Source of the DNA: Nitrospirota bacterium
GTDB taxonomy: Bacteria > Nitrospirota > 9FT-COMBO-42-15 > HDB-SIOI813
Length of the DNA stretch: 64,000 bases
NCBI GenBank assembly: GCA_016212215.1
Contig: JACRGV010000064.1
Span: 1 to 64,000, forward strand
Direction of reading: 5' to 3'
In this document: one piece after another, positions 1 to 64,000 of the stretch
Layout of the letters: each line of letters starts with the position of its first letter
How positions within the stretch are numbered: position 1 is the stretch's first letter
Position numbers and translations under genes: made by a program
The notes under the pieces: generated by a model
The model's database searches: none
What the model saw: only the letters and a program-made list of their open reading frames with translations
Told to the model about the DNA's origin: nothing

Positions 1-26
1 CATGATATTTTATCTCTCAAGTTCAT
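1..26 (-). CDS. 5' end of a leftward gene cut by the window edge
   Basis: Read on the minus strand, an ATG at 26-24 opens a frame MNLRDKIS that runs off the window. It is preceded by a very strong Shine-Dalgarno, AAAAGGAGAG, five bases before the start. Only eight codons are visible, so no function can be given. The ribosome site lies inside a long inverted repeat (next entry), which suggests translational control. Confidence 0.5.
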
Positions 27-29
27 CGG

Positions 30-80
30 CTCTCCTTTTGTGTGGTATTTTTTAACAAACATATTCTACCAAAAGGAGAG
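30..80 (-). promoter_or_regulatory. Hairpin that sequesters the ribosome-binding site of the partial gene
   Basis: In the leftward transcript the 5' leader holds CTCTCCTTTTGGTA (complement of 67-80), a 19-base A/T-rich loop, then TACC, a four-base ACAC bulge, and AAAAGGAGAG (complement of 30-39). Ten plus four base pairs form, and the 10-bp part covers the entire Shine-Dalgarno. This layout fits an RNA thermometer or a translation-gating leader. No ligand-binding riboswitch core is recognised. Confidence 0.5.
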
Positions 81-114
81 CAATTTTACACCAAATAAAT
101 TCAGAAAAATTCAC

Positions 115-498
115 TTATTTTATTACTTTTGCAAGAGCCTCGATTATATATAAAAAGATGTCATTCCATTCAGAGAATTCGCTGAAGACTATGAATTCCA
201 TCATGTCCTCTTTGCCGATGCTGTTTGCCTCTATCCTTTTCTCAACTATTAAGAGATGGTCCTTTATGTTTTTCTGTATATCTATATCTAAATCAATAGC
301 AAGCGGCGGGAAACCACCCCTGCTGTTAATTATTTCAGCGGCCCTGCTGATAATAATATGATGCAGCTCTTCATCCCCGCGCAGGTGCTTTAAGAAGCCT
401 GCAAATTCAATATCATTAGAAAAGTGGATAGCGGCCTTAGCATAGACCCTCTCAGCAATCCCTTCAATCTCTATAAGCCATTTTAAAATTTCTTCCAT
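115..498 (-). CDS. Ferritin-like (rubrerythrin-type) diiron-fold protein
   Basis: A 127-residue, mostly helical protein. It has a ferritin-like first half: a helix with E-I-E-x3-ER-x-Y, then RGDEELHH resembling the E-x2-H metal-ligand turn, and a second half with E-x2-E spacing (EFSEW). Family members bind a diiron centre and handle iron, peroxide or reactive nitrogen species. The frame is open for 38 more residues upstream, but that part is hydrophobic and unlike the family. I chose the internal ATG at 498 because it starts the recognisable helix; its upstream GGGA is only a weak ribosome site. No partner gene is adjacent. Fold call is moderate, function weak. Confidence 0.65.
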   Translation of the reverse strand: MEEILKWLIEIEGIAERVYAKAAIHFSNDIEFAGFLKHLRGDEELHHIIISRAAEIINSRGGFPPLAIDLDIDIQKNIKDHLLIVEKRIEANSIGKEDMMEFIVFSEFSEWNDIFLYIIEALAKVIK

Positions 499-581
499 AT
501 TGTTATTGTTCCCGTGGTTAATTGCCGTAGTTAATTGAATGATTAATGTTAACATATCATTAATAGTAAGCACAATTGAAA

Positions 582-660
582 AAAGAAGTAAGAAGTAAGA
601 ATTAAGAAGCAAGAGGGTATGGTTATCTTATCTAACTTCTTGCTTCCGACTTCTTACCTC
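582..660. repeat. Degenerate AAGTAAG-type low-complexity repeat (family D), inverted
   Basis: Roughly heptameric units of the GAAGTAA/GAAGCAA type run to about 614. Their complement (CTTCTTGCTT, CTTCTTACC) follows at 632-660, making an imperfect inverted repeat between the ferritin-like gene and the sensor kinase. The same low-complexity family recurs in at least eight other spacers of this window. Confidence 0.75.
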
Positions 661-715
661 TGCCCGTACCATCTCCTTGCAGTGATGATACGAATACCTA
701 TATAATGTCGTTTAA

Positions 716-3376
716 ATGATTGAAGAGACCAAAAATCAGGGGATTCAGAAGAAGATAATTAAAATGATGCTGATTATCGGTATCTTTCCACTTGTTGCAG
801 GACTTTATCTGACATATCTTGATGTAACAAAATCTCTCAGAAACTCAATAGGCATGTCTTTCCAGGATGAGGCAACAGCGACTGCTCGTAAAGTTGAAAT
901 GGTTATAGAGAGAGAGGTTGTTGATGCTGAGAGGTTTGCAATATCCCCTTATATCAAGAATGCCATAACCGGGAAAAATCCCAGTGAAAACGAATTGAGT
1001 GAATATATCAGAAAATTTAAACAGTTTTCTGAGAAAGAGGTGTACAGCCTGATGGTGGTGGACAGCCGTGCAAATTTTGTTGCCGGTATACGTGATGCAC
1101 ACGATAACAATTACAGGGATGAGAAGTGGTTTAATGTGGCTTATGATAATGGTGCAGGAAGGGTTTATGTCGGTGACCTGAAGCTTGATGAACAGAGCGG
1201 GAAATATCTTATGAACATCTCTGCTCCTGTAAATGAGAGAGGTAAAACCATAGGTGTGGTTGTAATCAAGTATACAATGAATGACCTGCTTGAGGTAATC
1301 AATAATGTAAGGATCGGCGCTACAGGCCATGCAAACCTGGTTGATTCAACGGGTACTATAATCATGTGTCCCATCTATCCCCTCAGGAGTCATCATCTTA
1401 ATGCTGAGCTTATTAACATGGTATCAAGAACCAAGCCTGGATGGAATGTGGCGGATGATGATGCACACGGTGGAAAATATTCAATAGTCGGTTTCTCTCC
1501 TGTTAATACGACACTATATCCTGAGAAGGGGTGGTTTGACGGTAACAGGTGGTTTGTGTTTGTAAGACAAAGTCCGGGAGAGATGTATGCACCGATTATC
1601 TCACTACTCATCCGTGTCTCAATATTCGGCTCAGTGCTTATCATATTTTTATCGCTTACAGGAGTATATGCTGCAAGGAACATTGTTAAACCTATAGATG
1701 AATTGTATAAAGGTGTTGAGGAATTCGGGCAGGGCAATCTTGATTACCGTATGAATATACGGACAAACGATGAGATAGAAAAACTTGCAGACGGATTCAA
1801 TAATATGGCGGATGATCTGAAGAAGACCTATACAGACCTTGAGGTACGAAACAAGGAACTTGAGACGTCTGAGGAGAGATATAAGGACCTTGTTGAATAT
1901 TCTCCTGAGATGATCCATTCCGTTAATGCGGAGAGGTATTTTATCAATGTAAATAAGACGGAGCTTGATATCCTCGGATATTCTATTGAAGAGATGCGAA
2001 ATAAAAGGCTTGAGGATATTGTGCCTGATGCGTTTAAAGAACGGGTGAGAAAGCATATTGAAAAGGTTATTAAAGAAGGTATGAGCAGGATTGAGGCCCA
2101 GTTTATTACAAAAGGTATCGGTAATATTGATGTGGAACTCTCTGCAACAGCTTTTTACCATCCGGTAACCAAACAGTTTATTAAGACAAGGGCTTTTGTA
2201 AGGGATATAACAGACCGGAAGCGTCTTGAGACACATTTGAAAGAATACCACGAGCTTCTTGAGCAGAAGGTGTCTGAAAGGACTATGGAGTTGAAGGAAA
2301 TGAAGGATTATCTTGAAAATTTGCTCGAGACTGCTAATGACGTAATTTATACTCTGAATCCTGACGGCATCATTACTTATGTGAACAAACAGGTGGAAGA
2401 CTGGGGGTATAAGAAGGATGACCTTATCGGGGTTTCTTTTATATCAATCCTTACAAGACAGCATCAGGGCAATAAATTTAAACATGCAATTACCGCAGGA
2501 ATAAAACATACTTATGAAATGGAGATAACTGACAAATTCGGTGAGGTCAAGTATGTTGTGATGAGTATTTCCCCTCTTAGAGGAGAAGAGGGGAGGGTAG
2601 TGGGGGTGCTTGGGATTGCAAATGATATAACTGAGAGGAAGAGGCTTGAACAGCAGGTTGCACAGGCAGAGAAGATGTCTGCAATCGGTCAACTGGCCGC
2701 AGGTATTGCACATGAAGTGAATAATCCCATCGGCGGGATAATGAACTGCCTTTATAACCTGAGGAGACATAAGCTATCGAAAGAGAGACAGGCAGAGTAC
2801 CTTAAATCAATGGAGGATGGGATTTACAGGGTTCAGAGGACTGTTGACCAGCTCCTGGATTTTTCACAACAGCATCAGCCTGAGCTTACTGCTGTTGACA
2901 TAAACACCCTTCTGGACGAGGTGCTTTCTTTGATGAGTTATGCAATTTCCAAGAACGGGATAACTCTAAGGAAGGAACTTGATTCAGGCCTTCCAAGGCT
3001 TATGATAGACCATCATAAGATGGGGCAGGTAGTGATGAATATCCTGTTAAATGCAGTGCAGGCCATTAAAGGTACAGGCGGACAATTATCAGTGAGTACT
3101 TATGAGGAAGACGGCTGGTGTTGCATTGATATAACTGATAATGGGGCCGGCATACCTCCACATGTTCTCCCCAAAATATTTGACCCGTTTTTTACTACAA
3201 AGGATGTGGGCAAAGGTACAGGGCTTGGATTGGCTGTCAGTCTTGGTATAGTTGAGAAACATTCAGGTAAGATAGATGTAAAAAGCACAGAGGGCAAGGG
3301 GACTACATTTACTATAAGACTTCCCTTAACTACCCCTACTATGATAGGTGCCCCATTGCCTGTGTCGTTAACTTAA
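716..3376 (+). CDS. Membrane sensor histidine kinase (Cache-HAMP-PAS-PAS-HisKA-HATPase)
   Basis: An 886-residue inner-membrane sensor kinase. A first membrane helix (about 18-35) and a second (about 298-322) enclose a periplasmic Cache-like sensor domain. HAMP follows (about 325-375), then two PAS domains (about 385-500 and 525-640). The HisKA dimerisation/phosphoacceptor domain has AGIAHEVNNP with His666, and the ATPase domain shows N-box MNILLNAVQA, DNGAGIPP and GTGLGLAVS. It should phosphorylate the NtrC-like regulator encoded 230 bp downstream in the same direction. The signal is not identifiable, but the neighbouring nitrate genes make nitrate, nitrite or redox plausible (inference). The start lacks a clear ribosome site, and internal ATGs at 764 or 767 are alternatives. 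Confidence 0.92.
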   Translation: MIEETKNQGIQKKIIKMMLIIGIFPLVAGLYLTYLDVTKSLRNSIGMSFQDEATATARKVEMVIEREVVDAERFAISPYIKNAITGKNPSENELSEYIRKFKQFSEKEVYSLMVVDSRANFVAGIRDAHDNNYRDEKWFNVAYDNGAGRVYVGDLKLDEQSGKYLMNISAPVNERGKTIGVVVIKYTMNDLLEVINNVRIGATGHANLVDSTGTIIMCPIYPLRSHHLNAELINMVSRTKPGWNVADDDAHGGKYSIVGFSPVNTTLYPEKGWFDGNRWFVFVRQSPGEMYAPIISLLIRVSIFGSVLIIFLSLTGVYAARNIVKPIDELYKGVEEFGQGNLDYRMNIRTNDEIEKLADGFNNMADDLKKTYTDLEVRNKELETSEERYKDLVEYSPEMIHSVNAERYFINVNKTELDILGYSIEEMRNKRLEDIVPDAFKERVRKHIEKVIKEGMSRIEAQFITKGIGNIDVELSATAFYHPVTKQFIKTRAFVRDITDRKRLETHLKEYHELLEQKVSERTMELKEMKDYLENLLETANDVIYTLNPDGIITYVNKQVEDWGYKKDDLIGVSFISILTRQHQGNKFKHAITAGIKHTYEMEITDKFGEVKYVVMSISPLRGEEGRVVGVLGIANDITERKRLEQQVAQAEKMSAIGQLAAGIAHEVNNPIGGIMNCLYNLRRHKLSKERQAEYLKSMEDGIYRVQRTVDQLLDFSQQHQPELTAVDINTLLDEVLSLMSYAISKNGITLRKELDSGLPRLMIDHHKMGQVVMNILLNAVQAIKGTGGQLSVSTYEEDGWCCIDITDNGAGIPPHVLPKIFDPFFTTKDVGKGTGLGLAVSLGIVEKHSGKIDVKSTEGKGTTFTIRLPLTTPTMIGAPLPVSLT

Positions 3377-3436
3377 AAGAAAGGGTTCGAGGGTTTAAGT
3401 GAACAGATTAACACCCTTGACCACTGGACCCCTTAA

Positions 3437-3592
3437 ACTGTCATGAAATGGGAGGTTCACAAATGAGGATGAAAATCACCCCCCCAACCCCCCCCTTGTT
3501 AAGGGGGGGAAAGTTCCTCTGGTTCTCAATGGACAACGGCAATCCCCCCCTTTTTTCAAGGGGGGGCATGGGGGGGTGATTTTCGGATGAAC
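3437..3592. repeat. Large composite palindromic repeat (family A, long form), copy 1
   Basis: About 155 bp between the kinase and its response regulator. The outer arms GAAAATCACCCCCCC and GGGGGGGTGATTTTC are complementary. Inside are two further hairpins built on CCCCCCCTTGTTAAGGGGGGG-type and CCCCCCCTTTTTTCAAGGG-type sequences. A near-identical copy in the same orientation lies at 33965-34113, including flanks such as TTTTCGGATGAAC. It has no coding potential. Confidence 0.85.
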
Positions 3593-3606
3593 ATGAAAGG
3601 TGAATT

Positions 3607-4995
3607 ATGCACACTGTACCAAATATCCTGATAATTGATGATGAACCTCTGATGAGGATTTCGATAACCGATGCCTTGAGAGAAGAGGGCTATAACGTTC
3701 ATAGTGCGGCATCCGGCAGTGAGGGATTGAGGGCTATAAAAGATAATCCTTATGATGTGATTATCACCGACTTACGCCTGCCGGAGATAGACGGCCTGCA
3801 AATACTGAAGGCGTGTAAGCAGTACATCCCGAAATCCAAGATCCTGATGATTACGGCACACGGCTCAGTTGAGACTGCGGTTGAGGCTATGAGGCAGGGG
3901 GCTTATGACTACATTACAAAGCCATTTTCCATGGATGAGATGATTATCCTTGTTAAACGCCTGATTACCATAAGGGACCTTGAGGATGAAAACATATACC
4001 TGAAGCAGAAGATTGAGGAAAAGTATGATTTCAGCGGTATAGTAGGGAAGAGCGAAAGGATGCTTGAGGTTTTTGAGAAGATAAAGGTTGTTGCCCCTAC
4101 AGACACTACAGTATTGATTACCGGAGAAAGCGGAACAGGTAAGGAGCTTGTGGCAAGTGCCATTCATTATAACAGCCCCCGAAAGGATGAGGCATTTATA
4201 AAAATAAGTTGTGCAGCCCTTCCTGAGACCCTTCTTGAGGCAGAGCTGTTCGGTCACGAAAAGGGTGCATTTACAGGAGCTATTAAGCAGAAGAAGGGGA
4301 GGTTTGAACTTGCACATAAAGGGACGTTATTTCTTGACGAGATTGGGGAGATAACCCCGACAGTACAGGTTAAGTTACTGAGGGTACTTCAGGAACGGGA
4401 GTTTGAGAGGCTGGGCGGAACAGGTACTATAGAAGTGGATGTAAGGATTATCTGCGCTACACAGAGGGACCTTAAAAAAGAGGTGCAGAAGGGGAGCTTC
4501 AGGGAGGACCTCTATTACAGGCTTAATGTTGTTCCCCTGTACATGCCGCCCCTTAGGGAAAGGAAGGAAGATATCCTGCTGCTTGCCGACCATTTTTTTA
4601 AGATATTTACAGAGCAGATGAAGAAACCTGTCAGGGAGTTATCAGTTGAGGTAAAGGAGTTGTTGCTTAAACATAATTACCCCGGAAATGTCAGGGAGCT
4701 TGAGAATGCAATAAAAAGGGCGATTACACTATGCAAGGAAGGAGTAATTCACCCATGGGACCTTCCTGAAGAAATATGCAGATGGTTTGGCGAGGGTATT
4801 GATGCATCGTCTCACCTTCAGTCTTCCGAGCCTCTGTCAAATGCCGTATCATTATTTGAAAAGCAGTATATTATGAGAGTCCTTGAAGAGACAAAGGGGA
4901 GCAAAACCCTTGCCGCCAAAATCCTCGGCATCTCAAGAAAAACCTTATGGGAGAAGTGCAAAATCTACGGGATGGAAAAAGGGCAGGAGGAATAA
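3607..4995 (+). CDS. NtrC-family sigma-54-dependent response regulator
   Basis: A 462-residue transcription activator. The receiver domain (1-120) has the acidic pocket DDE and the phosphoacceptor Asp55 in ITDLRLPE. The central AAA+ domain (about 140-380) has Walker A GESGTGKE, the GAFTGA loop that contacts sigma-54, and Walker B-like GTLFLDEIG. The C-terminal Fis-type helix-turn-helix spans about 430-460 (KTLAAKILGISRKTLWEK). Start: ATG after AAAGGTGA. It pairs with the kinase just upstream, the two being separated by a repeat. A consensus sigma-54 promoter and two palindromic sites lie 0.4-0.6 kb downstream, before narK, and are its likely targets (inference). Confidence 0.95.
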   Translation: MHTVPNILIIDDEPLMRISITDALREEGYNVHSAASGSEGLRAIKDNPYDVIITDLRLPEIDGLQILKACKQYIPKSKILMITAHGSVETAVEAMRQGAYDYITKPFSMDEMIILVKRLITIRDLEDENIYLKQKIEEKYDFSGIVGKSERMLEVFEKIKVVAPTDTTVLITGESGTGKELVASAIHYNSPRKDEAFIKISCAALPETLLEAELFGHEKGAFTGAIKQKKGRFELAHKGTLFLDEIGEITPTVQVKLLRVLQEREFERLGGTGTIEVDVRIICATQRDLKKEVQKGSFREDLYYRLNVVPLYMPPLRERKEDILLLADHFFKIFTEQMKKPVRELSVEVKELLLKHNYPGNVRELENAIKRAITLCKEGVIHPWDLPEEICRWFGEGIDASSHLQSSEPLSNAVSLFEKQYIMRVLEETKGSKTLAAKILGISRKTLWEKCKIYGMEKGQEE

Positions 4996-4996
4996 G

Positions 4997-5055
4997 GCGA
5001 GAAATAAGAAGCAAGAAGTCAGAAGTAAGAAGTAAGAAGTAAGATATTAGAAGTT
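4997..5055. repeat. AAGTAAG-type low-complexity repeat (family D)
   Basis: Tandem degenerate units (GAAATAA, GAAGCAA, GAAGTCA, GAAGTAA x3) begin immediately after the regulator's stop codon. They open a 700-bp gene-poor spacer that also holds the four-helix-bundle remnant, a second opposite-strand block of the same repeat (5312-5390), and the narK control region. Confidence 0.75.
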
Positions 5056-5079
5056 ATGAAGATAGATATAAGAAATGTT

Positions 5080-5283
5080 GTAACCGTTCACAGTTATCAG
5101 TTTACGGTTAACGGTTTTTCAACGAATTATGTAACGCTTGGAGCATTTTTGAAATTGACTTCAATTCTTGAATGAGTTCTTTCGCATCACTATTAGAAAA
5201 TACCTTGACCTCTTGTGAAATATATACTTACTTTTATATTTTTCTTAACCGTTAACTGTAAACTGTCAACTGTGAACGGTTAC
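5080..5283. repeat. Inverted-repeat-bounded element around a gene remnant
   Basis: Two 37-bp arms at 5080-5116 and 5247-5283 are complementary at 34 of 37 positions, beginning GTAACCGTTCACAGTT and ending CGGTTAC-type. They enclose about 130 bp that contain the four-helix-bundle remnant. The arms are built of AACTG/TTAAC-like units. No transposase is present. It may be a MITE-like cassette or the residue of a larger repeat-flanked gene. Confidence 0.7.
5108..5227 (-). pseudogene. C-terminal fragment of a four-helix-bundle (23S rRNA IVS-type) protein
   Basis: The minus strand reads 39 codons before a stop: ...SQEVKVFSNSDAKELIQ followed by ELKSISKMLQALHNSLKNR. The pattern ending in K-x-L-x2-L-x2-SLK resembles the C-terminal helix of the four-helix-bundle family (PF05635/TIGR02436) found in 23S rRNA intervening sequences and as stand-alone genes. 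A stop lies directly upstream, so about two thirds of the protein is missing. The inverted-repeat arm overlaps its stop codon. The family call rests on pattern memory only. Confidence 0.5.
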
Positions 5284-5311
5284 GAAATGTCTACCTACAC
5301 TCCTGCATCTT

Positions 5312-5390
5312 AATTTCTTCCGTCTAACTTCTTCCGGCTCGTTTCCTCCGTCTAACCTCTAACTTCTTGCTTCTTGCCTCTTGCCTTCCC
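5312..5390. repeat. Family D repeat, complementary orientation
   Basis: Units of CTTCTTGC, CTAACTTCTT and CTCTTGCC on the plus strand are the complement of the 4997-5055 block. Together they form a loose long-range inverted repeat flanking the four-helix-bundle remnant. Confidence 0.7.
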
Positions 5391-5428
5391 TCAAAAGTGT
5401 TACCTATCTCAGGCATTATCAAAAATAC

Positions 5429-5444
5429 GTTACGTTATCGTAAC
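5429..5444. promoter_or_regulatory. Palindromic activator-binding site 1 upstream of narK
   Basis: GTTACG-TTAT-CGTAAC has perfect 6-bp arms, centred about 160 bp upstream of the sigma-54 -24/-12 element. A second copy starts 80 bp downstream. Size, symmetry and position fit an upstream activating sequence for an NtrC-type regulator such as the one encoded at 3607-4995 (inference). Confidence 0.55.
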
Positions 5445-5508
5445 ATCATCTATCCCCTTATAAATTAAGGATATTTCGGGAATAGGATTTTTTATGAGCC
5501 TTTAGTTT

Positions 5509-5524
5509 GTTACGATTTCGTTAC
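5509..5524. promoter_or_regulatory. Palindromic activator-binding site 2 upstream of narK
   Basis: GTTACG-ATTT-CGTTAC differs from site 1's arms by a single base in the second half-site. It lies 80 bp downstream of site 1 and about 75 bp upstream of the sigma-54 promoter, the usual distance for enhancer-bound activators. Confidence 0.5.
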
Positions 5525-5590
5525 GTGGACAATCTGTTAATAATACATTTCTAGTGGGTTTTATCAATAAATACAAGTAGTTAAGAAATA

Positions 5591-5606
5591 TGGCATTATG
5601 TTTGCA
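5591..5606 (+). promoter_or_regulatory. Sigma-54 (RpoN) promoter of narK
   Basis: TGGCATTATGTTTGCA carries the invariant GG and GC separated by exactly 10 bases, with TGGCA and TTGCA matching the -24/-12 consensus. Transcription would start near 5618, giving an 85-base leader before narK. The NtrC-like activator gene immediately upstream supports the assignment. Confidence 0.75.
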
Positions 5607-5702
5607 TATTAATTATAAATACTGCTTAACTATATAGTTAATGGACAAAACTTCAAAGATTATTCTCCAATGCCAACAAACTTTTAGAAAGGAGGGTTTT
5701 AA

Positions 5703-6935
5703 ATGGCTAATTTTAGGACTTTTTTAAAGGCAGGGCATCCACCAACACTCTTTGCGTCATTTCTTTATTTTGATTTCTGTTTTGCAATATGGGTGTTAAA
5801 TGGTGCGATGGCCCCATTCATCAGTGAAAGTTTTCATCTCACGCCTGCCCAGAAGGGGTTTATGATTTCAGTGCCAATCATGGCAGGTGCGCTTATGAGG
5901 TTTCCCCTTGGTGTCATATCTCAGTACATAGGCAGAAAGAATGCCGCTCTGTTTGAAATGAGCTGCATTCTTATAGCAATGTTCTACGGGTATTATTTTG
6001 TAAGTACATATTCTGATGTTCTCGCTATGGGTATCTTGCTTGGAATCGCCGGTGCAAGTTTTGGTGTGGCATTATCGCTTGGCTCAGGATGGTTCCCGCC
6101 TCAATATAAGGGTCTTGCAATGGGGATAGCAGGTGCTGGAAACAGCGGAACAGTTCTTGCTGTCTTGCTCGCCCCGCCGCTTGCAACAAAGTATGGATGG
6201 CAGACTGTATATGGCTTTGCCGCAATTACAATGCTGTTTCCGTGGCTGGTTATGTTGATATTTGCCAAAGAGCCGCCTGACAGAGAAACCCACAGCCTTA
6301 AAGACCTGGTAAAGTGTCTTTGGGAAAAAGACGGATGGGCATTCAACCTGATTTATATTGTTACCTTCGGAGGATTCATAGGGCTTTCTAACTTCCTTCC
6401 TACCTATTTTTATGATCAATTTGGTGTAACAAAGATCCAGGCAGGACAGCTTACCATGCTGGCCGCTGTAATGGGGAGCGGTATCAGAATCCTGGGCGGT
6501 TATGTTTCTGACAGGATTGGCGGTATAAACTCTCTTACAGTGGTGTTTTTCGTTATCATAGGCATGATGCTGTTGGGTGCTACTCTGCCTTCATTGGCAA
6601 CTACAACTATCATGTTTATGTTATGCTTTGCGGCGCTTGGTGCAGGCAATGGTTCATTATTCCAGTTGGTTCCTCTCCGATGGCCCGTCACAACTGCTAT
6701 TGCGGGCAGTATGATCGGAGAGGTTGGCGCACTTGGTGGAGCAATCATTCCAAATGCTATGGGCTTATCAAAGCAGTATACAGGAACCTTTGCATGGGGG
6801 TTTATCGCCTTTGCTATATTCGCAAGTGGAGTTCTTGTTATGATGCGTATTGCACAGCGTGGTTGGACAGGTAAATGGGTTGCTAAGGGCGGAAAGGCTC
6901 TGATAACACAGGAATCACATACTTATCATCATTAA
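5703..6935 (+). CDS. narK: Nitrate/nitrite transporter (MFS, NarK/NasA type)
   Basis: A 410-residue, 12-helix major facilitator protein of the inner membrane. It shows the nitrate/nitrite porter signature in helix 5 (GIAGASFGVALSLGSGWF followed by AGAGNSGT) and the pair of substrate-binding arginines expected for NarK: Arg66 in GALMRFPLG, and the Arg of GSGIRILGGYVSD. Start is ATG after AAAGGAGG. It is the first gene after the sigma-54 promoter and is followed by a universal stress protein. It probably imports nitrate for the NarGHI enzyme downstream. H+-symport versus nitrate/nitrite antiport cannot be told from sequence. Confidence 0.92.
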   Translation: MANFRTFLKAGHPPTLFASFLYFDFCFAIWVLNGAMAPFISESFHLTPAQKGFMISVPIMAGALMRFPLGVISQYIGRKNAALFEMSCILIAMFYGYYFVSTYSDVLAMGILLGIAGASFGVALSLGSGWFPPQYKGLAMGIAGAGNSGTVLAVLLAPPLATKYGWQTVYGFAAITMLFPWLVMLIFAKEPPDRETHSLKDLVKCLWEKDGWAFNLIYIVTFGGFIGLSNFLPTYFYDQFGVTKIQAGQLTMLAAVMGSGIRILGGYVSDRIGGINSLTVVFFVIIGMMLLGATLPSLATTTIMFMLCFAALGAGNGSLFQLVPLRWPVTTAIAGSMIGEVGALGGAIIPNAMGLSKQYTGTFAWGFIAFAIFASGVLVMMRIAQRGWTGKWVAKGGKALITQESHTYHH

Positions 6936-6970
6936 TTATTATATGAACATGGTTTTCTAAGGGGTTGCCA

Positions 6971-7414
6971 ATGGAATATAAAAATATAGTCTGTCCGGTA
7001 GATGGTTCGGAGTTAACACTTAAGGGTGAAGATGCTGCTGCTTATGTGTGTAAGATTTCAGGGGCAAAATTAATACTTGTACATGTTGTAGAAAAATGGT
7101 ATCGTTCCACGCACATGGCAACAGACTCTAAAGAATGGAATGATATTCATGAGGGCTGGATAAAAGAAGGAGAGGCATTGCTGGAAAAAGAGGCTGCCAG
7201 GCTCATGGAATATGGGGTTAAAGAAGTAGAGACAATCCTGAGAGACGGAGAGGCTGCCTACGAGGTTGTGGCAGTAGCTAAGGAAAAAAATGCTGACCTG
7301 ATTGTTATGGCAACTCATCATTATTCAACAATGGGTAAGCTTTTTATGGGCAGTGTTACAGACAGGGTGACCAAAAGGTCGCCCTGTCCTGTGTTGTGGG
7401 TGTTTAATAAGTAG
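6971..7414 (+). CDS. Universal stress protein, UspA family
   Basis: A 147-residue cytoplasmic protein with the Usp alpha/beta fold. It has an N-terminal strand YKNIVCPVDGSE, LILVHVVE, and a C-terminal ATP-loop region ADLIVMATHH followed by GKLFMGSVTDRV and CPVLWV. That last part resembles the G-x2-G-x9-G(S/T) nucleotide-binding type but is degenerate. ATG 6971 is preceded by AAGGGG at good spacing; a TTG six bases upstream is open but less likely. It sits between narK and the nar operon, 36 bp after narK, and is probably co-transcribed with it. Confidence 0.88.
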   Translation: MEYKNIVCPVDGSELTLKGEDAAAYVCKISGAKLILVHVVEKWYRSTHMATDSKEWNDIHEGWIKEGEALLEKEAARLMEYGVKEVETILRDGEAAYEVVAVAKEKNADLIVMATHHYSTMGKLFMGSVTDRVTKRSPCPVLWVFNK

Positions 7415-7471
7415 TACTCATCTTGTAATCGCAAAATTTAGAAAAATTAAGGTTTTATTTTGCTCACTACA

Positions 7472-7497
7472 GCGGGGCTTTTCAAGCCACGCTTTTT
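7472..7497 (+). terminator. Rho-independent terminator after narK-usp
   Basis: The stem GCGGGGCTT/AAGCCACGC, with one G-A mismatch and a TTC loop, is followed by TTTTT. It separates the narK-usp unit from the nitrate reductase operon. Confidence 0.75.
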
Positions 7498-7505
7498 GAG
7501 ATTCT

Positions 7506-7523
7506 CTGTACTTGTGTGTACAG
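7506..7523. promoter_or_regulatory. Palindrome upstream of the nar operon
   Basis: CTGTAC-N6-GTACAG has perfect 6-bp arms. It lies 49 bp before the cytochrome gene that opens the nitrate reductase operon. It could be an operator or a leader hairpin; no known regulator is assigned. Confidence 0.35.
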
Positions 7524-7571
7524 GGGAAGGCTCAATAATAAACAGTAAACTTATAGAAAGGAGGTGTAAGG

Positions 7572-8201
7572 ATGGTTCGTAGTAAAAAATTATTTAAGAT
7601 TAAAGCAGCATTTTTTGCAGTAGTCCTCGTATCAGGGCTTTCATTCCTCTCGTCAAAGGTTTTTGCTCAGGCGACAGAGGGTGCGACAGCTCCTGCAACA
7701 GAGGAAGCAGCAGTGCCGCCTGCTCCGGTCGGTGACCCGGATACAGGAAGAAAGCTGTATACAGGGGAAATCCGGTTTACAAACGGTGGTCCGCCATGTA
7801 TTTCATGTCATGATGTAGGTTATGGTGCATTGGGCGGAGGGGCTTTAGGCCCAAATCTAATGCTCCCAAACGAGAAATATGGAGTTGGGCCTGCCCCGTC
7901 AAATCCACTTATCGCAGCAGCGTGGATTAACAGTACAGGAACTCCTGTCATGGGGGCAATCTTTTCAAAGAGGAATGTAACAGATGAAGAAGTTGAGAAT
8001 CTGAAGGCATTCTTCAAGTCATTGCCGGAGACCCCATCAAATAAGGCAGGGATATTTCTGGGTATCGGCTTTTTAGGATTTATAGGAATACTTATCTTCT
8101 TTGGCATTGTGTGGAGCAACCGCTATAGAAATCGTTGCGGCGGTGGTACTGCACATCAGGCTATTTGGAGAAATTACGGAGGGAAAGGAGGACAAAGATG
8201 A
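7572..8201 (+). CDS. Membrane-anchored monohaem cytochrome c of the nitrate reductase operon
   Basis: A 209-residue exported protein. The signal peptide (about 1-32) precedes an Ala/Pro-rich linker, a class I-like cytochrome domain with one haem site CISCH and a distal Met candidate in GTPVMGAIF, and a C-terminal membrane helix (about 160-182). Start is ATG after AAAGGAGGTG. It overlaps narG by four bases. A cytochrome gene ahead of narGHJI recalls Thermus narC, where it serves electron transfer between the quinone-side machinery and the enzyme. By analogy it would link NarI or the bc complex to periplasmic carriers (inference). The C-terminal tail (RNRCGGG...) is basic and cytoplasmic. Confidence 0.82.
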   Translation: MVRSKKLFKIKAAFFAVVLVSGLSFLSSKVFAQATEGATAPATEEAAVPPAPVGDPDTGRKLYTGEIRFTNGGPPCISCHDVGYGALGGGALGPNLMLPNEKYGVGPAPSNPLIAAAWINSTGTPVMGAIFSKRNVTDEEVENLKAFFKSLPETPSNKAGIFLGIGFLGFIGILIFFGIVWSNRYRNRCGGGTAHQAIWRNYGGKGGQR

Positions 8202-11200
8202 CCTGGATTCAGGATATTGTAGATCCCGCAAAACGGGGTTGGGAAGAGTTTTACAGAAACAGATGGCAGTATGATAAGACTGTCAGGAGCACCCATGGGA
8301 ACAATTGTACAGGAGGTTGCTCATGGATGGTCTATGTTAAAGATGGTGTTATAACATGGGAGTTACAGGCAGTAGACTATGAAAAGCTGGAGCAGGAACT
8401 TCCACCTTACGAGCCGAGAGGCTGTCAGAGAGGAATTTCTGCATCATGGTATGTTTACAGTCCTGTAAGAATAAAATATCCATATATGCGCGGTACTCTT
8501 GTGGATGCCTGGAGGGAGGCAAAATCAAAACATGCAGATCCGGTAGATGCATGGAAGAGTATTGTGGATAATGCAGAGCTTCATAAAAAGATCAAATGGT
8601 CAAGAGGAAAAGGAGGATTCAGGAGGTCAGACTGGGATACGGCAGCAGAGATTATTACATCAGCTCAGATACATACAATTAAAAAGTATGGTCCGGACAG
8701 AAATATCAGCTTCTCACCTATCCCTGCAATGTCTCAGATAAGCTATGCAGGAGGTGGAAGGTATCATCAGTTGATCGGTGCAGTAAGTCTGAGTTTCTAT
8801 GATTATTATACAGACCTTCCAAATGCACATCCTCAGGTATGGGGTGAACAGACAGATGTCGGTGAAAGTGCAGATTGGTATAACAGCGGTTATGTGGTTA
8901 TAACAGGTGCAACACCAAACAGGACCAGAACAGCAGATGTACACTTTGTTTCAGAACTCAGAGTCGCTGGTGCAAAGGTAGTTGTAATGGCCCCTGATTA
9001 TTCAGAGGTTGCCAAGTATGCTGACCTTTGGGTTCCAGTAAAGACAGGGTCTGATGGGGCAATTTGGATGGGTATCAACCATGTCATCCTAAAAGAGTTT
9101 TATGTGGACAGGCAGGTTCCTTACTTTATTAACTATGTAAAGAACTATACTGACCTTCCGCATCTTATTAAACTCAGGAAGACCAAGAATGGTTTTGAGA
9201 TGGGCAGGTATCTGAAGGCCATTGACCTTAAGGATTATGCAGATACGGATAATCCTGAGTGGAAGATGGCAATGTGGGATACCAAGACCAATAAGCCTGT
9301 AATAGTACATGGCGGTATGGGCTTCAGGTATCCTAAAAAGAAGGAGAGTCACGGTAAATGGAATACCCTGTTAAAAGAGGAAAAGACAGGTACCCAGATT
9401 GACCCTGCACTTTCATTCATTGATACCAAAGATGCTGCTATCGAGTGTGCATTCTATGAACTCGATACCGGTGATGTTTACAAGAGGCAGGTTCCTGTTA
9501 AATACATCGAGTCTGCTACAGAAGGAAAGATTGCTGTAACTACAGTATTTGATATGATGGTGTCTCACCATGGTGTGGCTCGTCCAGGATTGACCGGTGA
9601 TTTTGCCAGAAATTATGATGATGATAAGGCATTCTCTCCGGCATGGCAGGAGAAGTACACAGGAATCGGTCGTGAGACGATCATTCAGATCGCGAGGGAG
9701 TTTGCATCCAATGCGGAGGTTACCAAAGGCAGGTCTATGGTAATCAGCGGTGCAAGCAGCAACCATTGGTTCCATTCTGACCTTATCTATAGGGCATTCA
9801 TAAATTCACTTATGCTCTGCGGCAGTGTAGGCAGAAACGGCGGTGGTCAGAATCATTACGTTGGACAGGAGAGGCTGGCTGCATTTGACTCATGGGGTCA
9901 GTTTGCTCATTCACTTGACTGGTATAAACCGCCGCGTCTCCAGAATGCACCAAGCTGGTGGTATATCCAGGCACAGTTCTGGAAGTATGACCTGAAGATG
10001 GCAGATTATCATGTAATGCCGGATACAAGCGTGCTTGATTATGAGCACTGTGCAGACTGGCAGGTCAGGGCAGTAAGAATGGGGCATCTGCCATTCTATC
10101 CGCAGTTTAACAAGAGCTCTATTGCAGTAGCCGATGAGGCTATGAAGGCAGGGGCCAAGACTGATGCTGAGATTATTGACTATACCGTTAAGCAGCTCAA
10201 GAAGGGGAGTCTGGAATTCGCAGTTGAAGATCCTGATGCACCTGAGAACTGGCCAAGGGTATGGATGATCTGGCGTGGTAATGCACTTGGTTCCAGTGCA
10301 AGAGGTCAGGAGTACTTCTTTAAATTCGTGCTGGGTACACACCACAACATGGATTGTACAGAGGTTGCAAAGCCGTATCTGAAGGAAATGAAATTCAGAG
10401 AGAGTCCGCTTGGCAAACTTGACCTTCTTGTTGATCTGAATATGCGTATGAATACAACTCCTACGTATTGCGATATCGTACTTCCTGCAGCACACTGGTA
10501 TGAGAAGGAAGACATTAACACAACAGATATGCACTCATACTTCCAGCCAATGGGCGCTGCAGTAATGCCGAACTGGGAGGCAAAGAGTGACTGGGATGCA
10601 TTCCAGTTCCTTGCAAGAAAGTTCGATTCAATAGCAAAGAAACACCTTCCAAAGCCAATGAAGGATGTAGTTACATCCCCACTGGCGCACGACTCACCAG
10701 GCGAGATTGCACAGCCGGCACTTAATGGCTATCAGGACTGGAAGAAGGGTGAGTGTGAAGCAATACCTGGCGTGACCATGCCGAATATGAACGTGATTAC
10801 CAGGGACTTCACCCAGGTTTATGACCGTCACAGGGCGTTAGGTCCTAATATGAAGGGTAAATATGGTTTCCATGGGATTATGGTTGATGGAAAACCATTA
10901 TATGCTGAGTATATTGCCAAGAAACATATTGACAAGGTTGAGATTGAAGGTGAACAGTATATTGCCATGAACGACGCCAGAGAGGCGGCAAATGTTGAGA
11001 TGTTCTTCTCAGGGTGTACCAATGGTGAGGTTCTCTTCAGGCAGTGGGCAGAAGAGGAGCATCATACAGGGCTTCATGGTGAACAGTATTTTGAGGCAAA
11101 GAAGTCTGTTAAGGCAATATTCGGGGATGAGATCAAAGAAGACCCGGAGCACTGGCATGGTGTTACTGATGAAATTGCAGGCCCGACGAGGGCACAGCGT

Positions 11201-11926
11201 CTCACCTACGAAGACATTGTAGCCCAGCCGAGAAGGTGTCTTACAAGTCCGCTTTGGACTGGTATCACATTTAGTGGTCGTGCATACAGCGCATACTGTA
11301 CACTGGTTGAGTACAGGATACCATGGAGAACATTGACCGGCAGACAGCACTTCTATCTTGATCATCCGGTTTATCTGGATTTCGGAGAGGCACTGTGTAC
11401 TCACAAGTACAAGCTGGATCCGAACAAGATGAATGAATTGGTTAAGAGTGACAAGAGTGGTGCTATTGTGCTCAACTTCATTACTCCGCACGGTAAGTGG
11501 CAGATTCATTCAACCCACTATGATAACCTCAGGATGCTTACACTCTCACGTGGAGGCAACTCTATCTGGCTTAATGATAAGGATTGTGAGAGCATAGGTA
11601 TTCAGGATAATGACTGGGTTGAAGCATACAATGATAATGGTATCTTCTGCGCAAGGGCAGTTGTCAGTGCCAGAATACCTGCAGGTGTTGCCTTCGCATA
11701 CCATTCTCAGGAGAGAACGGTAAACGTGCCCAAGTCTGAGCAGAGAGAAAAGAGAAGGGGAGGATTCCATAACAGTCTGACCAGACAGAGACTGAAACTT
11801 CCAACATTAAGCGTCGGCGGTTACGGACAGTTCTCCTATGGATTTAACGCATGGGGACCAATCCCCATCATCAGGGATACAAACATCCTTGTCAGAAAAA
11901 TGAGGAATCAGGAGGTGAAGTGGTAA
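8198..11926 (+). CDS. narG: Respiratory nitrate reductase alpha subunit (molybdopterin)
   Basis: A 1242-residue catalytic subunit, close to the 1247 of E. coli NarG. The N-terminus holds the FS0 [4Fe-4S] motif with a His ligand (STHGNNCTGGCSW) and YEPRGCQRG. The Mo-coordinating aspartate is Asp226 in ESADWYNSGY, equivalent to E. coli Asp222. There is no twin-arginine signal, so the enzyme should face the cytoplasm, as in NarGHI and unlike periplasmic nitrite oxidoreductases of Nitrospira. ATG 8198 follows AAAGGAGG and overlaps the cytochrome stop (ATGA). The reaction is nitrate to nitrite with quinol electrons through NarH and NarI. Operation in the nitrite-oxidising direction cannot be excluded from sequence alone. 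Confidence 0.95.
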   Translation: MTWIQDIVDPAKRGWEEFYRNRWQYDKTVRSTHGNNCTGGCSWMVYVKDGVITWELQAVDYEKLEQELPPYEPRGCQRGISASWYVYSPVRIKYPYMRGTLVDAWREAKSKHADPVDAWKSIVDNAELHKKIKWSRGKGGFRRSDWDTAAEIITSAQIHTIKKYGPDRNISFSPIPAMSQISYAGGGRYHQLIGAVSLSFYDYYTDLPNAHPQVWGEQTDVGESADWYNSGYVVITGATPNRTRTADVHFVSELRVAGAKVVVMAPDYSEVAKYADLWVPVKTGSDGAIWMGINHVILKEFYVDRQVPYFINYVKNYTDLPHLIKLRKTKNGFEMGRYLKAIDLKDYADTDNPEWKMAMWDTKTNKPVIVHGGMGFRYPKKKESHGKWNTLLKEEKTGTQIDPALSFIDTKDAAIECAFYELDTGDVYKRQVPVKYIESATEGKIAVTTVFDMMVSHHGVARPGLTGDFARNYDDDKAFSPAWQEKYTGIGRETIIQIAREFASNAEVTKGRSMVISGASSNHWFHSDLIYRAFINSLMLCGSVGRNGGGQNHYVGQERLAAFDSWGQFAHSLDWYKPPRLQNAPSWWYIQAQFWKYDLKMADYHVMPDTSVLDYEHCADWQVRAVRMGHLPFYPQFNKSSIAVADEAMKAGAKTDAEIIDYTVKQLKKGSLEFAVEDPDAPENWPRVWMIWRGNALGSSARGQEYFFKFVLGTHHNMDCTEVAKPYLKEMKFRESPLGKLDLLVDLNMRMNTTPTYCDIVLPAAHWYEKEDINTTDMHSYFQPMGAAVMPNWEAKSDWDAFQFLARKFDSIAKKHLPKPMKDVVTSPLAHDSPGEIAQPALNGYQDWKKGECEAIPGVTMPNMNVITRDFTQVYDRHRALGPNMKGKYGFHGIMVDGKPLYAEYIAKKHIDKVEIEGEQYIAMNDAREAANVEMFFSGCTNGEVLFRQWAEEEHHTGLHGEQYFEAKKSVKAIFGDEIKEDPEHWHGVTDEIAGPTRAQRLTYEDIVAQPRRCLTSPLWTGITFSGRAYSAYCTLVEYRIPWRTLTGRQHFYLDHPVYLDFGEALCTHKYKLDPNKMNELVKSDKSGAIVLNFITPHGKWQIHSTHYDNLRMLTLSRGGNSIWLNDKDCESIGIQDNDWVEAYNDNGIFCARAVVSARIPAGVAFAYHSQERTVNVPKSEQREKRRGGFHNSLTRQRLKLPTLSVGGYGQFSYGFNAWGPIPIIRDTNILVRKMRNQEVKW

Positions 11927-13449
11927 TGGACGTTAGAGCTAATTTTTCAATGAGCTTTAACCTTGACAAGTGCATTGGGTGTCACACCTGTAGTGTATCC
12001 TGTAAGAACATCTGGACCACTCGTCAAGGCGCGGAGTATATGTGGTGGAACAACGTAGAGACCAAACCAGGCACAGGTTATCCTGTGACCTGGGAGGATC
12101 AGGAGAGGTATAGAGGCGGCTGGGAAGTCAACAGCAGCGGGGCGCTTCGTTTGAAGCTATTAAAGGGCCCTGGAAAGATCAGGACTTTGGCAAATATATT
12201 CTTTCAGCCGAATCTGCCTACTATTGATGATTATTATGAACCTTTTACCTTTGATTATCAGAACCTATTTAATGCACCGGCAGGCGATGACCAGCCGGTA
12301 GCAAGGCCTAAGTCTCTGATAACAGGGGAATTCATGGAGAAGATATCACTTGGTCCAAACTGGGATGATGACATGGGAGGTTCACCTCTTTATGCGACTA
12401 ACGATCCGAACATGCGGAACCTTTCAGCATCACAGAAAGAGTGCCTGACCAAGTTTCACAAGCTCTTTTACTTCTATGTACCGAGGATTTGTAATCACTG
12501 TCTGAACCCGGGTTGTGTTGCATCCTGTCCATCAGGTGCCTTATACAAGAGGGGTGAAGACGGTATCGTTCTCCTTGATCAGGATATATGCCGTGCATGG
12601 AGATTCTGTGTAAGCGCATGTCCTTATAAAAAGCCCTATTACAACTGGGCAAATGGAAAGTCAGAAAAGTGTATATTCTGCTATCCAAGAGTTGAGACAG
12701 CACAGGCAAATGCCTGCGCACACTCATGTGTAGGAAGAATCAGGACAGTCGGTATACTCCTTTATGATGCAGAGAGGATTGAGGCAACTGCAAAACTTCC
12801 GGATGACAGGATTGTGGAAGGGATGAGGGATATTATCCTTGACCCCAAGGATCCAAAGGTCATTGAAGCAGCACGGAATGCAGGGATGGAAGATAATTGG
12901 ATTAAGGCAGCTCAGAATTCTCCGGCATATAATCTCTTTAAGAAATGGAGAATCTCTCTTCCTAATCATCCGGAGTTCAGGACACTTCCAATGAACTTCT
13001 ATATTCCACCTCTATCTCCGATTCTCCATCAGGCAAAGGCAGACAGGGGAGGTACGTTCGACCCTGAGGCTGATGATTTCTTCAATGAGATTGACAAGAT
13101 GAGGATACCATTAAAGTACCTTGCAAATCTGTTTGCAGCAGGCAATGAGGCCCTTGTCTTGGAATCATTGAGGAAACAGATGGCAGTAAGGATGTACTGG
13201 AGACAGAAGAGGTTTGGTGATGTCGGTGAAGGTGCAGTTAGGTCAGCAATGTCCCAGTGCGGATTAAGTGTTCAGGATGCTGAAGATATCTACAGGATTA
13301 ACTCTATTGCAACTTATGAAGAGAGGTTTGTTATACCTGTAACGCATCGTGAATCAAAGACTATCTCTGATCCGAGAAATATGTACGAGAAGAGAGGTAC
13401 TGTCGGTTTCGGAACCAAGAAAAGAGAATTTGTTGGAAGGGAGTGGTAA
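11926..13449 (+). CDS. narH: Nitrate reductase beta subunit (iron-sulfur)
   Basis: A 507-residue electron-transfer subunit (E. coli 512). Four cysteine clusters are visible: CIGCHTCSVSCKN near the N-terminus, CNHCLNPGCVASCP, CRAWRFCVSACP and CIFCYP with a final C-x3-C. The Trp in CRAWRFC replaces a ligand Cys and marks the [3Fe-4S] site typical of NarH. The start ATG overlaps the narG stop by one base (TAATG) and follows AGGAGGTG. It passes electrons from NarI haems to NarG. Confidence 0.95.
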   Translation: MDVRANFSMSFNLDKCIGCHTCSVSCKNIWTTRQGAEYMWWNNVETKPGTGYPVTWEDQERYRGGWEVNSSGALRLKLLKGPGKIRTLANIFFQPNLPTIDDYYEPFTFDYQNLFNAPAGDDQPVARPKSLITGEFMEKISLGPNWDDDMGGSPLYATNDPNMRNLSASQKECLTKFHKLFYFYVPRICNHCLNPGCVASCPSGALYKRGEDGIVLLDQDICRAWRFCVSACPYKKPYYNWANGKSEKCIFCYPRVETAQANACAHSCVGRIRTVGILLYDAERIEATAKLPDDRIVEGMRDIILDPKDPKVIEAARNAGMEDNWIKAAQNSPAYNLFKKWRISLPNHPEFRTLPMNFYIPPLSPILHQAKADRGGTFDPEADDFFNEIDKMRIPLKYLANLFAAGNEALVLESLRKQMAVRMYWRQKRFGDVGEGAVRSAMSQCGLSVQDAEDIYRINSIATYEERFVIPVTHRESKTISDPRNMYEKRGTVGFGTKKREFVGREW

Positions 13450-13452
13450 ATA

Positions 13453-14019
13453 ATGGAGACACTCGTGGGTAAAGACATTTATACTCAGCTCGCAAGCATG
13501 TTTGATTATCCTGGTGATATGGGTAAAATTGTCAGCAAGGTTGACGAATTGATAAATAATTTCAGCAGCATGGAAAAACTGCCGCCTGATGTGGTGAATT
13601 CTGTAAAAGAATTTAAGAAGGCGATTGTGAAATTACCTATAGATGAACTGCAGGTAATATACTCTTATACCTTCGAGATGTCTTCTGATTTTACACTCGA
13701 TATGGGTTCTCATATTTATGATGGTTTTAAAAGGTCGGATAATCTTGTCAACATAAAGACCATGTACAGGAGGTTTGAATTTCCTTTTGAGACATTGGGC
13801 AAGGGGGAGCTTCCGGACCACCTCCCCCTTGTACTCAGGTTTTTGGGTTTTGTGAAAGAAGAAGGGGTAAAAAGGGATTTTGAGAAGGATTTTCTTATAA
13901 AATGCCTTGAAAAAGTCTATAAAAATTTCGCAAAGAGACAGGATAACCCTTACCATCATGTTATCAACGCTGTTTATAAGATTATAGACAGGGATGTAAA
14001 GGAGGAGGCAAATAAATGA
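13453..14019 (+). CDS. narJ: Nitrate reductase assembly chaperone (NarJ/TorD family)
   Basis: A 188-residue, all-helical cytoplasmic protein in the narJ position between narH and narI. It shows NarJ-like features: LASMFDYPG near the N-terminus, the central YSYTFEMSSDFTLDMGSHI and DHLPLVLRFLGF, matching the DELPDHLP-LEF type motif of the family. It should hold apo-NarGH until the Mo cofactor is inserted. It is not part of the final enzyme. Start is three bases after the narH stop. Confidence 0.88.
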   Translation: METLVGKDIYTQLASMFDYPGDMGKIVSKVDELINNFSSMEKLPPDVVNSVKEFKKAIVKLPIDELQVIYSYTFEMSSDFTLDMGSHIYDGFKRSDNLVNIKTMYRRFEFPFETLGKGELPDHLPLVLRFLGFVKEEGVKRDFEKDFLIKCLEKVYKNFAKRQDNPYHHVINAVYKIIDRDVKEEANK

Positions 14020-14717
14020 TTAACAATATATTATTCGGTGCGTTTCCTTATGTATTCATTACGATATGCATCGTCGGACTGATATTCAGATACAGGACTA
14101 ACAGATACTCATGGTCGAGTCAGTCATCAGAATTTTTGGAAAACTCAGTCCTGTTCTATGGGTCGTTCCCATGGCATTATGGAATTATAACGATTCTTCT
14201 TGTTCATATTTTCGGGCTATTCTTTCCAAGAGGGATTCTTGCATGGAATGCCGTACCAGTAAGGCTTTACTTACTTGAGCTTTCCGGCCTTGCATTAGGA
14301 TTGCTTGCATTCTTCGGACTTCTCGTATTTACCTACAGGAGGCTTACTGACAACAGGGTAAAGGCAGTAACAACAGGATGGGATGTTATTACACTTATTG
14401 TTCTGTTAATACAGGTTGCAACAGGACTCCTGAATGCTATCCTGTACAGATGGGGTTCAAATTGGTATGCAGGAACAGCAGTGCCGTGGATGTGGTCAAT
14501 CTTCACATTCCAGCCTGATGCCGGCTATGTAGCTGGACTACGTTTGATTACAAAAGTGCATATCTTTAATGCAATGATATTCATTGGATTAATGCCGTTT
14601 ACAAGGCTTGCACATTTTGTGGTTATCAGGCCTTATGCATATCTATGGAGACCATATCAGCAGGTTAGATGGTATAACAGAAACCCAAAGACAGAGAACA
14701 TTGTACAGTATAAGTAA
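14016..14717 (+). CDS. narI: Nitrate reductase gamma subunit, dihaem cytochrome b
   Basis: A 233-residue inner-membrane protein with five membrane helices. The four haem-b ligands are in NarI spacing: His54 and His64 (10 apart, WHYGIITILLVH) and His182 and His200 (18 apart, KVHIFNAM...RLAH), matching E. coli His56/66/187/205. It oxidises quinol and passes electrons to NarH. Start ATG overlaps narJ by four bases and follows AAGGAGGAGG. Last gene of the nar operon; a strong terminator follows. Confidence 0.94.
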   Translation: MINNILFGAFPYVFITICIVGLIFRYRTNRYSWSSQSSEFLENSVLFYGSFPWHYGIITILLVHIFGLFFPRGILAWNAVPVRLYLLELSGLALGLLAFFGLLVFTYRRLTDNRVKAVTTGWDVITLIVLLIQVATGLLNAILYRWGSNWYAGTAVPWMWSIFTFQPDAGYVAGLRLITKVHIFNAMIFIGLMPFTRLAHFVVIRPYAYLWRPYQQVRWYNRNPKTENIVQYK

Positions 14718-14757
14718 ATTTAGTTGAAAGTTAGTATTTCATAGATGTATACAAAGA

Positions 14758-14797
14758 AGCGGGGGGTGTGGGATTAGGTTCCGCCCCCGCTTTTTTT
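14758..14797 (+). terminator. Rho-independent terminator of the nar operon
   Basis: AGCGGGGG pairs with CCCCCGCT across a 15-17 base loop and is followed by seven T residues. It lies 41 bp after narI. Confidence 0.88.
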
Positions 14798-14979
14798 AAA
14801 CAGTGTCCGTTACTAAGCATGAGCTTAGGAACGAATAAAAGAATAAAATTTGTTGCTAAACTGAGGCTTATTAATGAAGAGGAGAAGGGAAGAAAAGGGG
14901 GTGATAAAAACTAAGAAACACATATTATAAATTGTTTAAAAAATTAATTAAAGATACCTGAGGTTCTTGCATAAGTTTG

Positions 14980-15062
14980 TGTCATCCCCGAAATCTTTTA
15001 TCGGGGATATGATTTTCGGTCATAAAGCAATAGATTCCCGCTTAAAACATGCGGGAATGACA
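14980..15062. repeat. TGTCAT...ATGACA dispersed palindromic repeat
   Basis: The outer arms TGTCAT and ATGACA enclose two hairpins: ATCCCCG...CGGGGAT, and ATTCCCGC with GCGGGAAT. This type of element (TGTCATTCCCGC-like) is common as an intergenic repeat in many bacteria. It occupies the middle of the 480-bp spacer between the nar terminator and the second narK. Apart from it and the terminator I see no gene in 14800-15199. Confidence 0.7.
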
Positions 15063-15199
15063 TCGTTTTGGTGCTTTTGTAAGAGCTCACCAGATTGAAG
15101 CATTTGATGGAATCGCTTTAAAATACATGGGTGATAAATATACGCTGATCAAAATACAGATGTTCAATTTGAAGTTAATTATTGTAAGGAGTAAAAATT

Positions 15200-16837
15200 A
15201 TGTCATGGTTAAAAAAATGGGAACCTGAAGACCCACAGTTTTGGAAATCTGAAGGGAGTGGACGTGCATGGGGAACTCTTGCTGTTACTACATTCGGCTT
15301 AATGGCTTCATTTGCTACATGGTTTGTGATGAGTGCAGTTGTTGTCCGCCTACCTAATATAGGATTTAAATTTGATACTATGCAGCTCTTCTGGCTTGCG
15401 GCCATGCCGGGCCTTTCCGCAGGTATGATGAGAACGGTGCATGCATTTCTAATCCCGATTCTCGGCACAAGGACTACTGTAACAATAGCAAATTTTATTA
15501 AACTCATCCCAATGGTTTGGCTTGCTTACGCGGTTCAAAATCTTGAAACTCCATATATTCATTTTCTAATTATATCGTTTCTATGCGGCTTTGGCGGCGG
15601 GGACTTTTCATCATATATGCCATCTACCAGCCTGTTTTTCCCAAAGAGACTGCAGGGTACTGCCATGGGGCTACAAGCTGGAATCGGTAACTTCGGTGTG
15701 AGCCTGGTACAGTTCGTAACGCCATGGATAGTTACCTTTGGGATCATTGGTGCAGTCGGCGGACCGCAGCTATTTACCAAAGCAACTCCGGTTTTTGACG
15801 TAAAGATTGCGAAAGATGCCGGAGTCATCAAGGATGTCGTTGTTAAAAATGAGGCGCTTGCTAAATTCATAACGGTTGTAAAAAATCCTTCAGGCGGTGT
15901 CCAGGACGTAGTAATTACAGAGAGCGATTTAACAAAGGGTATGAAGGTTGAGATTAAGAAAAATGAGGCCGGAGTTATTACAGACTTAACGGTCAAGAAA
16001 ATCATTAAGAAGGATATGTGGGTGCAGAATGCGGCATTATGGTATGTGCCGTGGTTGATCATTGCAGGTATTATCAGCTTTATTTATTTAAAGAGCATAC
16101 CTATGAGAAAGGTATCTGTCGGTACGCTGGTAAAAAACATGACAGACAATAAACATGCATATTTCTGTGTATGGATATATGTAATGACATTCGGTTCGTT
16201 CGCGGGATTTTCAGCAGCATTTCCTCTTATGATAAAAACTATTTATGGTGCCATACATGGAATGGACCCTGCCCTCGCCCCTGACCCTCTGAAGTATGCC
16301 TTTTTAGGTCCGCTTATTGGATCTACTATCCGCTTCGCCGGTGGTCCATTATCCGACAAGTTTGGAGGGGCAATATTTACTATGGTATCAGGTGTAGGGT
16401 TGATATTAGGATGCCTTGCCCTGATTTTTGGCGGCTATCTTACACCAACAGATTTGAATATGTTTCCTGCCTTTGTCTGGATAATGCTCTGGATATTCCT
16501 TATGGCAGGCATCGGAAATTTCTCCACTTTCAGACAGTTCCCTATTGCGTATGCATTTAATCCGAGAATGGGTTCGGCGATACTTGGATGGACAGGGGCT
16601 TGGGCTGCTTATGGACCGTTCATATTCTCTTCACTGATCGGTGCTTCTATAGCTGCTTATGGCTCAGCAAAGGCATTTTTCTGGGGTGCGTTGATATTCT
16701 ACGTTATAGGTAGTTTACTCAACTGGGTATATTACACTAAGCCAGGCGCAGAGAGAGGTGACTGGGGCGTTGGAAAGACCTGGTGGCACAAGTTATCCGA
16801 GTCTGAGAGAGAGAGGTATATAGCCGAGAATCCATAA
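15200..16837 (+). CDS. narK: Nitrate/nitrite transporter NarK2-type, with large inserted loop
   Basis: A 545-residue MFS nitrate/nitrite porter. It carries the signature glycine/serine-rich helices (FLCGFGGGDFSSYMPSTSLF, LQAGIGNFGVSLVQ) and both substrate arginines (SAGMMRTVHAF, GSTIRFAGGPLSD). Between helices it has an extra hydrophilic segment of about 80 residues (about 193-275, VFDVKIAKDAGVIKDVVVKN... to KKDMW) absent from the shorter transporter at 5703. NarK proteins of this larger type are often nitrate/nitrite exchangers next to narGHJI (known for the family). Start: ATG after AAGGAG. It has its own terminator, so it is a separate transcript from narGHJI. Confidence 0.93.
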   Translation: MSWLKKWEPEDPQFWKSEGSGRAWGTLAVTTFGLMASFATWFVMSAVVVRLPNIGFKFDTMQLFWLAAMPGLSAGMMRTVHAFLIPILGTRTTVTIANFIKLIPMVWLAYAVQNLETPYIHFLIISFLCGFGGGDFSSYMPSTSLFFPKRLQGTAMGLQAGIGNFGVSLVQFVTPWIVTFGIIGAVGGPQLFTKATPVFDVKIAKDAGVIKDVVVKNEALAKFITVVKNPSGGVQDVVITESDLTKGMKVEIKKNEAGVITDLTVKKIIKKDMWVQNAALWYVPWLIIAGIISFIYLKSIPMRKVSVGTLVKNMTDNKHAYFCVWIYVMTFGSFAGFSAAFPLMIKTIYGAIHGMDPALAPDPLKYAFLGPLIGSTIRFAGGPLSDKFGGAIFTMVSGVGLILGCLALIFGGYLTPTDLNMFPAFVWIMLWIFLMAGIGNFSTFRQFPIAYAFNPRMGSAILGWTGAWAAYGPFIFSSLIGASIAAYGSAKAFFWGALIFYVIGSLLNWVYYTKPGAERGDWGVGKTWWHKLSESERERYIAENP

Positions 16838-16889
16838 GCATCAGAAGGCTGTTTAAGATGTAGATAAAGGATGTTTGTTGTTGTTTTAA

Positions 16890-16926
16890 TAAGGGGACAG
16901 AGATAGTTTCTGTTCCCTTATTTTTT
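16890..16926 (+). terminator. Rho-independent terminator of the second narK
   Basis: TAAGGGGACAGA pairs with TCTGTTCCCTTA (one mismatch) over a seven-base loop and is followed by TTTTTT. Confidence 0.85.
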
Positions 16927-16929
16927 GCC

Positions 16930-16959
16930 TTGACAAACAGGTTTGAGTAGCTTTATCAT
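16930..16959 (+). promoter_or_regulatory. Sigma-70-type promoter for the DUF2769-like gene
   Basis: A perfect -35 TTGACA (16930-16935), 18-base spacer and -10 TATCAT (five of six). It lies directly behind the narK2 terminator and 82 bp before the next start codon. Confidence 0.6.
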
Positions 16960-17041
16960 ACGTATATCAATTTGATAACACACCTTTGCGATAGCTATCT
17001 GATTATAATAACTGTTAACAATTAACAAGAGGAGGTGGGTT

Positions 17042-17353
17042 ATGGGAAACATTCATGAGTTTGATCCTTTTCATGTAGAGGATATGGGAAAGGAGGAGTA
17101 TGCAGCAAAGCAGGATTATGTAACAGGCAAGTGTTTATGTACAACGTGCCCTACTTATGTAAAGAGTGATGACCCGATAGGTTTTTGTTTTCCTATGGTA
17201 GGTACAAGTAAGACTATCAAGTGGGAGAAAGATTGTCTCTGTGAGACATGTCCGGTCTACGCTGAGTATGACCTGACTCACACTTTCTATTGCACGCGTT
17301 GTTCACAGGTATGTCAGGCGTATAAGGCAGAGATAGGTTCCGGACACGAATAA
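17042..17353 (+). CDS. Small cysteine-rich protein, DUF2769-like
   Basis: A 103-residue cytoplasmic protein with two C-x-C-x2-CP-x-Y motifs (CLCTTCPTY, CLCETCPVY) followed by C-x2-C-x3-C (CTRCSQVC) and a lone Cys in GFCFP. The motif resembles DUF2769, a family known mainly from archaea and anaerobes and of unknown function. Eleven cysteines could bind zinc or an iron-sulfur cluster. A strong AGAGGAGGTG ribosome site precedes the ATG. It starts a probable run of co-directional genes with the DUF2299-like and hemerythrin genes beside the nitrate cluster. Confidence 0.75.
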   Translation: MGNIHEFDPFHVEDMGKEEYAAKQDYVTGKCLCTTCPTYVKSDDPIGFCFPMVGTSKTIKWEKDCLCETCPVYAEYDLTHTFYCTRCSQVCQAYKAEIGSGHE

Positions 17354-17402
17354 AAAAAATATTAATTAATAATTTAAAATTAGGAATGGGAGGAATAAAG
17401 TT

Positions 17403-17921
17403 TTGGAATATACAACAATTGAAGAGGCACAGAATGTCATATTAAAGTGGCTAAAGGAAAACCATCACAATATGGATGAGGTAAAGGATAACAACTCAAA
17501 TTTTCACTATGAACTTGATTATCCGCTCGGTACACAGAAGAAACAGCGTGTAATCCAACCTAAGGATTACCCGTCATTAGTATTGTTGTTGAATGGTGTA
17601 TCAATTGCACCTGAGCACATGGAAAAAATAAAGGCGATGTCAGAAGAAGAACGGGATAGCTTGTATAATGAGATAAGGAAGGACCTGATATTCTCAGATT
17701 GCAGTTATGACATGAACCTGGATGAGTCCGGTATAGTAAGGCAGGTACAGTTTTCTTATGAATTCTATTTTGACAGCCTTACAAAGACGCAGTTGTACAG
17801 AGGCCTTCTCCTTAATTACAGGACACTCTTATATTTCGTGACAAAATTTAATGACAAATTCGGTATCCCTGTAATTGATAATGCAGAACTGCTTCCTGAA
17901 GGGGATGAGCACGCAAGGTAG
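17403..17921 (+). CDS. DUF2299-like conserved protein
   Basis: A 172-residue soluble protein with no signal or membrane helix. Pattern (IEEAQNVILKWLKE..., FHYELDYP, YDMNLDESGIVRQVQFSYEFYFDSLTKT) resembles DUF2299, an uncharacterised family often seen in methanogens, with a YbjN/secretion-chaperone-like layout. Start is a TTG at 17403 with GGGAGGAA seven bases upstream; no ATG fits. It is 49 bp after the DUF2769-like gene and probably co-transcribed. No function can be assigned. Confidence 0.65.
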   Translation: MEYTTIEEAQNVILKWLKENHHNMDEVKDNNSNFHYELDYPLGTQKKQRVIQPKDYPSLVLLLNGVSIAPEHMEKIKAMSEEERDSLYNEIRKDLIFSDCSYDMNLDESGIVRQVQFSYEFYFDSLTKTQLYRGLLLNYRTLLYFVTKFNDKFGIPVIDNAELLPEGDEHAR

Positions 17922-17990
17922 TAAAGGCAGTGATTAGTGGATAGTGATTAGTTAGAAGTGAACAGAAGTAAGGAACAAAGCAAATAATTT

Positions 17991-18080
17991 CCCCCTCACC
18001 CGGACCCTCCTCCCGCCAGGGGAGAGGGTACATAGAGTATTCCCCCTCCCTTGACGGGAGGGGGGTAGGGGGAGGGTGAG
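17991..18080. repeat. Family A palindromic repeat, two adjacent hairpins
   Basis: CCCCCTCACCC...CCCGCCAGGGGAGAGGG is followed by TTCCCCCTCCCTTGACGGGA and its complement GGGGGTAGGGGGAGGGTGAG. The second half is nearly identical to 45041-45080. It fills the spacer before the hemerythrin gene, after a short family-D-like stretch (17936-17970). Confidence 0.8.
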
Positions 18081-18128
18081 CGATGGAAAATTTCGCAAGA
18101 AGCATCATAACAGGAGGGGACAAAAACC

Positions 18129-18971
18129 ATGGCAGAGCGGTTTCTTGAGGTAAAATATAAATGTTTACATCAGTCTTGCCAGATTAAGAAGTGCAAACAG
18201 GGTGTCCTGCATATAGATGAATCTCTGTTTAATCAGCTCTCGGAATCTTTTGAGGATAAAAATCTTTTCAAAAGTCCGCGCGGCTATTGCCGTCTTGGCT
18301 TTACACAGACACTGCAAGTTGTAGATGTAAAAGACGCAGGCATAGAGGATGAACCGCAGATAGAACTATCAGCAGAGGAAAAAGAGTTGAAGCGGCTTAC
18401 TGACCCAATGGAGATACTGAAAGAAGAACACAATGTTGTATTGAAAAAACTTGAACTCATCGAGAACATGATTAAGCGGAGAGATTTAGACGGCTTATGG
18501 GTTACTGTATCAGAAGTTGAGGATGATATCGCCCTCCACTCTTTAGAGAAGGAAGAGGGAATTTTATTCCCAATGCTTGAAAAGGCGTCATCCCTCACAT
18601 CCGGTGAAATCTCTATAATGAAGGAAGACCATAGGGAGCTTGAGGCCCTTCTCCATTCTATTAAAGATGGACTAAGAGAAGGGGATATCCTTGATGGAGT
18701 TTTTGGTTCTGCCCTGGCAAATTTACGGAATCACATACGTAAAGAGGATGAGGAGTTTTTTGAGGTGATAGATCAGTGTCTTGATGCAGAAGGTAAGAAG
18801 CGTCTCCTTGAAGAGATGGCAAAGATAGAGAAAAATCACAAAAAGATCGAGCATGGGGAGAGATGTGCACTTGTACACAGCCACGGAGAGCCTGATGCAA
18901 GACGTGAGCAATATAATGAGGCAGTTGCAGCAGCTAAATTAGCCGGAGCTAAAGATGATAGCTGTTGTTAA
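18129..18971 (+). CDS. Hemerythrin (HHE) domain protein with cysteine-rich ends
   Basis: A 280-residue cytoplasmic protein. An N-terminal 60 residues with Cys-x-x-x-Cys spacing (KCLHQSCQIKKCKQG, GYC) may bind metal. The hemerythrin-like four-helix domain spans about 92-215 with diiron ligand patterns ILKEEHNVV, ALHSLEKEEGILFP, MKEDHRELEAL and LRNHIRKEDEEFF. The C-terminus ends ...DDSCC. Such proteins sense or scavenge O2 or nitric oxide, and the place beside nitrate reduction makes NO defence plausible (inference). Start ATG is preceded by ACAGGAGGGG. Confidence 0.85.
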   Translation: MAERFLEVKYKCLHQSCQIKKCKQGVLHIDESLFNQLSESFEDKNLFKSPRGYCRLGFTQTLQVVDVKDAGIEDEPQIELSAEEKELKRLTDPMEILKEEHNVVLKKLELIENMIKRRDLDGLWVTVSEVEDDIALHSLEKEEGILFPMLEKASSLTSGEISIMKEDHRELEALLHSIKDGLREGDILDGVFGSALANLRNHIRKEDEEFFEVIDQCLDAEGKKRLLEEMAKIEKNHKKIEHGERCALVHSHGEPDARREQYNEAVAAAKLAGAKDDSCC

Positions 18972-19024
18972 TAAAAAAAGGATTCAAGGGGTCGAGGGTT
19001 CAAGGATTCAAGTGGTCAAGTGAA

Positions 19025-19852
19025 ATGAAGGGGAAATTACTATTTATTCTTGTTGGTATAATAGTCTTTTTATCTGTTATCAATTCTGATGCTGCAACTA
19101 TTAATGTACCTGATAATTTTAAGACCATCCATGATGCAGTAGAGAACTCCCAGTCCGGTGATACCATAATAGTCAGGAATGGGAATTACCATGAAAATAT
19201 AGTTATCTCTAAGCCCCTTACTTTACAATCAGAAAAAGGCGCTGATGTAACAGTCCTCAAACCGTCAAATACATCAGAACCGGTCATTAAGGTGATGGAT
19301 ACCAATAATGTATCCATTATAGGTTTTACTGCCACTGGATCTGCTATATCAGGAATATATCTATACAAAACGACTAACTCAAAACTCCTCGAAAATAAGA
19401 GTATAGAGAATAGAAATGGTATATTCCTTTATTCCTCTGATAATAACTCTTTAACAGGTAATGAAACCAAATCAAATGACCAGACAGGGATATATCTTGA
19501 GGCTTCAAATGGAAATGTTGTTGAAAGGAATGAGGCTGATTCCAACAGAGAAAAGGGGATATTCCTTATTTCTGCCAACTCTAATAAAGTGACGGACAAC
19601 AGTGCAAGCCTGAATGAATGGAATGGAATTACCCTTTGGTCTGCTAATAATAATACGATTAAGGGCAACAAGGTTTACAGAAATACTTATGGAATCATTA
19701 TGAGCAATTCCACCGGTAATGATGTATCTGAAAACCCTACATGGACTAACTTCTATATTATCCTGCCTATTCTGCTGATATACCTCGGTGTATTACTGTA
19801 TTGGGTGGAGAGGAGAATATTTTTAATTTTCTACCGTGAAGAGCATGTTTGA
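19025..19852 (+). CDS. NosD-like periplasmic right-handed beta-helix protein
   Basis: A 275-residue exported protein. The signal peptide (1-23, MKGKLLFILVGIIVFLSV) precedes parallel beta-helix repeats (INVPDNFKTIHDAVENSQSG, then N-rich coils such as SDNNSLTGNETK, ANSNKVTDNSA, ANNNTIKGNKV) and a C-terminal membrane helix (about 240-260). This is the NosD/copper-binding PbH1 type, but no nos genes are near, so a role in N2O reductase maturation is not supported here. ATG 19025 gives a proper signal peptide; the frame is open 20 codons upstream through a repeat-like stretch that overlaps the hemerythrin stop. Confidence 0.8.
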   Translation: MKGKLLFILVGIIVFLSVINSDAATINVPDNFKTIHDAVENSQSGDTIIVRNGNYHENIVISKPLTLQSEKGADVTVLKPSNTSEPVIKVMDTNNVSIIGFTATGSAISGIYLYKTTNSKLLENKSIENRNGIFLYSSDNNSLTGNETKSNDQTGIYLEASNGNVVERNEADSNREKGIFLISANSNKVTDNSASLNEWNGITLWSANNNTIKGNKVYRNTYGIIMSNSTGNDVSENPTWTNFYIILPILLIYLGVLLYWVERRIFLIFYREEHV

Positions 19853-20201
19853 AACAAATATGATCATTGCCTCTGCCGGCCTTGTCCTTGCAACAATGAG
19901 CTTCATCTCAGGATTGCAGGTTGTAAAAAGGGATAAGCTGCTTGGTGCAATGTCGGCAACAATGCACAGGGTGAACGGCTATCTGTCATGTATTGCTTAT
20001 GTAATACTGGCAACCATGTCCCTAAGCTCTATAGGCGGCTTAAAAATGTGGCCAGTCATCGGCTGGATATTTGGATTCGTATTAATAGGCGGAAAGATAT
20101 TGTGTGTAAGAAATGTGAAGTTTTACAAATACGGCAGCAGACTAGGGCTTTTTCTATTTATTGCATGGCTGGTGATAATGTATAAACATATCGTTACATA
20201 G
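19845..20201 (+). CDS. Small four-helix membrane protein
   Basis: A 118-residue inner-membrane protein with four predicted helices (NMIIASAGLVLATMSFISG, YLSCIAYVILATMSLSSIG, WPVIGWIFGFVLIGG, LGLFLFIAWLVIMY). His residues in MHRVNGY and near the C-terminus (YKHIVT) would suit a b-haem protein, but no family is recognised. It overlaps the end of the NosD-like gene by eight bases, so translation is probably coupled. A GTG at 19836 is an alternative start. Confidence 0.65.
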   Translation: MFETNMIIASAGLVLATMSFISGLQVVKRDKLLGAMSATMHRVNGYLSCIAYVILATMSLSSIGGLKMWPVIGWIFGFVLIGGKILCVRNVKFYKYGSRLGLFLFIAWLVIMYKHIVT

Positions 20202-20211
20202 CTTCAGTTTT

Positions 20212-20292
20212 CTCTTCTTTCTTACTTCTTACTTCTTGCATCTTGCTTCTAACTTCTGCTCACAGCTTACAGCTTACTGCTTACAGCTCACT
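20212..20292. repeat. Family D repeat between convergent genes
   Basis: CTTACTTCTT, CTTGCATCTTGCTTC and then CAGCTTACAGCTTACTGCTT units separate two convergent genes and reach into the Hsp70 stop region. Confidence 0.7.
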
Positions 20293-23149
20293 GAAGCCTT
20301 ATCCCCGTATCCACCTCCCTATGGTTCTTTCCATACTTTATCTTTATCTGTCCTGAATCATTGAGTGTGAATGTTACATGAACCTCTTCATCTATAGTTT
20401 CATCAAGCTGCAGTGTGATAATCTTCAGTTCTTTTAAGGCCATATCCTCTTCAGGTTTCATCACCTGTTTTATAAATTCAACGCCCCCCTGTTTTTCCCA
20501 TCTCCTTGTTATGTTTTTTTCAGGGATTTCAAATAACTCAAGGAACATCTCATTCTGTTCGCCTACTGTCCGGGCCGGATTTATCCTGAATGTTTTTTCA
20601 AATGGATATGCCTCCCCTTTTTCAAATATAATCTCATAAGCGGGCGGTACTTGTTTGTCCTCTGTCTGATATTTGATGGCATAAGCCAGGCCTAAATGTT
20701 TGTCACTAATATTCCTTGATGCAAACATAGCCGCCCCCATTGCAACTGCTGAAAATGGGCTGTGGTTATAGATTGAGTTATTCTCCTCAAGCCTTGGAAA
20801 TAGAGAGGATACCTTCTCTTTAAAAGATGGTATCTGGGATGAACCGCCGGTAAGCAGTATTGCCTCTATCTTATCTTTCTTAATACCAACCTTCTCCGCC
20901 TTCCACAGGATATACGATATTGACTGATCTACGCCTTTATAAAAGTCGTGATTGTTCAGTACCTCTTCAAAGACCTTTCTGTTAATCTTACATATATCAG
21001 TACCGTTCCAGGTAAACACTGCTTCGTTTTTGTCGGATAGCGATATCTTAATGTCTTCTGCCTTTTTTATTAATTCAGGGGAAGGTTTATCTCCGCCATG
21101 TCCTAGCTTTTCACCGAGGTATCCTGCAAGCCATATATCAATATCATGACCGCCGAGCATCTTGGATCTGTCCGGTTTAGCAATAACATGGACATTATTT
21201 ATGTTAAGCCGCAGTATCATGGTATCGAGGGTACTCCCGCCAAAATCTATAATCAATACTATCTTATCTTTCTGGTCCGCCATCTGATAACCGATGGCCG
21301 CTGCAAGGGGCTCTTCAAGTATCTCAATCTCTGTCCCCTTCATTATCCTGCCCAGTATCTCTCTTACTGACCGTTTATATCCAGGGAATCCGATTGGCAC
21401 GGTTGTGTAAAGTTTGTCTGATATTCCGCCTGAGAACCCTGATAGCATTGTCATCCATTTTGATGTAGTGTATACCTCATCACGGAGATGCTGATGCAGT
21501 ATTGTAAGAAACTTCTCCATGTATTTTTTGGATTCCTTCTGATTTTCCAGAAGCATCTTCTTAAAGTTTATTATTACATCATTATCCGAGGTATTAACTG
21601 CCGCAGCGCCTATTATATCTGATTTGGGGCTTAGTATTGATGGGACAATAGAGACACCGTTAAGCTGTCTTGAGATTGATTTCAGAGTGACGTACTCCGG
21701 CTGGACACCTTTTTTCTTCCTCATAATAACCGTATTGGTAGCCCCAATGTCTATTGATATGCAGGACTTTTCTTCAACCTTAACGGACATATTTTCAATT
21801 GCCTGCTCTCTGCGGGAGGTGAAGTGCTCATGACTGAAGACAGGTTTGAGAATCTCTTTCCCATGAAAACGTTTTTTTAGTTCTTCAAGCCGGTCAACGA
21901 TTGTACTGACTGCATCTCTTAAATCTTTGGGTTGAATCCATATATGGGTATATGGTTTAAGGATGTCTATAAGACGTATATCATTTAACATCGGCCCGAT
22001 TATTTCAAGCTCCTTTGCAAGCATTTCCCCGTACTTTAGTTTTGTATTCTTTGACTTTGTCGAGTCCTTGATAACCCCTTTATCCTCAGCAACAAGTATG
22101 AAGTCAATTATCTCCATCGGCGAGAGTTCTTTTATCATCTTTGATATTGAATAGAATTCAAGTATATTTTTCAGGGCATACTGTATCTGTGGGAAAAAGT
22201 CAGGATTTTTAGCAAAGTCTTTCAGCATCTCTATAAGGGCGTGGATCTTTGCCAGCGGGGAAACAATCTCAGCAGATGCCTTGAATGCCTCCTTCACGGT
22301 CTCTTTATATAATGGATATAATTCGTGTGTTGAACGAACCTCATCTGCGATATAGCAAAGTGCATATTTCCTGTAATAAGGTTCATCAATAGTAGTAGCC
22401 GCAGCAATGGCGAGTTTTATAGCATCTTTATATAAGGTAAGGAACTCTCCTGTCTTAGGTATCTCCTTTGCTATTCCAAGCAGTGTGTATTGCCTGTAGA
22501 AGGCATAATCACAGCTCTTGGGGAGAGTCCTTGCTATTTCATCCAGTAGTTTCCTGTCATAATAAGTTGCCTGGGATACCTGATTTATTGTAGTTGAAAG
22601 ATTAAGTGCATGTTTAAATGCATTAAGGCGCAGGGGATTAAGCTCGTGTGTTTTCGGGAGGTCAGTTGCAATAGTGAGAAGTGCGTGTATCCGGTGCTGT
22701 GAATCCTTTATCTCATTTGCTGCCTTTATTGCGTTTGATATTGCCTGAACATAGAGCGGGTGCAGGGATTGTTTTTCCTGGATTTCATCCGCTATCTTCA
22801 GCAGTGAGTCCTTCCTTGTCTTTGGGTCTTCGATATTATTTGATGCAAGTACCGCATCTTTCATCACAGCGGCATAAAGGGAAGAGAACTCAGGATCACG
22901 CGGTATTTCCCCTGCTATCACAAGGAGCAGTGCCTTCCTGTCAGAAGGGGATTTTACACTGTTTGCAAGGCTGACACATAACTGGTATGCGGACATAGAC
23001 TCATAAGTCTTGGGTATCTCCTTTATACAATTGATACAGCGTACAAGGATCCTCTTTTTGTCATGAATATCAGTAATATTTTTTACAGCATTAAAAGTAT
23101 CTCTAATGCACGATATTTCTTCATGAGGTGTGGTTTCTGTTGTACTCAT
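20288..23149 (-). CDS. Hsp70-type ATPase with N-terminal helical repeats
   Basis: A 953-residue cytoplasmic protein. Residues 1-330 hold about seven helical repeats of roughly 41 residues with recurring IxDPxxRxxALxxIAxEIPKT and LYxxAIxxAIxAA blocks. Residues about 330-450 form a helical linker. From 460 an Hsp70/actin-fold ATPase follows: phosphate-1 loop IDIGATNT (Asp467), EEPLAAAIGY, phosphate-2 IIDFGGSTLD, MLGGHDID and adenosine motif LLTGGSSQIPSF. A short beta-like tail ends the protein. Classical DnaK substrate-lid sequences are not seen. It is the last gene of the AAA+/Ycf35 operon. Start follows GGAGA. Function unknown: a repeat-scaffold chaperone is the best description. Confidence 0.85.
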   Translation of the reverse strand: MSTTETTPHEEISCIRDTFNAVKNITDIHDKKRILVRCINCIKEIPKTYESMSAYQLCVSLANSVKSPSDRKALLLVIAGEIPRDPEFSSLYAAVMKDAVLASNNIEDPKTRKDSLLKIADEIQEKQSLHPLYVQAISNAIKAANEIKDSQHRIHALLTIATDLPKTHELNPLRLNAFKHALNLSTTINQVSQATYYDRKLLDEIARTLPKSCDYAFYRQYTLLGIAKEIPKTGEFLTLYKDAIKLAIAAATTIDEPYYRKYALCYIADEVRSTHELYPLYKETVKEAFKASAEIVSPLAKIHALIEMLKDFAKNPDFFPQIQYALKNILEFYSISKMIKELSPMEIIDFILVAEDKGVIKDSTKSKNTKLKYGEMLAKELEIIGPMLNDIRLIDILKPYTHIWIQPKDLRDAVSTIVDRLEELKKRFHGKEILKPVFSHEHFTSRREQAIENMSVKVEEKSCISIDIGATNTVIMRKKKGVQPEYVTLKSISRQLNGVSIVPSILSPKSDIIGAAAVNTSDNDVIINFKKMLLENQKESKKYMEKFLTILHQHLRDEVYTTSKWMTMLSGFSGGISDKLYTTVPIGFPGYKRSVREILGRIMKGTEIEILEEPLAAAIGYQMADQKDKIVLIIDFGGSTLDTMILRLNINNVHVIAKPDRSKMLGGHDIDIWLAGYLGEKLGHGGDKPSPELIKKAEDIKISLSDKNEAVFTWNGTDICKINRKVFEEVLNNHDFYKGVDQSISYILWKAEKVGIKKDKIEAILLTGGSSQIPSFKEKVSSLFPRLEENNSIYNHSPFSAVAMGAAMFASRNISDKHLGLAYAIKYQTEDKQVPPAYEIIFEKGEAYPFEKTFRINPARTVGEQNEMFLELFEIPEKNITRRWEKQGGVEFIKQVMKPEEDMALKELKIITLQLDETIDEEVHVTFTLNDSGQIKIKYGKNHREVDTGIRLQ

Positions 23150-23164
23150 TTAAAAATCTCCATA

Positions 23165-23299
23165 GCTCACCCCCACCCTGACCCTCCCCCCTCAAGGGGG
23201 AGGGAATAATCTTAGTTCCCTCTTCTCTCAAGGGAAGGGGAATTAACATTAGCCGCCCTCTCCCCTTGCGGGAGAGGGTCAGGGTGAGGGGGGCTTTGC
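23165..23299. repeat. Family A repeat cluster inside the operon spacer
   Basis: CTCACCCCCACCCTGACCCTCC with CTCAAGGGGGAGGG, a middle CCCTCTTCTCTCAAGGGAAGG unit, and CCCTCTCCCCTTGCGGGAGAGGG followed by TCAGGGTGAGG. It spans nearly the whole gap between the radical SAM stop and the Hsp70 start. Confidence 0.85.
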
Positions 23300-23311
23300 C
23301 TTAACAGCGGA

Positions 23312-24019
23312 TCAAGCTGCCTTATATATATCAACCCTGCTGAAGCCTGTTTCCTTTATAGTCCCATCCCTGCTGATAATTATTTCAACCTTTGCCGGCA
23401 TATAAAAATCCTTTTCCTGATAGCGGTTTGATAAGAATAATAATCTCTGATTTGTAGAACCCCTCGCAAGGAGGGTCGGTTCTTTCTGTTCATCTTTGTA
23501 TGCACCGTCTATGAGGACGTCAATATGGTTTAAAACAGGCTGGTGCTCACCCCCACCCTTACCCTCCCCCCTCAAGGGGGAGGAAATAAACTTAGCACCC
23601 TCTACCCAATCTATAAAGTTTGGGAGAGGTTTTTCCGTTTTCCCCTCCCCTTGCGGGAGGGAATTAAGGGGAGGGGGGGTATAGCCTTTAAGTTCTTCAT
23701 AGTTAAACCCTGTATAAACCACTGTTGACAACCCATATTCCTCTTTTGCCGCTTTCAAAAGCTGTAACAATCCCTTAGCCTGTAGAAATGGCTCGCCGCC
23801 GCTGACAGTGATACCCTCTGTATCCGGCAGGAGGAAGTTCTTCAGGATATCTTCCGCAGAGTATAATTGATTTTCTTCAAACGAATGGGTAGCAGGATTA
23901 AAACAACCCAAGCATTTCCGGCTGCACCCCTGAAAGAATACAACCAATCTCTTTCCCGGGCCGTTCACCCTTGAACAGGGTATGATTGAATGTACATTGA
24001 TTATATTATGACGACCCAT
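23312..24019 (-). CDS. NrdG-like radical SAM protein with in-frame repeat insertion
   Basis: A 235-residue protein of the short radical SAM activase type (NrdG/single 4Fe-4S domain). It has the SAM cluster motif C-x3-C-x2-C (CSRKCLGC), the TVSGGEPFLQ glycine motif and VLIDGAY. About 45 residues between YEELKGY and QPVLNHIDVLIDG are a translated family A repeat (LPQGEG, SPLRGEGKGGGEH), so the ancestral protein was about 190 residues. The reading frame is kept. It lies 14 bp after the DUF2997 gene. The likely job is generating a radical or modifying a partner of the cluster; no glycyl radical enzyme is nearby. Confidence 0.85.
   Translation of the reverse strand: MGRHNIINVHSIIPCSRVNGPGKRLVVFFQGCSRKCLGCFNPATHSFEENQLYSAEDILKNFLLPDTEGITVSGGEPFLQAKGLLQLLKAAKEEYGLSTVVYTGFNYEELKGYTPPPLNSLPQGEGKTEKPLPNFIDWVEGAKFISSPLRGEGKGGGEHQPVLNHIDVLIDGAYKDEQKEPTLLARGSTNQRLLFLSNRYQEKDFYMPAKVEIIISRDGTIKETGFSRVDIYKAA
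23547..23682. repeat. Family A repeat inserted in the radical SAM gene
   Basis: Two palindromic units, CTCACCCCCACCCTTACCC with CTCAAGGGGGAGG and CCCCTCCCCTTGCGGGAGGG, lie within the coding frame without causing a stop. They encode a Gly/Pro/Glu-rich loop not expected in the family. Confidence 0.85.
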
Positions 24020-24032
24020 CTGACACCATGCT

Positions 24033-24215
24033 TTATTCTTTTATCTTCAGCCTCTCATAAGCATAAGCCTCTGTCTCATCCTTTACATCAAACTTTTCTA
24101 CCTTACCAAGCACCTTCTTTAAATGCTCTGCGACCTCAGTGCAGTCATTAAAGATAGAAGAATCAATCTCCACCTTACCGTCTTTAGTAATCTTTATCTT
24201 TATCTGCCGATCCAT
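24033..24215 (-). CDS. Small DUF2997-like protein
   Basis: A 60-residue protein, MDRQIKIKITKDGKVEIDSS followed by a helix CTEVAEHLKKVLG and VEKFDVKDE. The two-strand start with I-x-I-x3-G-x-V-x-x and the central cysteine-containing helix match DUF2997. That family is typically encoded next to DUF1257 (Ycf35) and a Ycf46-type ATPase, as found here. Function unknown. It is 60 bp after the DUF1257 gene, a family D repeat filling the gap. Confidence 0.72.
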   Translation of the reverse strand: MDRQIKIKITKDGKVEIDSSIFNDCTEVAEHLKKVLGKVEKFDVKDETEAYAYERLKIKE

Positions 24216-24216
24216 G

Positions 24217-24270
24217 TTCTTCTCTTTCTTGCGTCTTACGTCTAACGTCTTACTTCTTGCCTCTTGTCTC
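24217..24270. repeat. Family D repeat between DUF1257 and DUF2997 genes
   Basis: CTTGCGTCTTACGTCTAACGT and CTTACTTCTTGCCTCTTGTC fill the gap in this operon. Confidence 0.65.
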
Positions 24271-24274
24271 TAAA

Positions 24275-24616
24275 TTATCCTTTCAACATTATCACAATCT
24301 CCCCTGCCTGTTCCGTCTCCCTTGCTATCTCAAAATCAAGCGGGAGGTTATCTTTGATAGATTCATACGCATAAAGCTGTTTTAGCCTGTCTGTAATCTC
24401 TCTTGCCGGTCGTGAGATTCCTGCTATTTCAAAATTATTGGTCTCTTTTTCTTTTGTTATATTAACAATCTCACCTTCCCTGTTTACCTCTATCCGCTCT
24501 TTCTTCTCATTTACTATAAACTTTGTAATCTCCCCCCGCTTCTGCATCTCTGAGAGTGCTGCTACTATATATTTTTTATTGGATAGCTCAGTTTTAATTA
24601 CACAATAAAACGACAT
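24275..24616 (-). CDS. Ycf35-like protein (DUF1257)
   Basis: A 113-residue cytoplasmic protein. The start MSFYCVIKTELSNKKYIVAA resembles the Ycf35/DUF1257 start (MSHFT-IKT-I-D...LKAAL), and the end ITDRLKQLYAYESIKDN plus FEIARETEQAGEIVIMLKG matches the conserved Y-AY-I and GEIxIxL region of cyanobacterial and plastid Ycf35. The middle is shorter and more diverged. Function of the family is unknown; it co-occurs with Ycf46 and DUF2997. It begins 55 bp after the ATPase gene, the gap again being family D repeat. Confidence 0.72.
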   Translation of the reverse strand: MSFYCVIKTELSNKKYIVAALSEMQKRGEITKFIVNEKKERIEVNREGEIVNITKEKETNNFEIAGISRPAREITDRLKQLYAYESIKDNLPLDFEIARETEQAGEIVIMLKG

Positions 24617-24625
24617 TCACCGTCC

Positions 24626-24668
24626 CCTTCTTTCTTACTTCTAACCTCTTACTTCTAACTTCTTCCTC
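24626..24668. repeat. Family D repeat between AAA+ and DUF1257 genes
   Basis: CTTTCTTACTTCTAACC and TCTTACTTCTAACTTCTTCC lie within the operon spacer. Confidence 0.65.
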
Positions 24669-24671
24669 TGT

Positions 24672-26807
24672 TTACGCTATGCTATTATATTTAAAAAACT
24701 CCGCCAATGCCTCGCCATTCATTAATATATCTCTCTCAAGCGATTTTATAAGTTGTAAAATTACCTCTTTGTTCCTTGAGAGGATTGATTCAGTTTCTGT
24801 TCTTGCATTATCCAGAATCCTCTGGACATCCTCAAATATCTCTCTGCCTGACATCAGTGCAATATCCTGCAAAGCAATGAGGCTTGCATGTTTTATGGTA
24901 TCCCCGAAACCATATTCTACTACCATCTTTCGCGAGATTTTTGTGGCCTCAAGGAGGTCCTGAGATGCGCCGACGGTCTTTAAATCAGAACCGTGATATT
25001 CTTCCTCTGAGACCATACCTCCGAGAATGACGCCGATCTCTTTCTGTAGGTCAGCCTTTGTAAAAAGGTTATCCATTGCCTCACCTGTAGGTATGAATGC
25101 AGTAAAGTCCTTGTAACTATCTATGCTGACGAAAACAGGTGTTTTTTTGAAGTGATGCCACATCATCAATGTATGACCTGCCTCGTGAACCGCAATGTTC
25201 CTCTTTTCCTGGTCACCAAGGTTCTCGACCCTTTGCATAAAGAGTGAACGTGATGCGGGCCTTGCACGTCTGTAACTCCATGTCCTTAATTCATCAATCT
25301 CTTCCTTCTTCAAGACAGATAGCGGGGTGATATTTCTTATTGATTTAAGAAGTGTTGCCTGTGTCAGGTTAAGAGATGACAGTCCGTCAATCATTGTCTC
25401 AACTTCCTCATCTCTCCTGCCCTGGTGAAGCATATTGAAGGTGGTCACAATGGAATCCTTCACAGCCTGTTCTATCTCAGCACCTGTGTACCCTTGACTG
25501 TTCTGGGCAAGCTCTACCATATTCAGGCGGTATATGCTCTGCCCTCTGCTCTCAAGATGAATTTTGAATATCTCTTCCCTCTCCTCAACACTCGGCAGAT
25601 CTACGAAGAAGACCTCATCATACCTCCCCTTTCTCCATAACTCAGGGGGTAGGTTTCTCGGATTATTTGCAGTGGCAATAACAAATACAGGTTTTACCTT
25701 TTCCTGCAGCCATGTAATAAACGTACCAAAGACCCTGAGCTGGGTACCGGAATCACCCTGAAATCCGCTGACCCCCCCAAATGCCTTGTCTATCTCATCA
25801 ATCCAGAGTATGCAGGGGCTTACTGCTTCTGCCAACTGGATGGCCCTGCGGATGTTTTTCTCTGATTCACCGACAGTAGAACCGAACAGCTTCCCTACAT
25901 CAAGCCTCAGAAGGGGGAGGTTCCATATCCCTGCCAATGCCTTACAGCAGAGACTCTTTCCGGAACCCGGCACCCCGATAAGAAGAAGTCCCCTCGGTGT
26001 ATCAAGGCCAAGTGTATCAACCTTCTCCTTACTCAGACGGAAAACATGCTCCCTTTCAATAAACCACCTCTTTATCTCATCAAGACCGCCTATATGTTCT
26101 ATGGTTTCTTTATGTGTATAGTAATCCAGTATCTTCTGTTTTTTTATGATCTGCTGTTTCTCTTCCTGAATGAATGATATGCAGTCCTCGTTTAACTGAC
26201 CCTTATTAAGGCTTATGGCCTTTCTCACAACCCTTCTGATATTGTCCATGGAGAGGCCCTGCAGTGACTTATATAATATTGCCCTTTGAGAGGGGTACCA
26301 CTTCTCAGGGATCATCCTTGCAAAGGTTGATGAAACCATCTCTTCAATCTCATCATACTCAGGTAAAGAGAGTTCAATGACTATGATGTCTTCCTCTAAT
26401 TCCGGCGGTATCTCAGTCAGTGTCGGTGAAAGGATGCAGATGGTATTCATGGAGTTTCGCTCATCAATAATGGTTGGGATGTCCCTGAACTTTCTCAGAA
26501 ACTCATGGGAGTTGAAGTATCCTGAAATGTCTTTTAATAAGAAGAGATTGCTTTCAGACTCGCTTTTAACAATCTTTTCCTCAATAGTAGTAAGTACCTT
26601 TTCCCTTCCAAGAGGGTCCCATTTCTTTTTCTCACCGCTGTAAAGCCCCCTTGACACAGACCATGCCCAGTACTTGAAGTCTATGGTCTTACACAACTCC
26701 TCCATGATCTTCTCAACCCTTCGTTCCTCAAAGGATACAAGCCACAAAACAGGATACTTCGCCTCAATATGGATTTTGATTTCATTCTGGAATTCTTTAG
26801 TATTCAT
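24672..26807 (-). CDS. Ycf46-type AAA+ ATPase fused to an FtsH-like M41 metallopeptidase
   Basis: A 711-residue cytoplasmic protein with no membrane helix. Residues 1-220 match the degenerate N-terminal ATPase-like part of Ycf46 (EAKYPVLWLVSFEERRVEKI). Residues 240-500 are an active AAA+ domain: Walker A GVPGSGKS (Lys284), the Ycf46-typical DVGKLFGSTVGESEKNIRRA, Walker B CILWIDEIDKAFGG, and FVIATANNPRNLPPELWRKG. Residues 530-700 resemble peptidase M41: zinc motif HEAGH (His541, Glu542, His545) and third ligand Asp617 in GASQDLLEATKI, as in FtsH. It is the first gene of the operon with a strong GGGAGGAG site. A soluble ATP-dependent protease is the natural inference. Confidence 0.88.
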   Translation of the reverse strand: MNTKEFQNEIKIHIEAKYPVLWLVSFEERRVEKIMEELCKTIDFKYWAWSVSRGLYSGEKKKWDPLGREKVLTTIEEKIVKSESESNLFLLKDISGYFNSHEFLRKFRDIPTIIDERNSMNTICILSPTLTEIPPELEEDIIVIELSLPEYDEIEEMVSSTFARMIPEKWYPSQRAILYKSLQGLSMDNIRRVVRKAISLNKGQLNEDCISFIQEEKQQIIKKQKILDYYTHKETIEHIGGLDEIKRWFIEREHVFRLSKEKVDTLGLDTPRGLLLIGVPGSGKSLCCKALAGIWNLPLLRLDVGKLFGSTVGESEKNIRRAIQLAEAVSPCILWIDEIDKAFGGVSGFQGDSGTQLRVFGTFITWLQEKVKPVFVIATANNPRNLPPELWRKGRYDEVFFVDLPSVEEREEIFKIHLESRGQSIYRLNMVELAQNSQGYTGAEIEQAVKDSIVTTFNMLHQGRRDEEVETMIDGLSSLNLTQATLLKSIRNITPLSVLKKEEIDELRTWSYRRARPASRSLFMQRVENLGDQEKRNIAVHEAGHTLMMWHHFKKTPVFVSIDSYKDFTAFIPTGEAMDNLFTKADLQKEIGVILGGMVSEEEYHGSDLKTVGASQDLLEATKISRKMVVEYGFGDTIKHASLIALQDIALMSGREIFEDVQRILDNARTETESILSRNKEVILQLIKSLERDILMNGEALAEFFKYNSIA

Positions 26808-26832
26808 GAATGGACTCCTCCCGACCTGCCTT

Positions 26833-26862
26833 AGTATAACACAATGTTAATGCCATATTCAA
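26833..26862 (-). promoter_or_regulatory. Promoter of the AAA+/Ycf35/Hsp70 operon
   Basis: On the minus strand, TTGAAT, an 18-base spacer and TATACT (five of six), with an upstream TG making an extended -10 (TGTTATACT). It sits 26 bp before the ATPase start codon, just downstream of the radical SAM terminator. Confidence 0.5.
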
Positions 26863-26880
26863 ACACTGTTTTGGAAATAA

Positions 26881-26922
26881 AAAGGGGTAAAGTTTATTGT
26901 TTAAATAGACTTTACCCCTTTC
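26881..26922 (-). terminator. Rho-independent terminator of the leftward radical SAM gene
   Basis: The perfect arms AAAGGGGTAAAGT and ACTTTACCCCTTT enclose a 15-base loop. On the minus strand the stem is followed by TTTTTATTT. It separates the radical SAM gene from the AAA+ operon. Confidence 0.85.
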
Positions 26923-26957
26923 TTAAAAGCACGGTAAATAGTTACGTTTAACGTCTT

Positions 26958-28664
26958 CTAAGACGAAACCCCCATCTTCTTTGCTATCAGCTCAAGCTCT
27001 TTCGGGTTGCCCTCTGATATAATCTTTTCCTTGAGTATATCCGGGGGGATCATGAACTTTTTCTCAATCCTCTTGCGATAGACAGGGGCACTGTTATAGG
27101 CACAGAACGGGTACAGGCGGCCCTTAGGGTCAATATAATGAATAACACACCTCATGACCCTTTCAACGCTGAAGTTATAGGCATCCATGAAGTGCATGCC
27201 TGCTACGAAGAAGTGGTTGTAGTAGCGGCCGCTGCCATTTTTACCTACATATATCCTTCGTAAATTCTGGTCCTGAAAACCATCAAGAGATGCAAGAAAC
27301 TTATCAAAGGTGAGACCCTTTGGTGCATTCTTCTCATTATAATATTTCTTCAGCCTGTTCATTACCTTGAGTTTGGAAAGTAGTTCAAACCTTGAGGGCT
27401 TGAGTGTCCTTGAGAGTTCTACCACCTCTCTCAGAAAGTTTTCCATATCAATAAAAGAACTGACAGGAGTTACATTTCCGTCATCATCTGCGTAAAGATA
27501 AGTACCCTGTGAGCAGTGAGGATGAAGTGAAAGTGTAAAAACCGGGTCCCCGTTGATTGCTGATGCAAGTTTAGAGAGTGGAGATGTACACCCGATCGGG
27601 AACCAGTCCCTCATTGCATCTATGTAGCCTGTCTGCCTCTCTATGTCGCGTCCGAGGTCGCCCATGGTATATCTCTTTTCAAGCCTGTGGCTCTGACTGT
27701 ATCTTCCGGTAAACGTGACCGGCTGAAATGCAATGCCGCTTATTACATCACTGTTTTTTACTGCAAACCTTACTATATCCCCGACCTGATTGTCGTTGAG
27801 GCCGCGTACTATAACAGGCACAAGGATAACATCCATCTGAAGCCTTCTTGCATTTTCAATTGCCTTTATCTTATATTCAAATATTGATTTTGAGCGTGTC
27901 TTTTTATATATCTCATCTGAAAGGCCGTCAAACTGGAGATAGAGGTTTTGCACACCTGCCTCCTTTGCTGCCTGGGCAAACTCAAAGTCTGCCATTTTAA
28001 TACCATTTGTATTTACCTGGATGTAATAGAACCCGAGTTCTTTTGCCTTTTTTACAATATCCAGGAAGTCCGGCCTTACTGTCGGTTCACCGCCTGAGAA
28101 TTGTATCCTGTCGGCCTTAACCGGCTTCTGATTGATAAGGGTCTCAAGCATCTTTGCTACTTCATCAAACGAGGGTTCATAGAGATAACCGGAGGTATTG
28201 GCATTTGCAAAACATACAGGGCAGGTAAGGTTACATCTGTTGGTTAAATCCATTATGGGCAGGCCGCTGTGGCTAAGGTGCATGTTACACAGTCCGCACT
28301 GTGTGGGGCAGATCGTTGCGTTCTTTACAGGAGGGTCTTCCACACCTTTCCCATCACCATACCAGAATTTCTCACATTTGAAATAAAGGTCAATATCTCC
28401 GTAAAAGATGTCTTTGAAATGTCCGTGTTCTTTGCAGGTCTTTTCTATCCAGACCTTACCGTTTGCAGGATAGAGTGTGGCTTTGATGATCTCCATACAT
28501 TCCGGGCAGACTGAATCTATTTCTTTGGGCAGGCCAAGTTTGACAGGTGTGACTTCAGTACCAGAGTAGGTTATAGACGGTGCACATCTTGATTCAGGGT
28601 TTGTGGTTTTAGGATGTGCGGCTGTTGTCCTAAAGGATTCTAATACATTTTCTATTAGGCCCAT
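26958..28664 (-). CDS. Radical SAM enzyme of the MJ0619/tetraether-synthase type
   Basis: A 568-residue protein. The N-terminal part has a zinc-ribbon-like VCPECMEIIKA...CKEHGHF and an extra cysteine set CPTQCGLCNMHLSHSG. The radical SAM core follows with C-x3-C-x2-C in LTNRCNLTCPVCFANA, IQFSGGEPTVRPD and a long C-terminal domain with further Cys (CVIHYID...YPFCAYN). The CGLC-x2-H-x-SH motif directly before the core is the hallmark of the MJ0619/Tes-like group, whose members methylate pterins or couple lipid alkyl chains. Substrate here is unknown. ATG follows AGGAGG. It is a monocistronic unit with its own terminator. Confidence 0.82.
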   Translation of the reverse strand: MGLIENVLESFRTTAAHPKTTNPESRCAPSITYSGTEVTPVKLGLPKEIDSVCPECMEIIKATLYPANGKVWIEKTCKEHGHFKDIFYGDIDLYFKCEKFWYGDGKGVEDPPVKNATICPTQCGLCNMHLSHSGLPIMDLTNRCNLTCPVCFANANTSGYLYEPSFDEVAKMLETLINQKPVKADRIQFSGGEPTVRPDFLDIVKKAKELGFYYIQVNTNGIKMADFEFAQAAKEAGVQNLYLQFDGLSDEIYKKTRSKSIFEYKIKAIENARRLQMDVILVPVIVRGLNDNQVGDIVRFAVKNSDVISGIAFQPVTFTGRYSQSHRLEKRYTMGDLGRDIERQTGYIDAMRDWFPIGCTSPLSKLASAINGDPVFTLSLHPHCSQGTYLYADDDGNVTPVSSFIDMENFLREVVELSRTLKPSRFELLSKLKVMNRLKKYYNEKNAPKGLTFDKFLASLDGFQDQNLRRIYVGKNGSGRYYNHFFVAGMHFMDAYNFSVERVMRCVIHYIDPKGRLYPFCAYNSAPVYRKRIEKKFMIPPDILKEKIISEGNPKELELIAKKMGVSS

Positions 28665-28951
28665 GGTTAACCTCCTGTTTCAGTTTTGTTAACGGTTATC
28701 TATAATAATTTTGGAATAATCTTCTGGGTAGTTAATCTCCTTCTTTATTAAAAGTAATCACAAAAATAGCAAGAAATAATATTGATGTCAATAGAAAAAA
28801 TATCATAAAAAAATACCAGAAAAATACCGGGATAATTCGGGATACATCCCATTCAATTGACAAACAAATAACTATACTTTAGTATTCCAACATGGCGAGG
28901 ATAGCACGAGCAGCAGTATTAGAATTTCCCCAATTAACCAATTAAATTATC
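28665..28951. other. Divergent intergenic region
   Basis: A 287-bp A/T-rich gap between the leftward radical SAM gene and the rightward permease. It should contain both promoters. I see TTGACA at 28858 but no convincing -10 at 16-18 bases, and no repeat or RNA gene. Confidence 0.5.
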
Positions 28952-30181
28952 ATGATTAATATACCGGCAACAATAAAGATCTCTTTCAGGGCATTGATGA
29001 TAAATAAGATGCGTTCGGCCCTAACAATGCTCGGCATTATAATCGGTGTGGGTGCTGTGATTGCTATGCTTGCTATCGGTACAGGAGCGAGCACACAGAT
29101 TGCCGCACAGATTTCAAGTATGGGGAGCAATCTTCTGATGGTTGTGCCCGGCGCTACCACATCAGGAGGGGTGAGGATGGGGCCGGGTTCACAGCCGACC
29201 CTTTCTATAGGCGATGCCGCTGCTATTCAGAAGGAATGTTCTGCAGTGTCTGATGTAGCACCGGTTCATAACGGCGTTGCACAGGTTGTTTATGGCCACC
29301 AGAACTGGTCAACAGGTGTTACCGGCACTACACCGGCTGTGTTGAATGTCAGAGACTGTCTACTGGAATCAGGCAGGCCATTTACTGAGCAGGATGTAAG
29401 GAGTTCTGCAAAAGTGGCGTTATTAGGGCAGACGGTTGTTGATAATCTTTTCGGCGGTATGGACCCTATAGGGCAGATTATAAGGATCAAGAAGATTCCA
29501 TTTACAATAATCGGGGTTCTTGCAGAAAAGGGACAGAACGTAATGGGGCAGGACCAGGATGACATTATTATTGTTCCGGTAACGACAGCACAAAAAAAGC
29601 TATTTGGTACTGCATTCCCCGGGATGATACGGATAATGATGGTAAAAGCAAAAAGCACTGAAGATTTAGACACCGCTGGCAGGCAGATAACAGAATTGCT
29701 GAGGCAGAGACATCACATCGGCCCTAAGCAGGAGGATGACTTTACTGTAAGGAATCTTACCCAAATGATGCAGGCGGCAGAGCAGTCATCAAAAGTTATG
29801 ACCTTGTTGTTAGGGGCTATTGCATCTGTTTCTCTTGTTGTCGGCGGTATAGGTATTATGAACATCATGCTTGTCTCAGTAACAGAAAGGACAAGAGAGA
29901 TTGGGATAAGGATGGCAGTAGGGGCGAAGACGTGGGACATAAGGTTACAATTCATAATAGAGGCGCTTACATTGTCATTAATCGGCGGGATTGCAGGAAT
30001 TCTAATCGGTGTATCAGGCTCCGGCATATTATCAAAACTTGCCGGTTGGCCTACTATCGTATCATCTCTGTCAATCGTCCTTGCCTTCGGTTTTTCCGGC
30101 CTTGTAGGTATATTCTTCGGATTCTACCCTGCGTACAAGGCTTCTTTGCTTGAGCCGATCGAAGCATTGAGGTACGAGTAA
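28952..30181 (+). CDS. MacB/FtsX-type ABC transporter permease
   Basis: A 409-residue inner-membrane permease. Helix 1 (about 18-42) is followed by the periplasmic MacB_PCD domain (about 45-260) and the FtsX domain with three helices (about 278-400), including the coupling region TERTREIGIRMAVGAKTWDI and the terminal PIEALRYE. MacB-type permeases drive mechanotransmission for export of macrolides, lipoproteins or siderophores. The usual MacA adaptor and ATPase genes are absent nearby, so partners must be elsewhere. The ATG lacks a clear ribosome site. Confidence 0.88.
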   Translation: MINIPATIKISFRALMINKMRSALTMLGIIIGVGAVIAMLAIGTGASTQIAAQISSMGSNLLMVVPGATTSGGVRMGPGSQPTLSIGDAAAIQKECSAVSDVAPVHNGVAQVVYGHQNWSTGVTGTTPAVLNVRDCLLESGRPFTEQDVRSSAKVALLGQTVVDNLFGGMDPIGQIIRIKKIPFTIIGVLAEKGQNVMGQDQDDIIIVPVTTAQKKLFGTAFPGMIRIMMVKAKSTEDLDTAGRQITELLRQRHHIGPKQEDDFTVRNLTQMMQAAEQSSKVMTLLLGAIASVSLVVGGIGIMNIMLVSVTERTREIGIRMAVGAKTWDIRLQFIIEALTLSLIGGIAGILIGVSGSGILSKLAGWPTIVSSLSIVLAFGFSGLVGIFFGFYPAYKASLLEPIEALRYE

Positions 30182-30220
30182 ATTGACACGGCAATATCTT
30201 TTTTGTTATTTTAATCTATT

Positions 30221-30682
30221 ATGAATACATTGGAACCGGAAACTCAGAAACCCAATCAGGTTATCAATTTCCTGTGCCGGTGGTTGAGTTATTTTGATGA
30301 TGTATTACTCACTCTTGTTGCCGTTGGTATTGTTGTTCTTGCGGTAATACTATTGTTTGAGGCGTATTCGGATTTCTATTATTTTTATGAGCACTCGATT
30401 CCCCATATTATTAGCGACCTGATGTTCGTACTTATTCTGATGGAGTTATTCCGGCAGGTAATACGACAGTTAAAACGTCATACATTTACTCTTAGCCCAT
30501 TTCTTTTTATCGGTGTTATTGCCAGCATCAGGGGGATTCTTATCATACAAATGAAACTGGCCCTCGGTTTGGCAGAGGGATGGATAACGCTGGCTCAAAT
30601 AGGAATATATGCTGTTATTGTTTTTATAATGGTGATAAGCTATTATTTTTCTTCGAAGATAGAAAGAGGCGATTCACAATAA
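30221..30682 (+). CDS. PsiE-like membrane protein
   Basis: A 153-residue inner-membrane protein with four helices (LTLVAVGIVVLAVILLFEAY, ISDLMFVLILMELFRQVI, FLFIGVIASIRGILII, IGIYAVIVFIMVISYY). The pattern ELFRQVIRQLKRHTFTLSPF with FIGVIASIRGILI fits the phosphate-starvation-inducible PsiE family (PF06146), of unknown biochemical role. It is 39 bp after the permease and may be co-transcribed. Confidence 0.72.
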   Translation: MNTLEPETQKPNQVINFLCRWLSYFDDVLLTLVAVGIVVLAVILLFEAYSDFYYFYEHSIPHIISDLMFVLILMELFRQVIRQLKRHTFTLSPFLFIGVIASIRGILIIQMKLALGLAEGWITLAQIGIYAVIVFIMVISYYFSSKIERGDSQ

Positions 30683-30695
30683 TCCGGCATCGGCG

Positions 30696-30914
30696 CTATT
30701 TCCTATCGTACCCTTTTCTGATTTCTTCCGGTTTAAAAAGTAGTTCTGATATTTCTTCAATCTGCCTCTTTATATCTGATAATATCTGAGGAGGGATTTC
30801 CATAATCTTATTCAGCGATTCATGTTCCAGTACATCTATTTTAATCTCACCGATTTTTTTATTAACCTGCAGACTCAAAGTAATCTCATCATAACATTTA
30901 GTAGATTCTTTCAT
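30696..30914 (-). CDS. Small hypothetical protein, 72 residues
   Basis: MKESTKCYDEITLSLQVNKK starts a charged protein with a predicted C-terminal helix (IPPQILSDIKRQIEEISELL). It converges on the PsiE gene with a 13-bp gap. GGGATA eight to ten bases upstream of ATG is a weak ribosome site. No family recognised; codon content looks coding but it is short. Confidence 0.42.
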   Translation of the reverse strand: MKESTKCYDEITLSLQVNKKIGEIKIDVLEHESLNKIMEIPPQILSDIKRQIEEISELLFKPEEIRKGYDRK

Positions 30915-31123
30915 ATTTCGTTTTTATCCCCTGTTGTATTTTTAGTTGTACTGATTTTTTTGCTTCAGGATAAAGATATGCACTTCAATCGGAGTACATG
31001 ATTTAAACTTTAACATGTAAAGATGTTGTTTCTGCTGACCGATAAAATGATTAAAAGTTGCGGCATTCAGAGGGTGCAACAAGGATGTCATTCAACAAGT
31101 AAGGCAACAAGTAAGGGTCAGCA

Positions 31124-31744
31124 TTGAAAAGGTTAAATTCAAATTTTATAATAATTTTTTTCATCGTTGTTTTAAGCATGTTTCCGGTTAAGGCATCAGC
31201 ATTTGATTATGCGGACATTCCGGCAGTCGGTCTTGCATTCCTTACTAATCTCGGTATTCATGAAACAGGTCACTTTGTAGTGGCGAATCAGGTCGGTGCA
31301 GAAGGAAATAATCTCAGTTTCTTCAAAAGGGACAAGGATAGTTTCTTCTTCGGGCTTAGTACTGTAACAGATATTGATGACAGGGCAAAACCTGCATATC
31401 ATCTCGGAGGTGAGCTTGCATCAAGCTATACCTTTGAATATTCTTTAAGGCGCTACAGGGCACATGACAAATCCACTTATAATAGCGCCTTAATGTTCTT
31501 CAGTATGACGGATTTTCTCTGGTACACAACGTATGCCTTTTATGTCAGCCCTTATCAGAACGAAAAGTTCGACCCAATCGGGATAGCTGAAACAACAGGC
31601 ATAAAGAAGGAGGCAATATTTCTGGTTTCTCTTACGCAGGCTTCACTAAATGCACTCCGTGTTTATACAAATAAGGATATGATTGTTCCCAGCATTATTG
31701 TAGATAAGTATTATGTAGGTTTCAACGTTAAAATACCTTTCTGA
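31124..31744 (+). CDS. Exported or membrane-associated protein with HETGH motif
   Basis: A 206-residue protein with a clear signal peptide (1-26, cut after VKASA). A hydrophobic helix with HETGHF follows (His46, Glu47, His50 = HExxH), typical of zinc metallopeptidases, with a DFLWY helix and a long C-terminal part lacking an obvious third ligand (candidates His61-type positions are absent; His92 in AYHLGGE is possible). The start is a TTG at 31124 with AAGGG upstream. No family is recognised. It could be a minimal gluzincin or M50-like protein, or the motif may be fortuitous. Confidence 0.65.
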   Translation: MKRLNSNFIIIFFIVVLSMFPVKASAFDYADIPAVGLAFLTNLGIHETGHFVVANQVGAEGNNLSFFKRDKDSFFFGLSTVTDIDDRAKPAYHLGGELASSYTFEYSLRRYRAHDKSTYNSALMFFSMTDFLWYTTYAFYVSPYQNEKFDPIGIAETTGIKKEAIFLVSLTQASLNALRVYTNKDMIVPSIIVDKYYVGFNVKIPF

Positions 31745-31833
31745 TTTTCCTGATAAATTCTCCCAGTATTTTATTTCCTCAAAAATATGATATTATGATT
31801 CCCCGAAATATACTTTTATAGATAGGTACTTTA

Positions 31834-32706
31834 ATGCTTTCAGAAGAAATAAATCCTCTATCGGAAAATATAGATGCACTTTCTTTAACAGAAATAATCC
31901 GGATTATGGACAAGGAAAATCAATGTGTAGTTGATTCTGTTAAAACTGCGTTGGATTCGATTGAGAGGGTTATTGCTGATGTTGTCAGTACCATAGAATC
32001 AGGCGGCAGTTTGATATATATCGGTGCCGGTACAAGCGGGAGGCTCGGTGTCCTTGATGCCTCAGAGATGCCGCCGACATTCGGGGTATCTTCAAGCATT
32101 GTAAAAGGTATAATAGCAGGCGGAGAGAAGGCGCTTACGGAGGCGGTTGAGGGGGCGGAGGATGATGAGACAGCAGGGACTATGGCTGTTGCAGGAATAA
32201 GTTCAGTGGATCTTCTTCTCGGCATATCGGCAAGCGGCAAAACTCCGTTTACAATTTCTGCCTTGAGAGAAGGGAAAAGACGAGGTGCTGTGTGCTGGCT
32301 GCTGGAATGTAATGATGCAGAGTATGGGTTTCTTGATGGGATTATAAAACTGCCGGTCGGCCCGGAGATTGTTGCAGGTTCAACAAGATTAAAGGCAGGG
32401 ACAGCTACAAAGATGGTACTTAACATGATTTCAACTGCGGCAATGATTAAACTTGGTAAGGTATATAAAGGGTATATGATAGATGTAATCCCTTCCAACA
32501 TAAAATTGAAAAACCGTGCAAAGCGGATGATACAAGAGATTACAGGGTGTGGAATGGAAGAGGCAGAGGGACTTTTAATTAAATCCGGTGGAAATGCAAA
32601 AACAGCAGTATTGATGTATAGGAAAAAACTCAGCCGTGAAGATGCAGTAAATATGCTTGAATCATCAGATGGTTCATTAAGGAATGTATTGGAACATGGC
32701 CGGTAA
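31834..32706 (+). CDS. murQ: N-acetylmuramic acid 6-phosphate etherase
   Basis: A 290-residue SIS-domain enzyme (E. coli 298). It has YIGAGTSGRLGVLDASEMPP with the catalytic Glu, LLGISASGKTPF, and the C-terminal helical ENLMVDV-like region replaced by ...NIKLKNRAKRM. It cleaves the lactyl ether of MurNAc-6-phosphate to GlcNAc-6-phosphate and D-lactate in cytoplasmic cell-wall recycling. It overlaps or abuts anmK, whose product supplies its substrate, so the two form one unit. Confidence 0.93.
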   Translation: MLSEEINPLSENIDALSLTEIIRIMDKENQCVVDSVKTALDSIERVIADVVSTIESGGSLIYIGAGTSGRLGVLDASEMPPTFGVSSSIVKGIIAGGEKALTEAVEGAEDDETAGTMAVAGISSVDLLLGISASGKTPFTISALREGKRRGAVCWLLECNDAEYGFLDGIIKLPVGPEIVAGSTRLKAGTATKMVLNMISTAAMIKLGKVYKGYMIDVIPSNIKLKNRAKRMIQEITGCGMEEAEGLLIKSGGNAKTAVLMYRKKLSREDAVNMLESSDGSLRNVLEHGR

Positions 32707-32713
32707 GAAGAAG

Positions 32714-33937
32714 GTTATGCGTATAATCGGCCTTATGTCCGGCACATCACACGATGGCGTAGACGCCGCACTTGTGGAGATTTCTTATCCCCTCCCCTTC
32801 AAGGGAAAGGGTGCCAAGAGTATTCCCTCCCCCTTGAGGGGGGAGGGTCAGGGTGGGGGTGAGCAACGAGGTTTTTTTGATAACATAACTATTACCCTCC
32901 TCAAACATATTCACACTCCTTATCCAGTTTCTCTCAGAGCAGAAATCAGAGATTCATTCAACGGCAATACAGAGCTGATATGCCGATTGAATTTCAGATT
33001 GGGTGAGGTCTTTTCAGAGGCCGTATTATCATTACTCAAAAAAACCGGATTTAAACCGGAAGATATAAATGCTATTGCTTCTCACGGTCAGACGGTATAT
33101 CATATCCCGCCATCCGGCAGAAGGACAGGCTCAACACTGCAAATAGGTGAGGCGTCAGTAATTTCAGAACGAACCGGCATATTGACAATATCCGATTTCA
33201 GAACAGCAGATATGGCTGCAGGCGGGCAAGGGGCGCCGCTTGTGCCTATGGCAGATTATCTGCTATTTAAAACGGAGGGGAAGGTCAGGGCGGTATTAAA
33301 TATAGGCGGCATTGCTAATGTAACCATAATCAGGGAGCATATTGATGACACAGTTGCCTTTGATACAGGGCCGGGAAATTCTCTTATTGATGAGGCAATG
33401 AGGATATGGTCTAAAGGAAAGCTTACCCTTGATTTCAACGGCTCATTTGCGAGTTTAGGAAAACCAATCCACAGTTTGTTGATCGAACTGCTGTCTCATC
33501 CTTTTTTCAGTAAGAGGCCGCCGAAATCTACAGGAAGAGAAACATTTGGAACTGATTTGGCAGAGGAGATTTTTTATAGATACAGGAAGGCAGAGCCTCA
33601 GGATATTGTGTCAACACTCACGCACCTTACGGCAATAACTGTCTATCGTGCAATAAAAAAGTTTCATCCGGATGAGGTTATTTTAACCGGCGGCGGTGTA
33701 AAAAACAGATTGCTTATGAGTCGTATCAATGAAGGATTTAAAAAAGAGGGTATTGCGGTAAATCAAATTTCTTTATACGGCATACCCCCTCAGGCAAAAG
33801 AGGCCGTCAGTTTTGCAATCCTCGGTTACCGGACGCTAAACAAATTACATGGAAATGTCCCTTCAGCAACAGGGGCAAAACATAAGGCTATACTGGGGAA
33901 GATTACAATATCCCCTCCCCTTCAAGGGGAGGGATAG
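32714..33937 (+). CDS. anmK: Anhydro-N-acetylmuramic acid kinase with in-frame repeat insertion
   Basis: A 407-residue sugar kinase that converts 1,6-anhydroMurNAc to MurNAc-6-phosphate. It has IGLMSGTSHDGVDAALVEI, ASHGQTVYH, ISDFRTADMAAGGQGAPLVP, NIGGIANVT, DTGPGNSLID and LTGGGVKNRLLM. Two foreign segments come from family A repeats: about 27 residues at 25-51 (YPLPFKGKG, SPLRGEGQGGGEQ) and the last residues ISPPLQGEG, where a repeat supplies the stop. Without them it would be near the family's 370-380. ATG 32714 gives the family start MRIIGLMSGTS; ATGs at 32684 and 32696 inside murQ are also open. It lies 7 bp after murQ. Confidence 0.92.
   Translation, partial: VMRIIGLMSGTSHDGVDAALVEISYPLPFKGKGAKSIPSPLRGEGQGGGEQRGFFDNITITLLKHIHTPYPVSLRAEIRDSFNGNTELICRLNFRLGEVFSEAVLSLLKKTGFKPEDINAIASHGQTVYHIPPSGRRTGSTLQIGEASVISERTGILTISDFRTADMAAGGQGAPLVPMADYLLFKTEGKVRAVLNIGGIANVTIIREHIDDTVAFDTGPGNSLIDEAMRIWSKGKLTLDFNGSFASLGKPIHSLLIELLSHPFFSKRPPKSTGRETFGTDLAEEIFYRYRKAEPQDIVSTLTHLTAITVYRAIKKFHPDEVILTGGGVKNRLLMSRINEGFKKEGIAVNQISLYGIPPQAKEAVSFAILGYRTLNKLHGNVPSATGAKHKAILGKITISPPLQGEG
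32786..32865. repeat. Family A repeat inserted in anmK
   Basis: CCCCTCCCCTTCAAGGGAAAGG and CCCTCCCCCTTGAGGGGGGAGG with GTCAGGGTGGGGGTGAG stay in frame in the second strand region of AnmK, between LVEIS and GFFDNITITLLKHI. Confidence 0.88.
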
Positions 33938-33955
33938 GGTGGGGATGGGGTTTAT
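33911..33955. repeat. Family A repeat forming the anmK 3' end
   Basis: CCCCTCCCCTTCAAGGGGAGGG is followed by ATAGGGTGGGGATGGGG. The anmK stop codon TAG (33935-33937) lies inside the element. Confidence 0.8.
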
Positions 33956-33964
33956 TTTCGGATG

Positions 33965-34113
33965 AACTGTCATGAAACGGAGGTTTCACAAATGAGGATG
34001 AAAATCACCCCCCCAACCCCCCCCTTGTTAAGGGGGGGAAAGGTTCTCAATGGCCAACGGCAAGCCCCCCCTTTTTTCAAGGGGGGGCTTGGGGGGGTGA
34101 TTTTCGGATGAAC
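33965..34113. repeat. Large composite palindromic repeat (family A, long form), copy 2
   Basis: Nearly identical to 3437-3592 in sequence, order and orientation. It has outer arms GAAAATCACCCCCCC/GGGGGGGTGATTTTC, inner CCCTTGTTAAGGG and CCCTTTTTTCAAGGG hairpins, and flanks CATGAAA...GAGG and TTTTCGGATGAAC. It is about 8 bases shorter in the centre. Confidence 0.85.
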
Positions 34114-34145
34114 CCCCATGAACCGAGGGTTCACAAAGGGCCATG

Positions 34146-34230
34146 AAAATCAGCGGGACAAGAAAGTCCCGCCTATCCTCGTAGAAATGGATAGGCGGGG
34201 TTTTCTTACCCCGCCGGAAGGGATTTTAGG
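34146..34230. repeat. Family B composite repeat (GCGGGAC/CCTATCC/CGGGG hairpins)
   Basis: Three nested or adjacent hairpins: GCGGGACAAGAAAGTCCCGC, CCTATCC...GGATAGG and GGCGGGG...CCCCGCC. The reverse complement of the same composite is at 45871-45955. The element ends directly at the next start codon and provides its purine-rich ribosome site region (GGAAGGG). Confidence 0.8.
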
Positions 34231-35028
34231 ATGAAACATAATAAAGTCAAAAATCAAGGCCTGACACTTTTCTTAATCTTAATCTCAATTCTTTTCTCTT
34301 CTGTTTCCTTTGCCGACCCCGCGCCTTCAAACATACCTGGGATGGATGGTATGGTCATAGTAAAGGCGGGGTGCTTTGACATGGGTGATGTAATTGGGGA
34401 TGGAGACCCTGATGAAAAGCCGGTGCATAAGGTCTGTCTGGATGATTTTTATATTGGAAAGTACGAGGTGACCCAGAAACAGTGGAAGGCTGTCATGGGA
34501 AATTATCCGTCATCACATGCTTACTGTGAAGATTGTCCTGTAGAGAATGTTAGTTATTTAGATGTACAGGAGTTTATCCGCAAGTTAAATCGTATGACCG
34601 AAGGGAAGTACAGGCTGCCGACTGAGGCAGAGTGGGAGTATGCTGCAAGGAGCGCCGGAAAAAAGGAAGACTGGGCAGGACTGAATAATGAAAAGGGATT
34701 AGATGCTTACGCCTGGTTCAAAAATAATGCCGGAATTAAAACTCATCCGGTAGGGCAGAAAAAACCGAATGGGCTAGGTCTATATGATATTAGCGGGAAT
34801 GTTCAGGAATGGGTAAATGATTTTCATGAAAGCGAGTTTTATTCCACCCGCCCCAAAAAGACAGCGGAAAAAAATCCTGCCGGCCCTGAGTGGAGCCAGT
34901 ATCGTGTAGTACGCGGCGGCTCTATGCTGAATAGTTCATGGGGCATACGCAATGCAGTACGTTACAGATTCACTGCTGATGACAGAGGCAGGGAATTCGG
35001 GTTCAGGCTGGCAGTGTCACCTAAGTAA
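34231..35028 (+). CDS. Exported formylglycine-generating-enzyme-like (SUMF1) protein
   Basis: A 265-residue exported protein. The signal peptide (about 1-28) precedes the FGE/SUMF1 fold: IVKAGCFDMGD, KPVHKVCLDDFYIGKYEVTQKQW, DCPVENVSYLDVQEFIRKLN, YRLPTEAEWEYAAR, NGLGLYDISGNVQEWVND, VVRGGSML and FGFRLAVS. The catalytic Cys pair of true FGE is not evident, so it is more likely a C-type-lectin-like or structural relative. Its target is unknown. The start codon lies at the end of a family B repeat. Confidence 0.85.
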   Translation: MKHNKVKNQGLTLFLILISILFSSVSFADPAPSNIPGMDGMVIVKAGCFDMGDVIGDGDPDEKPVHKVCLDDFYIGKYEVTQKQWKAVMGNYPSSHAYCEDCPVENVSYLDVQEFIRKLNRMTEGKYRLPTEAEWEYAARSAGKKEDWAGLNNEKGLDAYAWFKNNAGIKTHPVGQKKPNGLGLYDISGNVQEWVNDFHESEFYSTRPKKTAEKNPAGPEWSQYRVVRGGSMLNSSWGIRNAVRYRFTADDRGREFGFRLAVSPK

Positions 35029-35082
35029 TTAACGAATAATTATCCCGTCAAGTATTACAATAAAAATCACTCTAAAAAGCTA

Positions 35083-35111
35083 TTGACAAATAAATTTGTA
35101 ACATGTTATTG
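35083..35111 (+). promoter_or_regulatory. Candidate sigma-70 promoter of the CBS gene
   Basis: TTGACA (35083-35088), an 18-base spacer with TG, then TATTGT (four of six), 45 bp before the CBS-protein ATG. Confidence 0.4.
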
Positions 35112-35155
35112 TGAAATTCCACACTCAAGTAATCATTTTCATGGAGGAATAACAG

Positions 35156-35551
35156 ATGATATCCGTAAAAAGGGTGATGGCACGGAACATTGTTACTGTA
35201 GACAAAACATCTACTGTGATGGAGGTTGCCGGCCTGATGACATCCAAAAACGTAGGGAGTATTCTTGTTATTGACAAGGAGAAGAATGAATATATCGGGA
35301 TAATTACTGAGCGGGATGTCGTCAGAAAGGTTGTAGCAAAGGGCGTGGATGCGAACAGCTATATGGTTAAAGGGGTGATGAGTTCTCCTCTTGTGACAAT
35401 AGAAAGCAGCAAAACAATTTTTGAGGCAGGAGATTTAATGGATCAGAAGAAGGTAAGGCACCTTGCAGTTACTGAAGGGGGCGACCTTGTAGGTGTTGTT
35501 TCTATTCGTGATCTGATAAATCCAACTCAATATGATGATGAATCTTGGTAG
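35156..35551 (+). CDS. Tandem CBS-domain protein
   Basis: A 131-residue cytoplasmic protein consisting only of two CBS motifs (VMARNIVTVDKTSTVMEVAG...GIITERDVV and VMSSPLVTIESSKTIFEAGD...GVVSIRDLI), a Bateman module that binds adenosyl ligands. The partner is unknown. ATG follows ATGGAGGAA. The stop codon overlaps the family C repeat by one base. Confidence 0.9.
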   Translation: MISVKRVMARNIVTVDKTSTVMEVAGLMTSKNVGSILVIDKEKNEYIGIITERDVVRKVVAKGVDANSYMVKGVMSSPLVTIESSKTIFEAGDLMDQKKVRHLAVTEGGDLVGVVSIRDLINPTQYDDESW

Positions 35552-35673
35552 TTGACGCTGAAAAACACCCAATTGCGGCGTCAGGACATCGGATTCGAGT
35601 TTCAACGTACCGGTAGTACGCCTCAACTCAAATCCTCGTCCTTTCTTGCACGTGGGTATTTTTGAGCGTCAGC
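35551..35673. repeat. Family C palindromic repeat, copy 1
   Basis: A 123-bp element with outer arms GTTGACGCTGAAAAA and TTTTTGAGCGTCAGC. It has inner segments GGCGTCAGGAC...GTCCT and CAACGTACCGGTAGTACG. A second copy, about 80% identical by eye, lies at 39934-40056, and a 20-bp piece at 45014-45033. Confidence 0.82.
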
Positions 35674-35717
35674 TATAGAGTTAATGAGGGTGAGGCGGGA
35701 AAGCAGAGTTTATTAAA

Positions 35718-37556
35718 ATGGTGTGGTCTTTAAAAGATAAATATCGTGTAGTAGTTCCGGATATTGATTACTTTGCAGGACAGGTAAAATGCAGAACCGC
35801 TTGTCCGGTTGGAACTGACTCAGGCGGTTATGTTCAGGCTATTGCAGCCGGTGATTATGAGCGGGCTTATGCATTAGCAAGAGGCCCGAATCCATTTGCG
35901 TCGGCGTGCGGACGTATATGCGGTCATCCATGTGAAGCGGCCTGTCGCAGGAGTAATATAGATGAAGCGGTTTCTATAAGGGCTTTAAAACGCTTCGTTA
36001 CAGAAAAATATGGCGTAGAGGCAATCACAGACCCTTCCGGTGTTATAAGATTCTCTAATGCATTAAGAATCGGTGGACACGGAACCCATGAGAAGGTTGC
36101 TATTATCGGTTCCGGCCCCGCAGGTTTAACCGCAGCTCACGACCTTGCACTGCTCGGGTATAAGGTAACTGTATATGAGTCTGAGCCTGAGGCAGGCGGT
36201 ATGATGGTTATAGGTATCCCGCAGTATCGTCTCTCCAGAAAACTTGTCAAATCAGAGATAGCTTCTATTGAGGCATTGGGTGTAGAGATAAAGTGTAATA
36301 CAGCTATCGGCAGGGACCTCTCGATAAAAGACCTCAAGAATATGGGGTATAAGGCCATCCTTATTGCAGTCGGTTTACAGTTAGGGAGGCCGTTGCCTAT
36401 TGAAGGTTCTAATCTTGATGGTGTCTTAATTGGCATGGACTTTATTAAGGCGGCAAATTACGGCAGACGGCCTAAGGTTGGGGACAGGGTTGTTGTTATC
36501 GGCGGTGGGAACGTTGCTTATGATGCCGCAAGGTCTGCTGTACGGCTCGGTGTAAAAGAGGTGCACATAGCATGTCTTGAGACAAGGAACATAATGCCCG
36601 CTGACCCTGTAGAGATTTTAGAAGGGGAAGAGGAAGGTATACGATTGCATGACGGGTTCGGCCCAAAGCGTATTCTTGGGAAAAACGGTAAGGTTACCGG
36701 CCTTGAGACTATCCGGTGTATAAAAGTATTTGATGAGACAGGCAGGTTTAATCCGCAGTTTGAACCTAATTCAGAAAAGGTAATAAATTGCGACACTGTA
36801 ATAGTTACTGTCGGTCAGGCGGCTGATCTAACCTTTATCACCCCTGAAGACGGGATTGAAATGGCAAGGCCTGGTGTGTTAAAGGTCAATCTTGATAATT
36901 ATAAGACAAATGTTCCCGGCATCTTTGCTACCGGTGATGTTGCGTATGGTCCTAAACTTTTGATTACCGCAGTAGCCGCGGGGCAAAAGACAGCAAAATC
37001 AATACATGAGTACCTGAGCGGCGAAGTGATAACAGTGAAAAGACGGGGTATCATGCACCCTGTTGCAGGCCCAAAGGAATACAGCATGTTCAGGGACTAT
37101 GATCTTTTGAACAGGAAAGAACCCCCTGCAACTGACCCTGAAGTAAGAAAAAGTGATGTGTCACTTGTTGAAATAGGTTATGAAGAAAAAAAGGCACTTG
37201 CACAGGCAAGGCGGTGTTACAAGTGTCATATCAATACTATATTTGATGGAGAATTGTGTATACTTTGCGGTGGTTGTGTGGATGTATGCCCGACGTCCTG
37301 CCTGAAGATGGTGCCGATAACCCACATTGAAGGAGATGAAGATTTACAAAAAGTGGTAGAGGCGAGGTATAAAATCTCCTGGGAAGATCTGATGAGGAGA
37401 GATGATTCTGCTGTGTCCGAGCTTGGTACTGCAATGATAAAGGATGAGGACCGTTGTATAAGGTGCGGTCATTGTGCAAAACGCTGCCCGACAGGGGCAG
37501 TGAGTATGGAATTTTTTGAGTATATAGAGGAAATAGAGGAGACCCCGGTAAAATGA
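35718..37556 (+). CDS. GltD-like FAD/NAD(P) oxidoreductase with C-terminal ferredoxin domain
   Basis: A 612-residue cytoplasmic protein. The N-terminal cysteine-rich helical domain (CRTACP, SACGRICGHPCEAAC) is typical of glutamate synthase small subunits and NfnB-like proteins. An FAD fold follows (VAIIGSGPAGLTAAHDLALLG), then an NAD(P) fold (VVVIGGGNVAYDAARSAVRLG) and GIFATGDVAYGP. The C-terminal domain has two [4Fe-4S] motifs (CILCGGCVDVCP and CIRCGHCAKRCP). It overlaps the Rieske gene by four bases. It may feed electrons from NAD(P)H into the quinone/bc system, or run the reverse reaction (inference). It is not a genuine glutamate synthase, as no gltB is adjacent. Confidence 0.88.
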   Translation: MVWSLKDKYRVVVPDIDYFAGQVKCRTACPVGTDSGGYVQAIAAGDYERAYALARGPNPFASACGRICGHPCEAACRRSNIDEAVSIRALKRFVTEKYGVEAITDPSGVIRFSNALRIGGHGTHEKVAIIGSGPAGLTAAHDLALLGYKVTVYESEPEAGGMMVIGIPQYRLSRKLVKSEIASIEALGVEIKCNTAIGRDLSIKDLKNMGYKAILIAVGLQLGRPLPIEGSNLDGVLIGMDFIKAANYGRRPKVGDRVVVIGGGNVAYDAARSAVRLGVKEVHIACLETRNIMPADPVEILEGEEEGIRLHDGFGPKRILGKNGKVTGLETIRCIKVFDETGRFNPQFEPNSEKVINCDTVIVTVGQAADLTFITPEDGIEMARPGVLKVNLDNYKTNVPGIFATGDVAYGPKLLITAVAAGQKTAKSIHEYLSGEVITVKRRGIMHPVAGPKEYSMFRDYDLLNRKEPPATDPEVRKSDVSLVEIGYEEKKALAQARRCYKCHINTIFDGELCILCGGCVDVCPTSCLKMVPITHIEGDEDLQKVVEARYKISWEDLMRRDDSAVSELGTAMIKDEDRCIRCGHCAKRCPTGAVSMEFFEYIEEIEETPVK

Positions 37557-38086
37557 GTAACAATGGTGATGAGAAGATAACACGAAGGGACTTTTTTTCC
37601 CTTGTGGGATGGGCTGGAATAGCCGCTACAATGGGAGGCTCAGCCTTTAGTTTCTATAAATATTATTTTCCAAATGTTCTCTATGAGTCTCAGAAGGTAT
37701 TTAAGATAGGAAAACCCTCTGAATATCCGCCTGGATTAAGCGAGAGGTGGAAGAAGGAAAGACAGATATGGGTAGTGCGTAATGAACGCGGCCTGTATGC
37801 AATGATTTCGATATGCAGACATCTCGGATGTACTCCTAACTGGTTCTCAGATAAAAAGGTGTTTCTGTGTCCGTGTCACGGAAGTATTTATGACCTTGCA
37901 GGGAATGTACTAGGAGGACCGGCGCCAAGATTGTTCTGGCGTGCGGCTGTAAAGATTGACCCGGTAGACGGTCAGATAATAGTTGACTTTAACCACAGGC
38001 AGGACCCGGACCCTGTTTCAACAGAAAACGGTTTGATGGTTGAAGAGGCATCACGTGAAGTGGAGCCGTTTTTCTTAAAAGGATAA
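37553..38086 (+). CDS. Rieske [2Fe-2S] protein of a cytochrome bc complex
   Basis: A 177-residue protein with a twin-arginine-like start (KITRRDFFSLVGWAGIAA) and one membrane helix (about 15-36). The Rieske domain has cluster box 1 CRHLGCTPNW and box 2 FLCPCHGSIYD. ATGA overlap with the upstream flavoprotein gene shows an operon. It accepts an electron from quinol at the periplasmic side. Confidence 0.94.
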   Translation: MSNNGDEKITRRDFFSLVGWAGIAATMGGSAFSFYKYYFPNVLYESQKVFKIGKPSEYPPGLSERWKKERQIWVVRNERGLYAMISICRHLGCTPNWFSDKKVFLCPCHGSIYDLAGNVLGGPAPRLFWRAAVKIDPVDGQIIVDFNHRQDPDPVSTENGLMVEEASREVEPFFLKG

Positions 38087-38128
38087 AAACAGGTAACAGG
38101 TTATAGGTTATAGGTAACAGGAGGGGGA

Positions 38129-38893
38129 ATGGATTTTAAAAAGATTTCAGATTGGATAACAAGCACACAATTTTATAAGGCTATCTTCCGCCACGGATAT
38201 GAAGATACACCCCGAAACAGGGCAATGACAACATTCAGCAATGTCATGTATCATCTCCACCCTGTGAAGACAAGAAAAGAGTCTATAAAACTAAGGTATA
38301 CATGGTGTATGGGTGGTACATCACTTCTCCTGTTTATTATGCTTGCATTTACAGGCGTTCTTCTTATGTTCTATTATGTGCCTGATGCAAGACGTGCCTA
38401 TAATGACATTAAGGATATTATGGCGGTTGTTTCATTCGGAAGTACATTCCGTAATATTCACCGTCTGGCTGCACATTTGATGGTTTTTACTGTATGGGTA
38501 CACATGACAAGGGTCTTTCTTACTGGGGCATATAAATCGCCAAGAGAGTTTAACTGGATAATAGGTGTTGTTTTGTTAATGCTGACTCTTGTGCTTAGCT
38601 GGACAGGATACCTTCTTCCGTGGGACCAGCTTGCACTGTGGGCTATTACAGTCGGTACCAAGATGGCTGCGGCTGCACCGTTCTTTGGTGTGGAAGGGCC
38701 GTTCGGCGCCCAGCTTGGTATGCGGCCGGATACAGATGTAAAGTTTATGCTTCTGGGCGGTACGGAGGTCGGACAGAACGCACTCCTTAGATTTTATGTA
38801 CTGCACTGTGTGGTACTTCCGGTTATGGTTGTATTATTCCTTGCAATCCATTTCTGGAGGGTCAGGAAGGATGGGTTCTCAGGACCATTATAA
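38129..38893 (+). CDS. Cytochrome b, N-terminal half (b6-like)
   Basis: A 254-residue membrane subunit with four helices. The two haem-ligand His pairs are in [22 protein letters not shown] and [22 protein letters not shown]. The central [19 protein letters not shown] is the usual Qo-side region. It is separate from the C-terminal half, as in b6f-type and many anaerobe bc complexes. Upstream ribosome site: ACAGGAGGGGG. A short TAACAGGTTATAGG repeat occupies the 42-bp gap to the Rieske gene. Confidence 0.94.
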
Positions 38894-38895
38894 AG

Positions 38896-38950
38896 ATAGT
38901 AAGCAGTAAGCAGTGAACAGTGAACAGAAGTTAGAGGTAAGAAGGCAGAT
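38896..38950. repeat. Family D-like repeat inside the bc operon
   Basis: AGTAAGCAGTAAGCAGTGAAC followed by AGAAGTTAGAGGTAAGAAGG lies between the two cytochrome b halves. Confidence 0.65.
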
Positions 38951-38976
38951 GACAGTATAACAGGAAGGGAGTGGGG

Positions 38977-39801
38977 ATGGCAGAGAAATCGTATGAGGTG
39001 TTTCCTAAAAACCCTAAGAAGACTTATGGGTTGATGGAGCTTGTGAAAGGTTCAAGCCCCATTGTTAATAAAGAACCGGAAGATACAATATTTACATGGC
39101 CGAATCTTTTCTATGTTGAATTTATAGTTACCCTCTTTATTATTGCAGGCCTGCTCTTTTTGTCCTTATATGTAGGGGCGCCGCTTGAAGAAGAGGCTAG
39201 CGGAGATACTACCCCAAACCCGATGAAGGCACCGTGGTACTTCCTTGGCCTGCAGGAACTCCTTGTATTTTTTGACCCATGGATAGCAGGGGTTGCCCTT
39301 CCAGTCCTTATTGTTATCGGTTTAATGCTGATCCCGTTTCTTGATATAAATCAAAAGGGTAAAGGGTACTACACCTTTTCTGAACGTAAGTTTGCAGTCT
39401 CGGCATATTCTTTCGGTATGGCCCTGTGGTTAGTGCTGATTATAATTGGGGTCTGGTTCAGAGGGCTTGACTGGAACTGGTACTGGCCATGGGATGATGC
39501 GCATATTCATAAAGCGGTTGCATCAGGATTAAAGGATATGCCGGTCTTGTTTTCGAGGATTCTTGGGATAAGTGAGTTTGCAGGAAAGGGACTGGCTGAT
39601 CTGATTGTAATGATTTATTTTGGACTGGGGCTTATAATCCCTGTTTACCTTTTTAAAGAATTTTATAAAAAGCTCGGATTGTTCAGGTATGTTACTACCA
39701 TGGTGTTGTTCTGGGTCATGGTTGGTATCCCAATAAAGGTTGGGTTAAGGCTTATGTTTTCTATTAAATATGTAGTAATGACTCCGTGGTTTAAAATATA
39801 A
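38977..39801 (+). CDS. Cytochrome b, C-terminal half (subunit IV-like)
   Basis: A 274-residue membrane protein with the PEDT-x-x-WPNLFYVE region corresponding to the Qo-site PEWY/PDWY loop and TPNPMKAPWYFLGLQELLVFFDPW as in C-terminal cytochrome b domains. Four to six helices follow, including a longer C-terminal extension (FRYVTTMVLFWVMVGIP) than classical subunit IV. Start: ATG 38977 preceded by AGGAAGGGAG; a GTG six bases upstream is too close to that site. Confidence 0.9.
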   Translation: MAEKSYEVFPKNPKKTYGLMELVKGSSPIVNKEPEDTIFTWPNLFYVEFIVTLFIIAGLLFLSLYVGAPLEEEASGDTTPNPMKAPWYFLGLQELLVFFDPWIAGVALPVLIVIGLMLIPFLDINQKGKGYYTFSERKFAVSAYSFGMALWLVLIIIGVWFRGLDWNWYWPWDDAHIHKAVASGLKDMPVLFSRILGISEFAGKGLADLIVMIYFGLGLIIPVYLFKEFYKKLGLFRYVTTMVLFWVMVGIPIKVGLRLMFSIKYVVMTPWFKI

Positions 39802-39817
39802 AGGCGGGTAAAGAGAT

Positions 39818-39934
39818 ATGTTAGAGAAGTTTGGAATTGGGATCTTTTTTGCAGCAACAACAGCGCTTATTACTTTTGCTATTATAGGTCTCACTGTTTT
39901 TATGGAGAGGCTCTATAAGAAGAACAAATCATAG
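39818..39934 (+). CDS. 38-residue single-helix membrane peptide in the bc operon
   Basis: MLEKFGIGIFFAATTALITF continues as a membrane helix ending in ...VFMERLYKKNKS. It starts 16 bp after cytochrome b with AAGGCGGG upstream. Size, topology and place resemble the small Pet-type or CcoQ-like subunits of respiratory complexes. It is too short for most gene callers. The family C repeat begins within its last codon. Confidence 0.65.
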   Translation: MLEKFGIGIFFAATTALITFAIIGLTVFMERLYKKNKS

Positions 39935-40056
39935 TTGACGCTGAAAAACGCCCATCTGCGGCGTCAGGACTGCAGATTCGAGTCTCAACGTACAGGAAGT
40001 ACGCCTCGACTCAAATCTTTGTCCTTCCTTGCACCTGTGCATTTTTGAGCGTCAAC
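39934..40056. repeat. Family C palindromic repeat, copy 2
   Basis: Outer arms GTTGACGCTGAAAAA and TTTTTGAGCGTCAAC pair almost perfectly; the interior has GGCGTCAGGACTGCAG and CAACGTACAGGAAGTACG. Same orientation as copy 1 at 35551-35673, so the two copies bracket the flavoprotein-Rieske-cytochrome b block. Confidence 0.82.
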
Positions 40057-40085
40057 TTGGGAAAAGGCAAAGGAAAAATGACCTA

Positions 40086-40121
40086 CAAGATTCTCTCTCA
40101 CATATGTGAGAGAGAATCTTG
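40086..40121. promoter_or_regulatory. 36-bp perfect palindrome before the tetrahaem cytochrome gene
   Basis: CAAGATTCTCTCTCACAT followed by its exact complement, with no unpaired centre and 18-bp arms. It lies 40 bp upstream of the cytochrome ATG. No T-run follows, so it is not a standard terminator. It could be an operator, an mRNA processing/stability hairpin, or a separate mobile palindrome. Confidence 0.7.
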
Positions 40122-40160
40122 ATGAGGTGGTAACAATTATTTTTAAACAAGGGGAGCAGA

Positions 40161-41096
40161 ATGGATTTTGAGTGGGAGAGAAGAACAAAGAACAGGCTGA
40201 ATAAGATATTTGCTGCTGTTGTTATAGTCATAGTGATACTCGTTATTGCTATATTTTACAGAGAATTCAACCATGAGTGGCAGTCATATCAGAAGACGTA
40301 CAATGTTAAACTGGCAGCAAAAATAAAAAGCCAGGAATTAAAAGATACCCCCCTTAAAATTCAACAGGTATGGATTCCAAAGCTCAATACCACAGATAGG
40401 TGCGTGACCTGCCATTCGGGAGTGGAAAATCCGCTCTTTGCTGATGAAGTACAGCCTTATAAGACACACCCCGGCGACATTATGAGAAATCACCCGATTG
40501 ATAAATTCGGGTGTACTATCTGCCATCAGGGAGATGGACAGGCTGTTACTGTTGAAGAAACTCACGGAACTGTTCATCATCTGAACCGTCAGCTACTTTA
40601 CAAAGATTATGTTCAGGCATCATGTGTAAAATGCCACTTGGACCTTCATGATCAATCAGTTAATGGAGAAAAGTTCGCAGGCGTTACCACCTTCTTTGAA
40701 GGGAGAGAGTTGACGTTTAAATTCGGATGCAGAGGTTGTCATAAGATAAATGGAGAAGGAGGGAGTATAGGCCCTGAGTTAACTGGATTAGGAAGCAAGA
40801 CAGAACTTGCCTTCATGTTGATACATGACTTCCAGCATGTAGAGGGGCCTCACACAAAGGCCCAGTGGATATATGAGCATTTTATGAATCCGCAAAAGAT
40901 TGTTCCCGGTAATCCTGAATTAAATTTTGCACCAACAGTTATGCCGAATTTCGGGCTAACTAAAGAACAGGCTACTGCACTTACAATCTATGTATTGGGT
41001 TTAAGGAACCCCCAACTGGATGCTATTCCTTATGAATATATATCTAAAAAGAGGCTTGCCCAGACAACTTCAGATAAACCCGGTACCTTGCAGTAG
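40161..41096 (+). CDS. Membrane-anchored tetrahaem cytochrome c of the bc operon
   Basis: A 311-residue protein anchored by an N-terminal helix (about 14-35). It has four C-x2-CH haem sites with first cysteines at 81 (CVTCH), 118 (CTICH), 155 (CVKCH) and 190 (CRGCH). The last site plus EGGSIGPELTGLGSK and a Met in PTVMPNFGL resembles a class I cytochrome domain. It is the likely electron exit of the Rieske/cytochrome b complex, taking the place of cytochrome c1 or f. ATG follows AAGGGGAGC. Confidence 0.9.
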   Translation: MDFEWERRTKNRLNKIFAAVVIVIVILVIAIFYREFNHEWQSYQKTYNVKLAAKIKSQELKDTPLKIQQVWIPKLNTTDRCVTCHSGVENPLFADEVQPYKTHPGDIMRNHPIDKFGCTICHQGDGQAVTVEETHGTVHHLNRQLLYKDYVQASCVKCHLDLHDQSVNGEKFAGVTTFFEGRELTFKFGCRGCHKINGEGGSIGPELTGLGSKTELAFMLIHDFQHVEGPHTKAQWIYEHFMNPQKIVPGNPELNFAPTVMPNFGLTKEQATALTIYVLGLRNPQLDAIPYEYISKKRLAQTTSDKPGTLQ

Positions 41097-41122
41097 TTAA
41101 TTTTGTCGTGTTACTATTTCCT

Positions 41123-42694
41123 ATGTCCTCTTCAACTTATGAGACACAGGTTGCCAAGGTTGCCAAGATTAAACAATGTGTTGCTGTTAAGGAACGGCTT
41201 AACAATGATGGTGTGTATATTAATTGGCGTATCTCACCTGAGCCTTTCTTAATAAAAAAAGAAGAACTATCCTTTATTGAATCTCTCGGTAGTTATTTTT
41301 ACCAATTCTACAAGGCGTCAAACAAATTATATTATGAAAGTATTGCCGGAATTCAACCGTCATGGGTCGCAGGATATTTAGACCAGGGAAAGCCCCAGTC
41401 CCTTGTTGAATATGCCCGCATGAACAGGATGAGGGGGCTATTGCCTGCTGTAATCAGACCTGACATTATATTGACAGAGGATGGAATGATAGTTTCAGAG
41501 CTGGATTCTGTTCCAGGAGGTATAGGGAAAACCGGTGCCATGGGGATAGCCTATTCGACGATAATGGGTGATGATGTTGCAGGCGGGGCAGATGGCATGG
41601 TGACAGGTTTTATGAATATGCTCAAAACCGCCTCCCGTAATCATGCCCCTGTTATTGCAATTGTTGTCTCTGAAGAGTCCGGCGAATATAGCAGTGAGAT
41701 GGAATGGGTCGCAAAAGAGATAAGGGAAAGAGGGGGGAAGGCATTTTGCCTAAGGCCGGAGGAGGTTGTATTTACTGAGGATGGGTTATTCTTAGAGAAT
41801 ACCCCCCCAAGCCCCCCCTTCGTAAGGGGGGGAATTTCAATAAATAATCCCCCTTTAGAAAAGGGGGGTGAGGGGGAATTTGATTCCCTGCTAAAGATAG
41901 ACATAATTTACAGATTCTTTGAACTCTTTGACCTGAAAAATATCCCCAAAACCGAACTAATGATGTATAGTGCTAAGAAGCGAAAGGTCGCAGTGACGCC
42001 GCCGTTTAAGCACATTCTTGAAGAGAAACTTCTTTATGCCCTTTTTCATCACCCGGTATTAAAAGGCTATTGGGTAAAGGAACTGGGAGAAGATGCTTAT
42101 GAAACTTTGCATAGAATTTTCCCTGCAACATGGATACTTGACCCGGCTGAGATGCCGCCTTATGGTGTAATACCGGACCTTAAAATAGGTGCAAGGCAGG
42201 TATCTAAGTGGGAAGAACTTACAGATACAACTCAGACTGAGAGGGAGTATGTTATAAAACCTTCCGGTTTTTCTGAACTTGCATGGGGCAGCAGAGGGGT
42301 TGTCGCCGGCCATGATATATCAAAGGAGGAGTGGGGAACTGCTTTAAGAAATGCACTTGGTGAGTTTCATAAGACCCCGCACATCCTTCAGAAATTTCAC
42401 AGGGGAAGGCATGTTGATGTAAGATACCTGGATGAAAAACCCCACCCTCACCTTAATCCTCTCCCTGAGGGAGAGGAAATTTCCCTCCCCTTCAAGGGTA
42501 GGGGCAGGGAGGGGATGGGGTTGTATTCTGGTGAGCTAAGAAACATGAAAGGCCGCGTCCGTCTTTGTCCTTATTATTTTGTAGAAGGAGAAGAAGTTAA
42601 TATGAGGGGCATAATGGCAACAGTGTGTAGTCTTGAAAAGAAACTGATACACGGAATGGAGGATGCGGTGATAACGGCAGTGAATAGTGATTAG
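41123..42694 (+). CDS. Conserved protein, possibly ATP-grasp-like, with two repeat insertions
   Basis: A 523-residue soluble protein. The first half has PDIILTEDGMIVSELDSVPGG and VIAIVVSEESGEY. The second half contains REYVIKPSGFSELAWGSRGV, which recalls the ATP-binding strands of ATP-grasp enzymes, and HILQKFHRGRHVDVRYL. No family is securely recognised. Two family A repeats are translated in frame: TPPSPPFVRGG...LEKGGEGEF and PHLNPLPEGEEISLPFKGRG. Start uncertain (GTG 41108 or ATG 41123), with no clear ribosome site. It starts soon after the tetrahaem cytochrome gene. Confidence 0.7.
   Translation: MSSSTYETQVAKVAKIKQCVAVKERLNNDGVYINWRISPEPFLIKKEELSFIESLGSYFYQFYKASNKLYYESIAGIQPSWVAGYLDQGKPQSLVEYARMNRMRGLLPAVIRPDIILTEDGMIVSELDSVPGGIGKTGAMGIAYSTIMGDDVAGGADGMVTGFMNMLKTASRNHAPVIAIVVSEESGEYSSEMEWVAKEIRERGGKAFCLRPEEVVFTEDGLFLENTPPSPPFVRGGISINNPPLEKGGEGEFDSLLKIDIIYRFFELFDLKNIPKTELMMYSAKKRKVAVTPPFKHILEEKLLYALFHHPVLKGYWVKELGEDAYETLHRIFPATWILDPAEMPPYGVIPDLKIGARQVSKWEELTDTTQTEREYVIKPSGFSELAWGSRGVVAGHDISKEEWGTALRNALGEFHKTPHILQKFHRGRHVDVRYLDEKPHPHLNPLPEGEEISLPFKGRGREGMGLYSGELRNMKGRVRLCPYYFVEGEEVNMRGIMATVCSLEKKLIHGMEDAVITAVNSD
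41801..41880. repeat. Family A repeat inserted in the ATP-grasp-like gene (site 1)
   Basis: ACCCCCCCAAGCCCCCCCTTC with GTAAGGGGGGG, then ATCCCCCTTTAGAAAAGGGGG. The frame stays open and encodes a Pro/Gly-rich loop. Confidence 0.85.
42437..42521. repeat. Family A repeat inserted in the ATP-grasp-like gene (site 2)
   Basis: CCCCACCCTCACCTTAATCC with CTCCCTGAGGGAGAGG, then CCCTCCCCTTCAAGGGTAGGGG. It is almost the same sequence, in opposite orientation relative to the coding frame, as the insertion in ppc, and both are read as PHPHLNPLPEGEEIS. Confidence 0.88.
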
Positions 42695-42727
42695 TGATTG
42701 GTGAATGGTGAGAACAAAAGAAAATAA

Positions 42728-42785
42728 GAAAAATTCCCTCCCCTTCAAGGGGAGGGTTAGGGTGGGGATGGGGTTCGGATGAAGG
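42728..42785. repeat. Family A repeat upstream of kamA
   Basis: CCCTCCCCTTCAAGGGGAGGG followed by TTAGGGTGGGGATGGGGTTC and GGATGAA, preceded by GTGATTGGTGAATGGTGA repeats. Confidence 0.8.
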
Positions 42786-42816
42786 TATTTTTTGAGAGAG
42801 AGGGTGACAGAATATA

Positions 42817-43893
42817 ATGGAACAGTGGCAGAACATTCTTAAAAAAAGCCTTATCAGGGCTGAACAGGTTTCTGAAGAGTTTGACCTTGACAAAGGGAAG
42901 ATGGAAACAGTGACTTCAGAATATCCTGTGAGGATTAATCCTTATTTCAAATCCTTGATAAGAGAAAAAGACGACCCTATTTACAAACAGGTTGTGCCTG
43001 ATGAGCTGGAAGTACATGATGATACAGGGATAGTTGACCCGCTTAATGAAGAAGGGGACAGCCCTGTGCCGTCAGTCGTCCATCGTTATGAAGACAGGGC
43101 ACTGCTTATGGTTACACACCAATGTCCTGTTTATTGCAGATTCTGCACAAGGAAGAGATTTGTTGGGAAGGAACCAATATCAAGAGACATGGTTCGGAGA
43201 GGGATTGATTATATAAGGGAACATCAGGAGATAAAGGATGTGATTCTTTCAGGAGGGGACCCGTTACTGCTTAAAGATAAAGAGCTTGAGGAGATATTGA
43301 AAAGCCTGAAAGAGATACAGCATCTTGATGTAATCAGGATAGGTACAAGGACACCGGGCGCACTGCCTCAGCGTATTACACAAAAACTCTGCAGGATGCT
43401 GAAGAAATATCATCCATTATACATGAATATCAATTTCATACATCCGCGTGAGATAACAGATGAGGTAGCAATAGCCTGCGGCAGACTGGCTGATGCCGGA
43501 ATCCCGATGGGTAGCCAGACAGTTCTTCTCAAGGGAATAAATGATGACCCAAAGACCATAAAAGAACTCATGCAAAAACTACTTGCAATCAGGGTCAAGC
43601 CGTATTATCTTTATCAGTGCGATTTGACAAAGGGTACGGAGCATTTGCGGACATCTGTTGAGTGTGGTTTGAATATTATGAAAGAATTGCAGGGGAGAAT
43701 ATCCGGAATGGCAATACCTAAGTTTGTGATTGACCTTCCTGGCGGCGGCGGGAAAGTCCCTATACTGCCGCGTGATTTTGTTCTGGAAATAAATGATGAA
43801 GAAGTGATTCTGAAAAATTTTGAAGACAAGGTATTTCGTTATCCGCAGGCAGGTTGTTTTACTGCCGATTGTTATGGGGTGGGGTGTGATTGA
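42817..43893 (+). CDS. kamA: Lysine 2,3-aminomutase family radical SAM enzyme
   Basis: A 358-residue enzyme with the radical SAM cluster C-x3-C-x2-C at Cys103, Cys107 and Cys110 (CPVYCRFC), VILSGGDPLLL, GTRTPGALPQRIT, and the PLP-binding lysine (Lys302) in IPKFVIDLPGGGGK. It interconverts L-alpha- and L-beta-lysine, a step to beta-lysine compatible solutes or lysine degradation; the closely related EF-P modifying YjeK/EpmB is an alternative, but its length and context favour neither. It has a weak upstream GAGAGGG ribosome site. The dCTP deaminase gene overlaps its end. Confidence 0.87.
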   Translation: MEQWQNILKKSLIRAEQVSEEFDLDKGKMETVTSEYPVRINPYFKSLIREKDDPIYKQVVPDELEVHDDTGIVDPLNEEGDSPVPSVVHRYEDRALLMVTHQCPVYCRFCTRKRFVGKEPISRDMVRRGIDYIREHQEIKDVILSGGDPLLLKDKELEEILKSLKEIQHLDVIRIGTRTPGALPQRITQKLCRMLKKYHPLYMNINFIHPREITDEVAIACGRLADAGIPMGSQTVLLKGINDDPKTIKELMQKLLAIRVKPYYLYQCDLTKGTEHLRTSVECGLNIMKELQGRISGMAIPKFVIDLPGGGGKVPILPRDFVLEINDEEVILKNFEDKVFRYPQAGCFTADCYGVGCD

Positions 43894-45013
43894 TTTTAAA
43901 GGTAATGGGACAATACCTGTACAGGTTCTGAAACAACTTGTAAGCGAAGGGGTTATTAAATCCGGCATACCGGTAATTGAAAAGCAGTATCAGCCGTCAA
44001 GCATTGATTTAAGGCTCGGCAATAAGGCATACAGGGTGAGGAGCAGTTTTCTTCCCCAGCGTAAGAATGTAGACGAACTCCTCAATGAGCTTTTTATGTA
44101 CGAGGTGGATCTGGATGAAAATGGTATTCTCGACAAGAAGAATGTGTATATTATTCCTTTGATGGAAGAATTGCATCTGCCTTGTGAGCTAAACGGCAAG
44201 ACAAATCCTAAAAGTACAACCGGCAGACTGGATGTATTTACAAGGGTTATTACTGACAAAGGGTACAGGTTTGATGAAATAGAACATGGGTATTCAGGAA
44301 AACTATACCTCGAAGTATTTCCGAGGTCCTTTACAGTAAAGGTTAAGACAGGACAGAGCCTTAATCAGTTGCGTTTATTTTGTGATCGTCAGCAGGTAGA
44401 AGATGCGGAATTAAAGAATTTATATAATGCAAATGTACTGTTGTTCGGCGATGATGGTGTGCAGATAGCCCCTGATTCTGCTATTATCAGGGATGGTTTA
44501 TATATGAGGGTAGACCTTAAAGGACACACAAGTAACGGGATAATAGGATTTAAGGCTAAAAGGAACAGTTCCATTATTGATCTCAGTAAGGTTGGTGAGT
44601 ATCTTGCATCAGATTATTGGGAGCCGGTACATGCACCAAAGGAAGGGTTTTACATATTAGAACCTGAAGAATTTTATATCTTTGCCTCAAAAGAAAAGGT
44701 ACGTGTGCCTGTTGAGTATGCAGCAGAGATGATAGAATTTGACGCCGGTTCAGGTGAGTTGAGGACACATTATGCCGGTTTCTTTGACAGCGGATTCGGA
44801 TACGGATATGGCGAGGTGCAGGGGACACGTTCTGTGCTTGAGGTAAGACCCCATGACGTACCTTTCAGGATCGAAGACGGGCAGGTGTTTTTTAAGATAC
44901 GATACGAGAAGATGAGTGAGAAACCTAATACAACTTACGGCGCCGGCATCGGCTCCAACTATTATGCACAGGAGTTGGCGTTAAGTAAGCATTTTAAGAA
45001 TGATTTCTTTTAG
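43874..45013 (+). CDS. dcd: 2'-deoxycytidine 5'-triphosphate deaminase, long form
   Basis: A 379-residue protein, twice the length of the classical Dcd trimer subunit, matching the duplicated DCD-like family (PF06559). It has SSIDLRLGNKAYRVRSS and NGKTNPKSTTGRLDVFTRVI in the first half and SNGIIGFKAKRNSSIIDLSK with VPVEYAAEMIEFDAGSGELR in the second. The role is dCTP to dUTP for thymidylate synthesis. ATG 43874 overlaps kamA by 20 bases; a GTG at 43883 after GGGGTGGG is possible. The stop is 1 bp from a family C repeat fragment. Confidence 0.85.
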   Translation: MGWGVIDFKGNGTIPVQVLKQLVSEGVIKSGIPVIEKQYQPSSIDLRLGNKAYRVRSSFLPQRKNVDELLNELFMYEVDLDENGILDKKNVYIIPLMEELHLPCELNGKTNPKSTTGRLDVFTRVITDKGYRFDEIEHGYSGKLYLEVFPRSFTVKVKTGQSLNQLRLFCDRQQVEDAELKNLYNANVLLFGDDGVQIAPDSAIIRDGLYMRVDLKGHTSNGIIGFKAKRNSSIIDLSKVGEYLASDYWEPVHAPKEGFYILEPEEFYIFASKEKVRVPVEYAAEMIEFDAGSGELRTHYAGFFDSGFGYGYGEVQGTRSVLEVRPHDVPFRIEDGQVFFKIRYEKMSEKPNTTYGAGIGSNYYAQELALSKHFKNDFF

Positions 45014-45080
45014 TGGACGCTGAAAAACGCCCAAATCCAATTCCCCCTCCCTTGACGGGAGGGGGTAGGGGGAGGGTGAG
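45014..45080. repeat. Family C fragment joined to a family A repeat
   Basis: TGGACGCTGAAAAACGCCCA matches the left end of family C and runs directly into TTCCCCCTCCCTTGACGGGA plus its complementary arm (family A, as at 18040-18080). One element appears to have inserted into or truncated the other. Confidence 0.75.
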
Positions 45081-45114
45081 CATAGATGCATTTAGAATCA
45101 ACAGGAGGTAGGTA

Positions 45115-45849
45115 ATGTTAAAGATTGTACGTGAACTGGCAGTGGATAATCCTTGGGTGTTGAAGATAATCATGGGTGTTATTGCCATTACCTTTGTTAT
45201 TACAATGGGATGGTGGGGTATTAAACAACCTAAGGAAAATGTAGTTGTAATAGTTAATGGGCATAACATTAAGGTGCAGGACTACAGAAGGGCATATAAC
45301 AGGACAGTAGAGTATTACAGAGATGCATTTAAAGATAAGTTTGATGCAGACATGCTTGAAAAGATGAACGTTAAGGACAAGGTTGTGGAAGACCTCGTTA
45401 AAAGGGAGTTGTGGCTTGATGCTGCAAATGGACTTGGTCTGATGGTCAGTGATGGAGAACTGAGAGACAATATAATGAAGATGACTGTTTTCCACAAAGA
45501 CGGAAGATTCAGCAGTACACTGTACGAGAGGCTACTTGCCTCCAACCGTATGAAGGCAGGGGACTTTGAAGCATTACAGCGCAGTGAACTTCTTATAGAA
45601 AAGATGAAAAGGATTGTAAAGGATTCAGTGCAGGTTACAGATGATGAGGTAAATGAAGCATACCCTCTTTCAGCCGCCGGTAAACCATCAACATCAGCCA
45701 AGTCCCCAACAGTTACAGAGCGGCCGGCGGAAGAGATGAGCAGACTAAAAAAATTCATGCAATTCCAGAAACAGGAAAAGGCCGTCATGGCTTATGCCAA
45801 CGCCATGCGCTCCGCCGCAAAGATAAACGTGAAGAAAGAGTTGTTGTAA
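45115..45849 (+). CDS. SurA/PpiD-like periplasmic chaperone, N-terminal domain only
   Basis: A 244-residue protein anchored by an N-terminal helix (about 18-36, IIMGVIAITFVITMGWWGI). Its SurA_N-type helical chaperone domain (NVVVIVNGHNIKVQDYRRAY, DLVKRELWLDAANGLGLMVS) and the C-terminal helix follow. The parvulin isomerase domain expected of PpiD/SurA is absent. An alanine/serine/proline linker (SAAGKPSTSAKSPTVTERP) takes its place. It would assist folding of exported proteins. Ribosome site CAGGAGGTAGG. Confidence 0.8.
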   Translation: MLKIVRELAVDNPWVLKIIMGVIAITFVITMGWWGIKQPKENVVVIVNGHNIKVQDYRRAYNRTVEYYRDAFKDKFDADMLEKMNVKDKVVEDLVKRELWLDAANGLGLMVSDGELRDNIMKMTVFHKDGRFSSTLYERLLASNRMKAGDFEALQRSELLIEKMKRIVKDSVQVTDDEVNEAYPLSAAGKPSTSAKSPTVTERPAEEMSRLKKFMQFQKQEKAVMAYANAMRSAAKINVKKELL

Positions 45850-45870
45850 TTTAACTTTTCTGCCTTCAAC

Positions 45871-45955
45871 CGAAAATACCTCCGGCGGGGTTGGAAAACC
45901 CTGCCTATCCATTTCTATGAGGATAGGCGGGACATTCCTGTCCCGCTGATTTTCA
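45871..45955. repeat. Family B composite repeat, reverse copy
   Basis: Reverse complement of 34146-34230: CGGCGGGGTTGGAAAACCCTG, CCTATCC...GGATAGG, GCGGGACATTCCTGTCCCGC. It is followed by AAAGGCTCATGCGAGTTCAT flank that recurs at 46110-46130. Confidence 0.8.
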
Positions 45956-45997
45956 TGTCCCTTTGTAAGCCAAAGGCTCATGCGAGTTCATCCGAAA

Positions 45998-46092
45998 ATC
46001 AACCCCATCCCCACCCTACCCCTCCCCTTGAAGGGGAGGGAATCAACATAGCCCCCTCTCCCTCAGGGAGAGGGTGAGGGTGGGGTTTTCAT
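45998..46092. repeat. Family A repeat downstream of ppc
   Basis: AACCCCATCCCCACCCTACC with CTCCCCTTGAAGGGGAGGG, then CCCCTCTCCCTCAGGGAGAGG and GTGAGGGTGGGG. It lies between convergent genes in a 350-bp block made almost entirely of repeats. Family D units (46141-46195) follow up to the ppc stop. Confidence 0.85.
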
Positions 46093-46196
46093 TGCCCTTT
46101 GTGAACCCCCGGCTCATGCGAGTTCATCCTAAAACCCTTTCTAACTTCTTGCCTCTGGCCTCTTGCTTTTCACATCTTACTTCTAACATCTCTCTT

Positions 46197-49025
46197 TCAA
46201 CCCGTATTCCTCATCCCTGCCGCTATACAGCTTATAGTGAGTAGTACGGAATCGGAGAGTTCTTGCCGTTTTTCTTCTGTATGCCCTTCTTCTCTGAGCT
46301 GTTTAAGCAGGTTTACCTGAAGGTAGTTTATAGGATCAATAAAGGGATTGCGGAGACTTATTGAGCGTTGCAGTACAGGATCATTGTCAAGCAATTTCTT
46401 TTGACCGGTTATAAGAAGGATCATCTCCGTTGAAAGGTCAAATTCTTTCTTTAATATACCGAATATTTTTTCTCTTACATTATTATCAGTTACAAGGGTA
46501 GAATATAGATGCGAGATGTTCATATCTGTCTTTGCCATTGTCATCTGAATGTTATCAAGCAGATTCTCAAAGAACGGCCACTTACGGTACATCTCCTTTA
46601 AGATATTTGTGTTGATTTCAGGGGATTGGTCAATGAAACTTTTTAATGCAGATCCAATCGGATACCAGGCAACAAAAAGGTGCCTGTTCTGTGTCCAACT
46701 GAATATCCAGGGTATAGCCCTCAGGTCATCTATCTTTTCTGTTCCCCGCCTCCTTGCAGGTCTTGAACCTATCTTTGCAAGTCCTATCTCATTGACAGGT
46801 GCGGCATAAGTGAAGTATGTATAAAAATCAGGGTCATCAATAAGTTCTCTGTATGTTCTGTATGATATGTCAGACAGCTCATCAAATACAGGTGAATAAA
46901 TTTTTTCGAGGGATAGCAGTTCTGAACGGTATTCAGGGGCACTAGCCTCAACAACACCGGCAATCATTAGTTCAAGGTTATGTAAAGCCGTACCTTGATT
47001 AGCATATTTGGAGGAGATAACCTCTCCCTGTTCTGTAATCTTTATGTTTCCTCGTACAGTTCCGGGCGGCTGGGCAAGGATTGCCTTGTGTGTCGGTCCT
47101 CCCCCGCGTCCGACAGTCCCTCCACGTCCGTGAAATAATCTTAGCTTTATACCATGTGACTGTGCAGTATTCCACAACCTGTTCTGTACCTTATACAGTT
47201 CCCAGCTTGACGTAATAATTCCGCCGTCTTTACTACTATCTGAATAGCCAAGCATAATCTCCTGGGTATTATCTCTATAACTCAGATATTGTTTGTAAAC
47301 AGGAAGGGAAAACAGCCCGTCAATAATTTCACAAGATCGCTGTAAATCATCTATGGTTTCAAAGAGGGGGACTATGTCAATGCCTTGGGAAATTTCCTCT
47401 CCCTCAGGGAGAGGATTAAGGTGAGGGTGGGGTGTCCTCATGGACGTTTCAGTCATAACTCTGTAAAGCCCCGCCTCTTTCGCAAGCAGCAGTACGGCGA
47501 GGATATCGCTTATATTATGTGTCATGCTTATAATATAACTGCCTACTGCCTCTGGGCTTATGTTTTCCCTTGCCCACCTGATAACCCTGAAGGTTTCAAA
47601 GGTATTTCTGGATTCTGCTGATAGTTCCATGTCTTCTAATATAGGGAATATCAGCGGCCGCGGATTTTTAATCTCCTCCGCTAATATAAGAATTTTTTCA
47701 TCTTCAGATAGCGTCATGAAATTACGGTATAAGGAGAGCCGCTCAAATATTTCATTTATTGTAATTAGATGTCTGGAAGATTCTTCCCTGATATCCAGTT
47801 TTGCAAGGTGAAAGCCGAAGACCTCGACCCTGTTAATCATTCCTGAAATATCAATTTCTGCAGTCCTTGCCCCCTTATTTAAGGTGAGGCTCCTGCGTAT
47901 AATCTGGAGATCATTTAATAATTCTGTCGGGTTGTGATACGGCTTTTGCCCATCCGAAGCCTGCCTTGTTTCTTCTATCCGTATCTTCATAAAAGACAGC
48001 TTCTGTCTGTATGGTTCATAAGGGTTTCTGTTGAATATCTTCCGGCCTGTCTCAGGCATGTCCCTCGCGTCTTTTTCAAGGGAGGATAATAATTCTTCCG
48101 AAACATTGGTTTTTGTTGTTGACTGACTCAGGTTTCCGATGAGTTCCTGAATTGACTGTATATACAAAGAGAGTATGCAGTCTTTTTGTGTGGAGAGTGT
48201 CCATTTTGTTAGTCCTGGTGTGACATTTGGATTACCGTCTCTGTCTCCGCCAATCCATGAACCGAATCTAAGTATTGCCGGTATCGAAAGTGTCTCTGCA
48301 TTTGCATCAGGGTAAAACCTGATTAAATGCATTTTCAGTAAACGGTATATTGTTGGGATAGCATCGTAGAATGTCTCACGGAAATAATAGAGACCGTTTG
48401 ACACCTCTTCCTCTACAGTAGGCCTTTCAAGGAATATGTCACCTGTCTGCCATAACTTCTGGATCTCATTTATTATGTCCTCTCTCAGGAGTGCTTTTTC
48501 TTCGGGTGTCCAGATAGGGTTTTCTTTCTTGAATATAGTGAGGTATATCTTCCTGTATTTCTTGAGTATGGTAAGCCGCTTTGCCTCTGTAGGGTGGGCG
48601 GTCATTACAGGTTCAATGGAAAGTTTTTCTATAAGGCTGATCAGGGTCTTAATATCTATACCGTTTTCCCTTAGCCTAAAAAGACATTCATCAAAAGAAC
48701 CCTTCACAATACCATCATGCCTCTGAATATCCCTCCGCTCCTGCATACCGAAGTTTTCTTCAGCAGTATTAAGGAGGTAGAAGTAGAGTGCAAATGCCTG
48801 AATCAGCTTTGATGATATTGATAGGTCAAGGTGTTCTGCCTTATGAAGGAGGCGTGTCTCTATCAAAGGGTCATACTGATATTTAATCTTCTTACATGCA
48901 CTCCTGAACTCCTCAACTAACCTGAGAAGACCCTCCCCTTCCTGATTGAGAATAACCTCATCAAGCGCCTCCTCAAGATACTGTATATCCGCCTGCAGCC
49001 GGCTGTCATCAAAAGGACGATTCAT
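46197..49025 (-). CDS. ppc: Phosphoenolpyruvate carboxylase with in-frame repeat insertion
   Basis: A 942-residue cytoplasmic enzyme making oxaloacetate from PEP and bicarbonate. Catalytic signatures: VMTAHPTEAKR (His144, equivalent to E. coli His138), MLGYSDSSKDGGIITSSWEL, FHGRGGTVGRGGGPTHKAI and the conserved C-terminal MRNTG. The insertion of about 17 residues (TPHPHLNPLPEGEEISQ) between the YRVMTETSM helix and GIDIVPLFETIDDL is a translated family A repeat in front of an active-site strand. All key residues remain, so it is probably active. It has no ribosome site of note. Confidence 0.95.
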   Translation of the reverse strand: MNRPFDDSRLQADIQYLEEALDEVILNQEGEGLLRLVEEFRSACKKIKYQYDPLIETRLLHKAEHLDLSISSKLIQAFALYFYLLNTAEENFGMQERRDIQRHDGIVKGSFDECLFRLRENGIDIKTLISLIEKLSIEPVMTAHPTEAKRLTILKKYRKIYLTIFKKENPIWTPEEKALLREDIINEIQKLWQTGDIFLERPTVEEEVSNGLYYFRETFYDAIPTIYRLLKMHLIRFYPDANAETLSIPAILRFGSWIGGDRDGNPNVTPGLTKWTLSTQKDCILSLYIQSIQELIGNLSQSTTKTNVSEELLSSLEKDARDMPETGRKIFNRNPYEPYRQKLSFMKIRIEETRQASDGQKPYHNPTELLNDLQIIRRSLTLNKGARTAEIDISGMINRVEVFGFHLAKLDIREESSRHLITINEIFERLSLYRNFMTLSEDEKILILAEEIKNPRPLIFPILEDMELSAESRNTFETFRVIRWARENISPEAVGSYIISMTHNISDILAVLLLAKEAGLYRVMTETSMRTPHPHLNPLPEGEEISQGIDIVPLFETIDDLQRSCEIIDGLFSLPVYKQYLSYRDNTQEIMLGYSDSSKDGGIITSSWELYKVQNRLWNTAQSHGIKLRLFHGRGGTVGRGGGPTHKAILAQPPGTVRGNIKITEQGEVISSKYANQGTALHNLELMIAGVVEASAPEYRSELLSLEKIYSPVFDELSDISYRTYRELIDDPDFYTYFTYAAPVNEIGLAKIGSRPARRRGTEKIDDLRAIPWIFSWTQNRHLFVAWYPIGSALKSFIDQSPEINTNILKEMYRKWPFFENLLDNIQMTMAKTDMNISHLYSTLVTDNNVREKIFGILKKEFDLSTEMILLITGQKKLLDNDPVLQRSISLRNPFIDPINYLQVNLLKQLREEGHTEEKRQELSDSVLLTISCIAAGMRNTG
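47386..47438. repeat. Family A repeat inserted in ppc
   Basis: AAATTTCCTCTCCCTCAGGG with AGAGGATTAAGGTGAGGGTG lies in the coding frame. Read on the minus strand it matches 42437-42480. Confidence 0.87.
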
Positions 49026-49156
49026 AATGTTTCCGACTATAGCAAAATTCTTGTTATTATGAAAGGCTTTTAACCTTTGTTGTCACATTGCCTATAACCT
49101 TAAACTTTGCTACTATATACCATATTTAACCGACCATATTTGAGGAGTATGACAAT

Positions 49157-52066
49157 ATGACCCCACCTGTCAGGACAGAGAAGACCAATACTGAGGCACT
49201 GGGCCTTGAGATTTTAAGCGAGATAAGCAGGATTGCCCATTCTACGCTTGACCTAAAAGAGCGGCTTAACATAATAGTGAATAAGACCTCTGAGAAAATG
49301 GTTACTGATTGCTGTTATATATCGCTGCTTGACAGGGAAGAGAAACACCTTATCCTGAAGGCTGCAAGGGGCTTGAATCCCCGCTCTGTTGACAAGGTTA
49401 TGCTGCATGTCGGTGAGGGCATAAACGGCTGGGTTGCACGGGAAAAGATGCCTGTTGCCCTAAGGGATGCTTATCTTGACCCGCGTTATAAATACATACC
49501 GTCAACCGGTGAGGAGAAGTTTAAATCTTTTCTGGCAGTTCCAATCATTGTTCAGGAACGTTGTATCGGTGTGCTTACTGTTCAGACAATTGAACCAAAA
49601 GATTACAGTGAAGATGATGTAACGCTGCTTACGACGATTGCCCGTGAGGTTGGGGGGATTATAAGAAATGCCCAATTATATGAGGGCATTAACAGCCGTC
49701 TCCTTGAATTGACTGCCTTGTATGAAGTTGGGCAGGCGCTGACATCTACCCTTGACCTTGAGACACTGCTTAACCTGATAATAAAAAACAGTGTGGGTGT
49801 AACGAAGTCAAAGGGCGGGGTTCTCAGACTACTTGACCCGGAGACCGGCAGGCTTGTTGTTAAGGCATATTGTATGCCGGAAGAAGACGCTGCAAAACTT
49901 ACAGACCTCGATAAAGGTGAGGGGATAGCAGGGAAGATTTTAGAAACCGGGAACCCTGTATTGATTTCAGATATTGTTTCCGAACCGGATGTTATTGGGA
50001 TAAGCAGGATAGCCATGGGTTGTGTAATGGGTGTACCGCTAAAAGTGAAGGATAATATTATCGGGACAATTACACTATATGACAAGATTAATGAAACCGG
50101 TGAAGAGACTACTACATTTACCGATGAAGACCTTCAGCTTCTGTCAACACTTGCGAGCCAGGCATCTATGGCCATTGAGAATGCGAAGCTCTACCAGCAG
50201 ACCTTAAAAAGTGCAAGGGAGATGGAAACCCTCTTTTCCCTTTCCAAGGGCCTGACATCCATTCTTGACCTCCATTTTGTCCTTGATTCAATCCTCAGGA
50301 TGACATGCGACCTCCTCGGCGGCAGTTTCGGGATACTTACATTATTTGATGAAAAGACACAGGAACTCGTTGCCAAGTCTGTTTATGGTGCCAACCCTGC
50401 CATATCACTTAATCTCAGGTTTAAGCTCGGTGAAGGTACCACAGGCTGGATAGGCGAGCACAAAGAGGGCCTTATGCTTGATACAATGGATGAGACCGAT
50501 AAAAAGATCGCAATCATTCCTATAAGAAATCTAATCGGCGCCCCTCTGATAGTAAAAGACCGGCTGATAGGAACTATAGAAATAGCAAACAAGATCTCTG
50601 CTGCTCAATTTTATTCATCAGACATGATGTTTCTTTCAACCTTTGCAGGCCAGGCATCTATTGCAATCGAGAATGCAGACCTTTATGAAAGGGCTACAAC
50701 GCTTGCGGATGAGAATCTTAAAAGGGCTACTGAACTATCAATCCTGCATGAGATTAGCAGTACCCTTGCCACTACACTCGACAAAGACAGGCTGCTTCAT
50801 ATAATACTTACCGGTGTAACAATCGGAGGGGGGTTGGGATTTAACAGGGCGATACTTTTCTTACTGAATGAAAAGGAGAATGTGCTGAAAGGTGTTCTTG
50901 GGGTCGGCCCTGATAGTGAAGAAGATGCCCACCGTATGTGGAGCATGGCGCCTGCTACCGGAAGTCTGAGGGAGCGGATATTGAGTGACAATGACATGAT
51001 GATCCACAAGGACTCAAATATAAATAAACTGGCAACAAGCCTTATAGTACCTATAAACGGCGGTACGAGTGTTTTGGCCAGAACTGTTCTTGATAAACAT
51101 GGATATATAATACAAGATGCCATGAACGATACCCGGACATTGCCGTCACTTAGGGATACGATTAAGACAGAGAGCTTTGCAACTGCCCCTTTGATAGCTA
51201 AGGGAAATGTTATAGGAGTGGTTTTTGTTGACAACTATTTTACAAAGAAACCTATCACAGAAGAAGATATGCGGTTTCTGACCATGTTTACCAATCAGGC
51301 AGGCCTTGCCATTGAAAATGCTATGATCTATTCAAATCTGGATGAGACCAATAAAAGTCTGCGTGAGGCACAGGAAAGACTTATACAGCAAGAGAGGATG
51401 GCAGCGCTCGGAGAGATGGCAACCAGTATAGCCCATGAAATACGAAACCCGCTCGTGTCAATTGGAGGATTTGCAAGGAGGCTGAAAGACAAGCCGGACA
51501 TGGATGGCCAGTCAAAAAAGTACTCTGAGATTATCTATTCTGAAGTTAATCGTCTGGAGAGGATTCTCCATGAGATATTAGCCTTTGCAAGAGAGGCGCC
51601 GCCTGCATTTATTTCTACAGATATAAACAGGGTCATTGAAGATGCACTGGTGCTTTGTAAAGAGAACTTGTCTTCAAAAAATATTCATATCAGTTTAGAA
51701 CTATACAGGGACCCCCCGCTAATTTCAGCAGACCCTCAGCAGTTAAAACAGGTTTTCATCAATCTGTTTGCAAATGCTGAACAGGCTATGGAGGGGAGGG
51801 GTGGTACTCTTTCAGTAACTACTCATCTATCTGACCGGTTGCCCTTAGATATTCTTATAGAAATCAGTAACAGTGGTCCGGGAATCCCACAGGAGATAAT
51901 GGCAAATATATTTAATCCTTTTTTTACTACGAAATCTTCAGGAACAGGTCTCGGACTTGCCATTGTACACAGAATAATAAAAAGTCATAACGGCGGCATA
52001 AGTGTTAAGAACCGGCCTGATGAGGGTGTCTCATTTCTGATAAGATTACCGGTTGAAATAAGATAA
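49157..52066 (+). CDS. Soluble sensor histidine kinase with four GAF domains
   Basis: A 969-residue cytoplasmic kinase with no membrane helices. Four GAF-type sensor domains occupy about 30-170, 195-345, 365-505 and 530-710, each ending with the linking helix ...QASIAIENA.LYE-like. HisKA holds His760 in SIAHEIRNPLVSIGG, and the ATPase domain has FINLFANAEQAMEG, ISNSGPGIPQEI and GTGLGLAIVHRI. It is an orphan: no response regulator is adjacent. GAF ligands (cyclic nucleotides, NO, haem, formate) cannot be told from sequence. ATG follows GAGGAG. Confidence 0.93.
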   Translation: MTPPVRTEKTNTEALGLEILSEISRIAHSTLDLKERLNIIVNKTSEKMVTDCCYISLLDREEKHLILKAARGLNPRSVDKVMLHVGEGINGWVAREKMPVALRDAYLDPRYKYIPSTGEEKFKSFLAVPIIVQERCIGVLTVQTIEPKDYSEDDVTLLTTIAREVGGIIRNAQLYEGINSRLLELTALYEVGQALTSTLDLETLLNLIIKNSVGVTKSKGGVLRLLDPETGRLVVKAYCMPEEDAAKLTDLDKGEGIAGKILETGNPVLISDIVSEPDVIGISRIAMGCVMGVPLKVKDNIIGTITLYDKINETGEETTTFTDEDLQLLSTLASQASMAIENAKLYQQTLKSAREMETLFSLSKGLTSILDLHFVLDSILRMTCDLLGGSFGILTLFDEKTQELVAKSVYGANPAISLNLRFKLGEGTTGWIGEHKEGLMLDTMDETDKKIAIIPIRNLIGAPLIVKDRLIGTIEIANKISAAQFYSSDMMFLSTFAGQASIAIENADLYERATTLADENLKRATELSILHEISSTLATTLDKDRLLHIILTGVTIGGGLGFNRAILFLLNEKENVLKGVLGVGPDSEEDAHRMWSMAPATGSLRERILSDNDMMIHKDSNINKLATSLIVPINGGTSVLARTVLDKHGYIIQDAMNDTRTLPSLRDTIKTESFATAPLIAKGNVIGVVFVDNYFTKKPITEEDMRFLTMFTNQAGLAIENAMIYSNLDETNKSLREAQERLIQQERMAALGEMATSIAHEIRNPLVSIGGFARRLKDKPDMDGQSKKYSEIIYSEVNRLERILHEILAFAREAPPAFISTDINRVIEDALVLCKENLSSKNIHISLELYRDPPLISADPQQLKQVFINLFANAEQAMEGRGGTLSVTTHLSDRLPLDILIEISNSGPGIPQEIMANIFNPFFTTKSSGTGLGLAIVHRIIKSHNGGISVKNRPDEGVSFLIRLPVEIR

Positions 52067-52088
52067 CATACCGTCGGTATGTTATCTT
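52060..52088. terminator. Hairpin overlapping the kinase stop codon
   Basis: AAGATAACATACC pairs perfectly with GGTATGTTATCTT over a three-base GTC loop, and the kinase stop TAA is inside the left arm. No T-run follows on the plus strand, so termination is uncertain. It also sits downstream of the leftward cytochrome operon. Confidence 0.45.
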
Positions 52089-52120
52089 CACTGGACCCCT
52101 TGAATCCTCCGCCCCCTTTA

Positions 52121-52630
52121 TTATCTCTTAGGCTTCGAATGGCATCTTGTGCAGTTAGAAAGCGGGAATGCCACTACACCGTGACATCTTCCGCAGAATT
52201 GACCTTCTTCTATCTTTTTCATTGTAATTTTGTTTGCCCCGGCCTGCATTATAAATATCTTAGGGTGACAGTTATTGCATGCCAGCCATTGTGTATGAGG
52301 ATAATGTGGGTATATTACATCAGGAAGGTCACCTTTTACCCTGAAGGTAATATCAAGGTCAATTACCGGCGTAGGAGGTTTTTTCGGGTCTAATGACTCA
52401 AGCGGTTTTATGATACCCTGCCGTAAAGCCTTAACCCAGTCAACATTTCCTGCATTATCCTTGGGCAAAATCTGTAATGGAATTGCCTGAGGCTGTTTGG
52501 CAGAGTCCTGTTGTGCCTTGGGGGTTTGGGGGGGTTGTTGTGTATAGGTCTTTGTCGGTGAAATAACCAATAAGAAAAAAGATAATAAGACTATTAAGAG
52601 CGGAAATCGGGATAACCATTTTGTTGCCAT
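52121..52630 (-). CDS. Trihaem cytochrome c (c7-like), periplasmic
   Basis: A 169-residue exported protein. The signal peptide (about 1-30) is followed by a Gln/Pro-rich linker and a domain with three C-x2-CH sites (CNNCH, CGRCH, CTRCH). Extra His residues (IYPHYPHTQW) serve as distal ligands, as in cytochrome c7/c3 types. It shares the frame (I/V)(I/V)(Y/F)PH-x2-H-T-x-W-L-x-C-x2-CH...FCGRCH...FPLS(N/D)CTRCH with the proteins at 53073 and 53934, so the three are paralogues. It is the last gene of the leftward cytochrome operon. Confidence 0.9.
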   Translation of the reverse strand: MATKWLSRFPLLIVLLSFFLLVISPTKTYTQQPPQTPKAQQDSAKQPQAIPLQILPKDNAGNVDWVKALRQGIIKPLESLDPKKPPTPVIDLDITFRVKGDLPDVIYPHYPHTQWLACNNCHPKIFIMQAGANKITMKKIEEGQFCGRCHGVVAFPLSNCTRCHSKPKR

Positions 52631-52642
52631 CGTAAATATTAA

Positions 52643-53029
52643 CTATTTCGCTTGTCCCTGCTCTTCAACAATTACAGCCCCCATCATAACGTAGTGAATA
52701 TAACAGAAATAAGGATATTCACCCGCTTTAGTAAACTCATGACTCCATGATTTTCCTGGCGGGATAGGTGTTGTAAATAATTCTTTATCATTTGTCCCTT
52801 TTCCAGGAATGCTGGCTATCGGGTGCGACCGTTCATCTTCATTAATCCATTTAACAGTCTCACCCACCTTTATTTTGAGCAAGGCGGGGTCAAATTTATC
52901 TGCTGCTTTTGGAATGTGTACTTCATATACAACCGGTTTTTTTTCACTATCCTCAGCATATACATGTTGTACTGAAAAAAAACCGGCAAATATTATGCAG
53001 ATAATTAATACCCATTTAAACCTATACAT
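52643..53029 (-). CDS. Exported cupredoxin (plastocyanin/amicyanin-like)
   Basis: A 128-residue protein with a signal peptide (about 1-25) and one blue-copper domain. Type 1 copper ligands are His69 (DERSHPIAS) and C-x2-H-x2-M-x-G with Cys109, His112 and Met115 (YFCYIHYVMMG). It is a small soluble electron carrier, flanked by trihaem cytochromes, probably in the same chain. ATG 53029 has AAGGGA about nine bases upstream; an ATG six codons earlier lacks one. Confidence 0.9.
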   Translation of the reverse strand: MYRFKWVLIICIIFAGFFSVQHVYAEDSEKKPVVYEVHIPKAADKFDPALLKIKVGETVKWINEDERSHPIASIPGKGTNDKELFTTPIPPGKSWSHEFTKAGEYPYFCYIHYVMMGAVIVEEQGQAK

Positions 53030-53072
53030 GGGATTTAATCCCTTCATACAAACAATGAGGTTACGGTTATAT

Positions 53073-53876
53073 TTATCTCGCTGCCTCTTTTGCCTTTACA
53101 TGACACCTTGTACAATCCGAAAGCGGGAAGGCAACTCTGTTATGGCATCTTCCGCAGTATTGACCATTTGATATTTTTGCCATTGTCATATCCGGATTAC
53201 CGCCGGCTTTCATCTGGAATATCTGGGTATGACAATTCGTACAAGTAAGCCATAAGGTATGTACATAATGAGGGAAAACAACATCATTCATGAAGTTACT
53301 TTTTGTATGAACTACAATGTCAAGGTTAAAAGGCGGTGCCGGATAAGCGCCCGGTTCAAGAGAATCAAGTGGTTTTACCAGACCGTTCTTTATGGCAGTT
53401 GCCCAGTCAACCAGACCAAATTTGTCTTTAGGGAGTTTTGAAAGCTCCATTGCTGCCGGATGCTGTGCCTGACCTGCTTTGTATGCTAAATCAGCAAATC
53501 CTGACGGGTCTCCTGTACCTGCGACAACTCCACGTGAGCTTAAATAGATGAGGAGTGATGGGTCAATATTCTTTGACTGTTCAGCTAATACTGCCGAAGT
53601 TTGCGGCGCTGCTGATGGAGCAGGAGCAGTTACCGGGGCTGGGGCCGGTTCAGCTTGCGTAGATGAAGGAGCAGGTGCTGCTTCAGCCGGTGCGGGTTCA
53701 GCCGCAGGTGCCGGTTTTTCAGTGGGTGCAGCCTCAGTTACTGCGGGCGGTGCCTCTACTGCAACAGCATCTTCTTTAACCCCCTTCGTACTTGTACATG
53801 CACCAATTAACAGGATAACTAACCCCACCAACAGGGTAGACAAAAAGAACCTGAATTTATATTTGCCATCCATCAT
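53073..53876 (-). CDS. Trihaem c7-like cytochrome lipoprotein with Pro/Ala linker
   Basis: A 267-residue lipoprotein. The signal with lipobox LIGAC (Cys27) is followed by a long Ala/Pro/Glu linker (about 38-90), a segment like that of the 52121 protein (LPKDKFGLVDWATAIKNGLV), and a trihaem domain (CTNCH, CGRCH, CTRCH) with FPHYVHTLW. Membrane tethering through a flexible arm suggests it shuttles electrons between a membrane complex and the soluble paralogues (inference). Confidence 0.9.
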   Translation of the reverse strand: MMDGKYKFRFFLSTLLVGLVILLIGACTSTKGVKEDAVAVEAPPAVTEAAPTEKPAPAAEPAPAEAAPAPSSTQAEPAPAPVTAPAPSAAPQTSAVLAEQSKNIDPSLLIYLSSRGVVAGTGDPSGFADLAYKAGQAQHPAAMELSKLPKDKFGLVDWATAIKNGLVKPLDSLEPGAYPAPPFNLDIVVHTKSNFMNDVVFPHYVHTLWLTCTNCHTQIFQMKAGGNPDMTMAKISNGQYCGRCHNRVAFPLSDCTRCHVKAKEAAR

Positions 53877-53933
53877 AATCCCCCCTATGTATAACCTTAA
53901 CTATTAAAAAAGACTGTTAATCTTAAATTCCGT

Positions 53934-54305
53934 TTACTTTAGAAATTCCCTTGCACCCGGAATAACAACTGTACTTGTCCCTGAATGGCATCTGTCACAA
54001 TAAAGAGGCGCCCATGCAATCCTCCCGTTATGACATCTTCCGCAGTATTCACCCTGTATTATCTTCTGCATATTTATATCATTTGAACCCTGTCTCATAA
54101 TGAAGATGTCTTCATGGCACACCTTACATTTAAATCTGATCCTGTGAAACCAGTGAGGGAATATAACCGGCGGCATACCTGCCTGCTCTGCATATCTGTT
54201 TAAGGTAAGGTCAGCATATTCTGCCTGCGTTGGCGTCAGCTCAACAAAGCTGAAAGCGGTAAGTACTAATGCTACTAATGATAAGACGATAATAACTTTT
54301 TTCAT
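53934..54305 (-). CDS. Small trihaem c7-like cytochrome
   Basis: A 123-residue exported protein with signal peptide (about 1-25) and three haem sites (CKVCH, CGRCH, CDRCH), with FPHWFHRIRF supplying distal His. It is the smallest of the three paralogues and the first gene of the leftward operon. A GGGGTGGTGA ribosome site precedes ATG. Confidence 0.9.
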   Translation of the reverse strand: MKKVIIVLSLVALVLTAFSFVELTPTQAEYADLTLNRYAEQAGMPPVIFPHWFHRIRFKCKVCHEDIFIMRQGSNDINMQKIIQGEYCGRCHNGRIAWAPLYCDRCHSGTSTVVIPGAREFLK

Positions 54306-54555
54306 TGGTCACCACCCCTCAATAAATTAAAAGAGTTAAAATATACTTAATAAATTTTTTCTATGTTTTTTTATAAGGTGAAGAGGTAAATAACATATCC
54401 AATAATTTTTGTCAACAAAAAAAACTGGACAACTATTAAAAAAAATAAAAAATTATGGTTTATGATTTATTTTATTGATAATGCTTGACTCTTAAATTAG
54501 GAAGAATAAAATATGTAAGTTCATAATATAACGAAATAATGTGGAGATTATAATT
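54306..54555. other. A/T-rich divergent spacer
   Basis: About 250 bp of very A/T-rich DNA between the leftward cytochrome operon and the rightward TPR-like gene. Promoters for both must lie here, but I cannot single one out. No repeat or RNA gene is seen. Confidence 0.45.
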
Positions 54556-55398
54556 ATGCCAAAGAAAGATATCAGGGATATGACGGACAAAGAAATTATT
54601 ATTAAATTAAAAAACCTCGGTATACTTATTTCTGTTGAAGATTTTAAGGGAGAGGCGTTAAAGGCAGGGTCGCCTACTGACCTTGCAGATTACTGGAAGG
54701 TTCTTTTTGGGATACGAAATTCAAATGAGGAATTTCTATATGATGCTACCTTTGAACTATGGAGGAGGCATCTTAGCGATGTAAAGTGTCCGGAGATGCT
54801 GGCATTATTCATTGATGAAACTGTAAATATGTACGTTGATAAACCTTATGAACACGACCGTTTTTCCATATTGAATATTTATGAAAGGATAAAGGATTTT
54901 TATCAGGGTTTGATTAAAGAAGATGGAATGCCTGACGTTGACCTATATAACCGCCTGACACTCCTTTCCTATAATGACTTTGAGGCATTTCTGATAAATA
55001 TTCCTTTTCAGCTTGCCCGTCAGGGATTCGTGGATGAAGCAGTAAATGTCGGCAGGTGGTTCGGGGAGTTATCAAGTCAGCCTGAAAATTTTCTGAGGGA
55101 TACGGGATGTATCCTCGCAGAGGCCGGACGGAGGGGTGAGGCTTTATTGCAGATTGATGAAAACTTACTGAGATTTCCAAATGATAATTGGGTTGTAATT
55201 AATGCCGGCGACGCAATGTACTCTCTTGGAGAAAAGGAAGGTGCAGAGAAGTTTTATCTGCGTGCCTATAATATAGCAAGGGAGCAGTATGACAAGGCCG
55301 GCGTTATTGAGAGGCTAATTGACCTATACAAGGAGCTTGGGTTGACTGACAAGGTAGAAGCGTTTGAAAAAGAATATAACGATATTATGAAATCTTAA
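54556..55398 (+). CDS. TPR-like helical-repeat protein
   Basis: A 280-residue soluble, helical protein. The C-terminal half has TPR-like pairs (LAEAGRRGEALLQIDENLLR, INAGDAMYSLGEKEGAEKFY, RLIDLYKELGLTDKVEAFEK). The N-terminal half (KKDIRDMTDKEIIIKLKNLG) resembles SEC-C-associated or plasmid-type unknown proteins, but no metal-binding tail is present. Function unknown. ATG 54556 follows GGAG at the right distance; a GTG at 54541 is open. Confidence 0.7.
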   Translation: MPKKDIRDMTDKEIIIKLKNLGILISVEDFKGEALKAGSPTDLADYWKVLFGIRNSNEEFLYDATFELWRRHLSDVKCPEMLALFIDETVNMYVDKPYEHDRFSILNIYERIKDFYQGLIKEDGMPDVDLYNRLTLLSYNDFEAFLINIPFQLARQGFVDEAVNVGRWFGELSSQPENFLRDTGCILAEAGRRGEALLQIDENLLRFPNDNWVVINAGDAMYSLGEKEGAEKFYLRAYNIAREQYDKAGVIERLIDLYKELGLTDKVEAFEKEYNDIMKS

Positions 55399-55431
55399 CC
55401 CTAAAAATATAATTAACCGCAGAGTACGCAA

Positions 55432-56166
55432 TTAAATATCCTGATTTGTTGCCGGTGTTTCTCTTGAATATGTAGCTTTATGATTTATCATGCCTTTCGG
55501 AACTAACTGGTCTATCTGATTTATAAAACTCCGGCTTTTTTCTTTTGAGTATAGCCGTATGCCGATTGTGTTCATGTGACTGTTTCTGCCGAATCTTAAT
55601 GGGATTCCTTCCAGTTCCAGCGTCCCTAAAAAAGGTAGCTTCATCATAATATTAATCAATTTTATTCCACGAGCTTCAATACTGAGGGGGTCTAAATAGC
55701 CGACAAGGGCACCCTCTTCGCTTATGTTTAAAAGAACCCCGCGTTCTTTGTTGTTGTTGATAAGTATTTCAACAGGGATATTGGCAGGAAACCTTTCATG
55801 CATCCTTTTTTCGCTGAATAATGGAATTTTAGCTACAGTGTGGTCAATTGTCTCATCTTCAGTTTCAACTATGGGGATGATTTTAATAGAGTGGTTTTGT
55901 TCCAAAATATCTAAACATGAGGAATTTACATTAATTAATTTAATTGGAATACCTTCTTCTATTGAAGAGGTTATTGTCATAACCCCAAGGGAATCTATGG
56001 ATGACACCTCAGCAAAATTTAATATAACACTTGATATTCCTGACCCGCTAAGGCGTTTAATTTCATTTTTCATCAGGAGTGCCCAGCTTCCGATGATTTT
56101 ACCGTCTAAGTCAAGAATTGATATACTGCCTATGGTTCTTATTGAAAAAGTTAATTGGTCTTTCAT
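55432..56166 (-). CDS. STAS-PilZ two-domain protein
   Basis: A 244-residue cytoplasmic protein. The N-terminal STAS-like domain (1-115; ISILDLDGKIIGS, SSVILNFAEVSSIDSLGVMT with the Ser-Asp-Ser-Leu-Gly turn of anti-sigma antagonists) joins a PilZ domain (about 120-225) with the c-di-GMP motif pair RMHERFPANIPV (R-x3-R) and NISEEGALVGY, where the canonical D/N-x-S-x2-G is kept. It may couple c-di-GMP to a partner switch. It converges on the TPR gene. A 17-bp palindrome lies 84 bp upstream. Confidence 0.82.
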   Translation of the reverse strand: MKDQLTFSIRTIGSISILDLDGKIIGSWALLMKNEIKRLSGSGISSVILNFAEVSSIDSLGVMTITSSIEEGIPIKLINVNSSCLDILEQNHSIKIIPIVETEDETIDHTVAKIPLFSEKRMHERFPANIPVEILINNNKERGVLLNISEEGALVGYLDPLSIEARGIKLINIMMKLPFLGTLELEGIPLRFGRNSHMNTIGIRLYSKEKSRSFINQIDQLVPKGMINHKATYSRETPATNQDI

Positions 56167-56484
56167 AACATTTTATTACAGGTTGTTACTGCTATCCTCA
56201 TTAATGCATTTGGTGAGTTAATATAAAATTGGTTTTCTTTCCAAAACTAAATATGTTGAACATATTATTTTATATTAATCTAATCCTGCAATTATTGTGC
56301 CTGTTAATTATGAAACAACATAACGCAAAAAAGGTTTAGATTTTGAATGTTGATGCTGTATTTGTAGCCATTTATGTCAGGTATTTTTATGCTTTGTACA
56401 ACTCAAAGATGAGTGTCCGGGAGGTAATATTATTTATTAAGAAATAATGGTTTTTACTATAGTCTTTTTATAATGTTTGTCAAG
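56167..56484. other. 318-bp intergenic region with one palindrome
   Basis: A/T-rich spacer downstream of porB and upstream of the STAS-PilZ gene. The only structure seen is AATATGTT-G-AACATATT at 56250-56266, a perfect 8-1-8 palindrome that could be an operator for the STAS-PilZ gene. No small gene is supported. Confidence 0.45.
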
Positions 56485-57426
56485 TTATTTTTGTATCTCT
56501 GTATGGTTCCAGTAGTAGTTAATTTCATCCTGTATTTTTTTTATTGTTTCATCCTGTCTTACAGGAACGAATAGATGACTGAACCTCCCCTGGACAGAAA
56601 GATATTCCTCTACAGGTTTTAATTTAGATGGTATATAGGTATGTATTGTTTCCCCAAAAACGGCCTCCTTCAAAGCCCAGATCCCTGTTTCAACAGCAAG
56701 CCTTGCTATTTTTGCTGAGTGGGATGGGTCATACAGCCATCCTGTAGGGCATGGGGATAACGCAATAAAAAGCTTTGGCCCCTTGAATTGCATAGATCTT
56801 CTGAATTTTTCTGAAAGGTCCACCGGATGCCGGGGAGATATCGTTGCAATATAAGGGGGTTTGTGAGCCCTCCATATTTCAAATATGTCTTTCTTGTGAA
56901 ATTTTGTACCCATTGGAGATTGTTCATCAGGTATTGATGTTGTTGTCTTTGCCCCCAGTGGTGAGGCACTGGACATCTGCATACCTGTGTTACCATACGC
57001 CTCATTATCATAGCAAAAATAGTAAAAGTCTAAATTCCTGTATATTGCTCCGGATGTGGCAGAAAGCGCCATGTCATAGGTTGACCCGTCTCCTGCGAGT
57101 ACAATGACCTTTAAATCTTCTTCAGGTCTTAATCTTTTTTTTTCTATGAGTATGTCCAATGCGTCCCTTATCCCCTGAGCACCGGCAGGCGCGGAGGCCA
57201 TGTTTGTGTATAGCCACGAACCTTTGAATGGTGAATATGGGAAGAGGGCAAGAAGTGTGAAACAACCGGCAGCATTTACGAAAACAACATTGTTTCCCAA
57301 TACCTTGTGGGCGAGCCTGAGGGCTTCGAGTCCCCCGCATCCAGCGCACACAGTCGTACCGGGAAGTATAAATTCATCTCTTGATATATCCTTAATTCGT
57401 TTATAGGCTGTATGGTCTGATTGCAT
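56485..57426 (-). CDS. porB: Pyruvate/2-oxoacid:ferredoxin oxidoreductase, beta subunit
   Basis: A 313-residue thiamine-diphosphate subunit. It has TVCAGCGGLEALRLAHKVLG (cluster cysteines), the TPP motif VLAGDGSTYDMALSATSGA, YDNEAYGNTGMQMSSASPLG and ALSPCPTGW. With PorA and PorGD it oxidises pyruvate to acetyl-CoA, CO2 and reduced ferredoxin, or fixes CO2 in reverse. Its start is next to the porA stop. Confidence 0.93.
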   Translation of the reverse strand: MQSDHTAYKRIKDISRDEFILPGTTVCAGCGGLEALRLAHKVLGNNVVFVNAAGCFTLLALFPYSPFKGSWLYTNMASAPAGAQGIRDALDILIEKKRLRPEEDLKVIVLAGDGSTYDMALSATSGAIYRNLDFYYFCYDNEAYGNTGMQMSSASPLGAKTTTSIPDEQSPMGTKFHKKDIFEIWRAHKPPYIATISPRHPVDLSEKFRRSMQFKGPKLFIALSPCPTGWLYDPSHSAKIARLAVETGIWALKEAVFGETIHTYIPSKLKPVEEYLSVQGRFSHLFVPVRQDETIKKIQDEINYYWNHTEIQK

Positions 57427-57427
57427 G

Positions 57428-58654
57428 TTAAATTACCGGTTTCCCCGCAACATCAAGCAGGTGTTTCATCTTTGCCCATTCCACATCTGTGTATAAAAGT
57501 TGAGTTCCGGGTATATTGCCTGTTAAAGATGCATTGATAGTGTCGTCCAGAATCTTCTGGAATTCCTTCATACTAATATCCTTTCCACCTAATCCGCAAA
57601 TAAATGAAAGGATAACGGGTTTGTTTGCCTCATTACACATTAAAGCCGCTATCTCTGAATAAAATATACCTCCATAACCAATGGAGATATTCTGATCTAT
57701 TACTGCTGTACCTTTTCTGTTTTTAAGAATATCCTGAATCTTCTTTGTAGGAAGCGGTCTGACAACTCGTAACCTGAGCAGACCAACCTTGCATCCTATT
57801 TCCCTGAACTTCTCAACTGCTGCCTTACCCTTTGTGGCAAAGGTATTACTCATGATAAGGACATATTCTGCATCGTCTAATTTATACTCCTCAACAACTC
57901 CATATTTCCGGCCAAAAAGATTATAAAATTCTTCTGCAATCTCCTCATGCACACTCAGGGCATTAAGAGAGGCGAGATGCATCTGGTATTTGAAGTATGA
58001 ATATATATATCCCCCAAGGACTGCAAGACCCTGTGCCATTGGCCCGGATGCATGAAATGATGCATGATCAGGCTTATACTGCGGCAGGAAATCCTTAACC
58101 TTATCTGCATCGGGAATCTCTACCGGTTCCCTTGTAAATGAGAGATAATATCCATCAAGATTTACCAAGACAGGAAGCAAAACCCTCCTGTCTTCTGCTA
58201 ATTTATATGACATAATTACAGAATCAAGTACCTCCTGACACGTTTCAGTATGAATCTGCAGGAATCCGCAGTCCCTGGCGCTCAGGATATCATTGTGGTC
58301 AGGTTCAAGTGTTATTGGGGATGATAAGGCCCTTGATACATTTACCATGACAAGTGGGACACGCCACCCTGCAACAGAATAAAGTACCTCAAAGGCATAG
58401 AGCAATCCCTGGCTTGAAGTTGCGGTAAACACACGTGCCCCGGTGGCAGATGCAGCCCCTGCGGCAGTAAGCATAGAGTGTTCAGAGTCCATGGTTACGA
58501 ACTTTCCTTTCATGGTACCATCTGAATACCATCCGGAGAGCGTTTCTATAATTTCAGTCTGTGGTGTTATTGGAAAGGCAGGCACATAGTCAACATCTGC
58601 TAACCTAACCCCCCATGCCGCCGCCGCATTCCCCGTCAATAATTCCCTTGCCAA
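57428..58654 (-). CDS. porA: Pyruvate/2-oxoacid:ferredoxin oxidoreductase, alpha subunit
   Basis: A 408-residue subunit with the N-terminal pyrimidine-binding domain (LTGNAAAAWGVRLADVDYVP, AFPITPQTEIIE, TMDSEHSMLTAAGAASATGAR, FTATSSQGLLYAFEV) and a C-terminal transketolase-like domain (YVLIMSNTFATKGKAAVEKF). The YPITPST-type motif reads FPITPQT. Pyruvate is the likely substrate, since the set matches four-subunit POR/IOR-type enzymes. Confidence 0.93.
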   Translation of the reverse strand: MARELLTGNAAAAWGVRLADVDYVPAFPITPQTEIIETLSGWYSDGTMKGKFVTMDSEHSMLTAAGAASATGARVFTATSSQGLLYAFEVLYSVAGWRVPLVMVNVSRALSSPITLEPDHNDILSARDCGFLQIHTETCQEVLDSVIMSYKLAEDRRVLLPVLVNLDGYYLSFTREPVEIPDADKVKDFLPQYKPDHASFHASGPMAQGLAVLGGYIYSYFKYQMHLASLNALSVHEEIAEEFYNLFGRKYGVVEEYKLDDAEYVLIMSNTFATKGKAAVEKFREIGCKVGLLRLRVVRPLPTKKIQDILKNRKGTAVIDQNISIGYGGIFYSEIAALMCNEANKPVILSFICGLGGKDISMKEFQKILDDTINASLTGNIPGTQLLYTDVEWAKMKHLLDVAGKPVI

Positions 58655-58670
58655 ATTACTAATCCTCTAT

Positions 58671-58734
58671 ATTTCTTGCTTCAAACTTCTTACGTCTGTT
58701 TTCTATCTGTTACCTGATTACTGCTACCTAACTT
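58671..58734. repeat. Family D-like repeat inside the por operon
   Basis: TTTCTTGCTTCAAACTTCTT, ACGTCTG and CTGTTACCTGATTACTGCTACC units lie between porGD and porA. Confidence 0.6.
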
Positions 58735-59630
58735 CACCATGTCTCTATTTCCCGTTCTACAGTTATCACCTTTACAGGACACTCCTCATAACATATCAAA
58801 CACCCCTTGCAATGGTCATAATCAATATGAGGATATTCCGACTCATCCAGAGAGATTACACCCTCCGGGCAATACACAAAACATATCCAGCACTTATTAC
58901 ATTTTTCAAGATTAATAACCGGTTTGAATATCCTCCACCCTCCGGTCTTTTTTTCAATAATATTGCCGCTACTAAAGACTGAAGGGCTGCTCATAGTAGG
59001 ATACTGGTATGGTAAGGTAATGGTTTCTATTGGAGAATCCGGTATATCTTCGCCGTGTTGTATTATAATTGGTGAAAGGATTTCATAACATTTTTCTGCA
59101 ACTTCCACATTCTTTTCTATTAGTTCTTCAGGCAGATTAATATTTTTTAATTCTTTTATTACGGCGTTTATTAAGTTATCCTTTTGTATAATACCTATTA
59201 TCCTGCACGCTGCCCCTCCAAGTGCGGCGCTGACCGCAGACCCCTTTCCAATTATTTCAAGACATAATCCGGTTGCATCAATAGTATTAACAATCCCTAA
59301 AATACTAAATTTATCTTTTATATCATTGACCATTGTATTTATTATTGTAATGGTTTTTTTAGTCACTCCCTGAAGTGGATTTGCGGCCGGATCATTTATA
59401 AGCGATTCATCTGCAATGATGACAATATCCGGTTCTGAAAATATTCCCCGCTCTAATATTCTATCTTTTGATATACGAGTATACGCTGTTATCGGGGCGC
59501 CGCGTCTTTCAGCACCATAAACAGGAAAGTCCTGGGCATAGTATCCTTCAAGGAAGGCGGCTGTTCCGGCTATCCTGCCCGCAGTCTTCATGCCGTGTCC
59601 GCCTCGTCCGTGAAATCTTATCCGGATCAT
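58734..59630 (-). CDS. porG: Pyruvate/2-oxoacid:ferredoxin oxidoreductase, fused gamma-delta subunit
   Basis: A 298-residue protein. The gamma domain (1-185; IRFHGRGGHGMKTAGRIAGT, AYTRISKD) is fused to a delta ferredoxin domain (about 232-298) with two [4Fe-4S] motifs, CNKCWICFVYCP and CKGCLICYEECP. Fusion of gamma and delta is known in several bacteria. First gene of the por operon. The end of the tRNA-Leu gene lies 30 bp upstream of its start on the same strand. Confidence 0.92.
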   Translation of the reverse strand: MIRIRFHGRGGHGMKTAGRIAGTAAFLEGYYAQDFPVYGAERRGAPITAYTRISKDRILERGIFSEPDIVIIADESLINDPAANPLQGVTKKTITIINTMVNDIKDKFSILGIVNTIDATGLCLEIIGKGSAVSAALGGAACRIIGIIQKDNLINAVIKELKNINLPEELIEKNVEVAEKCYEILSPIIIQHGEDIPDSPIETITLPYQYPTMSSPSVFSSGNIIEKKTGGWRIFKPVINLEKCNKCWICFVYCPEGVISLDESEYPHIDYDHCKGCLICYEECPVKVITVEREIETW

Positions 59631-59660
59631 TTGAATGTTATTACTGGGTATGATTTATAT

Positions 59661-59749
59661 TGGTGCCGGGGGCGGGACTTGAACCCGCACGAACCTTGCG
59701 ATCCTCGGGATTTTAAGTCCCGTGTGTCTGCCAATTCCACCACCCCGGC
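59661..59749 (-). tRNA. tRNA-Leu, anticodon TAA, with encoded CCA
   Basis: On the minus strand the acceptor stem GCCGGGG/CCCCGGC, D-loop GGTGGAATTGGCAGACAC, anticodon stem CGGGA-CTTAAAA-TCCCG (anticodon TAA), long variable arm GAGGATCGCAAGGTTCGT and T-arm GCGGG-TTCAAGT-CCCGC are all present, ending in discriminator A and CCA. Length and variable arm are those of a class II leucine tRNA. Confidence 0.96.
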
Positions 59750-60041
59750 ATTTCAGGTAAATTTGTTTTTATCCGGCTTAATCCGGTTTTTTTGTTGAGA
59801 CTACTTTTAACATATCCTTAATTTATATGTCAATCATATAAATTTATGCAGAGAGAAAATTGATTGGAAATTATTTTTTAATGCATTACCAATGCACTAC
59901 CATCGAAGTTAGCATCATAATTTTTAGTAGGGGATTACCGATATTGCTAAAACCCACAATGTTCCATGTTGCATAAGACACAGATAAATTAATAATTTAA
60001 AAAATAGACACTCATAATGAAGGATGCTAAACTAACTCAGC
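59750..60041. other. Spacer between tRNA and metalloprotease-like gene
   Basis: About 290 bp of A/T-rich DNA that must hold the promoters of tRNA-Leu (leftward) and the 60042 gene (rightward). No further gene, repeat or RNA is seen. Confidence 0.5.
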
Positions 60042-62156
60042 ATGATTTTGAACCCCAGTGTTAAACGCATATTTCAGGTAATAACGCTCCTCTTTATCTT
60101 TAATTTAGAGAGTGTAGCCTTTTGTAATGAACCCTATCTTAAACCCGAAGAATCTGAGCTTTCCAAAACTCTACAGGCAATTACCGGTCAAGGAAATGAT
60201 TTACAAATATTGATGAAACCTGATTACGATTTTTCCATGTCTGAAGATGCTACTTTAGCGATGATGCATATTCAGATGAACTGGAATAAGTGGAGTCCTG
60301 AATTCAGGGAATCAGCAGGCCGATATTTTCTTGTGAAGCCATCTGTCGTAAAAGGTGATTTAAACAACAGGCCGGTTGATGAAGATTTAAGTTTGAGAAT
60401 GTCAAAAACTACCAATGTGTTATCAAGGAAATATGTTCGTGAATCACACATACTTCCTAATTGGGTAGAGACTGCAAACTTTAATATAGAATGGGGAAAT
60501 GGGCTATCTGCTTCTGATTCAGGGACAGACTCAGATAAGATATTAAATTGTTCCAAGAAATCATCCGGAGAGGAATGTAATAGAATCCCTGATATCGTTG
60601 GCAAGTGGGTAGAATATTTTGAAGATGCTTGGACTAAGGAAACAAGTCTTGGTTTTGAAAAGCCGGCAGGTACAGGAAATTATTTATATGATGTTTACAT
60701 TGCCAATTCTCAGGATAATATTACCCCCAATAACGATGATAAGACACCTACTTTAAGTTATAATTACCTTGGATATACGTCTACATATAGCAATGGAGAG
60801 AATGGATTGAAGACCGGTATATCTGAATCCAATACGTATATTGTTGTTAATGGTGCTGTTACTGATAAGAATATCATGAAGGCTACTTCAGCACATGAAT
60901 TTTTTCATGCGATACAGTTCAGCTACCCCAATAATGATGGATGGTTTTTAAAAGAAAATCATTGGTGGATTGAAGCAACTGCAACATGGATGGAGGAAGT
61001 GATTCATGATGATGCGAATATTTATTATAACAGGGTACAGAATTGGTTAAGAGCGCCGTGGCTGTCTTTAAAGTATTCAGGGAATAGATACACAGACCAT
61101 GAATACGGGGATGTGCTTTTTGTTCAGTTTATGACAGAGGTTTACTTAAAAGACATAACATTTGTTAAGTATGTATTGGAGGACCCGGATAGCGGTATAA
61201 AGGCTTTTAATAATGTACTTTCAAGTTATTATAAAAAAGGGGATTTTGAATCGGCATTCAAGGAATTTGTTGCATTAAATGCGCTTACTGCATCCGGCAT
61301 TCAGGAAAAGGGGTATGAAGAGGGTATGCAATATGGAAAAGTTGCAATTGAGAAGATTCATCATATATACCCTGTACTAAAATCTGAAATATACGGGGAA
61401 CGGGCGCCACAGGAATTAGGTGCAAATTACATACAGTTTATGCCGTCTGATGTTAATGATAATAATCTTATGATTGAGTTTAACGGCACAGATAACAATT
61501 GGGCAGCAATGGTTGTTAAAGTAAGGAGTGACGGCAGCGGATTTGAAACAGAGGAGATGACTATTAATTCATTCAACAGGTATGGATGCTTTGTTGTAAA
61601 TGGTTTTGGAACTATTTACAGTGAGGTATATTTTGTCCCTGTTGTATTGTTAGACTCTGAACTTTTTGATTCCGCATCCTATTATTACAATGCTTCACTT
61701 AATAGTGTTTGTAATGTAACAACTAATATACATGGAAATGCTTTTTTGATACATTCTGATACACAGACAGAGGCAACTGCTGAACCCAAAAGTGATAAAA
61801 GATGTTTTATAGCAACTGTTGCATTCGGTTCATCAGATTCACCTTATGTTATGGTCCTGAGAAATTTCAGGGATAAATACCTTATTCCTTACAACTTAGG
61901 CAGAAAAATTGTGAATACATACTATTCTATAAGTCCTGCAATAGCCGATTTCCTGGAACAACATCCTCCTGCACCGTTTATGGTCAGGATTACTCTCTTT
62001 CCAGTCATCGGGATAGTTTACCTATTATTAGTTACATCACTATTTGTAAAAATTGTTCTTATTGTTCTTATTATATGTTTATTCTTATTTTTGAAATATC
62101 ATAACCATCCGGCTTTCTCCCGTACGAACAATCCACATTTTCCACTTTTTCCTTGA
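60042..62156 (+). CDS. Exported metalloprotease-like protein with CFI-box C-terminus
   Basis: A 704-residue exported protein. The signal peptide (about 1-28) is followed by an unknown N-terminal region and a gluzincin-like core with ATSAHEFFHAIQF (His285, Glu286, His289) and the downstream WWIEATATWMEE, a third Glu ligand, resembling MXAN_6640-type putative metalloproteases. At the C-terminus, CFIATVAFGSSDSPYVMVLR, then FRD-x2-L, Y and SP-x-IADFLEQHP match the CFI-box seen at the end of many exported proteins, followed by membrane helices (about 645-690). The ATG has no strong ribosome site. Confidence 0.8.
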   Translation: MILNPSVKRIFQVITLLFIFNLESVAFCNEPYLKPEESELSKTLQAITGQGNDLQILMKPDYDFSMSEDATLAMMHIQMNWNKWSPEFRESAGRYFLVKPSVVKGDLNNRPVDEDLSLRMSKTTNVLSRKYVRESHILPNWVETANFNIEWGNGLSASDSGTDSDKILNCSKKSSGEECNRIPDIVGKWVEYFEDAWTKETSLGFEKPAGTGNYLYDVYIANSQDNITPNNDDKTPTLSYNYLGYTSTYSNGENGLKTGISESNTYIVVNGAVTDKNIMKATSAHEFFHAIQFSYPNNDGWFLKENHWWIEATATWMEEVIHDDANIYYNRVQNWLRAPWLSLKYSGNRYTDHEYGDVLFVQFMTEVYLKDITFVKYVLEDPDSGIKAFNNVLSSYYKKGDFESAFKEFVALNALTASGIQEKGYEEGMQYGKVAIEKIHHIYPVLKSEIYGERAPQELGANYIQFMPSDVNDNNLMIEFNGTDNNWAAMVVKVRSDGSGFETEEMTINSFNRYGCFVVNGFGTIYSEVYFVPVVLLDSELFDSASYYYNASLNSVCNVTTNIHGNAFLIHSDTQTEATAEPKSDKRCFIATVAFGSSDSPYVMVLRNFRDKYLIPYNLGRKIVNTYYSISPAIADFLEQHPPAPFMVRITLFPVIGIVYLLLVTSLFVKIVLIVLIICLFLFLKYHNHPAFSRTNNPHFPLFP

Positions 62157-62349
62157 CAATAGGTAGTAATATATATTATTTTATCGTTTGCCTTGTATAA
62201 GGTATATTCTGCTTTATACGCGGTTCTTTATTAAAGTACAGTAATACAAAGCCGAAAAAGTATAACTTAATTATATTTCTTCAATGATCTTTCCAGAAAT
62301 AATCGGCTTATAATTTCAATAAAATTCGAGGGGAGGATTTAGATACCCT

Positions 62350-63387
62350 GTGGCAAAGATAGTATATTTAACAATCAGTTTTCTTTTGTTGTTTGTCTTT
62401 TCAACTAATGTCAATGCACAAAAACATAAAGTTAAAACAGGAGAAACCCTTTATGATATAGCAAAAGATAATGGTGTTTCCGTAAAAGACATAAAAAATA
62501 CTAATAAATTACATACTTCAAGAATCCATCCGGGGGATGTTATTGCGATACCAGGTAAAGCGGCACTCAAGACAAAAGATAAGCAAAACACATTAGCTAA
62601 AGCAACTATCAAAAAAACAACAAAATCAAATGATGTTACAGAAGTTAAAGCGGCTGATGATTATAATCCTTATATAGTTGAAAGTGGAGAAAATCTTTAT
62701 AGAATAGCGTCAAGATTCGGGATTTCAGTTAAGGAAATCAAAAAAATAAATAACTTAAAAGGTAATGCAATTAAAGTCGGGCAAAAGTTACTTGTACCTG
62801 TAGTTGAACACGAAGAGGAGCTTCCTGATACTGCGGATGAATCTGTTAAGGAAACAGATGTTGCTGCTGCTGATAGTGTTGAAGAGTTTCAGAATGAAGA
62901 TGAAAATGCACTAAATAATGTTTTAGCCCGGAATAATATTGACGCATTAACGGAAGATAGTGATTCCTCAAATTGGTTTTCTTTGATTGATAAAGCCATG
63001 GACTATATTGGAGTCCCTTACAGGTTCGGAGGGAGCAGTTTAAAAGGTATTGATTGCTCCGCTTTTGTTCAGACTGTTTACAAATACTTCAGCATTGACC
63101 TTCCAAGAACTGCAAGAGAACAATTCAAGGCCGGTGTAAGGGTCTCGAAAAAGGAACAGCTTAGGATAGGAGACCTGATATTTTTCAGGACTTATGCAAA
63201 GTATCCGTCTCATGTCGGTATCTATGTCGGGGAAGGAAAGATGATTCATGCATCATCCAGGAACAAAAAGGTTACTATCTCAAGTATAAATGAACCATAC
63301 TACATCAGAAGATATATCGGGGCTGTCCGTCTCCCGGAAAACCTGCCTAATATGAATGTAGAAGATCTTAAATCATTTGCCAATTAA
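62350..63387 (+). CDS. LysM-NlpC/P60 cell-wall hydrolase
   Basis: A 345-residue exported endopeptidase. The signal peptide (about 1-24) precedes two LysM peptidoglycan-binding repeats (HKVKTGETLYDIAKDNGVSV..., YIVESGENLYRIASRFGISV...), an acidic linker (about 160-200), and the NlpC/P60 domain with catalytic Cys236 (GIDCSAFVQTVY), His288 (SHVGIYVGEGKMIHAS) and a later His. It cleaves stem peptides. Start is GTG 62350 after GGGGAGGA. Confidence 0.92.
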   Translation: MAKIVYLTISFLLLFVFSTNVNAQKHKVKTGETLYDIAKDNGVSVKDIKNTNKLHTSRIHPGDVIAIPGKAALKTKDKQNTLAKATIKKTTKSNDVTEVKAADDYNPYIVESGENLYRIASRFGISVKEIKKINNLKGNAIKVGQKLLVPVVEHEEELPDTADESVKETDVAAADSVEEFQNEDENALNNVLARNNIDALTEDSDSSNWFSLIDKAMDYIGVPYRFGGSSLKGIDCSAFVQTVYKYFSIDLPRTAREQFKAGVRVSKKEQLRIGDLIFFRTYAKYPSHVGIYVGEGKMIHASSRNKKVTISSINEPYYIRRYIGAVRLPENLPNMNVEDLKSFAN

Positions 63388-63389
63388 AC

Positions 63390-63425
63390 AAAAAAAAGGC
63401 TGCATCCATATACTGGATGCAGCCT
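63390..63425 (-). terminator. Rho-independent terminator for the leftward gene
   Basis: GGCTGCATCCA and TGGATGCAGCC (11 bp, five-base loop) are followed on the minus strand by TTTTTTT. It ends the gene at 63449 and may also stop NlpC transcripts arriving from the other side. Confidence 0.85.
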
Positions 63426-63448
63426 TAGGAACACTACCTCCCTGAGAT

Positions 63449-63991
63449 TTATCTTGCTGCTATTGCAACATGGTAAGAGGTATATAGATTCATTGAAGAT
63501 CTGAGGCCTTTCATAGATTCCTTTAAGTTCTTGATACCGGCTGATAAATCTGAGACATATACAGCCCGTTTAAAGTTATCAAGAGAGTTAAAAAAATCGG
63601 CGACTGTCTTCTCATAATCTGATTTCATATCCTCTTGTGCAGTAAAATCTGTTTTAATCTTCCTGTCTACTTTAGTTAGTTCATAAATTCTGAACATAAG
63701 ATAATCGTAGACTATAGCCACATCACCATCTGTAGTGAAATCTGTATCATTCGTAATTTCACCATCGAGCATTTTCTTATTAATAATTGCTTCAAGCTCA
63801 AAAAGGGTTACTTCTAAACCGGTTACTACTTTTTGCGATTGTAAAGAAATGTTATTTTCTTCGGGTAGGATTGTGTTCCATGCAATCTTCTCTCCCTCAC
63901 CTGCAAAAGAAATTGCTGAAAAAAGTGCCAAGACCGCAACGCCCATAAATATTACAAGCCCAGGTCTGATTATTTTAATTCTTTTAAACAT
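63449..63991 (-). CDS. Exported helical protein of unknown function
   Basis: A 180-residue protein with a signal peptide (about 1-31, cut after SFAGEG) and an all-helical mature part (TTDGDVAIVYDYLMFRIYEL, KSDYEKTVADFFNSLDNFKR, DLSAGIKNLKESMKGLRSSM). No cysteines or haem motifs. No family recognised. The upstream end lies close to the window edge; the ATG at 63991 gives a proper signal peptide, so the gene appears complete. Confidence 0.75.
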   Translation of the reverse strand: MFKRIKIIRPGLVIFMGVAVLALFSAISFAGEGEKIAWNTILPEENNISLQSQKVVTGLEVTLFELEAIINKKMLDGEITNDTDFTTDGDVAIVYDYLMFRIYELTKVDRKIKTDFTAQEDMKSDYEKTVADFFNSLDNFKRAVYVSDLSAGIKNLKESMKGLRSSMNLYTSYHVAIAAR

Positions 63992-64000
63992 TGTACTTCC

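Follow-up and report, generated by a model that had tools for sequence, protein, structure and literature searches.

The genes ycf35 and ycf46 have been catalogued for decades in algal plastids and cyanobacteria, without a function. On a 64,000-bp stretch of DNA from a Nitrospirota bacterium (assembly GCA_016212215.1, contig JACRGV010000064.1, positions 1 to 64,000; hereafter the window), homologues of both genes are locked into one operon together with genes for an Hsp70 protein, a metallopeptidase and a radical SAM enzyme, which raises the question of what task such a combination of proteins might share. The literature found gives no function for Ycf46, DUF1257 or DUF2997, and mentions Ycf46 only in plastid inventories and stress transcriptomes; all parts of the operon are of known kinds, the closest known cluster is homologous and functionally uncharacterised, and no description of the five-gene combination was found in the literature searched.

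We propose, with a probability of about one half, that the operon encodes a dedicated chaperone-unfoldase-protease system that is tied to Fe-S/redox chemistry, and whose client is probably a cofactor-rich respiratory enzyme. That the unit works as a chaperone-unfoldase-protease system is likely because of the known biochemistry of Hsp70, AAA+ and M41 proteins, on which this part of the reading draws by analogy.

The five minus-strand ORFs were confirmed at 20,288-26,807, where the initial annotation had placed a single leftward unit. In the order of transcription they encode the 711-aa AAA-M41 protein, proteins of 113 and 60 aa, the 235-aa radical SAM enzyme and the 953-aa Hsp70 protein, separated by gaps of 55, 59, 13 and 162 bp; no J-domain or GrpE gene is present in the operon, which counts against the proposed reading. 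Downstream lies, as had been claimed, a convergent plus-strand gene block, which ends at 20,201. The upstream neighbour is a tetraether-lipid-synthase gene (tes, 26,958-28,664; NF045702, 557 bits). Of the terminator and promoter that had been described between tes and the operon, the hairpin with its T-run is well supported by its predicted fold (computed on 26,870-26,930); the promoter match is present as well, but promoter-like matches in this region are no more frequent than expected by chance (17 versus 14.9 +/- 4.1 in shuffled sequences). The features are listed in Table 1.

Table 1. Position of the operon, its candidate signals and the neighbouring nar cluster in the window, with the basis of each assignment.
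Feature	Coordinates (bp)	Strand	Basis
narG-narH-narJ-like-narI-narK-DUF2769-DUF2299-hemerythrin-NosD-like-121 aa cluster	8135..20201	+	NCBIfam, Pfam; convergent to operon
Alpha-solenoid + Hsp70 ATPase domain + beta substrate domain, no helical lid, 953 aa	20288..23149	-	Pfam, AF2, Foldseek, motifs
NrdG-like radical SAM enzyme, 235 aa, CX3CX2C at residues 32-39	23312..24019	-	Pfam, TIGR02491, Cys motif
DUF2997 protein, 60 aa, one invariant cysteine (C25)	24033..24215	-	Weak Pfam and profile-profile match
Ycf35/DUF1257-like small protein, 113 aa	24275..24616	-	Profile-profile match to DUF1257
Ycf46-type AAA+ ATPase fused to M41 zinc metallopeptidase, 711 aa	24672..26807	-	Pfam, identity, motifs, tree
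Candidate sigma-70 promoter TTGAAT-18-TATACT	26833..26862	-	9/12 match, TG before -10
Hairpin + T-run, intrinsic-terminator-like, between tes and operon	26875..26923	-	Fold -21.6 kcal/mol, z -5.7

The product of the first gene is composed of a Ycf46-like region (residues ~1-519, including the AAA domain at 274-403) and of an M41 domain (531-690). Both domains scored above their Pfam cut-offs (AAA, 2.9e-30; Peptidase_M41, 2.4e-21, 76.9 bits against 29.9), and residues 5-520 are colinear with cyanobacterial and planctomycete Ycf46 at 38-41% identity, an assignment with which the phylogenetic tree agrees. Among 37 AAA-M41 sequences, the Walker A and B motifs, the Arg, the HExxH motif and the Asp of GASxD are kept in every sequence that covers them (HExxH in 37/37, the third-ligand Asp in 35/35). 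Like FtsH, the protein has an AAA+ ATPase followed by an M41 domain that contains HExxH and a third Asp ligand; unlike FtsH, its AAA part is of the Ycf46 type, it possesses a Ycf46 N-terminal region, and it lacks transmembrane helices. No transmembrane segment was found in the protein, the highest 19-residue Kyte-Doolittle mean being 1.27, and because a hydrophobic segment is missing it is predicted to be soluble and not anchored in the membrane as FtsH is. Consistently, the FtsH equivalog model TIGR01241 gave 166.6 bits against a cut-off of 600, and the N-terminal membrane anchor of that family is absent. If the proposed reading is true, this would be an M41 protease that is soluble and driven by an AAA+ motor other than that of FtsH, of which, to our knowledge, no example has been described. 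In the tree the M41 forms constitute one clade (support 100/100), and those of the Nitrospirota form a single clade nested among the deltaproteobacterial ones. At other loci of the Nitrospirota, Ycf46 proteins of ~500 aa are encoded by genes that stand alone; these were rejected as a source of genomic context. As Ycf46 is often alone, it need not work with Hsp70, a further point against the proposed reading.

The identities of the two small proteins, which the initial annotation had given as Ycf35-like and DUF2997-like, hold at the level of distant homology, since profile-profile scores are high and those of the crossed controls low. The 113-aa protein by itself has no match to the Pfam model DUF1257 (PF06868), and weak matches appear in 4/22 of its orthologues (best E 0.019); its family, however, aligns end to end with the DUF1257/Ycf35 set (hhalign 95.4%, 109/114 columns; crossed control 0.7%), and its gene has the Ycf46 and DUF2997 genes as neighbours. 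AlphaFold2 (AF2) predicts a confident alpha+beta fold (pLDDT 91.6), which has no PDB relative at E<0.001 by fold or at E<1 by profile; the best structural matches, to phosphoglucomutase C-domains and RnlA (E 0.04, TM about 0.45-0.5), were set aside as too weak. The 60-aa protein scored 23.2 bits with the Pfam model DUF2997 (PF11211), just below the cut-off of 24.1, and 20/21 of its orthologues match this model weakly; compared as a family with DUF2997 proteins of other phyla it reached 96.9% (hhalign; crossed control 0.5%). G13 and C25 are invariant in this family, the cysteine being kept in all 21 orthologues as well as in 9/9 DUF2997 proteins of other phyla. No convincing relative of solved structure was found for it by profile.

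The fourth gene, directly downstream of the DUF2997 gene, encodes a member of the radical SAM superfamily, with Pfam matches above cut-off to Fer4_12 (8.9e-33) and Radical_SAM (1.5e-8, 35.4 bits against 29.5). With NrdG it shares CX3CX2C, an RGSxNQ motif and, in its relatives, a size of ~187 aa; it differs in scoring below the NrdG cut-off (TIGR02491, 110.6 bits against 126.1), in its occurrence in a genome from which NrdD is absent, and in being encoded with chaperone and protease genes. The CX3CX2C cysteines are kept in 29/29 radical SAM sequences, and no other cysteine is invariant. Activation of a glycyl-radical enzyme was rejected as its task: the only such enzyme of the genome has its own activase gene nearby and, NrdD being absent, no obvious substrate is left. 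The enzyme might instead be the business end of the operon, modifying DUF2997 or Ycf35 by a glycyl radical, a thioether or another group, with the AAA-M41 and Hsp70 proteins serving the maturation or turnover of the modified protein. The activase-like enzyme without an obvious substrate, the position of its gene next to that of a protein with one invariant cysteine, and the recurrence of radical SAM genes with the Ycf46 core in three lineages speak for this explanation. We consider it unlikely, as two of the desulfobacterial architectures described below (types A and B) keep Ycf35 and DUF2997 without any linked radical SAM gene, cyanobacteria carry a ferredoxin instead, and Ycf35, with its predicted stable fold, shows on reading no glycyl-radical motif. 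A chaperone-unfoldase-protease system in which the radical SAM enzyme takes part would represent a case of radical SAM chemistry within protein quality control, and we know of no described example. The window copy of the enzyme contains an in-frame insertion of about 43-48 aa, absent from its ~187-aa relatives in the alignment, that consists of a G-rich palindromic repeat.

The last gene product is predicted by AF2 (mean pLDDT 74.8) to comprise an alpha-solenoid (residues 1-430), an ATPase domain (~460-810) and a beta substrate domain (~820-951), and the model has no C-terminal lid helices. It belongs to the Hsp70 family by its motifs and ATPase fold (Pfam HSP70, 2.2e-21, 76.2 bits against 20.6), the phosphate and adenosine motifs being conserved among 24-25 Hsp70 sequences, and its best Foldseek matches are DnaK structures, including a lid-deleted DnaK (E 2e-17). 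The domain pair of ATPase and beta substrate-binding domain is that of DnaK and HscA; unlike these, the window protein has an N-terminal alpha-solenoid of ~430 residues and no helical lid, and it remained far below the cut-offs of the DnaK/HscA equivalogs (92.7 and 70.5 bits against 620-822). For this protein and two of its relatives, the best NCBIfam score, although below cut-off, was obtained with the Fe-S chaperone HscA.

The composition and conservation of the operon are firm. Among loci from Nitrospirota and from metagenome-assembled genomes filed as Deltaproteobacteria, all five genes were found in the same order and on the same strand in each of the 26 other loci with a long enough contig, no exception being observed; where the end of a contig truncates a locus, the genes are present as far as the sequence goes. 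The initial annotation had made its case for an undescribed quality-control or maturation unit depend on profile matches for the small proteins and on linkage of the Hsp70 and radical SAM genes in relatives. Both were found, the AAA, M41, HSP70, Fer4_12 and Radical_SAM domains scored above their Pfam cut-offs, and its core idea is well supported by genes that are inseparable wherever relatives could be judged and by conserved active-site motifs.

An anti-phage or other conflict system would be a further explanation for such a set of genes: the AAA domain resembles the IetA/IteA anti-phage ATPases, and AAA+, FtsH-like and Hsp70 proteins are themes of described conflict systems (PMC7159879). This explanation is highly improbable. 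The likeness to IetA is confined to the AAA domain and lies far below cut-off; the matches in PADLOC and NCBIfam involve no more than generic AAA or radical SAM domains, with none in PADLOC for the small components; neither an effector nor a variable gene is present, and the five genes and their order are strictly conserved. The operon also lacks the MoxR-vWA core of the systems in PMC7159879, a paper in which ycf46 is unmentioned.

The association of Ycf46, Ycf35 and DUF2997, given in the initial annotation as a cluster in cyanobacteria and other bacteria, was borne out by neighbourhoods in other lineages, and in several of these an Hsp70 gene is again present. In a Deferrisomatales genome, Ycf46-DUF1257-DUF2997 precedes a HEAT-repeat gene and a distinct Hsp70-like gene, and the Ycf46 is without M41. 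In the phylum of this genome a DUF1257 protein was found in 22/297 genomes surveyed, and 20 regions of this survey, with gene identities checked by Pfam, yielded three desulfobacterial architectures without M41. Type A has the order Ycf46-Ycf35-DUF2997-HEAT-Hsp70 with separate HEAT and Hsp70 genes; type B has HEAT-Hsp70-Ycf46-Ycf35-DUF2997, followed at several loci by MtrC-like multihaem cytochromes; and type C is composed of an NrdG-like radical SAM protein, an FGE-like protein, Ycf35, Ycf46 and DUF2997, together with Hsp70 where the contig reaches. The Ycf46 core is thus accompanied by an Hsp70 and a helical-repeat partner in the M41, A and B architectures, and in type C by an Hsp70 for which no repeat partner was seen. 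Planctomycetes carry a PflX-like radical SAM gene (named from its motif pattern, no NCBIfam cut-off being reached), a small gene, Ycf46, a DUF1257-like gene and DUF2997. By locking ycf35 and ycf46 homologues to an Hsp70, a protease and a radical SAM enzyme, the operon turns these unknown ycf genes into a testable hypothesis of an Fe-S-linked chaperone, to which the Hsp70 linkage in three further architectures adds. Neither this linkage in the three non-M41 architectures nor the conserved nar neighbourhood described below had been remarked upon in the initial annotation.

The closest known system is the cyanobacterial ycf35-DUF2997-fed7 cluster with Ycf46, with which the ycf35 and ycf46 genes of red-algal plastids can be grouped. 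Its Ycf46 (~40% identity over residues 1-520), DUF1257 and DUF2997 proteins are homologous to those of the window, and an Fe-S redox protein is again a partner. The cyanobacterial Ycf46 is without M41, the ferredoxin Fed7 stands in place of the radical SAM enzyme, the cluster as published is without Hsp70, and the window Ycf35 has diverged so far that the Pfam model misses it. The Synechocystis gene fed7, which encodes a [4Fe-4S] ferredoxin, belongs to a tricistronic operon and to the conserved cluster DUF2997-ycf35-fed7; Fed7 interacts with a DnaJ-domain protein, and cells that have lost it tolerate oxidative, metal, salt and iron-limitation stress less well (PMC4284462). Two DnaJ-like proteins of Chlamydomonas, CDJ3 and CDJ4, bind a [4Fe-4S] cluster and interact with the chloroplast HSP70B (PMC6006212), and a DnaJ-Fer fusion, with Fer of cyanobacterial origin, has been described (PMC3564930). 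These studies form an independent line of evidence that connects the Ycf35-DUF2997 module both with the Hsp70 system and with Fe-S chemistry. Furthermore, ycf35 and ycf46 are two of the four red-algal plastid genes whose presence tracks habitat, a pattern that the authors suggested to reflect iron limitation, on the basis of the heme oxygenase gene pbsA (PMC5940233).

From these elements we infer a physical complex in which the solenoid-Hsp70 would most likely capture a client in the cytoplasm and deliver it to a Ycf46-M41 AAA+ ring, where the client would be remodelled or else fed into the M41 chamber and degraded. Ycf35 and DUF2997 may as a pair act as adaptor or gate of this ring, and the radical SAM enzyme, which stands where cyanobacteria have Fed7, may together with the invariant DUF2997 cysteine provide an Fe-S/redox input or a modification. 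The expected logic, Hsp70 delivering clients to an AAA+ ring, would be that of the ClpB/DnaK bi-chaperone and of AAA+ protease networks; the AAA+ partner is here of another family, the protease is fused to it, and Ycf35, DUF2997 and the radical SAM enzyme have no counterpart. More tentatively, and with less confidence than in the proposal for the operon itself, Ycf46-Ycf35-DUF2997 could be the core of a widespread and unrecognised Hsp70-coupled AAA+ system for the maintenance of redox or Fe-S enzymes of respiration or photosynthesis, into which lineages would plug their own Fe-S inputs (ferredoxin 7, NrdG-like or PflX-like radical SAM enzymes) and outputs (a remodelling AAA+ protein or an AAA+-M41 protease), the radical SAM enzyme performing a new reaction on the client or on DUF2997.

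A candidate for the client, and a candidate functional partner of the operon, is offered by the convergent gene block, a nar cluster whose hemerythrin shows a weak relationship to RIC/YtfE, a protein of Fe-S repair. Genes of the nar cluster are next to the operon at 7 other loci, or 8 with the window, in two orientations: nar is convergent to the operon in the window, L024, L026 and L027, and lies upstream on the same strand in L023, L029, L063 and L067, of which L023 and L067 show a gap of <10 bp. Among the 396 Nitrospirota genomes compared, 11 encode a NarG at least 74% identical to that of the window, and the operon is present in 10 of these (operon/NarG table 10/3/1/382; Fisher p 1.3e-16, not corrected for phylogeny); the three operon carriers without this NarG are genomes that are 70-78% complete. 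In the class of genome G044 the corresponding operon/nar table is 34/12/5/12 (p = 0.003, likewise not corrected for phylogeny), nar being missing in 12/46 operon carriers, which are partly incomplete metagenome-assembled genomes. One joint transfer may explain much of the co-occurrence in the Nitrospirota, because their M41 forms are a single clade nested among deltaproteobacterial ones.

This nesting is also compatible with a general-stress chaperone-protease unit that nar accompanies only because it travels along on a respiratory island spread by horizontal transfer, an explanation that we regard as possible though rather doubtful. In its favour, nar is found in most deltaproteobacterial carriers at another chromosomal site, not adjacent to the operon, and the other architectures adjoin multihaem cytochromes or nothing in particular; against it, the adjacency to nar is kept in two orientations, down to the short same-strand gaps, and operon and nar also co-occur in the class of G044. 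For the preferred reading, a chaperone-unfoldase-protease system with a respiratory client, NarGHI, or Fe-S proteins damaged in nitrate respiration, would be the best client candidate in the Nitrospirota. The suggestion in the initial annotation that the target may be a metalloprotein gains circumstantial support from the linkage to narGHJI and from the published link between Fed7 and DnaJ (PMC4284462). The flanks of the deltaproteobacterial operons are themselves conserved, with genes for an H+-pyrophosphatase, a VTT protein and a TPR protein, and look lineage-specific.

The radical SAM gene of the window's operon is interrupted in frame by a G-rich palindromic repeat (CCCTCCCCCTTGAGGGGGGAGGGT) and encodes about 45 residues more than its relatives, and a second copy of this repeat sits between the radical SAM gene and the Hsp70 gene. 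The repeat matches three times within the window, versus none expected by chance. In one metagenome-assembled genome, G009, the operon is present twice (L026 and L028); one of these copies has an AAA gene with a stop and a split radical SAM gene, which reflects either decay or an assembly error.

The tetraether lipid synthase (Tes) gene upstream of the operon in the window holds the same position in L021 and L022. On the other side, the DUF2769, DUF2299, hemerythrin and NosD-like genes of the convergent nar cluster are kept in several loci.

Among the desulfobacterial loci, whose Ycf46 is without M41, the type C operons (L169, L166 and L172) start with the NrdG-like radical SAM gene, which is separated from Ycf35-Ycf46-DUF2997-Hsp70 by the gene for an FGE/sulfatase-modifying-factor-like protein. 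The type B operons (L160, L162, L164, L167, L168 and L171) are organized as Hsp70-Ycf46-Ycf35-DUF2997, followed by genes for MtrC-like multihaem cytochromes and for a conserved 465-aa protein, which has no Pfam match. In planctomycetes, Ycf46-DUF1257-DUF2997 operons (L069, L070, L071, L084, L090 and L098) continue into zinc-ribbon, TPR and PilT-like genes, and several have two genes upstream, one for a PflX-like radical SAM protein and one for a protein of about 100 aa, the latter again without a Pfam match.

Elsewhere in the window's genome, a double AAA protein encoded in a gvp-like cluster resembles the AAA domain of the operon.

Coordinates of repeats, flanking genes and compared loci
Feature	Location	Position	Remark
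G-rich palindromic repeat (REPIN/MITE-like)	window	23561-23690, 23181-23290, 32825-32848	CCCTCCCCCTTGAGGGGGGAGGGT
Tes gene	window	26958-28664	upstream of operon; score above Tes cut-off
DUF2769, DUF2299, hemerythrin, NosD-like genes	window	17042-19852	part of nar cluster
Type C locus	L169	1997-6853	FGE/sulfatase-modifying-factor-like protein: PF03781, 1.5e-49
Gas-vesicle (gvp-like) gene cluster	L040 (G000:C82), window's genome	1788-11572	assigned by reading, not by profile

Follow-up and report, generated by a model that had tools for sequence, protein, structure and literature searches.

A Ycf46-like AAA ATPase fused to an M41 peptidase in a conserved five-gene operon, a predicted cytosolic zinc protease

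Results

Organisation of the locus

The window analysed in this study is a stretch of 64,000 nt of contig JACRGV010000064.1 (GCA_016212215.1, Nitrospirota bacterium). On its (-) strand lies a gene with an ATG start for a 711-aa AAA-M41 fusion protein, P0001 (24672..26807). Downstream of it, on the same strand, come genes for a DUF1257 (Ycf35)-like protein of 113 aa (24275..24616), a DUF2997 protein of 60 aa (24033..24215), an NrdG-like radical-SAM/4Fe-4S single-cluster protein of 235 aa (23312..24019; Fer4_12 8.9e-33, Radical_SAM 1.5e-8) and an Hsp70-family protein of 953 aa (20288..23149; HSP70 2.2e-21). Downstream sequence of at least 1.6 kb was available at 30 fusion loci, and each of these had all four partners in unchanged order; 6 of the 36 fusion loci end too early for this count, from which 11 duplicates or pieces of counted genomes were omitted.

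The 113-aa protein is assigned to DUF1257 by an HMM built from four annotated family members, because the Pfam model scores below threshold: it does not match the window protein, and the 4 of 14 relatives that it does match reach 0.02 at best. The four-member HMM recognised the window copy (L001) at 2.1e-8 and its relatives down to 2.4e-11. The structural model of this protein (pLDDT 85) gave a best Foldseek value of only 0.024, with none at E 0.001 or better; its VIA matches were middling, the top one having Z 8.7 (rmsd 2.6, 76 aligned). The DUF2997 protein scored 6.3e-5 in Pfam (23.2 bits, cut-off 24.1), and its Cys25 (24141..24143, (-)) is a cysteine in 44/44 aligned rows, an alignment that contains the window gene twice and includes 6 of the non-annotated hits from outside the fusion loci. 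For the 4Fe-4S protein, whose alignment likewise counts the window gene twice, the motif CX3CX2C was present in all 31 rows. In the Hsp70-family protein, N-terminal repeats with a period of about 41 aa precede the nucleotide-binding domain.

A terminator-like hairpin followed by a T-run separates the fusion gene from the gene just upstream (26879..26923, (-); -21.6 kcal/mol, z -5.7), and none of 200 shuffles was equally stable. The terminator scan, in which loops are limited to 8 bases, misses this hairpin, and the promoter and terminator scans of the region stayed at or below shuffle level. The position of the hairpin suggests that the transcription unit probably begins at the fusion gene. 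The upstream gene (26958-28664, (-)) encodes the tetraether lipid synthase Tes (NF045702, 557 bits vs 450); it was rejected as an operon member, since the hairpin lies between the two genes and Tes is found near the fusion in some loci only.

Several other features of the region were recorded. Window positions 11851-14717 (+) encode the beta, delta and gamma subunits of nitrate reductase. A GC-rich palindromic repeat is present in three copies in the window (23167-23202 (-), 23547-23582 (-) and 32827-32862 (+)) and in 103 copies in the genome when up to 3 mismatches are allowed, the reversed control giving 0. The repeat search placed the copy at 23547..23582 (-) inside the radical-SAM gene, in frame, and the protein that holds it is 235 aa long in the window vs at most 205 aa in the other aligned loci. 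At one locus that was recovered from two collections (L040 and L098, one stretch), the 4Fe-4S gene is broken across two frames, and the fusion gene on this contig (G009:C70) showed one in-frame TAG in the search.

Architecture of the fusion protein

The fusion protein consists of three parts, whose coordinates all refer to the (-) strand. The N-terminal domain D1 (residues 1-226, 26130..26807) has no Walker A motif, its P-loop site being occupied by SFEERR. The AAA+ domain D2 (residues about 233-460, 25428..26111) matches Pfam AAA at residues 274-403 (2.9e-30), and alignments with FtsH place its pore loop 1 at S310-T311-V312-G313 (25869..25880). The C-terminal M41 peptidase domain (residues about 528-711, 24675..25226), assigned by Pfam and by a match to FtsH structures, contains the zinc-binding and catalytic motif HEAGH at 541-545 (25173..25187) and the third zinc ligand D617 (24957..24959), which aligns with the GA-x-x-D of FtsH.

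A fusion of a Ycf46-type AAA ATPase with an FtsH-like M41 peptidase had been proposed for this gene from inspection of the sequence, and the motifs on which this original prediction was founded are all present (DVGKLFGSTVGESE, WRKGRYDEVFF, HEAGH at 541-545, and GASQDLLEAT with D617). The prediction would have been contradicted by a C-terminal domain that aligns with M41 at HExxH only. Peptidase_M41 is matched at residues 531-690 (2.4e-21; 76.9 bits, cut-off 29.9) over profile positions 4-177 of 191, and the C-terminal 183 aa alone match solved FtsH protease structures, with 2di4 at the top (6.1e-13). Since the latter match covers nearly the whole domain, the similarity is not confined to HExxH.

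An AlphaFold2 model of the fusion, built from 52 sequences, was of moderate confidence (mean pLDDT 74, pTM 0.56), residues 563-580 and parts of the AAA domain being the low-confidence stretches. The structural comparison with FtsH that had been suggested along with the original prediction agreed with it: modelled residues 529-711 matched the FtsH protease 2di4_A with Z 18.5 (rmsd 3.2, 166 aligned, 33% identity). A coincidental HExxH was thus rejected as an explanation of the M41 match on the basis of Pfam M41, the 2di4 hit and the fold comparison. Modelled residues 2-221 matched p97 D1 (5ifs_B; Z 12.9, rmsd 3.5, 202 aligned). Because of this match and the replacement of the P-loop by SFEERR, the N-terminus is most plausibly a degenerate AAA domain. 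At the level of sequence, the single chain is therefore composed of an inactive D1, an active D2 in which both arginine fingers are present, and a complete M41 domain.

The 19-residue hydropathy scan found no membrane helix in the fusion protein, in accordance with what had been predicted. The top value was 1.27, vs 2.23 for the FtsH of the same genome; hydropathy exceeded 2.0 in 25 of 27 standard FtsH ORFs, the two exceptions being short (378 and 496 aa).

Conservation and selection

Conservation was assessed on 30 aligned full-length fusions, that is, the window's and 29 others that are 68-84% identical to it. In D2, Walker A K284/S285, Walker B D337/E338, N381 and R392/R395 were invariant in 30/30 fusions, as were H541, E542, H545 and D617 of the peptidase, while E27 and E28 of D1 were kept in 23/23 Ycf46-only rows as well. 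The middle of HExxH is variable, and HEIGH, HEAAH and HESGH were also seen. The M41 domain is the faster-evolving part of the protein, its mean identity to the window protein being 0.59 vs 0.85 for the AAA part. The dN/dS of the M41 part, calculated only from pairs with unsaturated dS, ranged from 0.04 to 0.16, which indicates that the domain is kept by purifying selection.

Pore loop 1 reads STVG in the aligned fusion and MFVG in FtsH. None of the 30 aligned fusions has the FtsH aromatic in this loop, T311 being invariant in all of them, and the equivalent position in 23 Ycf46-only proteins is occupied by Leu (21), Ile (1) or Tyr (1), so that it is non-aromatic in 22/23. In FtsH, the pore-loop aromatic grips the substrate. 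Its absence suggests that the unfolding power of the fusion may be weak. Neither this absence nor the degenerate N-terminal AAA domain nor the operon had been part of the original prediction.

Relatives and origin of the fusion

We scanned bacterial and archaeal genomes and kept the best 80 matches, corresponding to 79 loci. Among them were 36 fusion loci (L007-L042) from MAGs labelled Nitrospirae, Deltaproteobacteria and a few others. Further Ycf46 proteins with a C-terminal M41 domain, which the original prediction had proposed to look for, do therefore exist, and together with additional genomes these loci rule out an assembly artefact in a single genome. At least 43 of the best 80 matches were M41-free relatives of ~500 residues that end near query residue 520 and come chiefly from cyanobacteria and planctomycetes.

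Fusion genes were found in 11/295 sampled Nitrospirota genomes and in 12/297 genomes of the phylum of locus L013, where a 13th match (G401) is without M41; a second sampling, largely of the same phylum, again gave 12/297 and the same exception. In cyanobacteria, 124/194 genomes match the query at 1e-60, and none of the matches listed extends beyond query residue 549. In the phylum of the planctomycete locus L054, 14/199 genomes match at 1e-105, and none of the 14 extends beyond residue 528. Most relatives in the wider AAA family are without M41, and proteolysis is therefore not the core job of this family. A Pfam M41 search of 20 genomes, 16 of which contain the fusion and 4 do not, detected a standard FtsH also in 15 of the 16 fusion genomes; in the genome G071, the fusion was the only M41 protein found.

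For the trees, 17 loci (duplicates, partial or odd) were left out, and the Ycf46-only loci L056-L085 were thinned to every third. In the AAA tree (106 rows), which was made by a quick method and has some long branches, the fusions form a single clade (support 100) within the Ycf46-like group, and another branch (100) parts this group from FtsH plus CDC48. The AAA part is therefore not a truncated FtsH, and its placement upholds the Ycf46-type assignment of the original prediction. The name Ycf46-like is one that we take to be appropriate for this group; in the profile libraries searched, none of the hits obtained with the fusion was to a curated Ycf46 model. In the tree of M41 domains, which has 63 rows, the fusions lie on one side of a branch (100). 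A single clade in both trees fits one fusion event, and the protein probably arose once, by the addition of M41 to a Ycf46-like AAA, and then spread by descent or transfer.

Matches to the query were also seen outside chromosomes. At 1e-20 they comprised 796 plasmid records, many of them from Klebsiella and Escherichia. The enterobacterial plasmid proteins H21-H28 were considered as further combinations of AAA and M41 and set aside: the one examined, L109 (Klebsiella plasmid pKqs_SB610_4), gave no M41 hit. It is a Ycf46-like AAA that carries a Biotin_lipoyl domain at its C-terminus, and its gene lies among VWA, CARF, PP2C and kinase genes. The IMG/VR viral contigs L100, L101, L102 and L105 carry Ycf46-like AAA genes, several of them near DUF2997.

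Partner genes beside M41-free AAA genes

Genes of the kinds found in the operon also accompany AAA genes without M41, including ones from other phyla. At a locus from Deferrisomatales (L049), AAA, DUF1257 (3.5e-24) and DUF2997 (3.1e-17) genes are adjacent and in that order, and at 12 more Ycf46-only loci, nearly all titled planctomycetes, DUF2997 lies 388-570 bases downstream. A Pseudanabaena plasmid carries a set of GrpE, Hsp70, DUF1257, DUF2997 and AAA genes, and subsets of a related gene set are present on plasmids of Geminocystis, Planktothrix, Bacillus licheniformis and Paenarthrobacter; on a Treponema plasmid, the 4Fe-4S protein adjoins AAA. Pfam confirmed DUF2997 in the viral contigs L100 and L105. 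No linked partners were found at most of the cyanobacterial chromosomal relatives or at the 8 Nitrospirota Ycf46-only loci examined. The occurrence of the same partners beside M41-free AAA genes indicates that this AAA family repeatedly occurs next to DUF1257, DUF2997 and Fe-S genes and that the M41 fusion represents its protease-bearing branch.

Discussion

Predicted function of the operon

The reading that we favour is that the fusion is a cytosolic AAA+ zinc protease, predicted to act in protein quality control, within a module linked to redox state or iron. From its sequence we infer that the fusion degrades proteins in an ATP-dependent manner. Its action would be that of a soluble FtsH-like zinc metalloprotease built on another motor: a hexamer with three stacked layers, namely the inactive AAA domains, the ATPase ring and a protease disk, in which the ring would pass cytosolic proteins to the M41 chamber. 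The conservation of the operon suggests that the fusion and its four partners could form one module. The repeat-Hsp70 may select clients or hand them over, the small DUF1257-like and DUF2997 proteins may be adaptors or have a regulatory role, and the radical-SAM/4Fe-4S protein could couple the activity to the redox or iron state, perhaps via the invariant DUF2997 cysteine. Support for a redox link is indirect and comes by analogy from Synechocystis, where fed7 clusters with DUF2997 and ycf35 genes; its product, Fed7, has a DnaJ-like binding partner and is required during oxidative, metal and iron stress (PMC4284462).

A more specific scheme, which we put forward as a doubtful conjecture, is that the radical-SAM protein modifies the region of the invariant DUF2997 cysteine, whereupon DUF2997 and the DUF1257/Ycf35-like protein dock on the degenerate tier and license the destruction of clients delivered by the repeat-Hsp70. 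If this were true, the M41-free forms, including Ycf46/Ycf35 of cyanobacteria and red-algal plastids, would be an unfoldase-only machine, and two orphan plastid genes would gain a function.

The operon could instead be a conflict (defence) module akin to the FtsH ternary systems (Kaur 2020, PMC7159879), with the helical-repeat Hsp70 in place of MoxR and vWA and with M41 as the effector. The two-AAA layout with a dead D1, the radical SAM gene and the small ORFs are shared with these systems as described there (PMC7159879), the occurrence of the fusion is patchy (11/295 and 12/297 genomes in the two phyla), and Ycf46-like AAA genes with DUF2997 are also located on plasmids and viral contigs. However, neither MoxR nor vWA was present among the operon genes and the 10 flanking ORFs of the window locus, PADLOC yielded only AAA-domain matches to IetA, and the five-gene content, invariant in 30/30 loci, and the strongly conserved AAA are unlike the diversifying conflict systems. 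We therefore regard a defence function as rather unlikely. The absence of MoxR and vWA from the scanned window genes and the unvarying operon place protein quality control first, with moderate confidence.

The fusion might also be a processing enzyme rather than a degrading one, whose AAA part remodels a partner and whose M41 domain performs limited cleavage of, for example, a radical-SAM-modified DUF2997 protein or the DUF1257-like protein. The non-aromatic pore loop would suit such a role, as would the small protein with the invariant cysteine, which always adjoins the radical SAM gene in fusion loci, and radical-SAM modification of peptides has been proposed for related systems (Kaur et al., PMC7159879). 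Against this, DUF2997 and DUF1257 also accompany M41-free AAA genes, so neither needs a fused protease, and we consider this possibility quite improbable. A catalytically dead M41 that acts solely as a disk for oligomerisation or binding, like plant FtsHi, is highly improbable, given that H541, E542, H545 and D617 are invariant in 30/30 fusions, even though inactive M41 relatives exist (PMC9020784) and the middle residues of HExxH vary.

Novelty and significance

The component parts were known earlier, as was the AAA type with a degenerate D1 and an active D2, including its location beside radical SAM genes (Kaur 2020). A literature search that covered few subscription journals returned no published account of the M41 fusion in a fixed operon, no publication joining ycf46 to peptidase M41 or ycf35 to Hsp70 and AAA, and none on an FtsH without its membrane part. 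A soluble form of M41 with a different motor would mean that this peptidase can be driven by another AAA family. The Ycf46 and Ycf35 families are retained in red-algal plastids with no function reported, and ycf35 and ycf46 are two of the four genes whose presence in these plastids follows habitat (PMC5940233). The fixed operon ties Ycf46-like and Ycf35-like proteins to a protease, an Fe-S enzyme and an Hsp70, and this linkage makes the question of the orphan plastid genes biochemically testable.

Comparison with known systems

The fusion resembles the FtsH, m-AAA and i-AAA proteases (TIGR01241, Pfam M41) in the order of AAA+ and a complete M41 with HExxH and a downstream Asp. FtsH-family M41 proteases have been described as membrane-anchored (PMC9020784), whereas the fusion is without a membrane anchor and has an additional degenerate AAA domain. 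Its AAA part also lies outside the FtsH clade and carries STVG instead of MFVG in the pore loop, and the FtsH_fam model, with 166.6 bits, stays below its cut-off of 600. With the Ycf46-like AAA ATPases of cyanobacteria and planctomycetes the fusion shares the degenerate D1, the active D2 and a common clade, and it is ~37-41% identical to them up to residue 520; those proteins, however, stop near residue 520-550 and have no M41. Two AAA tiers are likewise present in Cdc48/p97, and p97 is not known to have a protease. The Ycf2-FtsHi complexes use FtsH-derived motors, whereas the motor of the fusion is of the Ycf46 type. The IetAS / IteA anti-phage system has an S8 protease as partner. No S8 protease gene was found among the operon genes, the IteA/IetA model NF042959 reached 95 bits on the whole fusion (510 needed), and the PADLOC matches to IetA were confined to the AAA domain.

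The FtsH ternary systems contain an AAA protein in which the first domain is inactive and the second active, and some of them a radical SAM protein thought to modify peptides (Kaur 2020, PMC7159879). These AAA domains, the radical SAM gene and a small ORF are points of likeness to the operon studied here. The systems are, however, defined by MoxR and vWA, neither of which was found by the window operon, and the words M41 and DUF2997 are missing from the main text of PMC7159879. In the cyanobacterial DUF2997-ycf35-fed7 cluster, fed7 encodes a ferredoxin and not a radical-SAM protein, and the cluster as listed in PMC4284462 comprises no AAA or protease gene; it nevertheless resembles the operon in that DUF2997 and DUF1257 are situated by a 4Fe-4S gene and that a link to a chaperone, in that case DnaJ, is present.
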